From Lachnospiraceae bacterium (lineage in GTDB: Bacteria; Bacillota; Clostridia; Lachnospirales; Lachnospiraceae): a DNA stretch of 38,878 nucleotides. Below are positions 1 to 38,878 of this stretch, piece after piece; positions within the stretch are counted from its first letter, which is position 1, and every line of letters starts with the position of its first letter. The DNA lies in NCBI GenBank assembly GCA_017440375.1, contig JAFSHK010000036.1, positions 1 through 38,878 of the forward strand, given 5' to 3'. The translations under genes were made by a program, and so were the position numbers. The notes beneath the pieces are model-generated. The model made no database searches. It worked only from the letters and a program-made list of their open reading frames with translations, and had not been told where the DNA came from.

Positions 1-39
1 AAAATCCTCGTGTCACTGGTTCGATTCCGGTTCTGGGCA
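1..39 (+). tRNA. tRNA-Phe, 3' part only
   Basis: This is the 3' part of a tRNA cut by the window edge. The T arm ACTGG/TTCGATT/CCGGT is complete, followed by acceptor strand TCTGGGC and discriminator A. The first bases read as the end of an anticodon loop (AAAA) and a TCCTC stem strand, so the anticodon ends in AA. With a 5-base variable loop this fits tRNA-Phe (GAA) rather than a class II tRNA-Leu. No CCA is encoded. Identity is an inference because the anticodon's first base is outside the window. Confidence 0.8.
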
Positions 40-62
40 TTTTGTTTTACAAAAGTGAATAC

Positions 63-135
63 GGGCCACTAGCTCAGTCGGTAGAGCACTTGACTTTTAA
101 TCAAGTTGTCTGGGGTTCGAATCCCCAGTGGCTCA
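63..135 (+). tRNA. tRNA-Lys (TTT)
   Basis: A complete 73-base tRNA. The acceptor pairs GGGCCAC with GTGGCTC (one G-T pair), the D arm contains AGCTCAGTCGGTAGAGC, the anticodon loop CTTTTAA has TTT at 96-98, and the T arm is TGGGG/TTCGAAT/CCCCA. CCA is not encoded. It lies 23 bases after tRNA-Phe and is probably co-transcribed with it, with a terminator directly downstream. Confidence 0.97.
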
Positions 136-141
136 TTAGTT

Positions 142-170
142 AAATAATCCTTAGTGATAAGGATTATTTT
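142..170 (+). terminator. Rho-independent terminator of tRNA operon
   Basis: A perfect 12-bp stem (arm AAATAATCCTTA at 142-153) closes on loop GTGA and ends in a short T run at 167-170. It starts 7 bases after tRNA-Lys. Confidence 0.85.
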
Positions 171-198
171 GCTTTATATAAGAAATTTATATCAAGAG

Positions 199-229
199 CT
201 ATGTACAAACTGAAGTACATAGTTTTTTT
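199..229 (+). terminator. Second tandem terminator
   Basis: An 8-bp perfect stem CTATGTAC/GTACATAG with an 8-base loop is followed by seven T (223-229). It is a stronger terminator than the one at 142-170 and insulates the tRNA operon from the TetR operon. Confidence 0.88.
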
Positions 230-274
230 GTTTTATAAAAAAGATCTTGTCACACGGTCACACTAACTTTTTTG

Positions 275-303
275 TTGACAAAATATATCCACAGTGCTAT
301 TCT
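275..303 (+). promoter_or_regulatory. SigA-type promoter of the tetR-ABC operon
   Basis: TTGACA at 275-280, a 17-base spacer and TATTCT at 298-303. It lies 69 bases upstream of the TetR-family start codon and just upstream of a palindromic operator. Two GTCAC copies at 249-253 and 257-261 precede it, with no known role. Confidence 0.75.
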
Positions 304-313
304 AAAACAAGCG

Positions 314-335
314 TATTAAAACAAATGTTTTAATA
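314..335 (+). promoter_or_regulatory. Palindromic operator, probably for the TetR protein
   Basis: A perfect inverted repeat: TATTAAAAC (314-322), 4-base spacer, GTTTTAATA (327-335). It lies just downstream of the -10 box, across the expected transcription start and leader, where a TetR-family repressor would block initiation. Assignment to the adjacent regulator is inferred from position and symmetry. Confidence 0.65.
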
Positions 336-371
336 AAAAGTAAAAAACAAAGTGAGTAAAAGGAGAACCTT

Positions 372-941
372 ATGCCACCAAAAGCGAAGTTTACAAGAGA
401 AGAGATTGTTGAAGCAGCTTTGGAAATTGCGAGAGATAAGGGAATTGAGGCGGTTACTGCCAGAGAAATAGGTACAAAGCTGAATAGTTCTGCCAGACCG
501 ATTTTTACGGTATTTCAAAATATGGATGAGGTGCTGGAAGAAGTAGAGCAGACGGCAAAAGAAGTCTATAAACAATATGTAAAGGAAGGATTGAAACAGG
601 AACTTGCTTTCCGAGGAGTTGGAGCATCATATATTCAATTTGCAATTCAGGAAACAAAATTATTCCAGCTTTTATTTATGAGTGAACAGAAGCAAATGAA
701 TAATATCGAAGATGTTATGATGCTAATTGATGAAAGTCATGAAGAAATTTTACGTTCTGTTGAAGAACCTTATGAATTGTCACGGGAGGATGCACAGAAA
801 TTATATCAGCATCTTTGGATTTATACACATGGAATTGCGACACTTTGTGCGACTGGCATGTATCAGTTTACTGGAACTGAAATTAGTGAAATGTTAGCAG
901 AAGTATTTAAGAGTTTATTACAAAATATAAAAATGAGGTAA
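372..941 (+). CDS. TetR/AcrR-family transcriptional regulator
   Basis: A 189-residue DNA-binding repressor. The N-terminal TetR helix-turn-helix covers roughly residues 7-50 (FTREEIVEAALEIARDKG, then AVTAREIGTKLNSSA). The helical ligand-binding C-terminal half carries no recognisable ligand signature. The ATG is preceded by AAGGAG at a good distance. It is the first gene of an operon with an ABC ATPase (10-base gap), an FtsX-like permease and a CPBP-like membrane protein, so it probably represses that set in response to a small ligand or membrane-active compound. The palindrome at 314-335 suggests autoregulation. Family assignment is firm; the ligand is unknown. Confidence 0.88.
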   Translation: MPPKAKFTREEIVEAALEIARDKGIEAVTAREIGTKLNSSARPIFTVFQNMDEVLEEVEQTAKEVYKQYVKEGLKQELAFRGVGASYIQFAIQETKLFQLLFMSEQKQMNNIEDVMMLIDESHEEILRSVEEPYELSREDAQKLYQHLWIYTHGIATLCATGMYQFTGTEISEMLAEVFKSLLQNIKMR

Positions 942-951
942 AGAGAGTAAA

Positions 952-1644
952 ATGATACAGGTAAAAGACATTACAAAATCTTTTGGTAGTAAGGAAAACA
1001 GTTTTCAGGTTTTAAAAGGAATATCCTTAGACATTAAGGACAACGATTACATTGTACTTCTGGGTGCATCTGGTTCCGGAAAATCTACATTGCTCAATAT
1101 TATTTCCGGTCTGGAAAAAGCGGATAGCGGAAGTATTATGTACGATGGCACTGATATTGATAAACTATCTGAAACAGAACTGACAAAATTCCGCAAAGAT
1201 AATGTGGGATTTATTTTCCAGCAATATTATTTGTTACCAAACTTAGATGTAGAGAAAAATGTTAAAATGGGAGCAGATCTGGCAGGAAACAAAAATTATT
1301 GTGAAATGATAAAAGCAGTTGGTTTGGGAGAGAAATTACATAAATATCCTCATGAACTAAGTGGTGGTGAGCAGCAGAGAGTGTCCGTTGCCAGAGCGCT
1401 TGCAAAGAAACCGAAGATTCTTTTCCTAGATGAGCCAACAGGTGCGTTGGACGAAGCAACAGGAAGACAAGTGCTGGATTATATATCTAAGCTTCAGGAA
1501 CAATATCATTTTGCGGTTGTTATGGTAACGCATAACAATAACATTGCAGAAATGGCAAAGACGGTTATCAAAATGAACAGTGGGAAAATCGTAGAAACCT
1601 ATACAAATGAAGCACCAAAGACTGCGTATGAAATCGGATGGTAG
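952..1644 (+). CDS. ABC transporter ATP-binding protein (MacB/LolD type)
   Basis: A 230-residue cytoplasmic ATPase that would power the permease encoded next. Walker A GASGSGKST is at residues 38-46, the Q-loop is near FIFQQYYLLPNL, the signature is LSGGEQQR, Walker B is ILFLDEP, and the switch His is in VMVTHN. Family members drive FtsX-like permeases that extrude antimicrobial peptides or lipophilic compounds, or act mechanically on the membrane. It starts 10 bases after the TetR gene and ends 12 bases before the permease. The substrate cannot be told from sequence. Confidence 0.92.
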   Translation: MIQVKDITKSFGSKENSFQVLKGISLDIKDNDYIVLLGASGSGKSTLLNIISGLEKADSGSIMYDGTDIDKLSETELTKFRKDNVGFIFQQYYLLPNLDVEKNVKMGADLAGNKNYCEMIKAVGLGEKLHKYPHELSGGEQQRVSVARALAKKPKILFLDEPTGALDEATGRQVLDYISKLQEQYHFAVVMVTHNNNIAEMAKTVIKMNSGKIVETYTNEAPKTAYEIGW

Positions 1645-1656
1645 AGGGGAGTTACT

Positions 1657-2844
1657 ATGATTATCGGAATAAAAGATGGAATGAAGCTGGTTGGTATTTC
1701 CATTATGGCATGCTGTGCTGTTTTTGTGTGTACCTTGTTTATGAATTATAATATGGATCTTGTGAGCATTGAAGAACAAATGACAAGTCCACAAATGATG
1801 ATTATGTATGATGCTTTGGTTTCTATGGGAAAAGTAGTTAGTGGTGTAAGTGGTGGATGTCTGCTTATTACTTCCGGAATTATGTTGGTTTTTTATATCA
1901 AAAATTACATTGATACCCATAAAAAAGAGTTGGGCATTTTGAAGGCACTTGGTTATTCAAATTTTAAAATTGCAAAAAATTTCTGGGTTTTTGCAATTAG
2001 TGTACTAATTGGGACAGGATTGGGTTTTGGAGGAGCATGGCTCATTATGTCAAAATTTTATGAAGAGCAAAATGCAGATAAAATGTTGCCGGAGTTTGAA
2101 GCTGCTTTTCATTTGGAGTTGGTAATTGGGTTGATGCTCATTCCAACAATTGCATTTGGTGTGTTGGCAATTCTTTATGCGTGCGTACAGTTAAAACAAC
2201 CAACAATTGATTTGTTAAAAGAAAAAAGACAATATGGTAAAAGCAGAATAAAAGGAAACGGTAAAAAAAGTCAAAGAACAAAGAGAGCTGTCGGAGCAGA
2301 TAGAGAAGAAAAAGATGTACCATTTTTAAAGGAAATGCAGAAGGCAACCATTCGAAGCAGAAAAAGTTTATTATTCTTTGTTGTTTTTGGAGCATTCTGT
2401 TTCTCTTCCATGATGCAGATGTCTGCAGGCATGAATGAGATTGCCAGTGAAATGATGGCTATGATGATATTTATCATTGGCGCGGTACTTGCCTGTGTTA
2501 CGCTGGTTTTAGCGGTTACAACAGTAGTGAAGGGAAATACGAAGAGCGTTTCCATGATGCGAGTGTTTGGCTATACATTTGAGGATTGCAAAAAGGCTGT
2601 ATTGGATGGTTACAGACCGTGGGCATATTTAGGCTTTGTGATAGGAAGTGGTTATCAATATGGTCTCATTAAAATGGTAGTAGAGATTGTATTCAAAGAT
2701 ATAGAAAATGTACCGGATTATGAGTTTGATGTCCAGATATTCATGATTGTACTGATTGTATTCGTAATCTTGTATGAAGCTATGATGTTCTGGTATAGTA
2801 ACAGAATGAAGAAAATATCTGTGAAAGAAGTTATGATGGAGTAG
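1657..2844 (+). CDS. FtsX-like ABC transporter permease, compact
   Basis: A 395-residue membrane protein with about eight hydrophobic segments: near 9-29, 63-83, 108-130 and 154-178 in the first half, and four more after residue 235. Each half contains the FtsX-like pattern (KKELGILKALGYSNFKIAK; later SVSMMRVFGYTFEDCKKAV). The halves are joined by a basic, Lys/Arg-rich linker near residues 190-220. It is much shorter than typical 600-800 residue relatives because the large extracytoplasmic domains are nearly absent. SD GAGGGGAG precedes the ATG. It pairs with the ATPase just upstream. Confidence 0.85.
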   Translation: MIIGIKDGMKLVGISIMACCAVFVCTLFMNYNMDLVSIEEQMTSPQMMIMYDALVSMGKVVSGVSGGCLLITSGIMLVFYIKNYIDTHKKELGILKALGYSNFKIAKNFWVFAISVLIGTGLGFGGAWLIMSKFYEEQNADKMLPEFEAAFHLELVIGLMLIPTIAFGVLAILYACVQLKQPTIDLLKEKRQYGKSRIKGNGKKSQRTKRAVGADREEKDVPFLKEMQKATIRSRKSLLFFVVFGAFCFSSMMQMSAGMNEIASEMMAMMIFIIGAVLACVTLVLAVTTVVKGNTKSVSMMRVFGYTFEDCKKAVLDGYRPWAYLGFVIGSGYQYGLIKMVVEIVFKDIENVPDYEFDVQIFMIVLIVFVILYEAMMFWYSNRMKKISVKEVMME

Positions 2845-2882
2845 GTTATTATGGCAGATAGATGATAGAAAGGAAGGATGAA

Positions 2883-3581
2883 ATGTTGACGAAGGAAACA
2901 GAGAAGCAACTAGATGTAGATTTATGGATTATCGTAATAGCTTCGTTATTAGCGCTTATGATTGTAATGATAGGTAATGATTGGATTTATTCCATTGCGG
3001 AGAATACGTCAATTAACGTTGTTTTGCGTGTTTTCTGGATGGGACTGTTTCAATTTGGTGTTGCAGGTTTGGGTATTACGATTGTGGCCATTATACGAAA
3101 AGAAAGCTTTCTTAGTCACGGTCTGAGATTAAAGGGTATTATACCGGCTGTTTTACTTAGCGTTGTATGTTGCCTGCCGGATTTTATTTATAATTTTGCA
3201 GCGGGAAATGTGCATACATGGTGTCCGTTTTATGATGTAAACTCAACAAGAGAAGTATTGGCGAGCGGTTTTCCGTATAATGTGCTTGGGATGCTTATTA
3301 CGGCTGTTTGCTGGGGGTTTTTTGAAGGTTTTAATTATGTTTTTATCAGCGATAAGATAAATGCAAGGTATCCATCAAAGAATAAGTTCCTAAATTGGGG
3401 AGCGATTGTATGTGCGGTTATGTGCATTTTGATACATGGTGCAGTAGGAGTCACGCCTGATGCAATTATCGAAATGCTTTGCACAATGTTTCTGATTTAT
3501 GGAATGTTGATGGTCAGAGATAAAACGGGAAATGCGTGGGGCTGTGTTTTGATATTTGTTGTATATTGGAATGCGCTTTAA
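2883..3581 (+). CDS. CPBP-like polytopic membrane protein
   Basis: A 232-residue protein with six or more hydrophobic segments. The start at 2883 is preferred because AGGAAGG (2871-2877) lies just upstream; an in-frame ATG at 2862 lacks a ribosome site. The C-terminal half resembles CPBP/Abi (CAAX protease and bacteriocin-processing) proteins: FFEGFNYVFIS near residue 150 sits where EExxxR is expected, an intramembrane His follows in ILIHGAVG, and a final helix ends WNAL. The second Glu and the Arg of the EExxxR motif are missing, so catalytic activity is doubtful. As last gene of the TetR/ABC operon it may serve in immunity or membrane stress. Family assignment is moderate. Confidence 0.6.
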   Translation: MLTKETEKQLDVDLWIIVIASLLALMIVMIGNDWIYSIAENTSINVVLRVFWMGLFQFGVAGLGITIVAIIRKESFLSHGLRLKGIIPAVLLSVVCCLPDFIYNFAAGNVHTWCPFYDVNSTREVLASGFPYNVLGMLITAVCWGFFEGFNYVFISDKINARYPSKNKFLNWGAIVCAVMCILIHGAVGVTPDAIIEMLCTMFLIYGMLMVRDKTGNAWGCVLIFVVYWNAL

Positions 3582-3595
3582 TATGTTTAGTATAG

Positions 3596-3638
3596 AAGAG
3601 TTGTGATGCGAAAAATGTACACAACTCTTTTCTTTTTT
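3596..3638 (+). terminator. Rho-independent terminator
   Basis: A 10-bp perfect stem AAGAGTTGTG/CACAACTCTT with a 14-base loop runs into a T-rich tail (3628-3638). It closes the TetR/ABC operon. Confidence 0.88.
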
Positions 3639-3709
3639 CTATATAGGCTTTTTCGGAAAACTATGATAACATTAACTTGAATTATTATGAATTGAGAGAT
3701 GATTACAAG

Positions 3710-4891
3710 ATGAAAAAAATAATGCTCTTTGAGGGCGATATAGAAACACAGGGATATTTTTCGATACAGTTGGCGGAAGCGTTTCAGAAAATGGGGCATG
3801 AAACGTTCATTTATGATTTAAGTAAACCGTGGAGCAGTACGGATAAATTTTTTCGCTTTTTTGAAAAAGGAAATACGGTTCTGGTAAATTTCAATTTTCA
3901 TGGCATGAGTGGTGAGAATTATTTTTTGGATGAAAACGACCGTACTATGTGGGATGCGTTAGAGATACCAAGCTATAATATCGTGGTGGATCATCCGATG
4001 TATTATCATCATTTTTTGGAGCGGGTTCCAAAGGGTTATCATCATATTAGTATTGATAGAAATCATGAGAAATATATGGAGCGTTTTTTCCCGCAAATTC
4101 AAAGAGGCCCATTTCTTCCACTTGCAGGAACAGAGTTAAATCCAAATAAATCTTATGTTCCGGCGCAGTATCGCAGATATGATGTGACAATGGTGGGTAA
4201 TTATACACCACCAAAGCAATTTGAGAAATATATTACAAGAATTGATGATGAATATACAGCTTTTTATTATGGAATGATTGATGATTTGTTAGCACAACCG
4301 ATGCGGACAGTGGAAGATGTGGCGCAGGAGCATATTATGCGGGAGATTCCGGAAGCTACGGAGGAAGAACTGAAGCTTGTAATGAGCAAGCTGACTTTTA
4401 TTGATTTATATGTTCGTTTTCAGGTCAGAGGACAAGCCGTACAGAAAATTGCAGATGCAGGAATTAAAGTACATGTATATGGCAGTGGTTGGGATAAACT
4501 TCCTTGTCAGAAGCCGGAGAATCTGATACTTGGAAGCAGCTTGGATTCGGAAGGCTGTTTGAAGAAGCTGTGTCAGACCAAAATATCGCTGAATGTAATG
4601 CCATGGTTTCGGGATGGTGCGCATGACAGAATTTTTAATTCTATGTTAAATGGTTCTCTTTGTCTGACAGACAGTAGTGCTTATCTGGATGAAATTCTGC
4701 ACGACAATGTGGATTGTAAGATTTATTCGATGGCGCACTTGGAAGAACTGCCGGATATGGTTTATGGACTTTTGGCGAATCCACCGAAGTTACAGGAAAT
4801 GATAGATAACGGTTATCAGATGGCACGGGCAGAGCATACGTGGGAACACAGAGCGGCCATTTTGCACGAACTGATAGAATCCGGGGAGTGA
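3710..4891 (+). CDS. CgeB-like glycosyltransferase
   Basis: A 393-residue putative glycosyltransferase. The C-terminal region around LNVMPWFRDGAHDRIFNSM, followed by LCLTDSSAYLDEIL, matches the CgeB/Glyco_trans_1_2 type of GT-B fold, in which this segment binds the nucleotide-sugar donor. The N-terminal half (LFEGDIETQGYFSIQLAEAF) looks like the acceptor-side Rossmann domain. There is no signal peptide, so it acts in the cytoplasm. An in-frame TTG at 3677 would add 11 residues; the ATG at 3710 is preferred, though neither has a strong SD. It stands between a terminator and the decarboxylase gene. CgeB in Bacillus acts on spore surface glycans; that role here is only a possibility. Confidence 0.7.
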   Translation: MKKIMLFEGDIETQGYFSIQLAEAFQKMGHETFIYDLSKPWSSTDKFFRFFEKGNTVLVNFNFHGMSGENYFLDENDRTMWDALEIPSYNIVVDHPMYYHHFLERVPKGYHHISIDRNHEKYMERFFPQIQRGPFLPLAGTELNPNKSYVPAQYRRYDVTMVGNYTPPKQFEKYITRIDDEYTAFYYGMIDDLLAQPMRTVEDVAQEHIMREIPEATEEELKLVMSKLTFIDLYVRFQVRGQAVQKIADAGIKVHVYGSGWDKLPCQKPENLILGSSLDSEGCLKKLCQTKISLNVMPWFRDGAHDRIFNSMLNGSLCLTDSSAYLDEILHDNVDCKIYSMAHLEELPDMVYGLLANPPKLQEMIDNGYQMARAEHTWEHRAAILHELIESGE

Positions 4892-4930
4892 AAGGATGAA
4901 ATCAAAAATAGGTTAAACGGATAGATTAGA

Positions 4931-6490
4931 ATGGGAAAATTGGGAATCGAGCAAACAGGAACGGAACAAACAAGAGAAGGACAGTCTGGGCTGGAAGATG
5001 CACTTAGAAATTATGGTAAGAGTGATTTTTATCCTTATCATATGCCGGGACATAAGCGCAGTCAGAAGATGGGCGCATGGTCCGATATTTTTCAAATAGA
5101 TATAACAGAAATTGATGGTTTCGACAATCTGCATCAGGCAGAAGGTATGATTAAGCAGGCGCAGGAGAGGGCAGCAAAGCTCTATGGCGCGGAGGAAACC
5201 TTTTTCTTGGTAAACGGAAGTACTTGTGGAGTGTTGTCAGCGATTTTGTCGGTAACCCAGAAGCAGGATACGATTTTGATTGCAAGAAATTGTCACAAAT
5301 CGGTTTATCATGCGGCTTTTTTGCAGGAGTTACAGTTGCGTTATCTTTATCCGGAACAGATTGCCGAATACGGAATTGCAGACGCAATTGGTCCGGAAGA
5401 GGTAGAAGAAGCCTTGATAAAGTATCCGGAATGTAAGGCGGTTGTCATTACATCGCCGACCTATGAGGGTATTATAGCCGATATTCGTAGTATTGCACAG
5501 GTGGTACATAAATACGAGAAGGTTTTGATTGTAGATGAAGCGCATGGCGCACATCTGGGAATGGCAGACAATATGCCATCTAACGCAGCAAAATTAGGAG
5601 CGGATTTAGTGATTAACAGTCTGCATAAAACGTTGCCTGCCATGACACAGACAGCTTTATTGCATGTAAATGGTAAGCGGGTCAACAGAAAAAAACTGCG
5701 CCGTTATTTGAGCATGCTACAGACAAGCAGTCCGTCTTATGTTTTTATGGCGAATATGGATTCCTGTATTTCTTATATGAAGGAAAATGCGGAAAGCTGT
5801 TTTGAAAAAATGCAGGGTTATCATTGTAAGCTTATGATGCGGATGAAAGCTTGTAAACATATCTGTGTGGGTAATACAGAGGTTATCTATAATAGAGGTT
5901 ATCACCTGATAGGCTGGGATATTGGGAAATTGGTTATTTCGGTGAAAAATACCAGTATGAGTGGACAGCGGCTTTATGATATTCTGCGGGATGAGTTTCA
6001 TTTGCAGATGGAAATGGCAGCAGACAGCTATGTGTTAGCGATGATGACCGCTATGGATGATGAAGAGGGCTGGCAGAGATTGGCTGATGCACTTTTACAG
6101 ATAGATGATAGGATAGAAGTTGGGGCAGAAGAATGCGAAGATTGTCGGGGGAATCTGAAATTGAGGGAAGCCCAAAGAATTGACATTCAAGAGATAGGGT
6201 GTCAAAAAGTAGAAACTCAAAATCCGACAGCTAAAATGACAATTGCAGAGGCTTTTGCAGCTTTATATGACGAGGAAGGCAGCTTGCAAGAGATTCCTTT
6301 TGCGCATGCAGAAGGAAAGATTGTGGGCGATTTTGTCAATTTATATCCTCCGGGAATTCCGATTCTTGTGCCGGGAGAAGTCATTGGTGCAAGAGAAATT
6401 CAGATGATACAGGAGAGTTTACGGATGGGGTTGCATGTGCAAGGGATATCCGAAACAGAAACTGTTATGATTTGTCGTAGAAAAAATTGA
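4931..6490 (+). CDS. Orn/Lys/Arg decarboxylase family protein (YaaO-like)
   Basis: A 519-residue PLP-dependent enzyme of the aminotransferase-fold decarboxylases for basic amino acids. The N-terminal motif YPYHMPGHK, the strand VLIVDEAHGAH, and NSLHKTLPAMTQ with the PLP Lys at residue 233 are diagnostic. The C-terminal domain contains the family block LYPPGIPILVPGEVI. It would make polyamine precursors (agmatine, cadaverine or putrescine) in the cytoplasm; the exact substrate cannot be read from sequence. It heads the conserved cluster running to rsmI, as yaaO does in Bacillus. The SD is weak. Confidence 0.88.
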   Translation: MGKLGIEQTGTEQTREGQSGLEDALRNYGKSDFYPYHMPGHKRSQKMGAWSDIFQIDITEIDGFDNLHQAEGMIKQAQERAAKLYGAEETFFLVNGSTCGVLSAILSVTQKQDTILIARNCHKSVYHAAFLQELQLRYLYPEQIAEYGIADAIGPEEVEEALIKYPECKAVVITSPTYEGIIADIRSIAQVVHKYEKVLIVDEAHGAHLGMADNMPSNAAKLGADLVINSLHKTLPAMTQTALLHVNGKRVNRKKLRRYLSMLQTSSPSYVFMANMDSCISYMKENAESCFEKMQGYHCKLMMRMKACKHICVGNTEVIYNRGYHLIGWDIGKLVISVKNTSMSGQRLYDILRDEFHLQMEMAADSYVLAMMTAMDDEEGWQRLADALLQIDDRIEVGAEECEDCRGNLKLREAQRIDIQEIGCQKVETQNPTAKMTIAEAFAALYDEEGSLQEIPFAHAEGKIVGDFVNLYPPGIPILVPGEVIGAREIQMIQESLRMGLHVQGISETETVMICRRKN

Positions 6491-6530
6491 AATTCCTATG
6501 AAAATATGGCATTATTAAAGGGAGAGAACT

Positions 6531-7118
6531 ATGGGTAAAATAGTATGTCTGATGGGGAGAAGTTCATCAGGAAAAGATACCATTTTCAAGAAGCTTCTGG
6601 AACAGAGAGATGTACCGCTTCAGAAAATCGTACCATATACAACCAGACCGATTCGAGACGGGGAGCAGAACGGAGTAGAATATTATTTTACGGATGAAGT
6701 AGGATATCAGGAGCTTCTGCGCGCCGGAAGTATCATTGAATCGAGAGCATATAATACCTGTTACGGTGTGTGGCGTTATTTTACGGTAGCAGATGAAAAC
6801 ATTGATTTGTCAACACAATCATATGTGTTAATCGGTACTTTGGAGGCGTATGCACATATTTGCAAATTCTATGGCAAGGAGCAGGTGCTACCTGTTATGA
6901 TTGAATTGGATGATGGGGTACGCTTGCAGCGGGCACTGGATAGAGAGAAAGCACAGGATAATCCGAAGTATGAGGAAATGTGCAGACGTTTTCTGGCGGA
7001 TGCAGAGGATTTTTCCATTGATAAAATGCAGGCAGCAGGGATTACACAGAGTTTTTACAATGATGATTTGGAGATTTGTCTTTCTAAAATTGTTACTTAC
7101 TTGAAGGATAATATATAA
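6531..7118 (+). CDS. Guanylate kinase-like nucleotide kinase
   Basis: A 195-residue P-loop kinase. GRSSSGKDT at residues 9-17 is the P-loop, and YTTRPIRDGEQNGVEYYF near 36-53 matches the guanylate kinase GMP-binding block. The family phosphorylates GMP or dGMP with ATP. In the P-loop the usual Ser/Thr or Gly after Lys is replaced by Asp, and similarity fades towards the C terminus, so strict GMP specificity is uncertain. It occupies the place held by tmk (thymidylate kinase) in the Bacillus yaaO-holB cluster. A GGGAGAG SD precedes the ATG. It may be a second guanylate kinase beside one elsewhere in the genome. Confidence 0.78.
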   Translation: MGKIVCLMGRSSSGKDTIFKKLLEQRDVPLQKIVPYTTRPIRDGEQNGVEYYFTDEVGYQELLRAGSIIESRAYNTCYGVWRYFTVADENIDLSTQSYVLIGTLEAYAHICKFYGKEQVLPVMIELDDGVRLQRALDREKAQDNPKYEEMCRRFLADAEDFSIDKMQAAGITQSFYNDDLEICLSKIVTYLKDNI

Positions 7119-7181
7119 TCATTTTGTATGAGACAGTAGTTTTTCAGAGGGGACAGGCGGAATTTTGCCGGGAGGATTCGC

Positions 7182-7622
7182 GTGGATATCAAAGTAAATC
7201 AAGTTAATCAGTCGATGCCGGTGGAGCAGACGCAACAAGTACAACAGGCAGACGGTTCTTTTAAATTTACATTAGTCAGCAGAATAGAGGAGCAGGATTT
7301 ACAGACTGCTTTGACGCATATGATGGAAGAAATCACCCGTCAAGGGGATAAGCTTGCCAAGCATCGTGATATTAAGGACATGAAGCGGTATCGGGCACTT
7401 ATCAAGGATTTCCTGAATGAGATTGTGAATCGTTCGCATGCGTTTTCCAGAGAAAATTTCCTGGATAGAAAAGGACGACATCGTGTGTACGGCATTATTC
7501 GTTTGATTGACCAGAATCTGGACGAGCTGGCACAGGAGCTTGTGAAGGATGAGCAGGATAACTTGGCAATTTTGAGTAAAATCGGGGAGATACGAGGACT
7601 GCTTCTGGATATCTTCACGTAA
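7182..7622 (+). CDS. yaaR: YaaR family protein (DUF327)
   Basis: A 146-residue soluble helical protein of unknown biochemical function, recognised by length, sequence ([10 protein letters not shown] start; [45 protein letters not shown]) and position immediately before holB as in Bacillus. The start codon is GTG at 7182, chosen because GGGAGG lies about ten bases upstream. It contains basic and acidic helices but no catalytic motif that can be recognised. It ends 13 bases before holB, so the two are probably co-transcribed. Confidence 0.82.
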
Positions 7623-7635
7623 CGGAGGTTTATAG

Positions 7636-8625
7636 ATGGCAAAATTTACAGACATTATCGGACAAGAACAATTGAAAGAGCATTTACAGAATGCAATTTC
7701 CATGAATAAAGTTTCACATGCTTATATTATCAATGGAGAGAGAAGCTCCGGCAAGGAATTCATTGCCAAAGTTTTTGCGGCTGCTTTGCAGTGTGAAAAG
7801 AAAGAGGTAGAGCCTTGTGGGGAATGTCACTCCTGTAAGCAGGCACTTAGTGGCAATCAGCCGGATATTATTTATGTTTCGCATGAGAAACCGAATACAA
7901 TCGGTGTTGAGGATATTCGCGGGCAGATTAACAATGATATTGTGATTAAGCCATACAGCAGCCCCAGAAAAGTTTATATTATGAACGAAGGGGAGAAAAT
8001 GACAATACAGGCGCAGAATGCCCTTTTAAAGACTTTGGAGGAGCCGCCGGAGTATGCTGTTATTTTGATTCTGACAACAAATGTAGAAGCACTTTTACCG
8101 ACTATTTTAAGTCGGTGTGTTGTGCTGAATATGAAACCGGTATCCGATGAAAAAGTGAAAAAATATCTGATGGAAGAGTTGCAGGTTCCGGATTACAAGG
8201 CAAATATCTGTGTGGCCTTTGCAAGAGGAAATATTGGTAAGGCAAAGTTGCTTGCATCCAGCGAGGAATTTGAGAAGGTAAAAGAGGAAGCAATTTCACT
8301 GGTGAAAAATATTAATGATATGGAAATCAATGAAATTGTGAAAGCAATTAAAAAAATATCAGAGTATAAATTTGATGTTGGCGATTATTTGGACATTTTG
8401 TCAGTATGGTATCGAGATGTGCTGTTATTCAAGGCAACGAAAGATGCTAATAGTCTGATTTTCAAAGACGAATTACAGGCGATTCGTAAAGTGGCAGACA
8501 GAAGTACCTATGAAGGAATTGAAATAATTGTCAAAGCATTGCAGCAGGCGAAGAGACGACTGGAAGCCAATGTTAATTTTGATTTGACAATGGAGCTGCT
8601 GCTTCTGACTATTCAGGAGAATTAA
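7636..8625 (+). CDS. holB: DNA polymerase III subunit delta'
   Basis: A 329-residue AAA+ clamp-loader subunit. The N-terminal domain opens with FTDIIGQEQLKEHLQNAI. A P-loop-like GERSSGKEF (about 35-43) lacks the usual Ser/Thr, fitting a subunit that need not hydrolyse ATP. A zinc module with four Cys follows (CEKKEVEPCGECHSC). NALLKTLEEPPEYAVILILTT and SRC (sensor 1/arginine-finger region) are clear clamp-loader blocks. It acts with DnaX and delta to load the sliding clamp. SD GGAGG precedes the ATG, and it sits in the expected order between yaaR and yaaT. Confidence 0.93.
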   Translation: MAKFTDIIGQEQLKEHLQNAISMNKVSHAYIINGERSSGKEFIAKVFAAALQCEKKEVEPCGECHSCKQALSGNQPDIIYVSHEKPNTIGVEDIRGQINNDIVIKPYSSPRKVYIMNEGEKMTIQAQNALLKTLEEPPEYAVILILTTNVEALLPTILSRCVVLNMKPVSDEKVKKYLMEELQVPDYKANICVAFARGNIGKAKLLASSEEFEKVKEEAISLVKNINDMEINEIVKAIKKISEYKFDVGDYLDILSVWYRDVLLFKATKDANSLIFKDELQAIRKVADRSTYEGIEIIVKALQQAKRRLEANVNFDLTMELLLLTIQEN

Positions 8626-8667
8626 ATAAGGAATTACCTATGAAAAATTTTAAAATATAGGTTAGAA

Positions 8668-8686
8668 CCCCGCAAGGGGATGGAGG
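8668..8686 (+). promoter_or_regulatory. GNRA hairpin directly before yaaT ribosome site
   Basis: CCCC-GCAA-GGGG (8668-8679) forms a short GC-rich hairpin with a GCAA tetraloop, immediately followed by the Shine-Dalgarno GGAGG (8682-8686) and the ATG at 8697. It could position or partly mask the ribosome site. The effect is inferred. Confidence 0.45.
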
Positions 8687-8696
8687 TTGATAGATT

Positions 8697-9620
8697 ATGA
8701 TAAGAGTAATAGGAGTACGTTTCCGTACTGCGGGAAAAATATATTATTTTGATCCGGGTAAGCTGGATATTAAGAAAGGAGCTCATGTTATCGTAGAAAC
8801 GGCCAGAGGTATTGAGTATGGCACGGTAGTGGGAGAGCCGAGAGAAGTAACCGATGATAAAGTTGTACAGCCGCTTAAGGCGGTGCTTCGTGTAGCAACA
8901 CAGAAGGATGATGAACAGGAAGCAGCGAATAAAGAGAAAGAAAGAGAAGCTTTCAAAATTTGTCTGGAGAAAATCAGAAAACATGAATTACAGATGAAAC
9001 TGATTGATGCAGAGTATACGTTTGACAATAATAAGGTTCTTTTCTATTTTACAGCGGATGGACGTATTGATTTCCGCGAATTGGTAAAAGATTTAGCAGC
9101 GGTATTTAAGACGAGAATTGAACTTCGCCAGATTGGTGTTCGTGATGAGACGAAGATAGTAGGCGGTATTGGTATTTGCGGAAGACCACTTTGCTGTCAT
9201 ACGCATTTATCCGAATTTGTTCCGGTGTCTATTAAGATGGCAAAAGAACAGAATTTATCCTTAAATCCGACGAAGATTTCCGGTGTTTGCGGCAGATTGA
9301 TGTGTTGTCTGAAACATGAGGAAGAAACCTATGAGGATTTGAACAGAAAATTGCCGAATGTAGGTGATTTTGTAACAACAGAAGACGGACTCAAGGGTGA
9401 GGTGCAGAGTGTTAACGTACTTCGCCAGTTGGTAAAAGTTATCGTAGATATTAATGATGAAAAAGAAATTCAGGAATACAAGGTAGACCAGCTTCGTTTC
9501 AAGAGAAAACACAATAAGAATCACAAAATGGATGTGAACGATGAAGAATTGAAAGCGCTTGAGAAGCTGGAAAAACAAGAGAAACAGGAAGGAAACAAAT
9601 CCAAGCTGGATGATAATTAA
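8697..9620 (+). CDS. yaaT: YaaT, PSP1 domain (RicT) protein
   Basis: A 307-residue PSP1 C-terminal domain protein. The conserved Cys-rich blocks GICGRPLCCHTHL and GVCGRLMCCLKHE, with SIKMAKEQNLSLNPTKISG between them, are diagnostic. In Bacillus the YaaT/RicT protein forms a complex with YlbF and YmcA that carries iron-sulfur clusters and affects RNase Y-dependent mRNA maturation, sporulation and biofilm formation; the Cys here fit cluster binding. The C terminus is highly charged (EELKALEKLEKQEKQE) and probably disordered. It lies 71 bases after holB and 13 before the methyltransferase gene. Confidence 0.9.
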   Translation: MIRVIGVRFRTAGKIYYFDPGKLDIKKGAHVIVETARGIEYGTVVGEPREVTDDKVVQPLKAVLRVATQKDDEQEAANKEKEREAFKICLEKIRKHELQMKLIDAEYTFDNNKVLFYFTADGRIDFRELVKDLAAVFKTRIELRQIGVRDETKIVGGIGICGRPLCCHTHLSEFVPVSIKMAKEQNLSLNPTKISGVCGRLMCCLKHEEETYEDLNRKLPNVGDFVTTEDGLKGEVQSVNVLRQLVKVIVDINDEKEIQEYKVDQLRFKRKHNKNHKMDVNDEELKALEKLEKQEKQEGNKSKLDDN

Positions 9621-9633
9621 AGGGTAGAAGAGG

Positions 9634-10383
9634 ATGGAAGCTGATAGAAAAGTTGTGCTGAAAGAGAATGAAAGAGTTGATGATTTACAGCGCAACGGCT
9701 ATCAGATTATTCAGAATCCGGAGAAGTTCTGCTTCGGTATGGATGCGGTTTTGCTTTCTGGTTTTGCCAGAGCGAAGGAAGGAAGTTATGTGCTTGATAT
9801 GGGCACCGGAACAGGCATTATTCCTATTTTGATGGAAGCTAAGACGAAAGCAGCTCATTTGACCGGACTCGAAATTCAGGAAGAAAGTGCGGACATGGCA
9901 AGGCGTAGTGTGTCTTTGAATGGATTAGAGGGGAAAATCTCGATTGTAACGGGAGATATTAAAGAAGCAGGCAGCCTTTTTCGCGCTGCTTCTTTTGATG
10001 TTATTACCTGTAATCCGCCCTATATGATAGGTCAGCATGGAATTACGAATCCGGGAGATGCCAAAGCCATTGCACGGCATGAAATTCTGTGTACGTTAGA
10101 AGATGTTGTTTCACAGGCGGCGAAGTTATTAAAGCCGGGCGGGAACTTTTTCATGGTACACAGACCGTTTCGTTTGGCAGAAATTATGGTGCTTCTGCAT
10201 CAATATAAGTTAGAGCCGAAACGTATGCAGATGGTATATCCTTTTGTCGACAAAGAGCCGAATATGGTGTTGATTGAGGCAAATCGAGGCGGCAAGCCAC
10301 GTATGACAGTAGAAAAACCACTGATTATTTATCAAGAGCCGGGCGTTTATATGCCGGAGATTTATGATATTTATGGATATTAG
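9634..10383 (+). CDS. TrmN6-like methyltransferase (YabB family)
   Basis: A 249-residue SAM-dependent methyltransferase. Motif I is LDMGTGTGIIPIL (about residues 48-60), and the NPPY catalytic motif of N6-adenine methylases appears as ITCNPPYM near residue 129. The family includes TrmN6, which methylates A37 of tRNA1(Val). The opening block ERVDDLQRNGYQIIQNPEKFCFG, followed by the aspartate in GMDAVLL, is typical. It follows yaaT as yabB does in Bacillus, where YabA usually lies between them and is missing here. The target tRNA is inferred from family only. Confidence 0.85.
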   Translation: MEADRKVVLKENERVDDLQRNGYQIIQNPEKFCFGMDAVLLSGFARAKEGSYVLDMGTGTGIIPILMEAKTKAAHLTGLEIQEESADMARRSVSLNGLEGKISIVTGDIKEAGSLFRAASFDVITCNPPYMIGQHGITNPGDAKAIARHEILCTLEDVVSQAAKLLKPGGNFFMVHRPFRLAEIMVLLHQYKLEPKRMQMVYPFVDKEPNMVLIEANRGGKPRMTVEKPLIIYQEPGVYMPEIYDIYGY

Positions 10384-10426
10384 ACATAAGAGAGCTGCTT
10401 GAAGCAATAGAATAAAGGAGTATAAA

Positions 10427-11269
10427 ATGGCAGGAACATTATACCTGTGTGCGACACCGATAGGAAATCTGGGAGATATGACACCCCGTGTTATAGAGAC
10501 TCTGAGAGAGGTTGATATAATTGCGGCAGAAGATACAAGAAATAGTATTAAGCTGCTTAATCATTTTGAAATAAAGACTTCTATGACGAGTTATCATGAA
10601 TATAATAAAATAGAAAAAGCGGACTACCTTGTGGAGCAGATGATGCAGGGCAAAAATATTGCACTCATTACGGATGCCGGAACACCTGCAATTTCCGATC
10701 CGGGTGAGGTTCTGGTACAAAAGTGCCAGCAGGCAGGCATTACCGTTACGTCTTTGCCGGGAGCGGCGGCTTGTATTACAGCACTGACCTTGTCGGGGTT
10801 AAGTACCAGACGGTTTTGTTTTGAAGGTTTTCTGCCTTCCGATAAAAAAGAAAAAGCAGTGGTGCTGAAGGATTTGAAAGAAGAATCCAGAACAATGATT
10901 TTATACGAGGCGCCACATCATCTTGTGCGTACCTTGACAGAATTATATGAAACAGTAGGAAACCGGAGGATTACTTTGTGCAGGGAGTTGACCAAGAAGT
11001 TTGAGACGATTATGCCAACGACTTTGGAGGATGCGCTTGCATATTATGAGAAAGAAGCGCCTCGCGGAGAATATGTTTTGGTGATAGAAGGCAAAAGCCA
11101 TCAGGAGAAACAAGAGGAAGAACAAAAGCAGTGGCAGGCAATGTCTATCGAAGAACATATGGCCTATTATGAAAAGGAGGGGATGGACCAAAAAAGTGCC
11201 ATGAAGCAGGTTGCAAAGGACCGAGGAGTGACAAAAAGAGATATTTATCAATATTTATTACAGAAGTGA
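10427..11269 (+). CDS. rsmI: 16S rRNA 2'-O-ribose C1402 methyltransferase
   Basis: A 280-residue tetrapyrrole-methylase-fold enzyme that methylates the ribose of C1402 in 16S rRNA using SAM. The diagnostic opening LYLCATPIGNLGDMTPR, the AAEDTRNS block, LITDAGTPAISDPGE and SLPGAAACITALTLSGL are all present. The C-terminal extension ends with a helical KSAMKQVAKDRGVTKRDIYQ segment usual in the family. AAAGGAG precedes the ATG. It ends the yaaO-type cluster; the GIY-YIG gene yazA that often precedes it is absent. Confidence 0.95.
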   Translation: MAGTLYLCATPIGNLGDMTPRVIETLREVDIIAAEDTRNSIKLLNHFEIKTSMTSYHEYNKIEKADYLVEQMMQGKNIALITDAGTPAISDPGEVLVQKCQQAGITVTSLPGAAACITALTLSGLSTRRFCFEGFLPSDKKEKAVVLKDLKEESRTMILYEAPHHLVRTLTELYETVGNRRITLCRELTKKFETIMPTTLEDALAYYEKEAPRGEYVLVIEGKSHQEKQEEEQKQWQAMSIEEHMAYYEKEGMDQKSAMKQVAKDRGVTKRDIYQYLLQK

Positions 11270-11270
11270 A

Positions 11271-11298
11271 TTGACAAAACGATTAAAAACCGTAAAAT
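11271..11298 (+). promoter_or_regulatory. Possible upstream promoter of acpP
   Basis: TTGACA at 11271-11276, a 16-base spacer and TAAAAT at 11293-11298, directly after the rsmI stop. It is weaker than the promoter at 11303-11331, and would make a tandem pair. Confidence 0.4.
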
Positions 11299-11302
11299 AA
11301 GA

Positions 11303-11331
11303 TTGACAAATAGTATATCTAATAATATACT
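11303..11331 (+). promoter_or_regulatory. Strong SigA-type promoter of acpP-fabK
   Basis: TTGACA (11303-11308), a 17-base spacer and TATACT (11326-11331) form a near-consensus promoter. The -10 box overlaps the left edge of the palindromic operator at 11329-11346, so a bound repressor would block RNA polymerase. Confidence 0.82.
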
Positions 11332-11346
11332 TTGAATGTCAAACTA
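11329..11346 (+). promoter_or_regulatory. FabT-like operator upstream of acpP
   Basis: ACTTTGAATGTCAAACTA, with core TTTGA-ATG-TCAAA (11331-11343), overlaps the -10 and start region of the acpP promoter. The same 18 bases recur upstream of fabD at 12741-12758 and nowhere else noticed in the window. The form resembles the palindrome of MarR-family FabT, which represses fatty acid synthesis genes in related Firmicutes. No regulator gene for it is in the window. Confidence 0.7.
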
Positions 11347-11374
11347 ATTTTGAGATTAAAAAGGAGATAAGAAA

Positions 11375-11608
11375 ATGTTAGAGAGAGTGAAAGAAATTAT
11401 TCAGGAACAGTTAAACTTAGATGGTGTTGAAATTACAGAGGAATCTTCCTTCAAAGATGATTTAGGAGCAGATTCTTTAGATTTATTTGAGTTAGTTATG
11501 GCTTTTGAAGAAGAATATGGTATTGAAATTCCTTCAGAAGATTTAGAGCAGATTACAACAGTAGGTGCTGTTATTGAATATATGAAAAGCAAAGGTGTAG
11601 AAGCTTAA
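11375..11608 (+). CDS. acpP: Acyl carrier protein
   Basis: A 77-residue acidic carrier protein that shuttles growing acyl chains between the Fab enzymes. The phosphopantetheine attachment motif [12 protein letters not shown] places the modified Ser at residue 34. Length and the four-helix pattern are normal. AAAAAGGAG is the ribosome site. It is the first gene of the fatty acid locus, with a strong promoter and a putative repressor site, and fabK follows after 55 bases. Confidence 0.96.
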
Positions 11609-11663
11609 TTAATGTGAAAAATCCATAATTGGAAGTTTCTCACAAGGGAATGGGTTAAAGTAT

Positions 11664-12584
11664 ATGAAAACAAAAATTACAGAACTTCTGGGAATTGAAT
11701 ATCCGATTATTCAGGGTGGTATGGCATGGGTTGCTGATTATCATCTTGCTGCTGCTGTTTCAGAAGCAGGCGGACTTGGTATTATTGGTGCAGGTGGTGC
11801 ACCGGCATCTTTCGTAAGAGAGCAGATTCAGAAAGCGAAGGAAATGACTGACAAGCCTTTTGGTGTCAATGTCATGCTGATGAACCCGGAAGCAGATCAG
11901 ATTGCACAGGTTATCGTAGAAGAAGGGGTGAAGGTTGTTACAACCGGAGCCGGTAATCCTGGCAAATATATGGCAATGTGGAAAGAAGCAGGAATTAAAG
12001 TAATCCCTGTTGTTGCCAGTGTAGGACTTGCGAAAATGATGGAACGTGCGGGCGCTGATGCAGTGATTGCAGAAGGGACAGAATCCGGTGGACATATCGG
12101 AGCTGCTACCACAATGACACTTGTTCCGCAGGTTGTAGATGCAGTAAGTATTCCGGTTATTGCAGCCGGTGGTATTGCAGACGGCAGAGGTTTTGCAGCA
12201 GCAATGATGCTTGGTGCAGAAGCCGTTCAAATGGGAACAAGATTTGTTGTTGCCAAAGAATCCATCGTACATGAGAATTACAAGAAAAAAGTTATTGCAG
12301 CAAAAGATATTGATTCTGAAGTAACAGGAATGACTCATGGACATCCGGTACGTCAGATTCGTAACAATATGACAAGAGAATATCTGAAGCTGGAAAAAGA
12401 AGGTGCACCTTTTGAAGAATTGGAGCATCTGACACTTGGTGCACTGCGTAAGGCAGTTGTAGAAGGTGACGTTGTAAACGGAACCTTGATGGCAGGACAG
12501 ATTGCAGGTCTTGTAAAACAAGAGCAGACTTGTGCAGAAATGATTCAAGAAATCATGGAGCAGGCTGGAAAATTATTGAAATAA
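11664..12584 (+). CDS. fabK: FabK enoyl-ACP reductase II (FMN)
   Basis: A 306-residue TIM-barrel flavoprotein that carries out the last reduction of each elongation cycle with FMN and NAD(P)H. It begins ELLGIEYPIIQGGMAWVADYHL. The phosphate-binding and gate segments AEGTESGGHIGAATTMTLVP and IPVIAAGGIADGRGF, with GAEAVQMGTRFV, are typical of FabK. It replaces FabI, so triclosan sensitivity through FabI is not expected from this locus. The SD is weak (AAGGGAATGGG). It is followed by a strongly structured region and a terminator before fabD. The related nitronate monooxygenases have the same fold; position and length favour FabK. Confidence 0.92.
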   Translation: MKTKITELLGIEYPIIQGGMAWVADYHLAAAVSEAGGLGIIGAGGAPASFVREQIQKAKEMTDKPFGVNVMLMNPEADQIAQVIVEEGVKVVTTGAGNPGKYMAMWKEAGIKVIPVVASVGLAKMMERAGADAVIAEGTESGGHIGAATTMTLVPQVVDAVSIPVIAAGGIADGRGFAAAMMLGAEAVQMGTRFVVAKESIVHENYKKKVIAAKDIDSEVTGMTHGHPVRQIRNNMTREYLKLEKEGAPFEELEHLTLGALRKAVVEGDVVNGTLMAGQIAGLVKQEQTCAEMIQEIMEQAGKLLK

Positions 12585-12589
12585 TCATA

Positions 12590-12730
12590 GGGAGTTCTGC
12601 GTGAACTCCCAAGTTTGGCTGTTGAGCCAAAATATATATGTGAGAGAAAAATGCACATGTGTAGAGAGAAGCCGACAAGAATTTACGAAGGAAATTCTTG
12701 CAAGTCAGGCTGCTGAGCCTGACTTTTTTT
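12590..12730 (+). ncRNA. Candidate structured RNA between fabK and fabD
   Basis: Five successive hairpins fill this 141-base segment: GGGAGTTC/GAACTCCC with loop TGCGT (12590-12610); TTTGGCT/AGCCAAA with loop GTTG (12614-12631); TATATATGTG/CACATGTGTA including wobbles, with an 11-base purine-rich loop (12633-12663); CAAGAATTT/AAATTCTTG with a 7-base loop (12676-12700); and a 10-bp terminator stem (12702-12725) plus T run. Hairpins two and five share GGCTGYTGAGCC. I do not recognise a known riboswitch. It may be a cis regulator, a small RNA or an elaborate 3' end. Confidence 0.5.
12702..12730 (+). terminator. Strong intrinsic terminator between fabK and fabD
   Basis: A 10-bp perfect stem AAGTCAGGCT/AGCCTGACTT with loop GCTG, followed by an uninterrupted T run to 12730. 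It separates acpP-fabK from fabD and later genes, so either fabD has its own promoter or read-through is regulated. Confidence 0.92.
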
Positions 12731-12740
12731 AGAACTAAAT

Positions 12741-12783
12741 ACTTTGAATGTCAAACTATTGTGAAACTTAGAAAAGTTTGACA
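12741..12783 (+). promoter_or_regulatory. FabT-like operator region upstream of fabD
   Basis: Positions 12741-12758 repeat exactly the 18-base site found at acpP (core TTTGAATGTCAAA at 12743-12755). A further inverted repeat uses its right half: TGTCAAACT (12749-12757) and AGTTTGACA (12775-12783), with AAACTT/AAGTTT nested inside (12764-12779). This suggests two adjacent or overlapping binding sites. No clear -35/-10 pair for fabD could be picked out, though TTGACA occurs at 12778-12783. Confidence 0.65.
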
Positions 12784-12818
12784 GATTTTGAAGCAATACA
12801 AAGAAAAGGAAGATTATT

Positions 12819-13736
12819 ATGGGTAAAATAGCTTTTATGTTCCCGGGACAGGGAGCGCAATATGTTGGAATGGGTAAAGATTTTTATGAGCAGATTCCTG
12901 TTTGTAAAGAGATGTTTGAATTAGCAGGAAAAGCAAGCGGACTGGATATCGAGAAGCTTTGCTTTGAAGAAAATGAGCAGATTAATATTACAGAATATAC
13001 ACAGATTGCTATGCTGGCAACAGAAGTAGCAATGTTAAAAGCGATAGAAGAAAAAGGTATTAAACCGGATGTAACAGCAGGTTTAAGTCTTGGAGAATAT
13101 GGTGCACTGGTAGCAAGTGGTGTCATGACTCCGGAAGATGTATTTAAAGTAGTAAGAAAAAGAGGTATCTATATGCAGGAAGCTGTACCAAATGGCGGTG
13201 CTATGGTAGCAGTTCTTGGTCTGGATACAGCAGTAATTGAACAGATTTGTGAAGAGACACCGGGCATGGTGACTATTGCTAATTACAACTGTCCGGGACA
13301 GATTGTTATTACAGGTGAAGAAGGTGCAGCACAGGCAGCCGCACAGAAATTAACAGAAGCTGGAGCAAAGCGATGTGTTACTTTGAAAGTAAGCGGTCCT
13401 TTCCATTCCCCTATGTTAGTTGGAGCAGGTGAGAAGCTGGCAAAAGAATTAGATAACGTGACAATAGGCGATATTCAGATTCCTTACATTGCCAATGTAA
13501 CAGCAGATTATGTTACCGATAAAGAGCAGGTAAAACCTCTTTTAGAGAAACAGGTTTCTGCCTCCGTGAAATGGCAGCAGACCATTGAGAAAATGATTGC
13601 GGACGGTGTGGATACTTTTGTAGAAATAGGACCGGGCAAGACATTATCAGGCTTTATGAGAAAAATCAACAAAGACATGAAGGTACTGAATGTAGAAAAA
13701 GTAGAAGATTTAGAAAAATTAAGCGAATTAGCATAA
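12819..13736 (+). CDS. fabD: Malonyl-CoA:ACP transacylase
   Basis: A 305-residue enzyme that loads malonyl groups onto ACP. The N-terminal block AFMFPGQGAQYVGMG, nucleophile motif GLSLGEYGAL (Ser at residue 90), the SGPFHSPM block with the catalytic His, and VEIGPGKTLSGFM near the C terminus are all present. AAAGGAAG precedes the ATG. It starts a second transcriptional block of the fatty acid locus behind the terminator and operator, followed by fabG. Confidence 0.96.
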   Translation: MGKIAFMFPGQGAQYVGMGKDFYEQIPVCKEMFELAGKASGLDIEKLCFEENEQINITEYTQIAMLATEVAMLKAIEEKGIKPDVTAGLSLGEYGALVASGVMTPEDVFKVVRKRGIYMQEAVPNGGAMVAVLGLDTAVIEQICEETPGMVTIANYNCPGQIVITGEEGAAQAAAQKLTEAGAKRCVTLKVSGPFHSPMLVGAGEKLAKELDNVTIGDIQIPYIANVTADYVTDKEQVKPLLEKQVSASVKWQQTIEKMIADGVDTFVEIGPGKTLSGFMRKINKDMKVLNVEKVEDLEKLSELA

Positions 13737-13808
13737 AGCCGATGCATTCATTGTTTGGCGAAAACGATAGAAACATTAAATAGTGTGGAGAATAGGAGGA
13801 AAAGGAAG

Positions 13809-14549
13809 ATGTTAACAGGTAAAGTAGCACTGGTAACAGGAGCCGGAAGAGGAATCGGCCGTCAGATTGCTATCACATTAGCTGAGTATGGCGCAGACGT
13901 TATTGTAAATTATAATGGTTCCAAAGAGAAAGCAGAAGAAGTGGTTCGTGAAATTGAAGCACTTGGCAGGAAAGCAGTTGCTGTTCAGTGTTCCGTAGCA
14001 GATTTTGAGGCTTGTGGCAAAATGATTACGGATATGTTAGAAGAATTTGGCCATATTGATATTTTAGTAAACAACGCAGGTATTACAAAAGATAACTTGG
14101 TTATGAAAATGACAGAAGAAGATTTCGATGCAGTTATCAATACCAACTTGAAAGGAACCTTCAATACAATTAAACATATGTATCGTCCTTTCTTGAAACA
14201 GAAAGCAGGAAGAATTATCAATCTTTCTTCGGTATCCGGTGTTCTTGGAAATGCAGGACAAGCAAACTATGCAGCTTCCAAAGCAGGTGTTATTGGTTTG
14301 ACCAAATCTATGGCAAGAGAGCTTGCAAGCCGTAGTATTACCGTAAATGCAGTGGCACCGGGTTATATTGATACCGATATGACACAGGCAATGACAGATG
14401 CTGCAAAAGAAGCAACACTTTCCCAGATTCCGTTAAAGAGAGTCGGAACTCCGAAAGATATTGCAGAAACAGTTGCTTTTCTGGCAAGTGATAAGGCATC
14501 CTATATTACAGGACAGGTGATTTCCGTAGACGGCGGTATGGCTATCTAA
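13809..14549 (+). CDS. fabG: 3-oxoacyl-ACP reductase
   Basis: A 246-residue SDR enzyme that reduces beta-ketoacyl-ACP with NADPH. It contains the TGAGRGIG cofactor motif, NNAGIT, and the catalytic YAASK with Tyr154 and Lys158, plus the closing [12 protein letters not shown] typical of FabG. The ATG at 13809 is chosen because AGGAGGAAAAGGAAG lies upstream and it gives the family length of 246; the upstream in-frame TTG at 13755 would add 18 atypical residues. It lies between fabD and fabF in the usual order. Confidence 0.96.
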
Positions 14550-14590
14550 TCGGAAAACAAAATCTATTGAGTGTAGAAAGGATAGAAGAA

Positions 14591-15826
14591 ATGAGTAGAA
14601 GAGTAGTTGTAACAGGTATGGGAGCTATTACCCCTATCGGATTAAGCGTAGAAGAATTCTGGAATGGTGTAAAAGAAGGAAAAACAGGATTTGGCGAAAT
14701 CACCAAATTTGATGCTTCTGAATATAAATGTAAATTAGCAGCCGAAGTAAAAGGCTTTGAAGGCAAAAACTTCATGGATTTCAAAGCTGCTAAGAGAATG
14801 GAACTTTTCTGTCAGTATGCAGTAGCAGCAACAAAAGAAGCAATGGAAGATGCAGGACTGGATATGGAGAAAGAAGATCCGTTCCGTGTTGGTGTGTCCG
14901 TTGGTTCCGGTATTGGTTCTTTACAGGCAATGGAAAGAGCACATTCCAAACTTTTGGAAAAAGGACCTTCCAGAGTAGAGCCTTTATTAGTACCACTTAT
15001 GATTTGCAACATGGCAGCAGGTAATGTTTCCATTCAGTTTGGTTTAAAAGGCAAAAATATCAATGTTGTTACAGCATGTGCAACCGGTACAAACTCTATC
15101 GGTGAAGCATTCCGTACCATCCAGTATGGTGATGCAGAAGTGATGATTGCAGGCGGTACAGAAAGTAGTGTAACACCAATTGGTATTGCTGGCTTTACTT
15201 CTTTAACAGCGCTGACATCTTCTGAAGATCCGGCAAGATGCTCCATTCCTTTTGACAAGGAAAGAAGCGGTTTTGTAATGGGTGAAGGTTCTGCTGTTGT
15301 TGTGTTAGAAGAATTAGAGCATGCCAAAGCAAGGGGCGCTAAAATTTATGCAGAAGTAGTTGGATATGGCTGTTCTGCAGATGCTTATCATATTACTTCT
15401 CCTGCAGAAGACGGTTCCGGTGCTGCTAAAGCAATGGAATATGCCGTAGCAGATGCAGGAATTAAACCGGAAGATGTAACTTACATCAATGCACATGGTA
15501 CAAGTACACATCATAACGATTTATTTGAAACAAGAGCAATTAAACTTGCTTTTGGTGAGCATGCAAAAGATATTAAGATTAATTCTACAAAATCTATGGT
15601 TGGACATCTTCTTGGTGCAGCAGGTGCGATTGAATTTGTTACTTGTGTAAAAGAGTTACAGGAAGGTTACATTCACCAGACAGTAGGTTATCAGGTACCG
15701 GATGAAGAGTGTGATTTAGATTACTGTAAAGAACCGGTAACAGGTGACTTTACTTATGCATTATCCAACTCCTTAGGATTCGGTGGACACAATGCAAGTA
15801 TCCTTGTGAAAAAATATGAGGGTTAA
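14591..15826 (+). CDS. fabF: 3-oxoacyl-ACP synthase II
   Basis: A 411-residue condensing enzyme that extends acyl-ACP with malonyl-ACP. The Cys-His-His triad is visible as TACATGTN (Cys163), NAHGTSTHHND (His302) and KSMVGHLLGAAG (His339). The start is ATG 14591 with AAAGGA upstream; an in-frame TTG at 14567 would add eight residues and has no site. It begins RRVVVTGMGAITPIG as the family does. accB commonly follows fabF in related genomes, but here fabZ follows directly. Confidence 0.96.
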   Translation: MSRRVVVTGMGAITPIGLSVEEFWNGVKEGKTGFGEITKFDASEYKCKLAAEVKGFEGKNFMDFKAAKRMELFCQYAVAATKEAMEDAGLDMEKEDPFRVGVSVGSGIGSLQAMERAHSKLLEKGPSRVEPLLVPLMICNMAAGNVSIQFGLKGKNINVVTACATGTNSIGEAFRTIQYGDAEVMIAGGTESSVTPIGIAGFTSLTALTSSEDPARCSIPFDKERSGFVMGEGSAVVVLEELEHAKARGAKIYAEVVGYGCSADAYHITSPAEDGSGAAKAMEYAVADAGIKPEDVTYINAHGTSTHHNDLFETRAIKLAFGEHAKDIKINSTKSMVGHLLGAAGAIEFVTCVKELQEGYIHQTVGYQVPDEECDLDYCKEPVTGDFTYALSNSLGFGGHNASILVKKYEG

Positions 15827-15880
15827 TTAGGAATTGTGTATTGAGATCAGGTGTTTGTGAAATGATAAGGAGGAAGAGAA

Positions 15881-16318
15881 ATGTCAGTTTTAACCGCAAA
15901 ACAGATTATGGAAATTATTCCGCATAGACAGCCGTTTATGTTGATTGATACCGTAGAAGAACTAGAGCCGGGTGTTAAAGCCGTTGCAAAAAAATGTGTT
16001 TCCTATAACGAACCGTTTTTTGCAGGACATTTTCCAAGTGAACCGGTTATGCCGGGTGTTCTGATTGTAGAGGCACTTGCACAGACAGGTGCGGTAGCGA
16101 TTTTGAGCCAGCCTGAATTTAAAGGAAAAACAGCTTATTTTGCGGCAATCAATTCAGCAAAATTCAAAGGCAAAGTAACGCCGGGTGATGTACTTACTTT
16201 GGAGACAGAGATTATCAAAGTAAAAGGACCTATCGGTGTCGGTGCAGCCAAAGCATATGTAGATGGTAAAATGGTAGTTCAGGCAGAGCTTACTTTTGCA
16301 ATCGGCAGTGCAGAGTAA
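15881..16318 (+). CDS. fabZ: 3-hydroxyacyl-ACP dehydratase
   Basis: A 145-residue hot-dog-fold dehydratase that forms trans-2-enoyl-ACP. The catalytic His50 is in AGHFPSEPVMPGV and Glu64 in LIVEALAQTGA. The opening IMEIIPHRQPFMLIDTV is the family signature. A strong AAGGAGG site precedes the ATG. A stable hairpin follows the stop before the second flavoprotein gene. Confidence 0.96.
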   Translation: MSVLTAKQIMEIIPHRQPFMLIDTVEELEPGVKAVAKKCVSYNEPFFAGHFPSEPVMPGVLIVEALAQTGAVAILSQPEFKGKTAYFAAINSAKFKGKVTPGDVLTLETEIIKVKGPIGVGAAKAYVDGKMVVQAELTFAIGSAE

Positions 16319-16326
16319 ATAGAAAG

Positions 16327-16353
16327 GCGGTCAGAATTTTGAATTCGGACCGC
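16327..16353 (+). promoter_or_regulatory. Intra-operon hairpin between fabZ and flavoprotein gene
   Basis: GCGGTC/GACCGC (6 bp) encloses, after one A-G mismatch, GAATT/AATTC with loop TTG. There is no T run, so it is not an intrinsic terminator. It may protect or process the polycistronic mRNA. It also argues against translation beginning at the in-frame TTG at 16339, which lies in its loop. Confidence 0.5.
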
Positions 16354-16389
16354 GTTCCTCAGCGTAAATGTTTTAAAATGGAGGACAAA

Positions 16390-17451
16390 ATGATGGAAAT
16401 TAAGCCTCTTGTAATAGGAGATTTGATTGCAAAGGTTCCTGTTATTCAGGGTGGAATGGGCGTTGGAGTCAGTCTGTCCGGTCTGGCAGGAGCTGTAGCG
16501 GCAGAGGGTGGAATCGGAATTATATCTACCGCGCAGATTGGTTATAGAGAGCCTGATTTTGATAGTAATCCTATTGCATGCAATTTGAGAGCAATTAAGA
16601 AAGAAATTGACAAAGCTCGTGAAATTGCGAAAGGTGGAATCATTGGGGTTAATATTATGGTAGCGACTCAGAAATACGAAGAGTATGTGAAAGCAGCCGT
16701 GGCGGCAGGAGTAGATTTAATTATTTCCGGTGCCGGATTGCCCATGAATTTGCCTGAGCTTGTAGAGAATACAAAGACTAAAATTGCGCCAATTGTTTCC
16801 AGTGTAAAATCCGCACAGGTTATTATGAAATATTGGTTAAAAAAATATAACAGAGTGCCGGATGCGGTAGTAGTTGAAGGTCCTTTGGCGGGAGGACACC
16901 TGGGCTTTTCCAAAGAACAGTTAGATGATATTGAAAACCTTAATTATGATAATGAGGTAAAAAATATTATTCAGACAGTGAATGAAAACGGCGAGAAGAA
17001 TCAGAAACAGATTCCGGTTATCATGGCAGGTGGTATTTACACCAGAGAAGACATGGAGCACTATCTGGAAATGGGAGCTTCCGGAGTACAGATGGCAACC
17101 CGTTTTGTAACAACTTATGAATGTGATGCGGATGAAGCATATAAACAGACTTATATCAATGCTGGAAAAGAAGATATTGTTATTGTAAAAAGTCCGGTTG
17201 GTATGCCGGGAAGAGCAATTTTAAATCCTTTTATGAAAAAAGCAAAGGAAGAAAAAATTCCACATGGTAAATGCCATACTTGTGTCAGTACTTGTAAGCC
17301 TGCGGAAACACCGTATTGCATTACGGATGCGTTAGTGAATGCGGCAATTGGCAATGTGGATGAGGCACTTTTGTTCTGTGGTGCCAATGCTTATCGAGCA
17401 ACCAAGTTAGAACATGTAAAAGATATTATGGACGAATTTAGAGGAAAATAG
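16390..17451 (+). CDS. FabK/nitronate monooxygenase-like flavoprotein
   Basis: A 353-residue FMN-dependent TIM-barrel protein, paralogous to the fabK product upstream. Blocks include VPVIQGGMGVGVSLSGL, GVNIMVA, VVEGPLAGGHLGF, IPVIMAGGIYTREDM and GVQMATRFV. It differs from FabK by an insertion after the GGHLG block and a C-terminal Cys group (CHTCVSTC, then CITD), which could bind metal or a cluster. The start at 16390 is chosen because GGAGG (16380-16384) is five bases upstream. It lies between fabZ and fabH, so a role in fatty acid synthesis (alternate enoyl reductase) is plausible; nitronate oxidation is the alternative. Confidence 0.82.
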   Translation: MMEIKPLVIGDLIAKVPVIQGGMGVGVSLSGLAGAVAAEGGIGIISTAQIGYREPDFDSNPIACNLRAIKKEIDKAREIAKGGIIGVNIMVATQKYEEYVKAAVAAGVDLIISGAGLPMNLPELVENTKTKIAPIVSSVKSAQVIMKYWLKKYNRVPDAVVVEGPLAGGHLGFSKEQLDDIENLNYDNEVKNIIQTVNENGEKNQKQIPVIMAGGIYTREDMEHYLEMGASGVQMATRFVTTYECDADEAYKQTYINAGKEDIVIVKSPVGMPGRAILNPFMKKAKEEKIPHGKCHTCVSTCKPAETPYCITDALVNAAIGNVDEALLFCGANAYRATKLEHVKDIMDEFRGK

Positions 17452-17483
17452 TACTGCGAAAGGCGCGCAGAAATGAGGATAAA

Positions 17484-18446
17484 ATGAGAACAAGAATCAT
17501 AGGAACCGGAAGTTGTTTGCCGGAAACTGTTGTAACAAATGATGATTTATCAAAAATTATGGATACTTCTGATGAATGGATTAGCAGTCGTACAGGAATC
17601 AGAGAAAGAAGACTGGTAAAGGATGAAACAACAGCCAGTATGTCGATTGAGGCGGCTCGTCGCGCCTTAGAAGATGCAAAAGTTTCTGCACAGGATATTG
17701 ATTTGATTATTGTGGGAACGATTACTGGTGATTATGTAACACCTTCAACAGCCTGTGAAGTGCAGGCGGCAATTGGAGCAGACAAAGCAGTTGCATTTGA
17801 TGTGAATGCAGCTTGTTCCGGATTTATGTTTGCATTGCATACAGCAGATGCATATTTCAAAGCAGGAATCTACAAAACAGCGTTGGTTTTAGGTGCTGAA
17901 ACTTTATCAAAAATTATGGATTGGAATGATAGAAGTACTTGCGTATTATTCGGTGATGGCGCAGGTGCAGCAGTTCTTCGTGCAGAGGAAACAGGTATTC
18001 TGGCATATGATCAGGGTTCTGATGGTGCCAAAGGAATGGTTTTGGCATGTAAAAATCGTTTGAATAACAATCCCTTAGTACAAAATCCAAAGGATTTGCA
18101 GTATACTTATATGGATGGACAGGAAGTATATAAATTTGCGGTTACAACCGTACCGGCATCCATCAATAAGGTGTTAAACGAAGCAGGACTTAGTGTAGAA
18201 GATATTGATTATTTTGCATTACATCAGGCGAACATAAGAATTATTCAGTCTGTCGCGAAACGATTGAAGGTATCTGAGGATAAGTTCCCAATCAGCTTAG
18301 ACCATTGTGGAAATATCTCCGCAGGAAGTGTGCCGATTCTGTTGGATGAAATCAATAAGAAGGGTATGTTAAAACCGGGCATGAAGATTGTATTATCCGG
18401 TTTCGGAGCAGGTTTAACATGGGGTTCTGCCGTTATTGAGTGGTAG
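17484..18446 (+). CDS. fabH: 3-oxoacyl-ACP synthase III
   Basis: A 320-residue condensing enzyme that starts chains from acyl-CoA and malonyl-ACP. Cys111 lies in AACSGFMFAL, the His in ALHQANIRI and the Asn in HCGNISAGS, giving the Cys-His-Asn triad. The opening GTGSCLPETVVTNDDL and SRTGIRERR are typical. GAGGATAAA precedes the ATG. fabH is often first in such clusters; here it is last and is followed by a terminator. Confidence 0.96.
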   Translation: MRTRIIGTGSCLPETVVTNDDLSKIMDTSDEWISSRTGIRERRLVKDETTASMSIEAARRALEDAKVSAQDIDLIIVGTITGDYVTPSTACEVQAAIGADKAVAFDVNAACSGFMFALHTADAYFKAGIYKTALVLGAETLSKIMDWNDRSTCVLFGDGAGAAVLRAEETGILAYDQGSDGAKGMVLACKNRLNNNPLVQNPKDLQYTYMDGQEVYKFAVTTVPASINKVLNEAGLSVEDIDYFALHQANIRIIQSVAKRLKVSEDKFPISLDHCGNISAGSVPILLDEINKKGMLKPGMKIVLSGFGAGLTWGSAVIEW

Positions 18447-18485
18447 AATTTACATAGAGTAAAAGTGGGATAATAATAAATACAG

Positions 18486-18524
18486 AAAAAGAGAAATATA
18501 GCGAAATGCTGTATTTCTCTTTTT
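18486..18524 (+). terminator. Rho-independent terminator after fabH
   Basis: AAAAAGAGAAATA (18486-18498) pairs with TATTTCTCTTTTT (18512-18524), with an inner GC/GC pair around the loop. The T-rich arm supplies the tail. It ends the fatty acid locus. Confidence 0.85.
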
Positions 18525-18547
18525 GAATTATATTAAGGAGCAAAAAG

Positions 18548-19210
18548 ATGATGAAACGCATTTTGTTAGTAGAAGATGATCCTACCATTGCATCCGGACT
18601 TATGTATGCATTTGAAAAAGAAGGATATGAGGCAATACATTGCAAGGATATAAAGTCTGCGCTTGCAAAGATTGAAATAGAGAGGTTTCATCTGGCAATT
18701 CTGGATATGCAATTACCGGATGGTTCGGGAATTCTTGTCAGTGAAAAGCTGAATAAGACAGATACTGCTATTATTTTTCTAACCATTGTGGACGATGAGA
18801 ATGAAATTGTGCGCTCTTTTGAACAGGGAGCAGCGGATTACATTACAAAACCATTTCGTTTGCGTGAGTTGCTAGCACGTATTAAGCGTACTCTTGATGC
18901 AGGAGGGAATAAAGATTCTTCACAATTGCTGACCATAGGAGAGGCAACCATAGATACGATATCCGGGAAGGTTTATATTGGTGCATCCCAGATTGAATTG
19001 ACGGCATTGGAATATCGGTTGCTTCTGATTTTTGCAACCAATAAATCCGTTCTTCTCACAAGAGCGCAGATTCTTGAGAAAATATGGGATTCCAGTGGGA
19101 ATTTTGTAGAAGATAATACATTAACTGTTTATATTAAGCGATTGCGTGAAAAGCTTGGGGATGCAGTAAATATTGAGACAGTCAGGGGGATGGGATATCG
19201 TGCTGATTAA
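18548..19210 (+). CDS. OmpR-family response regulator
   Basis: A 220-residue two-component regulator. The receiver domain (1-115) has acidic residues Asp10/Asp11, phospho-acceptor Asp53 (AILDMQLPDG) and Lys in TKPF. The C-terminal winged helix (about 125-220) contains LTALEYRLLLIFATN and VYIKRLREKLG, followed by VRGMGYR. AAGGAG precedes the ATG. It overlaps the kinase gene by 11 bases and lies upstream of a BceAB-like ABC transporter that it presumably activates. Confidence 0.93.
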   Translation: MMKRILLVEDDPTIASGLMYAFEKEGYEAIHCKDIKSALAKIEIERFHLAILDMQLPDGSGILVSEKLNKTDTAIIFLTIVDDENEIVRSFEQGAADYITKPFRLRELLARIKRTLDAGGNKDSSQLLTIGEATIDTISGKVYIGASQIELTALEYRLLLIFATNKSVLLTRAQILEKIWDSSGNFVEDNTLTVYIKRLREKLGDAVNIETVRGMGYRAD

Positions 19211-20024
19211 AAAAAGCGAAATAACGGGATTGTCTGAAAACATACGCAAGGCTATTGATGGACAGGATGTGGACCTACGCGACAATCGCGAGGGAGCCTT
19301 AAGCATTCTGAAAAATGATATCTATACCCTTGTGAACATTCAGAAGGAGCAGAAAAATTTTGCCCAAAAAGAAAGAGATAGGTTGTCAGAATATCTGGCA
19401 GATATTTCTCATCAGCTTAAGACACCGATTACATCTGCCATGCTGATGGCAAATCTTTTGGAGGACGCAGAAGACGACAAGCGGGCGGAATTTACATTTA
19501 ATATAAAAAAAGAACTTACCCATATGGAATGGCTTGTAACAGCATTGCTCAAGATGGCAAGACTTGATTCCGGTGTAGTAGATTTTAATATGGTGGAAAT
19601 AAGCGTAGCAGAGCTTATGCAAACAGCGTTAGAGCCGTTAGAACTTCTTCTCGATGTGAAAAACCAGTCGGTAGATATCAAGAATAATGTTAAACTGAAA
19701 TGTGACAGGCGATGGACAGTGGAAGCCTTAACCAATTTATTGAAAAATGCTTCCGAATGTTCGAAAGAAAGTAGCCAAATTTGTATTGATAGTGGAGGAA
19801 ATCCGATTTATAGTTGGATTTCTGTGACAGATGGAGGAGACGGCATACCGAAAGAGAAACTTTCCGGTTTGTTCAGACGTTTTGAAAATTCACAGAGCGA
19901 AAATGGATATGGTATAGGTTTGCCCTTGGCATTATCAATTATTCGAGGTCAAAATGGTGATATAGAAGTTGCACCGGGAGGAAATGGAGTGGGTGCGACT
20001 TTTACGATAAAATTCTTTAAGTGA
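19200..20024 (+). CDS. Histidine kinase without membrane segments
   Basis: A 274-residue sensor kinase. It has a dimerisation/phospho-acceptor helix with His71 (ISHQLKTPITS), N box LTNLLKNASECS, G1 VTDGGDGIPKE, F box LFRRFENS and G2 GYGIGLPLALSIIRG. The start is GTG 19200, overlapping the regulator's end; AGGGGG lies upstream. No transmembrane helix or extracellular domain can be seen, only about 60 polar residues before the HisKA domain. BceS-like kinases normally have two membrane helices. It may therefore be recruited to the membrane by the transporter it controls, or it has lost its sensor part. Confidence 0.88.
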   Translation: MLIKKSEITGLSENIRKAIDGQDVDLRDNREGALSILKNDIYTLVNIQKEQKNFAQKERDRLSEYLADISHQLKTPITSAMLMANLLEDAEDDKRAEFTFNIKKELTHMEWLVTALLKMARLDSGVVDFNMVEISVAELMQTALEPLELLLDVKNQSVDIKNNVKLKCDRRWTVEALTNLLKNASECSKESSQICIDSGGNPIYSWISVTDGGDGIPKEKLSGLFRRFENSQSENGYGIGLPLALSIIRGQNGDIEVAPGGNGVGATFTIKFFK

Positions 20025-20052
20025 ATAAATTGTCATTTTAAATTTATAAAAA

Positions 20053-20099
20053 TTGTCACGAAGCAGTCACTTTGATTTGTTAACCTATTTATGTAAGAT
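20053..20099 (+). promoter_or_regulatory. Promoter and regulator-binding repeats of ABC operon
   Basis: TGTCAC (20054-20059) and AGTCAC (20065-20070) are direct repeats spaced 11 bases, one helical turn, as OmpR-family regulators prefer. They abut a possible -35 TTTGAT (20071-20076) with 17-base spacer to TAAGAT (20094-20099). A further AATTGTCA copy lies at 20028-20035, 23 bases from the one at 20051. This fits activation by the regulator encoded at 18548. Confidence 0.55.
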
Positions 20100-20133
20100 T
20101 TAAATATTGATTAAAAATAAGGAGTAAAACGAG

Positions 20134-20817
20134 ATGACTGTACTGGAAGTAAAAGAATTGACAAAGATATATGGTCAGGGTGAAAATGCCGTAGTTGCTT
20201 TGGATCATGTAAGTTTTCGTGTAGAAAAGGGTGAGTTTGTTGCCATAGTGGGAGCATCCGGCTCAGGGAAATCTACCTTGATGAATTTGGTTGGTGGCAT
20301 TGACAGACCAACTTCCGGAAGTGTGAAAATTGATGGAAAAGAGATTTTTCAGTTAAATGAAAGTGAACTTGCGATATTCAGACGTAGAAATATCGGAATG
20401 ATTTATCAGTTCTACAATTTGATTCCGAATCTGACAGCGGAAGAGAATATTATGCTGCCATGTCTGTTGGATCATCGTAAGGCAGATAACGATAAATTGT
20501 CAAATATTCTGAATATGATTGGATTATCAGAGCGAAGAAAACATTTGCCAAGCGAGTTATCAGGAGGACAGCAGCAACGTGTATCTGTCGGCAGAGCTTT
20601 AATTAATGATCCTGCTTTTATTCTCGCAGATGAGCCTACCGGCAATCTGGATAGTAAATCCAGTCGTGAAATCATAGATTTACTGAGTCTTGCAAATAAA
20701 CGGGAAAATCAGACGCTTATCATGATTACCCACGATGAGAAAATAGCATTACAGGCAGACCGAATTATTACAATCAGTGACGGAAAAATTGTCAGAGATG
20801 AGGTGATGAAGGTATGA
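20134..20817 (+). CDS. ABC transporter ATPase (BceA-like)
   Basis: A 227-residue ATPase with Walker A GASGSGKST (residues 40-48), Q-loop in IYQFYNLIPNL, signature LSGGQQQR, Walker B FILADEP and switch His in MITHD. It overlaps the permease start by four bases (ATGA), so the two are translationally coupled. BceAB-type systems remove peptide antibiotics such as bacitracin or lantibiotics from their lipid II-cycle targets; the position after a two-component pair fits that role. Confidence 0.93.
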   Translation: MTVLEVKELTKIYGQGENAVVALDHVSFRVEKGEFVAIVGASGSGKSTLMNLVGGIDRPTSGSVKIDGKEIFQLNESELAIFRRRNIGMIYQFYNLIPNLTAEENIMLPCLLDHRKADNDKLSNILNMIGLSERRKHLPSELSGGQQQRVSVGRALINDPAFILADEPTGNLDSKSSREIIDLLSLANKRENQTLIMITHDEKIALQADRIITISDGKIVRDEVMKV

Positions 20818-22808
20818 GTATAACAGCATTTCTGGCATTTAGTCAGCTTAGGAAAAATCGCACACGTTCTATCACAACAATAGTAGCGATTATTCTTTCT
20901 ACTTCTCTTTTGACCGCTGTTTGCAGCTTTGTAGTCAGCGGAAACACTATGTTGGTGGAGCTGTTAGGAGAGCAATACGGAGAATATGGTGGAGTATATT
21001 TTTCTATGCTATTGATTCCTGCTATTATACTTGCTACATTGATTATTGCCATGTCCATAATTGTCATTTCCAATGTTTTCCGTATCAGTGCCGGAGAGCG
21101 TATTGCGCAGTTTGGAACGCTTAAATGTGTAGGCGCGACGAAGAAACAAATTATAGAAACAGTAATGTATGAAAGCTTACTGTTATCTTTGATCGGAATA
21201 CCTTGCGGGATTTTGTTAGGAATTTTTCTGACTTATTTGGGTATTGGAATAGCAAATGTTTTTTTGGATGAATGGAATAGTCTGGTACGCACGATGGTAA
21301 GTGAAATTACGTTGTCGCTTCGGTTTGTTTTATTATGGAAGGCTGTTCTGGCAACAGTAGCAGTTTCTGAGGTAACCGTATTGCTTTCTGCGTATCTGCC
21401 GGCGAGAAAGACGGCAAAAATATCAGCAATGGACTGCATTCGACGTGTGGGAATGGTCACAGTGTCCAATGAATATGCGGGTAGAGGAAAACTTTTAAAC
21501 AAACATTTTGATATTGAGACCTTGCTGGCGTTTCAAAATGTGAAGCGCAATCGTCGTAATACAAAAGCATCCGTGACATCTTTATCCATTAGTATCATTT
21601 TATTTATTAGTCTTGGGTGTATGAGTGGCCTTGCAAAAGGGGCGGAAGATTATATTTCTCTTGATATGAAACAGACCGTTATTGTGGATTATTCGTCCTA
21701 TTGTGAAAGAAGGGATAATCCAACAACCGGTAGGAGAGAGGTATGGTATTCGAATCCAATGGACACTGAGTTGGCAGAGGAAATTGGAAAGAAGTTACAG
21801 GAATATGATGCAACTGAATTTGTTGGGGTGGGATTTGATGGTGAGATGTACTATGCCGTAGTGCCTGCTTCCTACGTTTCAGAGGAATTATTAAGTGTAT
21901 TAGGATATGAGGAAGAACAAGAACGTTATGATTTTTCGGTAGATATGATGGTATTGGATTCCGTGAGTTATGAGGAACTTTGCGAATCAGCGGGTATAGA
22001 GGTAGGAACAGCAATCTTATTGAATTATTATCAATATAATGATAATGGGACTTTAAAAAATATTGTTCCATTATCAGAATCAATACAATCAATTACATTG
22101 GAAAAAGCAGATGGAACCGGTGAGGAAATCAAGATTGGAGGAATGCTTTCCTTTGATGAAATTCCTCAAGAATTGGTAACAAAAGTTCCAAATCCTATCA
22201 GCATTCTTGTACCGGATGCTACTTTACGAGGGTATTCCTGGTATTCAGCGCCTTCCGATTTAGAAGGATATATGGAATATGCTGAAATGGTTATGGATGA
22301 ATATTTTCCGGAAGAAGAGAATGCATCTTATATGGAATCGGGATTTAGTACACGCGTTTTTCAAGTGGATGATTTTGCAAAAATTATGAATATTGCAGTC
22401 ATTATAGCGTCTATTTTTTTGTATAGCTTTGTTATATTACTAGCATTAATTGGTATTACGAATGTAATAACCACGATGACTACAAGTGTACAGATGCGTT
22501 CGCGCGAATTTGCTGTCTTACAGAGTGTAGGAATGACATCAGAAGCAATTCGAAAAATGTTGAATATAGAAAGTATGATATGTGCAGGAAAGGCAATTCT
22601 ATATGGATTGCCGATTGGACTGATCATTATTGTTCTTTTGAATGCTACGATTCGTAAGATGTTTCCAATGGAGTACTGTATGCCGTGGGAGTTCATTTTG
22701 CTTAGTATCATAGCGGTGTTCTTGCTTATTTGGAGTACGATTCGAATTACAGCACGCAAGCTTCGCAGCCAGAATGTGATAGAGACGATAAGAACGGAAA
22801 GTGCGTAG
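20814..22808 (+). CDS. FtsX-like ABC permease (BceB-like)
   Basis: A 664-residue membrane protein. There is one hydrophobic segment near residues 18-40, then three more to about 195 (SMLLIPAIILATLIIAMSII; ESLLLSLIGIPCGILLGIFL; LWKAVLATVAVSEVTVLL), a fifth near 260, a large extracytoplasmic domain (about 280-515), and three C-terminal helices with QMRSREFAVLQSVGMTSEAI. The layout matches BceB, where the large outer domain senses peptide antibiotics. The kinase for this system lacks its own membrane sensor, which makes sensing through this domain more likely. Confidence 0.88.
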   Translation: MSITAFLAFSQLRKNRTRSITTIVAIILSTSLLTAVCSFVVSGNTMLVELLGEQYGEYGGVYFSMLLIPAIILATLIIAMSIIVISNVFRISAGERIAQFGTLKCVGATKKQIIETVMYESLLLSLIGIPCGILLGIFLTYLGIGIANVFLDEWNSLVRTMVSEITLSLRFVLLWKAVLATVAVSEVTVLLSAYLPARKTAKISAMDCIRRVGMVTVSNEYAGRGKLLNKHFDIETLLAFQNVKRNRRNTKASVTSLSISIILFISLGCMSGLAKGAEDYISLDMKQTVIVDYSSYCERRDNPTTGRREVWYSNPMDTELAEEIGKKLQEYDATEFVGVGFDGEMYYAVVPASYVSEELLSVLGYEEEQERYDFSVDMMVLDSVSYEELCESAGIEVGTAILLNYYQYNDNGTLKNIVPLSESIQSITLEKADGTGEEIKIGGMLSFDEIPQELVTKVPNPISILVPDATLRGYSWYSAPSDLEGYMEYAEMVMDEYFPEEENASYMESGFSTRVFQVDDFAKIMNIAVIIASIFLYSFVILLALIGITNVITTMTTSVQMRSREFAVLQSVGMTSEAIRKMLNIESMICAGKAILYGLPIGLIIIVLLNATIRKMFPMEYCMPWEFILLSIIAVFLLIWSTIRITARKLRSQNVIETIRTESA

Positions 22809-22818
22809 TAGTAGGGAG

Positions 22819-22845
22819 TTGCTAATTGCTACCAGGAATTAGCAA
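22819..22845. repeat. Inverted repeat after permease gene
   Basis: TTGCTAATT and AATTAGCAA form a perfect 9-bp stem with a 9-base loop, 10 bases after the permease stop. No T run follows on either strand, so terminator function is doubtful. A smaller repeat TTTCTG/CAGAAA lies at 22860-22880, before the XRE gene. The rest of 22809-22923 holds only the GAAGGGAG ribosome site. Confidence 0.45.
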
Positions 22846-22923
22846 AACGCAACCTGAAATTTCTGTTATAAAAGCAGAAAAAACCATATCATCAGATTAC
22901 CAAAAAGAAGGGAGTCAATTGAT

Positions 22924-23364
22924 ATGACAATTGGAGAGAAAATTACGAAATTAAGAAAAGAAAAAAATTTGACGCAGGAGCAATTTGCGGAGATCTTACA
23001 TGTATCAAGGCAGTCAGTATCAAAATGGGAACTTAATACAGCATATCCGGATACAGAGAAGCTGATACGAATTAGCAAATTGTTTGAATGTTCATTAGAT
23101 TATCTACTCAAGGATGAAATTGAACAAATGGATGAAAATCTGCTTGCTGCAAGTGAAGCGGCAAAAATGGATCGAATAAGAGCAAGCGTACTGACTTATT
23201 TTTCCTTTCCACCAATATTTGGATGGATAGTAGGGATTTTTTCGCTTAGATTTCAACTAAATAATCAGAGAAATAAGAAACAGATGCTATTGTCAGCCGT
23301 TGGAATTGTTTTTTCATTAGCATTAACTATTGCAATGGTTTTAGGCATAGCACTTGGTTTGTAG
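22924..23364 (+). CDS. XRE-family HTH protein with membrane tail
   Basis: A 146-residue protein with an N-terminal Cro/C1-type helix-turn-helix (residues 5-60: ITKLRKEKNLTQEQFAEILHV, then SRQSVSKWE) followed by a linker and two C-terminal hydrophobic helices (about 92-108 and 118-145). Such membrane-linked HTH proteins occur next to ABC transporters and CPBP genes in Firmicutes. The ATG has AGAAGGGAG upstream. It lies 27 bases before a CPBP gene and probably forms an operon with it. Its target is unknown. Confidence 0.85.
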   Translation: MTIGEKITKLRKEKNLTQEQFAEILHVSRQSVSKWELNTAYPDTEKLIRISKLFECSLDYLLKDEIEQMDENLLAASEAAKMDRIRASVLTYFSFPPIFGWIVGIFSLRFQLNNQRNKKQMLLSAVGIVFSLALTIAMVLGIALGL

Positions 23365-23391
23365 ATGAGGATTTAACGAGGAAAATATGAT

Positions 23392-24003
23392 ATGTTAAGT
23401 ATGTTTATTTCGGAATTGATGGGGGGACTTTTTCAATTATTTCTTTTTACACTTATTCCATTCATTTGGTGGATTATTACTGAAAGGAAAAAGGAAGATT
23501 TTTTTAAGTGGATTGGCTTAAAAAAAATAAATCACGAAGGAGAAATAGTGAATACATTATTGATTACGTTAATTGCTGTGGTCGTTTATAGTATCGTTAC
23601 ATCATTTTTCATACATTCATTTGAAAATGGTGTAACGGCGGCGGGAAGCGGCTTTGCGGGCAAAGGAATGGATGCTTTTCCCGCAGTGTTGATTTATGGC
23701 TTCATTCGTACCGGATTAGCGGAAGAAATTGTTTTCAGAGGATTTCTTTTAAAGCGAATCAGTAATAAATTTGGATTTATGATAGGAAATACAGTTCAAG
23801 CAATATTGTTTGGAGCATTGCATGGTATACCATTTGGAATAGCAACTCATAGTATTCCTGTAATGGTTTTAATGACACTTCTTCCCGGAGCCTTTGGATG
23901 GTATAATGGTTGGCTAAATGAAAAGAGATGTGGTGAATCTATTGTCTTAAGTTGGCTATTGCATGGTACTATGAATGTTGTAGTGGCTTGTTTATCTTTA
24001 TAA
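23392..24003 (+). CDS. CPBP family intramembrane protease-like protein
   Basis: A 203-residue polytopic membrane protein. The CPBP (Abi) motifs are intact: EEIVFRG with Glu111-Glu112 and Arg116, an intramembrane His in ALHGIPFG, and a third motif in SWLLHGTMNVV. Family members include type II CAAX-like proteases and proteins that give immunity to bacteriocins. It follows the XRE/membrane protein gene and could serve with it and the BceAB-like transporter in peptide defence. The substrate is unknown. Confidence 0.87.
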   Translation: MLSMFISELMGGLFQLFLFTLIPFIWWIITERKKEDFFKWIGLKKINHEGEIVNTLLITLIAVVVYSIVTSFFIHSFENGVTAAGSGFAGKGMDAFPAVLIYGFIRTGLAEEIVFRGFLLKRISNKFGFMIGNTVQAILFGALHGIPFGIATHSIPVMVLMTLLPGAFGWYNGWLNEKRCGESIVLSWLLHGTMNVVVACLSL

Positions 24004-24081
24004 AATTGATATATATGTCTTAAATATGGCATCCTGAAGTTCTTTAAGTTTTCCTTTTGATTTGAGAGATAATAATTAGAA

Positions 24082-24458
24082 ATGAGAAAAAAGAAAGAAC
24101 GCGATGAGCGTATAAATGAATTGATTATAATATCAGAGCGATTGTTCTATGATCGAAAAAAATACATGCACCGGGAAATTCCTTGATGCATCAAAAAATA
24201 ATGTCAGCACTTATTTGTAATCTAACACCTGTTTTAACCAAGATTGTTTTGGATGGAGAAAAAGACTCCGAGATGAAAGAAGTACAGGTAATGATATTTG
24301 TTACGGCAATTAAGGTTTTATTAGATGATGCTTATTTTTCCTGGAATGACACAGAACAATCATAGATTATGGCTGGTTTGATTACAGCATCACACAAGTT
24401 GCTTGGGGTGGATGAAGAAGAGATAATGAAATCTCTTAAAGACTTAGAAGGTGAATAA
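24082..24458 (+). pseudogene. Remnant of an unrecognised small gene
   Basis: Three short coding pieces occur in tandem: 24082-24186 (34 residues, starting MRKKKERDERINELIIISE), then a frame change to 24186-24365 (MHQKIMSALICNLTP), then, after one TAG, the same frame continues at 24369-24458 (MAGLITASHKLLGVDEEEI). The continued frame after the stop suggests a gene broken by a frameshift and a nonsense change. Alternatively these are separate tiny genes. I do not recognise the family. A strong AAGGAGG at 24457-24463 overlaps its end and belongs to the next gene. Confidence 0.4.
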
Positions 24459-24470
24459 GGAGGTATTTGT

Positions 24471-24943
24471 ATAAAGAGTGGAATATACTTTTTGGCCAGT
24501 GTGGTTACTGCTGTGTGGGATAAAGTATCTATTATGTCTCAGTGGAGTTTTTCATGGGATTTCTTTGTGTACTCGTTTATCATTTGTTTACCGGAGCGAC
24601 GGGTGAAGAAAGTGGCTGGCATGGATTTTTATTTCCATATCTGATGGAAAAGTATGGGTGTATTAAAAGCAGTATTTATGTGGGAATCATATGGGGACTA
24701 TGGCATATTCCGTTGTGCTTAATTTCCGGATACACAGGAATAGATTTGCTCTTTTATATTGTTCAGTTTATGATTTGTACGATAGCATGGTCCATAGTGA
24801 TGGACATACTTTATTTTTGGAATCGAAATCTTCTGATTGTGACAACATTTCATTTTATGGTAAATTTCCTGCTTTCTTTCTTCCATGGAAATGACCTGGT
24901 ATTTCAAGACAGCCTATGTAAATTGCACAAAATGAATGCATAA
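24471..24943 (+). pseudogene. Frameshifted CPBP family gene
   Basis: The second half (from about 24590) reads as a CPBP protein: TGATGEESGWHGFLFPYLM, with the EE motif, then GIIWGLWHIPLCLISGY and the last motif HFMVNFL. The matching upstream part (YFLASVVTAVWDKVSIMSQ) is in another frame, so a frameshift lies around 24585-24600. A perfect AAGGAGG (24457-24463) precedes ATA at 24471, which could be a mutated start codon. The N-terminal helices are also missing. An internal ATG at 24542 would give only a truncated 133-residue product. I call it a decayed paralogue of the genes at 23392 and 25100. Confidence 0.7.
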
Positions 24944-24981
24944 TTTCGTGTTTTCCCGCCTATCAACATCTATGTATTTTT

Positions 24982-25018
24982 CACTTTTCTCTTATAATTT
25001 GTTCATAAGGGAAAAGTG
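24982..25018. repeat. Inverted repeat in convergent intergenic region
   Basis: CACTTTTCTCTTAT and ATAAGGGAAAAGTG form a 14-bp stem with one wobble and a 9-base loop. It lies between the ends of convergent genes, where a bidirectional terminator is expected, but neither strand has a T run after the stem. Nothing else is evident in 24944-25099. Confidence 0.5.
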
Positions 25019-25099
25019 TTGCCTGCGCCAATTTAATCTGCAAATAGTCGTAATAAACAACAATTTCTATCAAAATATCAACTGCATAAACCAAGTCAC

Positions 25100-25780
25100 T
25101 TAAGTAAAAACATTTAGCCATACTGTAATTAATGCATCATACACACCATGTGCAATAATAAGTGACAACAGCGTGCAATTCTTGATTTTGACCCTACAGA
25201 TGCACAAGATAGCTCCAATTATACCGGTTACAATCAATTGTATTATATTTCCGCCCAAGAAGTGAAACAATCCAAACAGAATCGAAGAACCCACGATTGC
25301 ACCTGTAGAAGAACCAAAGAGTGTTTCCATCTTTGTATAGAAGAATCCACGGAATACAAATTCCTCCCCCAGCGCAATTGCAAAAATATAATAAACAAAA
25401 TCGTATATGAATTGCCACATATATTGATATTGATGTTGATTATTAACCCAGTCACTTTTTCCTGCCAGATGCGGTATTACCGTAAAAACAAATGACATAC
25501 ACAACGCAATAACAAGGCCAATCACCACCTGATATCCAATCTTTTCTTTTGAGAAACCATAGTCGGACCATTTATCCTTATTAAATATTGCGATACACAA
25601 AGGGACTATTGCAATCGATAAATGTGTCACGATCATTCCAACCATACGCCAAACAAGCGGAATGTTCATAAGCACATATTGGTTAAATGCATTAAGTCCC
25701 AATACCCCTACAATTGCACTGATTATTGCTATTACAATCTGTATTATTATTTTTTTACATTCTTTCACTTTCATCTTCAT
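25100..25780 (-). CDS. CPBP family intramembrane protease-like protein
   Basis: A 226-residue polytopic membrane protein on the minus strand. Motifs are intact: GEEFVFRGFFY near residue 140, His in FGLFHFLGG, and the last motif in IIAHGVYDAL. It has about seven hydrophobic segments. Its start overlaps the end of the upstream HTH/zinc-ribbon gene by 26 bases, so the pair is probably one transcript. As with the plus-strand CPBP at 23392, it is coupled to an HTH-membrane protein. Confidence 0.87.
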   Translation of the reverse strand: MKMKVKECKKIIIQIVIAIISAIVGVLGLNAFNQYVLMNIPLVWRMVGMIVTHLSIAIVPLCIAIFNKDKWSDYGFSKEKIGYQVVIGLVIALCMSFVFTVIPHLAGKSDWVNNQHQYQYMWQFIYDFVYYIFAIALGEEFVFRGFFYTKMETLFGSSTGAIVGSSILFGLFHFLGGNIIQLIVTGIIGAILCICRVKIKNCTLLSLIIAHGVYDALITVWLNVFT

Positions 25781-26387
25781 CGTCTTCTTTCTTCGTCAGT
25801 GCTTTTTTGCACCAATTTCTTTTGCCACAATGGGGGCATTTCATTCTTCTCATAGCAACAACATTTATTCCTGTTGCAAAATTTATAAAATTAGGAACAA
25901 AGGTTTCGCCGCAGCATGAACACTTATAATAGCCGAAAGTGCGACCACCCACCATCATTGCGATAATACCAATTGCAAAAATAGTACATGCAATCAATAT
26001 CAGTACACCTTTAACCGGCACACTGATTACTTTCGTATAAATACATACAACAACTAACAGCGTTATAAAAGAAATGGTGGACATGATCCCCATTAGAACA
26101 ATCAACTGCATTTTGATTTTATTTTCTTCTTTTTCTTTTACAAAGTGAACTATATTTTGTTCTGCTTTTTCCATATAATTCTCTTTAGCCAAGCGTTCGC
26201 CTGTCAGCAACTCGTTTACGGTAATCTTTAACTCGTTACAAAGAGGTAGTAATAATGCAACTTCCGGAAATCCTTTTCCACATTCCCATTTTGAAATTGT
26301 TCTATCACTGACATTAAGAATATTCGCAAGCTTTTTTGTCTACCAACGGAGCGTAGAGTTCCATATTTTAAAGGAATTAGTATTCAT
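25755..26387 (-). pseudogene. HTH plus zinc-ribbon membrane protein, N terminus broken
   Basis: Reading from ATG at 26387, the frame gives 15 residues (MNTNSFKIWNSTLRW), then TAG (26342-26340), then continues as a clear XRE helix-turn-helix (TKKLANILNVSDRTISKWE), two hydrophobic helices and a C-terminal zinc ribbon (CSCCGETF and CPHCGKRNWC). A few residues before the TAG also seem deleted relative to the usual LRxxxxLTQ start. A TTG at 26210 could give a 151-residue product lacking the HTH. It precedes the CPBP gene on the minus strand. Full-length family members carry the intact HTH. Confidence 0.7.
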
Positions 26388-26445
26388 GATGATTCAGGGA
26401 AATTATAATGAATATTACGGAACTTATATGATTTTGTTAGAGAAT

Positions 26446-26454
26446 TGATATAAT
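26446..26454 (+). promoter_or_regulatory. Extended -10 promoter, membrane protein gene
   Basis: TGATATAAT is an extended -10 element (TG-n-TATAAT) 72 bases before the start codon at 26527. No good -35 was found. The interval 26388-26526 is otherwise very AT-rich and without a gene. Confidence 0.45.
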
Positions 26455-26526
26455 ATTTGTGATATGATAAAAATATATAGAGCTAATAAAAATATATATG
26501 AGTGAATAAAATTATAGGAATCAATT

Positions 26527-27984
26527 ATGAAGCAGGATAACTTAACGAAAAGTCAGAAAAATAATACATTACAATTGAAATATGCAACATGGGATTTTGT
26601 TTTATTGGGAATTTGTATTCTTTTTTATTTGTTATTCCCGGTTATGGACGGACCGGAATGGTGTGCGGATTCCAATGGATATGCCACGATGCACATAACA
26701 AGAGAACCGGTGTACCCTATTTTCCTTGCTGTGTGCAGAGGAATCTCCTCTATGATAAAAGTAGATTATCTGATGATAGCAGTAGTTTTACAGAGTTTGC
26801 TTGCTGCCTTTACAACATGGTATGCCGGTATTGTAATTAAGAAAGTAAAAGACGGAAGTATTATATTGCAAATTGGTACTGTATTTTTCCAATTTTTTGT
26901 TACATTACTTTGTCGGTTTGTAGCCGGTAGAGGCTCGGCTTATACGAACAGTATTTTGACAGAGGGGTTGGGACTTTCGTTATTTGTGTTATTTATTGTA
27001 AATCTTTTTTTGGCGGTGCGGATGAAGAAGACAAGTTCGATGATATGGACTTTCATACTTGCTTTTCTGCTTATCAGTTTGCGTAAGCAAATGATGATTG
27101 TATTGCCAACGATGTGCATTGTTTTCTTCTGGTATTATTTGATTCGGGAACAAAAATGGAAGAAGTTTCTATTACTGGTGGTTTTGACCTGTTCAGTTTT
27201 GCTTGCAGGGAAGCTGTTTGATAGAACCTATAATTATGTGGTAAGAGGCGCGTGGATAGAGCACAGTGGTAATTCTATGGGATTATTATGCACCTTATTG
27301 TATTCTTCCAATCCGGAAAATGATCAGAATCTGTTTACCGATGAAGAAATAAAGAATTTGTATTTGAGGATTATGGATACAGCAGTTGCGCAGGAGCTTG
27401 TGTATACAGCAGCACCGGAAGAAGGTATCAGGTGGCTTACGTTATCGACACATTATGCAGACAGTTATGATGCAATTGGCTATGGTATTATCAATCCGGT
27501 TGTGGAAGGCTATATTGCAGATAATTATGATTACAATGAGATTGAACGTGCTTTAAAATATGATGAAATTTGTGGGGCGATGACGAGTACACTTTTCCGG
27601 CAGGCCCCCGGACCATTGGTTGAGGTTTATATATACAATACATGGAAAGGTTTTGTGAACTCCATTGCATTGGCAAAACCTTTGCTTAGCCTGATTGCAT
27701 TAATAGCTTATTTGGTCATGGGGGGCATTGCAATCTATTTGTGGGCATGGATGAAGAAGCTGAAAAAAGATAAAGTAAATGTGGACATGATTGTGCAGGT
27801 GGAGACAAGTTTGTCATTTGCCTTTGTGACAATGGTTGGTATTGTAATCAATGCTTTGGTAGTCGGACTTATGATTTTCAGTCAGCCGCGATATATGATT
27901 TACGGCATGGGGCTTTTCTATACCGCGGGAAGTATGCTGTTATATGACCTGTGGAAGATTTTAAAAACGGAAACAGGAAAATAA
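26527..27984 (+). CDS. Polytopic membrane protein, possible GT-C glycosyltransferase
   Basis: A 485-residue protein with about ten hydrophobic helices: near 24-42, 82-100, 114-135, 150-165, 175-195, 215-232, then a soluble stretch (about 240-385), then three helices at the C terminus. An acidic first loop after helix one (GPEWCADSNGYATMHITREP) and SILTEGL between later helices recall GT-C glycosyltransferases, which use lipid-linked sugar donors outside the membrane. The resemblance is one of layout only. AGGAA precedes the ATG. A strong terminator follows before spmA. Confidence 0.5.
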   Translation: MKQDNLTKSQKNNTLQLKYATWDFVLLGICILFYLLFPVMDGPEWCADSNGYATMHITREPVYPIFLAVCRGISSMIKVDYLMIAVVLQSLLAAFTTWYAGIVIKKVKDGSIILQIGTVFFQFFVTLLCRFVAGRGSAYTNSILTEGLGLSLFVLFIVNLFLAVRMKKTSSMIWTFILAFLLISLRKQMMIVLPTMCIVFFWYYLIREQKWKKFLLLVVLTCSVLLAGKLFDRTYNYVVRGAWIEHSGNSMGLLCTLLYSSNPENDQNLFTDEEIKNLYLRIMDTAVAQELVYTAAPEEGIRWLTLSTHYADSYDAIGYGIINPVVEGYIADNYDYNEIERALKYDEICGAMTSTLFRQAPGPLVEVYIYNTWKGFVNSIALAKPLLSLIALIAYLVMGGIAIYLWAWMKKLKKDKVNVDMIVQVETSLSFAFVTMVGIVINALVVGLMIFSQPRYMIYGMGLFYTAGSMLLYDLWKILKTETGK

Positions 27985-28034
27985 GCTGTTATTATTGGAA
28001 AAGAAATTGCATATATTAGAAACAAGATGAAGTG

Positions 28035-28073
28035 AAAAAAAGCATGCATATGATTTTCATAGGCATGTTTTTT
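28035..28073 (+). terminator. Intrinsic terminator immediately before spmA
   Basis: CATGCATATGA (28043-28053) pairs with TCATAGGCATG (28057-28067) with one A-G mismatch and a 3-base loop. An A run before and six T after (28068-28073) complete it. It ends the membrane protein transcript 12 bases before the likely spmA start codon, so spmA either starts inside or depends on read-through. It also argues against an upstream in-frame GTG (28032) as the spmA start. Confidence 0.85.
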
Positions 28074-28085
28074 ATTTATGGGACT

Positions 28086-28670
28086 ATGTTAAATTATATC
28101 TGGGCTTTTATGATTATTATCGGAATTATTTACGGGGCATTTACCGGAAATATGGAAGAAGTGTCGAAGGCGGCACTGGATTCCGCGGGAGAAGCCGTAT
28201 CATTGTGTATTACGATGATAGGAGTTATGTCGTTGTGGGTTGGGCTGATGGAAATTGCACAGAAATCAGGACTGATTGGAAAAATGACCAAGGGAATTTC
28301 ACCCTTTATTAGTTTCATGTTTCCGAATATTCCAAAGAAGCATCCGGCAAGAGAATACATATCTACCAATCTGATTGCAAATGTGCTGGGGCTTGGCTGG
28401 GCATGTACACCCGCAGGGCTTAAAGCAATGGAAGAACTTTCCCATCTGGAAAAAGAACGGGGAAATCCGAACGGCGAGCACAGAGCTTCGAAAGAGATGT
28501 GCGATTTTCTTATTTTGAATATTTCTTCCTTACAGCTTATTCCGGTCAATATGATTGCATATAGGCAGCAATACGGCAGTGTCAATCCTACCAGTATTAT
28601 TGCACCGGCAATTGTTGCGACGTTTATCAGTACGTTTGTGGCGGTGATTTTTTGTAAGTGGAAGAAATAG
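28086..28670 (+). CDS. spmA: Spore maturation protein A
   Basis: A 194-residue membrane protein of the nucleoside-recognition (Gate) domain family. It contains GIIYGAFTGNMEEVSKAAL, SLWVGLMEIAQKSGLI, the PNIPKKHPAREYISTNLIANVLGLGWACTPAGLKAM region and the closing TSIIAPAIVATFIS block, matching Bacillus SpmA (196 residues). SpmA and SpmB act in the forespore to lower core water and raise heat resistance. ATG 28086 is chosen over GTG 28032 because it gives family length and lies after the terminator; the ribosome site is weak. spmB, normally the next gene, lies 6 kb away. Confidence 0.88.
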   Translation: MLNYIWAFMIIIGIIYGAFTGNMEEVSKAALDSAGEAVSLCITMIGVMSLWVGLMEIAQKSGLIGKMTKGISPFISFMFPNIPKKHPAREYISTNLIANVLGLGWACTPAGLKAMEELSHLEKERGNPNGEHRASKEMCDFLILNISSLQLIPVNMIAYRQQYGSVNPTSIIAPAIVATFISTFVAVIFCKWKK

Positions 28671-28673
28671 AGG
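28666..28673 (+). repeat. Direct repeat AATAGAGG, left copy
   Basis: AATAGAGG spans the spmA stop codon (28668-28670) and recurs exactly at 30953-30960, just beyond the DUF1016 gene. The pair brackets the two AT-rich genes and could be a target-site or attachment duplication. An 8-base match in AT-rich DNA can also occur by chance. Confidence 0.35.
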
Positions 28674-28677
28674 TGTC

Positions 28678-28706
28678 TTGACTTTATATAAATAAAATAA
28701 TACAAT
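28678..28706 (+). promoter_or_regulatory. SigA-type promoter of recombinase-like gene
   Basis: TTGACT (28678-28683), a 17-base spacer and TACAAT (28701-28706) begin eight bases after the spmA stop and 37 bases before the next start codon. The downstream pair therefore has its own vegetative promoter, unlike the sporulation gene it follows. Confidence 0.75.
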
Positions 28707-28742
28707 TAAAACGTGTAATAATTGCGAAAAGAGGAATAAAAT

Positions 28743-29759
28743 ATGGATATTATGGAGAAATGTAGAGATGATTATTTTAGAGATTGCGAATATATGCTTA
28801 ACAATAAACCTTCTTATGTGAGTCATGTAAATAAATTCATAGCATATTTAAAAATAATGGATTTGGCGGATAGACCCAAAGCCATTGATAGAAATATTGT
28901 GGATGCATGTATAGGATATTATAGAAATGAGAAAAAGGAACTAAATGCCCGTGCAACAATGGAGGCACATTTAGAAGCACTTAAAAGTTTTTATGATTAT
29001 CTGGGCAGAGAGGGAAAAGCTGAAGATATTTTTCCTGATTATGATTATCAGGATTTTAAAGAAAAAATGGTAAAAAAATATGAGTTACTAGAGCCTGTGG
29101 AAAGAGGTTCTTTTGAATGCGAAGAAGTTATTGAAATATTAAAAAATCTTGATCAGTCAATAGGAGAATTTTCATATGAAGAATCAGGTATACGAGATGA
29201 AGAACGGTATTTGCAACGAATAATTCTAAGAATATTTGTAAAAATTACTTTAATTGCACCAGCAAAAAGAAATGTGATTACCCGAATTAAAAATAAAGAT
29301 TTCGAGGATAGTTATAAGAAATTAAATGTTAATAGCGTAAAAGTAAATATACCAAGTGGACTTTCTAGAGATATTATTAATGCAATAAGATATGCAGAAG
29401 AAAAAAATAGTGTCGAGATAGAGGATGATGATGAATTATTTGAATTTATATATCGATATAAGGGTAATTTTAGGGGAGAGTCATTAAATACTTGGTTTAA
29501 TAATGTTATAAAAGATTTTAATATTTTTAATGGTGAAGCAGGGAAAAAAACATATCCTGTTGAACCTATAAGAAATACAGCGATTCAAATGATGGCAGAT
29601 AATATGGTAAATCCAGTATTTATTTCGAAAATTACTGGAATTACATTTTCCAGTATAGAAGCACAATATTACAAATCACAGAATTCGCAGTATGAGGAAT
29701 ATATTAATAGAAATATTAATAGGGCAATTGCACAAAATGATTACTATTACTATATATAG
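28743..29759 (+). CDS. Divergent tyrosine recombinase-like protein
   Basis: A 338-residue protein with an N-terminal SAM-like DNA-binding region (about 20-110) and a C-terminal tyrosine-recombinase catalytic fold. Aligned by spacing with XerD (R148, K172, H244, R247, H270, Y279), it keeps Arg176, Lys200, Arg277 and Tyr309. Glu274 and Ile300 stand at the two His positions. R-to-R spacing is 101 against 99, and R-to-Y is 32 in both. So it may be a slow or altered recombinase, or a DNA-binding derivative. The gene is AT-rich (15 G+C of 60 at 29281-29340) unlike its flanks. It precedes a DUF1016 nuclease gene. Confidence 0.72.
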   Translation: MDIMEKCRDDYFRDCEYMLNNKPSYVSHVNKFIAYLKIMDLADRPKAIDRNIVDACIGYYRNEKKELNARATMEAHLEALKSFYDYLGREGKAEDIFPDYDYQDFKEKMVKKYELLEPVERGSFECEEVIEILKNLDQSIGEFSYEESGIRDEERYLQRIILRIFVKITLIAPAKRNVITRIKNKDFEDSYKKLNVNSVKVNIPSGLSRDIINAIRYAEEKNSVEIEDDDELFEFIYRYKGNFRGESLNTWFNNVIKDFNIFNGEAGKKTYPVEPIRNTAIQMMADNMVNPVFISKITGITFSSIEAQYYKSQNSQYEEYINRNINRAIAQNDYYYYI

Positions 29760-29815
29760 TAGCATTTGGGAATTTAAATGTAAAAGTACTTTAAAAGTAT
29801 AGAAGACAGTGAATC

Positions 29816-29833
29816 GGCTACACGTGTGTAGCC
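29816..29833. repeat. Perfect inverted repeat before DUF1016 gene
   Basis: GGCTACAC/GTGTAGCC with a 2-base centre lies 10 bases before the ribosome site of the next gene. There is no T run, so it is not an intrinsic terminator. It could be a DNA site for the neighbouring recombinase-like protein, an operator, or an RNA hairpin affecting translation. A near repeat TAAAAGTA is seen twice just upstream (29781-29799). Confidence 0.55.
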
Positions 29834-29851
29834 AATTTGCTTGGGGGATTT

Positions 29852-30925
29852 ATGAATCATAAAAACGAATTAAAGGAAAACGCCATAGATGAAATTACTT
29901 TAGTAGAAGAGCGACAATTTTACGAAGATGTACGTTTAATATTAAAGAGTGCAAAAGAACAAGCATATAATAATGCCAGTGCTATTATGACAGAAGCATA
30001 TTGGAATGTGGGAGCAAGAATTGTTGAGCAGGAACAACGAGGACAGAAGAAAGCGAGATATGGTACATATTTAATAAAAAATTTATCGAAGGAATTATCG
30101 GATGAGTTTGGAACGGGATTTTCAATTGCCAATCTAAAAAATTGCAGACAGTTCTATTTAACATTTCCTAAAAATTCATATGGCTTTACCATGTCGAGGA
30201 AAGTGCCATGGTCTCACTTGAGAAGTATTATGCGTATTGCGAATGAAGAGGAACGAGATTTTTATTTAAATGAAGTAGTAAGTGAGAATTGGTCAGTAAG
30301 AACTTTAGAGCGTAATATTAAAAGTGGCTACTACAAAAGAAAATTATCTACACAGTTGACGGATAAAGATAATAAAGTATTGGAATTTGTAAAGGATCCT
30401 TTTGTTTTAGAATTTATGGGGATTAAGCAAGATGATGAACACAGAGAAAGCGATATTGAAAAGGCTATTATCAGTAATTTGCAGAAATTTTTGTTAGAAA
30501 TGGGAAAAGGATTTTCTTTTGTTGGGAAGCAAATGAGGATATGTACAGAAACAACAGATTTTTATATTGATTTAGTTTTTTATAATTTTATATTAAAATG
30601 TTTTGTATTAATTGATTTAAAAACAACGAAGTTGACACATCAAGATATTGGTCAAATGGATATGTATGTTAGAATGTTTGACGATTTAAAGCGTAGAGAA
30701 GATGATAATCCAACAATAGGAATTATTTTTTGTACAGATAAGGATGAAACTATGGTCAAGTATTCTGTACTAAATGAAAATCAACAAATATTTGCCTCAA
30801 AGTATATGACAGTATTACCAACGGTGGAGGAATTGCAGAGAGAATTGGAACGAAATCAATTAGTTTATGATGTTAAGGATATATGTTCTCATAACTTACC
30901 AAAATATAATAGTAAGTTTCCTTGA
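29852..30925 (+). CDS. DUF1016/YhcG-family PD-(D/E)XK nuclease
   Basis: A 357-residue protein. The N-terminal DUF1016 domain includes AYWNVGARIVEQEQRGQKKA, then LSKELSDEFGTGFS, LKNCRQFYLTFP, VPWSHLRSIM and the ENWSVRTLERNI block. The C-terminal PD-(D/E)XK nuclease has Asp240 (YIDLVFYN) and Asp255-x-Lys257 (VLIDLKTTKL), then a conserved GQMDMYVRMFDD helix. The family is found near restriction-modification and other mobile or defence loci, but its function is not well defined. ATG 29852 has GGGGGA upstream; an in-frame TTG lies at 29837. The gene is AT-rich and follows the recombinase-like gene. Confidence 0.88.
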   Translation: MNHKNELKENAIDEITLVEERQFYEDVRLILKSAKEQAYNNASAIMTEAYWNVGARIVEQEQRGQKKARYGTYLIKNLSKELSDEFGTGFSIANLKNCRQFYLTFPKNSYGFTMSRKVPWSHLRSIMRIANEEERDFYLNEVVSENWSVRTLERNIKSGYYKRKLSTQLTDKDNKVLEFVKDPFVLEFMGIKQDDEHRESDIEKAIISNLQKFLLEMGKGFSFVGKQMRICTETTDFYIDLVFYNFILKCFVLIDLKTTKLTHQDIGQMDMYVRMFDDLKRREDDNPTIGIIFCTDKDETMVKYSVLNENQQIFASKYMTVLPTVEELQRELERNQLVYDVKDICSHNLPKYNSKFP

Positions 30926-30952
30926 CAAGCAGAAGAAAATATATGAAACTGT

Positions 30953-30960
30953 AATAGAGG
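30953..30960 (+). repeat. Direct repeat AATAGAGG, right copy
   Basis: An exact copy of 28666-28673, located 28 bases after the DUF1016 stop. If the two are insertion-related, the element would span about 28674-30960 and contain only the recombinase-like and DUF1016 genes. Confidence 0.35.
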
Positions 30961-30971
30961 AATAGTCAAAA

Positions 30972-31002
30972 AAACGTAGGGTATACCTACGTTTGTTATA
31001 AT
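30972..31002 (+). promoter_or_regulatory. Palindrome and extended -10 before hybrid kinase
   Basis: AAACGTAGG/CCTACGTTT (30972-30994, loop GTATA) is either a terminator for the DUF1016 transcript, preceded by an A run but with a weak T tail, or an operator. It abuts TGTTATAAT (30994-31002), an extended -10 element. The start codon at 31015 is so close that a transcript from it would have almost no leader. Confidence 0.5.
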
Positions 31003-31014
31003 GGAGAGATGCTT

Positions 31015-33849
31015 ATGATACGAATGGAAGTAATGTGCTTTCTAATCTTATTTTTTATTGCCACAATGTTTTTTTCGGCGAAAAGAGTAAAATCGAAGAT
31101 ACATAATACTTTTTCATTGTTATTAGTTACTGCAATCATAAATATTATTCTGGATATCATAACGGTTTATATTGTTTATAATATAGACTCGGTACCGATT
31201 TTATATACTAATATTATACATCGATTATTTTTTATCACGATGGAAATAGTTTTCTTTTTGATATATCGATATATCATAATGTTGGTAGAGGATGAATCGC
31301 ATGACCATATTAAGGTATCCTGTTTTAGTACAATAATTCTGGCAATCTTTTTAATATGTTTGTGTATATTGCCGATTTATTATGCCGAAACAGTAAATGG
31401 TTGTTATTCGTATGGTCCCTCAACGGACGTTTTACATTTCAGTTGTGCAATCTATATTATAATGTTTGCGATTACGTTGATAAAACACAGGAAATGTATT
31501 CATTTCAAAAAAAGATTTTCCATTTGTATAGCGCTTGGAATTGAGTTAATCGTATCGTTTTATCAATTAGCCAGACCGTGGTCACTGATAAGTGGTATGG
31601 GAATTACGCTTATTGTGTTTGCACTGTATATGACGTTGGAAAGCCCGGACAGTTTGTTAATAGAACAGCTTCGTGAAGAGAAGGTTAAGGTGGAGAAAGC
31701 AACGCGGGCAAAATCGTCGTTTGTATCAAATATGTCACACGAAATACGAACACCGATGAATGCCATTGTTGGTATGACAGACATTCTGCTCCGGAGTGAA
31801 CTTACAACACAACAAAAAGGGTATTTATACAATATCAAAAATTCCGGTAACGCGTTATTGGCAATTATCAATGATATTTTGGATTTTTCTAAAATAGAAT
31901 CCGGAAAAATGGAGCTTGTTGAAGATAATTACGAACCAATGTCTATGTTAAGTGATTTGGGTATGATTATCTTGAATCGTATTGGTGAGAAGCCAATTGA
32001 GCTTATTTTTGATATTGACAAGGAATTACCAAGAAAATTATATGGTGATGTCAATCGTGTCAGACAGATTATTATTAATTTGATGAATAATGCAGCGAAA
32101 TTCACGGAAGAAGGATATGTACAACTGACAATTCGTGTAAAATGGTTGTCGGAGCAGGAGGTTGAATTATTTGTCAGCGTAAAAGATAGTGGACAGGGTA
32201 TTCGAGAGGAAGACCTAGTTAAGCTGTTCGGTGCATTTCAACAGGTAGATGCCAAGAAGAATCGTAACAAAGAAGGAACGGGTCTTGGACTTGCTATTTG
32301 TAGCCAGTTAGTAGATCTTATGGGTGGTTCCATTGATGTGAAAAGTGAATATGGAACGGGCAGTGAATTTTATTTTACAATTAAGCAGAAAGTTGTAGAA
32401 AAACGTGCTGCAGCGGAGTTAAAGATAGGAGAAGGAAGAAAAGAGCTTCCTGCTATTAGTGGATTATTCCAGAGTCGATATATTCTTGAAAATGTGAAGC
32501 AGCTGGCAGAAGAATATGGCTGTACCTTTATGCAAGAGGATGATATTGATTGGAAGGGAGAAAATGGAACGAGTGTTTATCCCGATTATTTCGTTGTCGA
32601 TGAAATAATTTATGAAAGTTGTACGGAGCTTCTTGCCAAGATGCAGGAAAAAGGTGTTACAATCTGTATTTTACAAAATCCTATGCGCTATAATTTTCAT
32701 AATGTGAATGCAAAAGTGTTGAATAAGCCTTTATATAGTTTGGGATTTTGCCGATTATTAAATCATGAGGAGTTAATAGTAGAAGATACAGAGAAGAAGC
32801 AAAATTATTTTACTGCGCCGGAGGCCAAGATTCTGATTGTCGATGATAACGAAATGAATTTGAAAGTAGCAGTCGGATTGTTAGAGCCGTTGAAGATGAA
32901 GATTGATACAGCAGAAAGCGGTATGCGTGCAATTGAGATGATTCAGGAAAAGAAACATTATCATGCGGTCTTTATGGATCATATGATGCCGGTTATGGAT
33001 GGCGTAGAAACGACTAGAAGAATTCGAAGTATATTAGGTGAATATTATCGTAATCTTCCTATCATAGCATTAACGGCCAATGTTTTGACGGATGCACAGG
33101 AAGAGTTTAGAGAAGCCGGTATGAATGATTTCGTGGCGAAACCGATAGAATTTCAGAAGATGTGTGAAGTTCTTCGAAAATGGCTACCGGAGCAATTGCT
33201 TCAGGAATTAAATTCTGCCGAAATTGCCATGCGGGTACAGGCGGAACAGGACACGCAGGAGGATTTACCATCGATAGAGGGTATTGACATTGCTGAAGGC
33301 ATTAAAAATTCCGGCAGCAAAGAATTATTTGTCAGCTTGTTGGGAGATTTTTATAAATTAATTGATATGAAGTCTTCTAAAATGAAAAAATGTTTGGCAG
33401 ATGGGTTACTTAGGGATTATACTATTGAAGTACATGCTTTGAAAAATACAGCCAGAATGATTGGGGCTATGAAACTATCTGAATGGTGTTATCGTCTGGA
33501 GCAGATGGGAAATGTAGAGAATAAGGAGATTCTGGAAGAAGAGACTCCGGGTATGTTGGAGTTGTATCAAAGCTATAAAGCTGTTTTGAAGCCTTATGGG
33601 TTAGCGCAGGAGCAGGAAAAGAGAGAAGCTTCGATAGAAGAAATGGTTGCGCTTTTGACTACCATAAAAGAGGCGACTGATAATTTTGATTTGGATGCAG
33701 TTGATGATACAAGTAAGGAACTGGAAAAGTGTCAGCTTCCGCAGGATTGTATTCCTCTAATGGAGGAGCTTCGTGCCTATGTAGCAGATGTGGCTATGGA
33801 AGACATTTTGACAACCGTCGATAAGATGCTTCAAATTGTACAAAAATAG
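31015..33849 (+). CDS. Hybrid histidine kinase, 7-TM, REC and Hpt
   Basis: A 944-residue phosphorelay kinase. Seven hydrophobic helices occupy residues 1-205. A HisKA domain carries His242 (NMSHEIRTPMNAIVGMTD), followed by the ATPase domain (NLMNNAAKFTEEG; DSGQGI; GTGLGLAIC). An irregular domain with no receiver aspartate follows (about 470-590), then a receiver with Asp655 (AVFMDHMMPVMDG), then a C-terminal Hpt helix with His807 (EVHALKNTA). GGAG at 31003-31006 favours ATG 31015 over 31009. It would pass phosphate to the regulator encoded next. The ligand is unknown. Confidence 0.88.
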   Translation: MIRMEVMCFLILFFIATMFFSAKRVKSKIHNTFSLLLVTAIINIILDIITVYIVYNIDSVPILYTNIIHRLFFITMEIVFFLIYRYIIMLVEDESHDHIKVSCFSTIILAIFLICLCILPIYYAETVNGCYSYGPSTDVLHFSCAIYIIMFAITLIKHRKCIHFKKRFSICIALGIELIVSFYQLARPWSLISGMGITLIVFALYMTLESPDSLLIEQLREEKVKVEKATRAKSSFVSNMSHEIRTPMNAIVGMTDILLRSELTTQQKGYLYNIKNSGNALLAIINDILDFSKIESGKMELVEDNYEPMSMLSDLGMIILNRIGEKPIELIFDIDKELPRKLYGDVNRVRQIIINLMNNAAKFTEEGYVQLTIRVKWLSEQEVELFVSVKDSGQGIREEDLVKLFGAFQQVDAKKNRNKEGTGLGLAICSQLVDLMGGSIDVKSEYGTGSEFYFTIKQKVVEKRAAAELKIGEGRKELPAISGLFQSRYILENVKQLAEEYGCTFMQEDDIDWKGENGTSVYPDYFVVDEIIYESCTELLAKMQEKGVTICILQNPMRYNFHNVNAKVLNKPLYSLGFCRLLNHEELIVEDTEKKQNYFTAPEAKILIVDDNEMNLKVAVGLLEPLKMKIDTAESGMRAIEMIQEKKHYHAVFMDHMMPVMDGVETTRRIRSILGEYYRNLPIIALTANVLTDAQEEFREAGMNDFVAKPIEFQKMCEVLRKWLPEQLLQELNSAEIAMRVQAEQDTQEDLPSIEGIDIAEGIKNSGSKELFVSLLGDFYKLIDMKSSKMKKCLADGLLRDYTIEVHALKNTARMIGAMKLSEWCYRLEQMGNVENKEILEEETPGMLELYQSYKAVLKPYGLAQEQEKREASIEEMVALLTTIKEATDNFDLDAVDDTSKELEKCQLPQDCIPLMEELRAYVADVAMEDILTTVDKMLQIVQK

Positions 33850-33888
33850 ATAGATTTTATATAACATTAGTTTTTAGGAGGAAAAAAT

Positions 33889-34668
33889 ATGGAAAACGAT
33901 ACACAAAATGTTTTGATTGTATCAGAATCAACCAGCTATATTGTGTCATCTATTGCACAACAGATGGAGGTTTTGGGATATCGGGCGATTAAGGTTAATT
34001 CAAATGCGGACAGCATCAGTAAAATAAAAGAGCCTATCAGTGCCGTACTTATATATATAGATGAAGAGGTTCTGGAGGATATGCAGACATTTGTTTATCT
34101 GAAAGACCGGGCAATTGAAGATGATATGCCTCTTTATTTAATTGGTGATGCCGGACAGCTTGATGAAGTGGAGAATACTGTTCCAAAGAGTGTAATAGGA
34201 CAGAAATTCTTGCGACCGGTTAATGTGAAGGAAATAGTGAACGTATTGGATAATTATATTAAAAAGGAAGGCAGCCATACAAAGAAGAAAATTCTGGTAG
34301 TAGATGATTCAGGTGCAATGCTTCGTAATGTAAAGGGATGGTTGGAAGGAAAATACCATGTAATTCTGGCAAATTCCGCGGCAATGGCGATTAAGTATCT
34401 GGCAACAAATAAACCGGATTTGATTCTCCTTGACTATGAAATGCCTGTTTGTGATGGAAAACAAACATTGGAAATGATTCGTTCTGAAATGGATTTTTCC
34501 AATATCCCTGTTATTTTCTTAACAAGTAAGAGTGACAAAGAAAGTGTTTTGAACGTTATGTCTTTGAAGCCGGATGGTTATTTGCTTAAAACAATGGAAC
34601 CGGCTCAGATTATACAGTCTGTTGATGATTTCTTTGAAAAACAAAAAGCAAAAGCTAGTATAAAATAA
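33889..34668 (+). CDS. Two-receiver response regulator without output domain
   Basis: A 259-residue protein of two receiver domains. The first (about 1-120) lacks the phospho-acceptor Asp: the strand reads AVLIYIDEEV. The second (about 130-255) is complete, with acidic VVDDSG, Asp182 (LILLDYEMPVCDG) and the switch region VIFLTSKSDKESV. No DNA-binding or enzyme domain follows, so it works by protein contact or as a phosphate sink for the hybrid kinase. A strong AGGAGG precedes the ATG. Confidence 0.87.
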   Translation: MENDTQNVLIVSESTSYIVSSIAQQMEVLGYRAIKVNSNADSISKIKEPISAVLIYIDEEVLEDMQTFVYLKDRAIEDDMPLYLIGDAGQLDEVENTVPKSVIGQKFLRPVNVKEIVNVLDNYIKKEGSHTKKKILVVDDSGAMLRNVKGWLEGKYHVILANSAAMAIKYLATNKPDLILLDYEMPVCDGKQTLEMIRSEMDFSNIPVIFLTSKSDKESVLNVMSLKPDGYLLKTMEPAQIIQSVDDFFEKQKAKASIK

Positions 34669-34672
34669 AATC

Positions 34673-34716
34673 TGCCTGCATAAATTCTAAAGAAGGAATT
34701 TGTGCAGGCATTTCTT
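34673..34716 (+). terminator. Intrinsic terminator/hairpin abutting spmB start
   Basis: A 15-bp stem (34673-34687 with 34696-34710, one wobble) has an 8-base loop, then TTTCTT, then the ATG of spmB at 34717. It ends the kinase-regulator transcript and leaves spmB with no visible promoter. The AAGGA ribosome-like site (34694-34698) and an in-frame GTG (34702) lie inside the hairpin, so it could also control spmB translation. Confidence 0.75.
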
Positions 34717-35244
34717 ATGACACAGCTTTTTACTCATTTTTCTAATATTATTATTCCGGTGATTATTTTTTATATTATTGCGTATGGACTGGCAACGAAG
34801 ACTAAGGTCTATGAAGATTTTATCAAAGGGGCAAAAGACGGTTTCCATACGGTAATCCAGATTATGCCGACACTGATTGGGTTGATGGTGGCAGTAGGAG
34901 TTCTGCGTGCTTCCGGCTTTTTGGAGTTTTTAGGAAGCATTGTTTCGGTTGTGACCGATAAAATAGGTATTTCCTCAGAATTGGTTCCGCTTATTTTAAT
35001 TAAAATGTTTTCCTCATCGGCAGCAACCGGATTGGTATTGGATATTTTTAAAGAGCACGGACCGGATTCGCTTCTTGGTATGACAACTTCCATTATGATG
35101 AGTTGTACGGAAACGGTTTTTTATACCATGTCGGTTTATTATATGGCGGCAAAAGTAACGAAAACAAGATATACACTTATAGGTGCGATTCTGACTACAT
35201 TTGCCGGAGTCATTGCCAGTATTGTTTTGGCGAGAATGATGTGA
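34717..35244 (+). CDS. spmB: Spore maturation protein B
   Basis: A 175-residue membrane protein of the nucleoside-recognition (Gate) family. FIKGAKDGFHTVIQIMPTLI, the MVAVGVLRASGFLEFL block, ISSELVPLILIKMFSSSAAT and TETVFYTMSVYY match SpmB of Bacillus (178 residues). It works with SpmA in spore core dehydration. The start could be ATG 34717 or GTG 34702 (five more residues). It is separated from spmA by about 6 kb and by terminators. Confidence 0.88.
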   Translation: MTQLFTHFSNIIIPVIIFYIIAYGLATKTKVYEDFIKGAKDGFHTVIQIMPTLIGLMVAVGVLRASGFLEFLGSIVSVVTDKIGISSELVPLILIKMFSSSAATGLVLDIFKEHGPDSLLGMTTSIMMSCTETVFYTMSVYYMAAKVTKTRYTLIGAILTTFAGVIASIVLARMM

Positions 35245-35294
35245 TAAAATGAGCCCATATGGCGCAAAGAACATACGAAGAAATGGAGATTAAC

Positions 35295-35753
35295 ATGAAT
35301 AATGTGTGGATGATACTGACCGCTGTTGCAGGAATATGCTTGTGTGTCGGTATCTTTTTTCTGATAAAACACTGCATAATCGGTTATCGACGAGGTCGGC
35401 GAAACAATGCGATTGATGAGATGGAAGGACATGATTTTGAATATTTTTGTGCGGAACTTCTGGAGAAAAAAGGATTTATTGAAGTAGAAGTGACTCGTGG
35501 CAGCGGTGATTATGGAATTGATATTCTGGCAGAAAAAGACGGTGTGACTTATGCTATCCAATGTAAAAGATATGCGATGCCGGTAGGTGTCGATGCAGTG
35601 CAACAGGCATATGCCGGAAGAGATTACTATGACCGGATGGTAGGTGCGGTCATGACGAATCAATATTTTACGACACCGGCAGTTGAAGCTGCGAAGAAAT
35701 TGAAAATCCTGCTCTGGGACAGGGGATATCTGGATAGTATGATGGAAGAGTAA
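35295..35753 (+). CDS. Membrane-anchored Mrr-like endonuclease
   Basis: A 152-residue protein. One N-terminal membrane helix (about 3-25) is followed by a basic stretch and an Mrr_cat PD-(D/E)XK domain: MEGHDFEYFCAELLEKKGF, GSGDYGIDILAE with Asp76, AIQCKRY with Gln89-x-Lys91. Mrr-like nucleases cleave modified DNA; anchored versions are widespread but their role is unclear. ATG 35295 is favoured by GGAG at 35285-35288 and puts the helix at the N terminus; an earlier ATG at 35259 is possible. It lies 50 bases after spmB. Confidence 0.83.
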   Translation: MNNVWMILTAVAGICLCVGIFFLIKHCIIGYRRGRRNNAIDEMEGHDFEYFCAELLEKKGFIEVEVTRGSGDYGIDILAEKDGVTYAIQCKRYAMPVGVDAVQQAYAGRDYYDRMVGAVMTNQYFTTPAVEAAKKLKILLWDRGYLDSMMEE

Positions 35754-35775
35754 GATACAAGAAAGGAAGACAGGC

Positions 35776-36480
35776 ATGAGTGCGTTTGTAGAATTTAAAA
35801 ATGTGGGCAAGACATATCATATGGGTGAAGTGGATATTGAAGCCTTAAAGGATGTTAATTTCACGATTGAAAAAGGAGAGTTCTGTGTAGTAGTTGGAGC
35901 TTCCGGTGCCGGAAAGACGACAATTTTAAATATATTGGGTGGAATGGACAGCCTTTCAGAGGGACAAGTTCTTCTGGATGGGGAAGAGATATCTGCATAT
36001 AACAAGAAAAGACTAACTACCTATCGAAGACATGATATTGGCTTTGTTTTTCAGTTCTATAATTTGGTACAAAATTTGACTGCTTTAGAGAATGTAGAGT
36101 TGGCCGCACAGATTTGCAAGAATCCGTTAGATGCCATGAGTGTTTTGGAAATGGTTGGTTTAAAAGACCGTGCAGGCAATTTCCCGGCACAGCTATCTGG
36201 TGGCGAGCAGCAGCGAGTAGCGATTGCAAGGGCACTTGCCAAGAACCCGAAGCTTTTGTTGTGTGATGAACCGACCGGAGCATTGGATTATAATACCGGT
36301 AAAGCTGTTTTGAAATTGTTGCAGGATACTTGCCGCAAAGAAGGAATGACCGTTGTTGTTATTACACACAATCAGGCACTTACTGCTATGGCGGACAGAG
36401 TAATTACAGTGAAAAACGGAACGATTCGAAAGATGGAGATGAATGAGCATATTGTTCCGGTAGAGGAGATTGAGTGGTAG
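35776..36480 (+). CDS. ABC transporter ATP-binding protein
   Basis: A 234-residue ATPase: Walker [10 protein letters not shown] (residues 41-49), Q-loop [12 protein letters not shown], signature LSGGEQQR, Walker B LLLCDEP and switch His in VITHN. It belongs to the MacB/LolD-type group and pairs with the large permease 35 bases downstream. AAAGGAAG precedes the ATG. It is the third FtsX-type ABC ATPase in the window, after those at 952 and 20134. Confidence 0.92.
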
Positions 36481-36515
36481 CATACAGGTCATAGCAGTGT
36501 TGAGGAGTTATATAG

Positions 36516-38878
36516 ATGAAAAATGCAATGATGAAAACAAGCATTAGAGAAATAAGAGGAAGTCTGGGACGTTATCTGGCGATTCTGGCAATTGTCATGT
36601 TGGGTATTGCTTTTTTCGGAGGACTAAAAGTAACAAAGCCAACGATGATTGAAACATTAGACCGTTATTTGACAGAGCAGAATTTCTTTGATTATCGCTT
36701 ATTATCAACGATTGGGTTTACCAAAGAGGATGTAGACAAGCTTTCGGAAATGGAAGGGATAGCAGATATTGAAGGAACGATTTCATTGGATGCGTTATGT
36801 GCTATCGATGACGGAGATGAAATGGCTTATAAGATTCATGCCGTACCGGAAACGATTAACAAAATCATAGTAACCGAAGGAAGAATGCCGAAAAGTGCAA
36901 ATGAATGTGTGTTGGATTCCGTTGTCTTCGATGAGAGTATCATTGGCAAGACGATTACGGTAACGCAGAGTAATGAAGAGGATACATTAGAAATGTTTGG
37001 CGAGCGTACTTTTACGGTAGTCGGTATAGCACGCTCTCCTTATTATATCAACTTTGAAAGAGGAACGACTTCTATCGGTGACGGTAAAATAAATGGTTAT
37101 ATTTATGTGCCTATTGATGCTTTTGACAGTGAATATATGACAGAGGTATTCGTGACCATGGAAGAAAAATATTATGTTTTGTCTGATGAATATAATGATT
37201 ATATTGATACCACAGAGGATGGAGTTGAGAATAAGACAGAAGAAGTTGTTATGGCAAGATATCATGAGCTTGTCGATGAAGCGCAGACAGAGTTAAATGA
37301 AGCCCAGACAGAATTAGATGAAGCCCAGACAGAGCTTAATGATAAATCGGCAGAAGCTGAAGTGGAATTAGCCGATGCGCTGGAAGAAATTGAGAATGGC
37401 GAGCAGGAAATTGCAGACCACGAGCAAGAAATTGCCGATGGCAAGGCAGAGCTTCAGAATGCGAAAGATACGTTGGACACGCAGGAAGCGGAATTGCTTA
37501 CGCAGGAAACACAGCTTTTGGCAATGCAAAGTATGATGCCTCCAGAGCAGTATCAGGCAAGTCTGATGCAGATTCAGATGGGAAAAGAGCAGATAACGGC
37601 AGCCAGAGCAGAAATTGCGACGAAGGAAGAAGAATTACTCTCCGGTGAAGAAGAGTTGGAGCAGGCAAAAGCAGATTTGGAAGAAGGCAGAAAAGAATAT
37701 GAGGATGCCAAAGCCGAGTTTGAAGAGGAAGTTGCTGATGCACAGACCAAAATTGATGAAGCGCAGATAGAGCTTAATGATGCGCAGGCAGAGCTGGATG
37801 ATTTAGAGGAACCGGATTATTATGCACTTACCAGAAATACCAATATTGGCTATGCCTGTTTTGAGGGTGATGCAAATATTGTAGCAGCGATTGCGGATGT
37901 GTTTCCGATTTTCTTTTTTCTGGTAGCAGCACTTATTTGTATGACAACCATGAACCGAATGGTAGAGGAGCAGAGAACGCAGATTGGCGTATTGAAGGCA
38001 TTAGGATATAGCAGTGCAGCCATTATGGGAAAATATATTTTCTATGCAGGAAGTGCAGCAATACTTGGTTCTGCAATTGGTTTTATGGGAGGAACATGGT
38101 TGTTCCCACAGACAATCTGGACCGGTTACAGTATCATGTATGACATGGGAGGGCTGTGTTATCTTTTCGACGGAGTGCTTTTGGTGATTTCTTTCATAGC
38201 AGCACTGCTTTGTTCCGTAGGGACGGTTTTTCTTACCTGTCGGTATGAGCTAATCAGTGTACCTGCTAGTTTAATTCGACCAAAGGCGCCGAAGAATGGC
38301 AAAAGAATCTTCTTAGAATATATTACTTTTATCTGGAGTCGGATGAAGTTTTTACACAAGGTTTCTTTCCGAAACATGATACGTTATAAAAGACGTTTTT
38401 TCATGATGATTCTGGGTATTAGCGGATGTACAGCTTTGCTTGTAGCCGGCTTTGGGATTAAGGACTCGGTTGCAAACATTGCAGATCAGCAATACAGCAA
38501 AATTCAGATATATGATATCGGAATGACATTTGCAGATCCGATGACCGAAGTAGAGAGGAATGCAATAACGGAACAGTCCGAAGAAATTTTTGATAAAATA
38601 GCATATCGGCTGGAAGAAAGTGTGGATTTAGATTTTGAAGGACAGACAAAGTCTATCTATTTGGAAGTTCCGGAGAGTGTTGAGGAAATGACAACCTTTA
38701 TAAACCTGCATACGGAAGAAGGGGAGCCGATTGCCTATCCGCAGGAAGGGGAAGCGGTTATTACAGCCAAAATCGCAGAAAATTTTGGAATCCAAACAGG
38801 TGATGAAGTAGTTCTGCGGGATAATGATATGAATCAAATGACTGTAACCATTTCCGGTATGTGTGAGAACTTTGTTGA
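36516..38878 (+). CDS. FtsX-like permease with coiled coil, 3' end missing
   Basis: The frame is open from ATG 36516 to the window end (787 codons so far). One membrane helix (about 17-38) leads into an extracytoplasmic domain (40-240), then a long coiled coil (about 248-430) that begins with DEAQTELNEAQTELDEAQ-type heptads, then FtsX helices from about 455 (FPIFFFLVAALICM; QIGVLKALGYSSAAIMGKY) and a further helix before a second outer domain. GAGGAG lies upstream of the ATG. Long coiled-coil FtsX permeases of this kind often exceed 1,000 residues. It pairs with the ATPase at 35776. Its substrate is unknown. Confidence 0.88.
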   Translation, partial: MKNAMMKTSIREIRGSLGRYLAILAIVMLGIAFFGGLKVTKPTMIETLDRYLTEQNFFDYRLLSTIGFTKEDVDKLSEMEGIADIEGTISLDALCAIDDGDEMAYKIHAVPETINKIIVTEGRMPKSANECVLDSVVFDESIIGKTITVTQSNEEDTLEMFGERTFTVVGIARSPYYINFERGTTSIGDGKINGYIYVPIDAFDSEYMTEVFVTMEEKYYVLSDEYNDYIDTTEDGVENKTEEVVMARYHELVDEAQTELNEAQTELDEAQTELNDKSAEAEVELADALEEIENGEQEIADHEQEIADGKAELQNAKDTLDTQEAELLTQETQLLAMQSMMPPEQYQASLMQIQMGKEQITAARAEIATKEEELLSGEEELEQAKADLEEGRKEYEDAKAEFEEEVADAQTKIDEAQIELNDAQAELDDLEEPDYYALTRNTNIGYACFEGDANIVAAIADVFPIFFFLVAALICMTTMNRMVEEQRTQIGVLKALGYSSAAIMGKYIFYAGSAAILGSAIGFMGGTWLFPQTIWTGYSIMYDMGGLCYLFDGVLLVISFIAALLCSVGTVFLTCRYELISVPASLIRPKAPKNGKRIFLEYITFIWSRMKFLHKVSFRNMIRYKRRFFMMILGISGCTALLVAGFGIKDSVANIADQQYSKIQIYDIGMTFADPMTEVERNAITEQSEEIFDKIAYRLEESVDLDFEGQTKSIYLEVPESVEEMTTFINLHTEEGEPIAYPQEGEAVITAKIAENFGIQTGDEVVLRDNDMNQMTVTISGMCENFV

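What the first reader, a model, noticed from the sequence alone, without database searches (positions are those of the whole stretch)
28743..30925. Divergent recombinase paired with a DUF1016 nuclease: candidate defence or mobile module
Two AT-rich genes form a compact unit with one promoter and an inverted repeat between them (29816-29833). The first aligns by spacing with XerD at every catalytic position but keeps only Arg176, Lys200, Arg277 and Tyr309; Glu274 and Ile300 replace the two His. The second is a PD-(D/E)XK nuclease with Asp240 and Asp255-x-Lys257 intact. DUF1016 proteins occur near defence and mobile loci and lack a settled role. A fixed pair would be a new system.
Basis: partly seen in the sequence, partly recalled or inferred. 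Interest (0 to 1): 0.7.

Follow-up and report, generated by a model that had tools for sequence, protein, structure and literature searches.

The report
Recombinase-like gene with exchangeable DNA-enzyme partner
A gene that looks like a DNA recombinase with an altered active site sits in front of a DNA-cutting enzyme; relatives pair it with four different kinds of DNA enzyme, often inside small mobile gene cassettes, so it may be a control protein rather than half of one fixed new system.

Summary
Both genes are real and the residues are as described. ORF1 (28743-29759) is a remote tyrosine-recombinase relative; ORF2 (29852-30925) is a DUF1016/YhcG nuclease. The 'fixed pair' reading fails: in 33 relatives at an spmA-like gene the next gene is AAA-PDDEXK_9 (24), SLFN_AlbA_2 (5), type IIG restriction-modification (2), DUF1016 (1, the window) or unreadable (1). 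A distant clade, mostly beside tsf, has DUF1016 in 5 of 5 readable loci, from another DUF1016 branch. The inverted repeat goes with DUF1016. Across 37 sequences Glu274 is invariant and the second Arg is Lys or Met in 25; Tyr309 is lost in the tsf clade; the window itself keeps both Arg and the Tyr. Relatives of the unit lie in tandem cassette arrays with large-serine-recombinase-type ends; seven genomes with that end motif show no ORF1, so ORF1 is probably not the mover. Best reading: ORF1 is a repurposed, probably non-recombining DNA-binding controller of an exchangeable DNA enzyme (precedent: phage SPbeta MrpR). No function was tested.

The parts
28032..28670 (+). spmA-like gene (name recalled), the gene whose 3' part carries cassette arrays in relatives; codon 126 starts at 28407
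   Evidence: Pfam Gate only at E 0.016, under its cut-off; no NCBIfam match at E 0.001
28678..28706 (+). promoter-like pair before ORF1 (TTGACT, 17 nt, TACAAT)
   Evidence: consensus match only; the region is not enriched over shuffles
28743..29759 (+). ORF1, divergent tyrosine-recombinase relative (338 aa)
29816..29833 (.). inverted repeat GGCTACAC-GT-GTGTAGCC in the DUF1016 leader
   Evidence: same dyad before DUF1016 genes without ORF1; terminator-like by pattern
29843..29848 (+). ribosome-binding-site-like GGGGGA before ATG 29852
   Evidence: sequence
29852..30925 (+). ORF2, DUF1016/YhcG PD-(D/E)XK nuclease (open from TTG 29837)
30901..30925 (.). right junction: last DUF1016 codons and stop lie in DNA that aligns with the spmA-to-kinase spacer of the empty-site relative
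31009..33849 (+). hybrid histidine kinase, the right flank; its relative directly follows the spmA-like gene in L125, which has no ORF1

Best explanation
ORF1 is a repurposed tyrosine-recombinase-fold protein that probably binds DNA without recombining it. It is the first gene of a two-gene unit whose second gene is an exchangeable DNA-acting enzyme: AAA-PDDEXK_9, SLFN_AlbA_2, type IIG restriction-modification, or, in the window, DUF1016. Shown: partner exchange; departure from the canonical catalytic set across the family; purifying selection on relatives; relatives inside cassette arrays at the spmA-like gene whose ends match large-serine-recombinase insertions. Inferred: ORF1 represses or licenses its partner, much as MrpR represses phage SPbeta; the partner cuts foreign DNA; the window copy is a cassette that has lost its right end.
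For: Partner exchange: 24/5/2/1 plus 1 unreadable among 33 loci; at least 5 partner changes on the ORF1 tree, 'no such partner' counted as a state. Same strand, about 20-35 nt before AAA-PDDEXK_9 and AlbA_2. The two DUF1016 partners come from distant branches: the window's with L172, L173 and L192 (SH-aLRT 99), the tsf clade's with L197 (99). Residues: E for His in 37 of 37; second Arg is Lys in 20 and Met in 5 of 37; position 300 Leu or Ile in 36 of 37; Tyr309 absent in 4 of 4 tsf-clade sequences. dN/dS 0.05-0.15 for ORF1 (9 pairs), 0.05-0.09 for AAA-PDDEXK_9 (3 pairs), 0.07 and 0.02 for ORF1 and DUF1016 of one tsf pair. Mobility: ORF1+AAA 98.6% identical in L057 and L060 while their 5' spmA parts are 66.0%. 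ORF1 not needed at the site: none found in 7 genomes with the end motif; serine recombinases sit at the same point in L133. Empty site: L125, in whose genome no ORF1 was found. Precedent: MrpR (PMC10516654, passages).
Against: The window's own ORF1 keeps R176, R277 and Y309; only the two His are replaced, so activity of this copy cannot be excluded. No DNA-binding, repression or nuclease test exists here. No sequence similarity to MrpR (E 0.065), and the PDB search found no recombinase at all. No operator of ORF1 was found. The dyad before DUF1016 may be a terminator. Six 'other' relatives, one on a viral contig, have none of these partners (five readable, one at a contig end). The window has neither the end motif nor a spmA relic, so its arrival as a cassette is inferred; the sign of a hybrid spmA gene is weak. 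Selection was not measured on the window copy. The seven genomes without ORF1 are 84-99% complete.
Confidence: 0.45

Rival explanations
1. ORF1 is still a working, unusual tyrosine recombinase that inserts or excises its own cassette at the spmA-like gene, and the nuclease is cargo.
For: A spmA segment ends within 300 bp upstream of ORF1 in 23 of 30 readable loci, the usual place of an integrase beside its attachment site. Tyr309 is kept in 28 of 28 spmA-clade and 5 of 5 'other' sequences, and the window keeps both Arg. The ORF1 cassette has moved between genomes.
Against: His to Glu in 37 of 37; second Arg to Lys or Met in 25 of 37; no Tyr in 4 of 4 tsf-clade sequences. Seven genomes carry the end motif with no ORF1 found. 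The ends match serine-recombinase elements. In the two longest arrays, L057 and L058, 3 of 4 units have no ORF1.
Confidence: 0.25
2. ORF1 and DUF1016 are chance neighbours: two unrelated genes at a hotspot for defence genes, with no shared function.
For: DUF1016 is common (84 of 200 family genomes) and has its own dyad without ORF1. The spmA-like gene is a hotspot. The window's DUF1016 is 80% identical to a gene without ORF1 nearby.
Against: DUF1016 follows ORF1 in two clades from different DUF1016 branches. All 37 readable next genes in the two clades are one of four DNA-enzyme types. Strands agree and most spacers are short.
Confidence: 0.25
3. ORF1 and DUF1016 form a fixed, dedicated two-gene defence system.
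For: The tsf clade keeps the pair in 5 of 5 readable loci, with low dN/dS in one pair.
Against: 1 of 32 readable at the spmA-like gene; the two DUF1016s are not sisters; in L050, L053 and L054 one or both genes of the tsf-clade pair are broken or short.
Confidence: 0.05

Closest known systems
MrpR (YopR), master repressor of Bacillus phage SPbeta
   Same: Tyrosine-recombinase-like protein that keeps the Tyr but has lost most catalytic residues; MrpR was shown to be a DNA-binding repressor without recombinase activity (PMC10516654, abstract and passages)
   Different: No detectable sequence similarity; MrpR has Asn at the first His, ORF1 has Glu; MrpR controls a prophage, ORF1 sits before a DNA enzyme
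YopP, annotated site-specific integrase of SPbeta
   Same: Profile-profile match over 244 columns, E 2.3e-6; SPbeta YopP also has Lys where the second Arg belongs, its phi3T relative has Arg
   Different: YopP keeps His268 where ORF1 has invariant Glu274; its next gene is annotated hypothetical
XerC/XerD and phage integrases
   Same: N-terminal core-binding domain similarity
   Different: Canonical catalytic set not kept across the family; the XerD model matches only residues 20-95
DUF1016/YhcG nuclease, PADLOC candidate PDC-S02
   Same: Full-length match, both Pfam domains, PD-(D/E)XK residues
   Different: In 29 other DUF1016 loci of the family no ORF1 lies in the flanks held, up to about 1.5 kb on each side
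Tandem accretion of integrative elements at one gene, such as SCC elements at rlmH (recalled)
   Same: Successive units share one attachment gene, whose 3' end is repeated between units
   Different: Small units (about 1.5-5 kb in the arrays seen), target is the spmA-like gene, serine-recombinase-type ends, many units without a recombinase gene

Membership tests
Tyrosine recombinases (Xer/integrase) | sequence kinship over the core-binding and catalytic domains | tested here: met
   hhalign to YopP E 2.3e-6 over 244 columns; PHROG integrase E 9e-4; weak or absent in other tests
Tyrosine recombinases (Xer/integrase) | catalytic set Arg, Lys, His, Arg, His/Trp, Tyr | tested here: not met
   E274 in 37 of 37; second Arg kept in 12 of 37 (window included); position 300 Leu or Ile in 36 of 37; K200 Lys in 9 of 37; Tyr309 in 33 of 37 (window included)
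Tyrosine recombinases (Xer/integrase) | DNA strand exchange | not testable with these tools
   no bench work
MrpR-type repressors | sequence homology to MrpR | tested here: not met
   hhalign E 0.065, 34 columns
MrpR-type repressors | recombinase fold with lost catalysis and DNA-binding repression | not testable with these tools
DUF1016/YhcG nucleases | DUF1016_N and YhcG_C domains over the curated cut-offs | tested here: met
   147 and 196.9 bits against 32.8 and 32.5
DUF1016/YhcG nucleases | PD-(D/E)XK residues present | tested here: met
   D240, D255-x-K257 counted from ATG 29852
PADLOC defence candidate PDC-S02 | match to its models | tested here: met
   E 1.2e-130; a candidate family, defence not shown here
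spmA-site cassette with serine-recombinase-type end | end motif TTCGTGTCAYTAACTTGACACAAG at the right end | tested here: not met
   0 matches in the window with up to 3 mismatches; one weak match (2 mismatches) on another contig of the own genome; found in 16 of 27 relatives with a readable right end (up to 4 mismatches, within 1.3 kb)
spmA-site cassette with serine-recombinase-type end | ORF1 directly after the spmA-like gene and absent from the empty site | tested here: met
   window against L125; no ORF1 found in that genome, G766, 89% complete

The most novel reading that the evidence does not exclude
ORF1 is the constant controller of a modular anti-invader unit: a tyrosine-recombinase fold turned into a DNA sensor or repressor, joined in a mobile cassette to any of several unrelated DNA-attacking enzymes, and twice independently to DUF1016.
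Probability: 0.3. Interest if true: 0.75.

Novelty: new variant of a known kind. Interest (0 to 1): 0.5.

Why it matters
If the controller reading holds, it would widen the MrpR precedent (recombinase fold reused for control) from a phage repressor to a family that governs exchangeable DNA enzymes, and give the poorly understood DUF1016 nuclease two testable handles: its dyad and its partner. The cassette arrays at the spmA-like gene in Lachnospiraceae would also be a compact store of defence-type genes whose exchange can be followed between genomes.

Tried and rejected
Fixed ORF1-DUF1016 pair: rejected for the family. Dyad 29816-29833 as ORF1's operator: rejected, since it precedes DUF1016 genes without ORF1. 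ORF1 as integrase of the arrays: disfavoured, not excluded. Homology to MrpR: not detectable. Hybrid spmA gene in the window: weak; identity to L125 is 85.5% before and 75.6% after codon 127, breakpoint at codon 127.7, 54 of 2000 permutations reach it, but 153 pairs of single-copy spmA-like genes differ by 3.9 points on average (sd 4.2, maximum 14.1). Strict co-travel of spmA 3' ends with their cargo: not seen. ORF1 relatives: none in plasmids or phages, one viral contig, 2 of 348 phylum genomes (own included), no relevant PDB chain. Canonical XerD model: no match in the window's own 68%-complete genome.

Literature: no paper on these arrays or this pairing appeared in the listings (10 to 20 rows listed each; several searches had more hits than were listed). 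I read passages of PMC10516654; of all other papers I saw listings only.

Limits and rows dropped: one search is seeded by short peptide patterns, so its 42 loci are not complete. One search counts broken copies (for example AlbA_2 in L015 and L016, AAA-PDDEXK_9 in L031, ORF1 in L042, L046, L050 and L054). L039 and L055 are contig ends of one strain and may be one locus; L031 and L042 lie in one genome. Not classified: L013, L014 and L168 (weak partial matches) and the genome search copies of loci already counted. Array loci were partly chosen by ORF1 or motif, so their counts are not rates. L053 was filed with the spmA set; one search recounts with it in the tsf clade. In one search L053 bore a wrong partner label (6 changes); corrected (5). 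The ORF1 tree has a long tsf branch and its program warns of long-branch joins. Dyads: the perfect-arm scan found one in 5 of 30 DUF1016 loci, 2 of them (L171 = the window, L172) of the window type; the imperfect-arm scan put 4 of 30 at no more than 1 of 60 shuffles. One search stopped with a script error after its alignment; one search repeated the comparison.

Full report
Observation. ORF1 is a remote tyrosine-recombinase relative: its N-terminal part resembles the integrase core-binding domain (Phage_int_SAM_1 E 0.0011, under cut-off; XerD model, residues 20-95), and a profile of 26 relatives matches the SPbeta integrase YopP over 244 columns (89%, E 2.3e-6). The same profile gave E 0.18 for the unrelated ORF2, 0.15 for one canonical-looking phage recombinase and 0.065 for MrpR. 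ORF2 is a DUF1016/YhcG nuclease, a family listed by PADLOC as defence candidate PDC-S02.

Who is next to ORF1? One pattern-seeded scan of one-per-species genomes gave 42 loci. With the window, larger pieces of two family members and one viral contig, 46 loci were classified. In the clade at an spmA-like gene (33 loci) the next gene is AAA-ATPase_like/PDDEXK_9 in 24, SLFN_AlbA_2 in 5, type IIG restriction-modification in 2, DUF1016 in 1 (the window), unreadable in 1; broken copies are counted. In a clade at about 30% identity, 5 of 7 loci directly after tsf, DUF1016 follows in 5 of 5 readable loci. Six further relatives have none of these partners (five readable, one at a contig end). The ORF1 tree needs at least 5 partner changes; shuffled labels need 15.1 on average, 12 at least (200 shuffles): partners are inherited for a while, then exchanged.

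Two separate meetings with DUF1016. In a tree of 33 DUF1016 proteins the window's copy joins L172, L173 and L192 (SH-aLRT 99), none with ORF1 nearby, and the tsf-clade copies join L197 far away (99). DUF1016 is common (84 of 200 family genomes), ORF1 rare (4 of 397, own included).

The inverted repeat. GCTACAC-n2-GTGTAGC also lies before DUF1016 in L172 and L173. A pattern scan with at most one mismatch and a spacer of up to 4 also found it in L189, about 80 nt before the assigned start and not above shuffles (14 of 60), and in L192, where its place relative to the start was not settled. In L172 the outer G:C pair of the window's arms is C:G, keeping the dyad. The tsf clade has its own 33-base dyad before DUF1016. 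So the repeat goes with DUF1016; whether it is an operator, a nuclease target or a terminator is open.

Residues and selection. In 37 distinct full-length sequences (28 spmA clade, 5 other, 4 tsf clade) Glu274 is invariant. The second Arg is Lys in 20 and Arg in 8 of 28, Met in 5 of 5, Arg in 4 of 4. Tyr309 is kept in 28 of 28 and 5 of 5 and is Leu in 4 of 4. The first Arg is kept in 33 of 37, Lys in 4. The window keeps both Arg and the Tyr. dN/dS is 0.05-0.15 for ORF1 in 9 pairs and 0.07 for a tsf pair without the Tyr; the window copy was not measured. The family is in use, but as a whole hardly as a standard recombinase.

Where the unit lives. In relatives the spmA-like gene is followed by tandem units: cargo, then TTCGTGTCAYTAACTTGACACAAG, then a copy of the gene's 3' part from codon about 126. 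The motif occurs in 18 of 23 genomes that hold ORF1-family loci and in 9 of 397 family genomes (some of those matches lie at other genes), the backward control in none. Among 72 non-redundant loci, partly chosen by the motif, 34 of 47 motifs are followed by the spmA core, in 26 loci, four with more than one. Cargo includes MNT and HEPN genes, HipA-like and HIRAN genes, an 884-codon gene with weak ATPase matches, and others. The 884-codon gene is 99.4% identical in L057, L058 and L121, in the third, third and first unit, while the 5' spmA parts of those hosts are 68-75% identical: the units move.

Who moves them. In L133 a 13-kb stretch with three large serine recombinases interrupts the spmA-like gene at the same point and ends in the same motif. 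In L139 a large serine recombinase ends in a close variant next to a gene that reads as enolase (recalled). Seven genomes with the motif (84-99% complete, five at 95% or more; six with the spmA core after it) show no ORF1. ORF1 is thus more likely cargo than mover.

The window. L125, the closest by its spmA-like gene among 41 genomes of the genus (87%), has that gene directly followed by the relative of the histidine kinase that lies right of the pair in the window. The window has no end motif and no second spmA piece, so either the right end decayed or the unit came another way; the mosaic test was inconclusive.

How it may work. SPbeta MrpR has a tyrosine-recombinase fold, 3 of 7 catalytic residues, no recombination activity, and represses by binding a repeated element; its authors expect more such cases (PMC10516654, passages). 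ORF1 would be a parallel case: first gene of a two-gene unit, probably controlling or guiding a DNA-damaging partner that can be exchanged. That ORF1 binds DNA, controls the partner, or defends the cell is inferred, not shown.

Verdict. A known kind of nuclease with an unusual partner. What is new is the exchange of partners behind a divergent recombinase, and the cassette arrays that carry the unit in relatives. Confidence in the mechanism is moderate at best.

Noticed in passing
L057, L058, L059, L060, L118, L121, L133 and others: Tandem cassette arrays at the 3' end of an spmA-like gene in Lachnospiraceae, with a shared 24-base end motif and defence-type cargo.
   Followed up: partly
L131 (G361:C3), 582-11613: The same layout at a gene that reads as recQ (name recalled): full gene, cargo, motif plus 3' part, cargo, motif plus 3' part; one cargo gene reads like a TIR protein (recalled).
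   Followed up: partly
L139 and L158 (G232:C1): Three recombinase-like genes in a row (one confirmed as a large serine recombinase by Pfam) ending in a variant of the motif beside the 3' part of a gene that reads as enolase (recalled); the left end was not reached.
   Followed up: partly
L023; relics in L020, L035, L047, L061: A second insertion point in the spmA-like gene near codon 176, with a large serine recombinase ending there in L023.
   Followed up: no
L172, L173, L176, L195, L199: Several DUF1016 leaders carry dyads: one shared sequence in the window's branch, other sequences elsewhere.
   Followed up: partly
L054 5344-5564 and 7882-8101; L053: Two members of the tsf clade lie away from tsf; L054 has a 221-base direct repeat around the unit.
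   Followed up: no
L046 6001-7020; L042: ORF1 copies broken by stops or frameshifts, in L046 with an open AAA-PDDEXK_9 gene behind it.
   Followed up: no
L167 (IMGVR_UViG_3300001041_000020): An ORF1 relative (39%) on a 71-kb viral contig without one of the four partners; the same contig holds a canonical-looking recombinase gene.
   Followed up: no
window 24542-24943 (+) and 25100-25780 (-): Two CAAX-protease-like (Rce1) genes on opposite strands.
   Followed up: no
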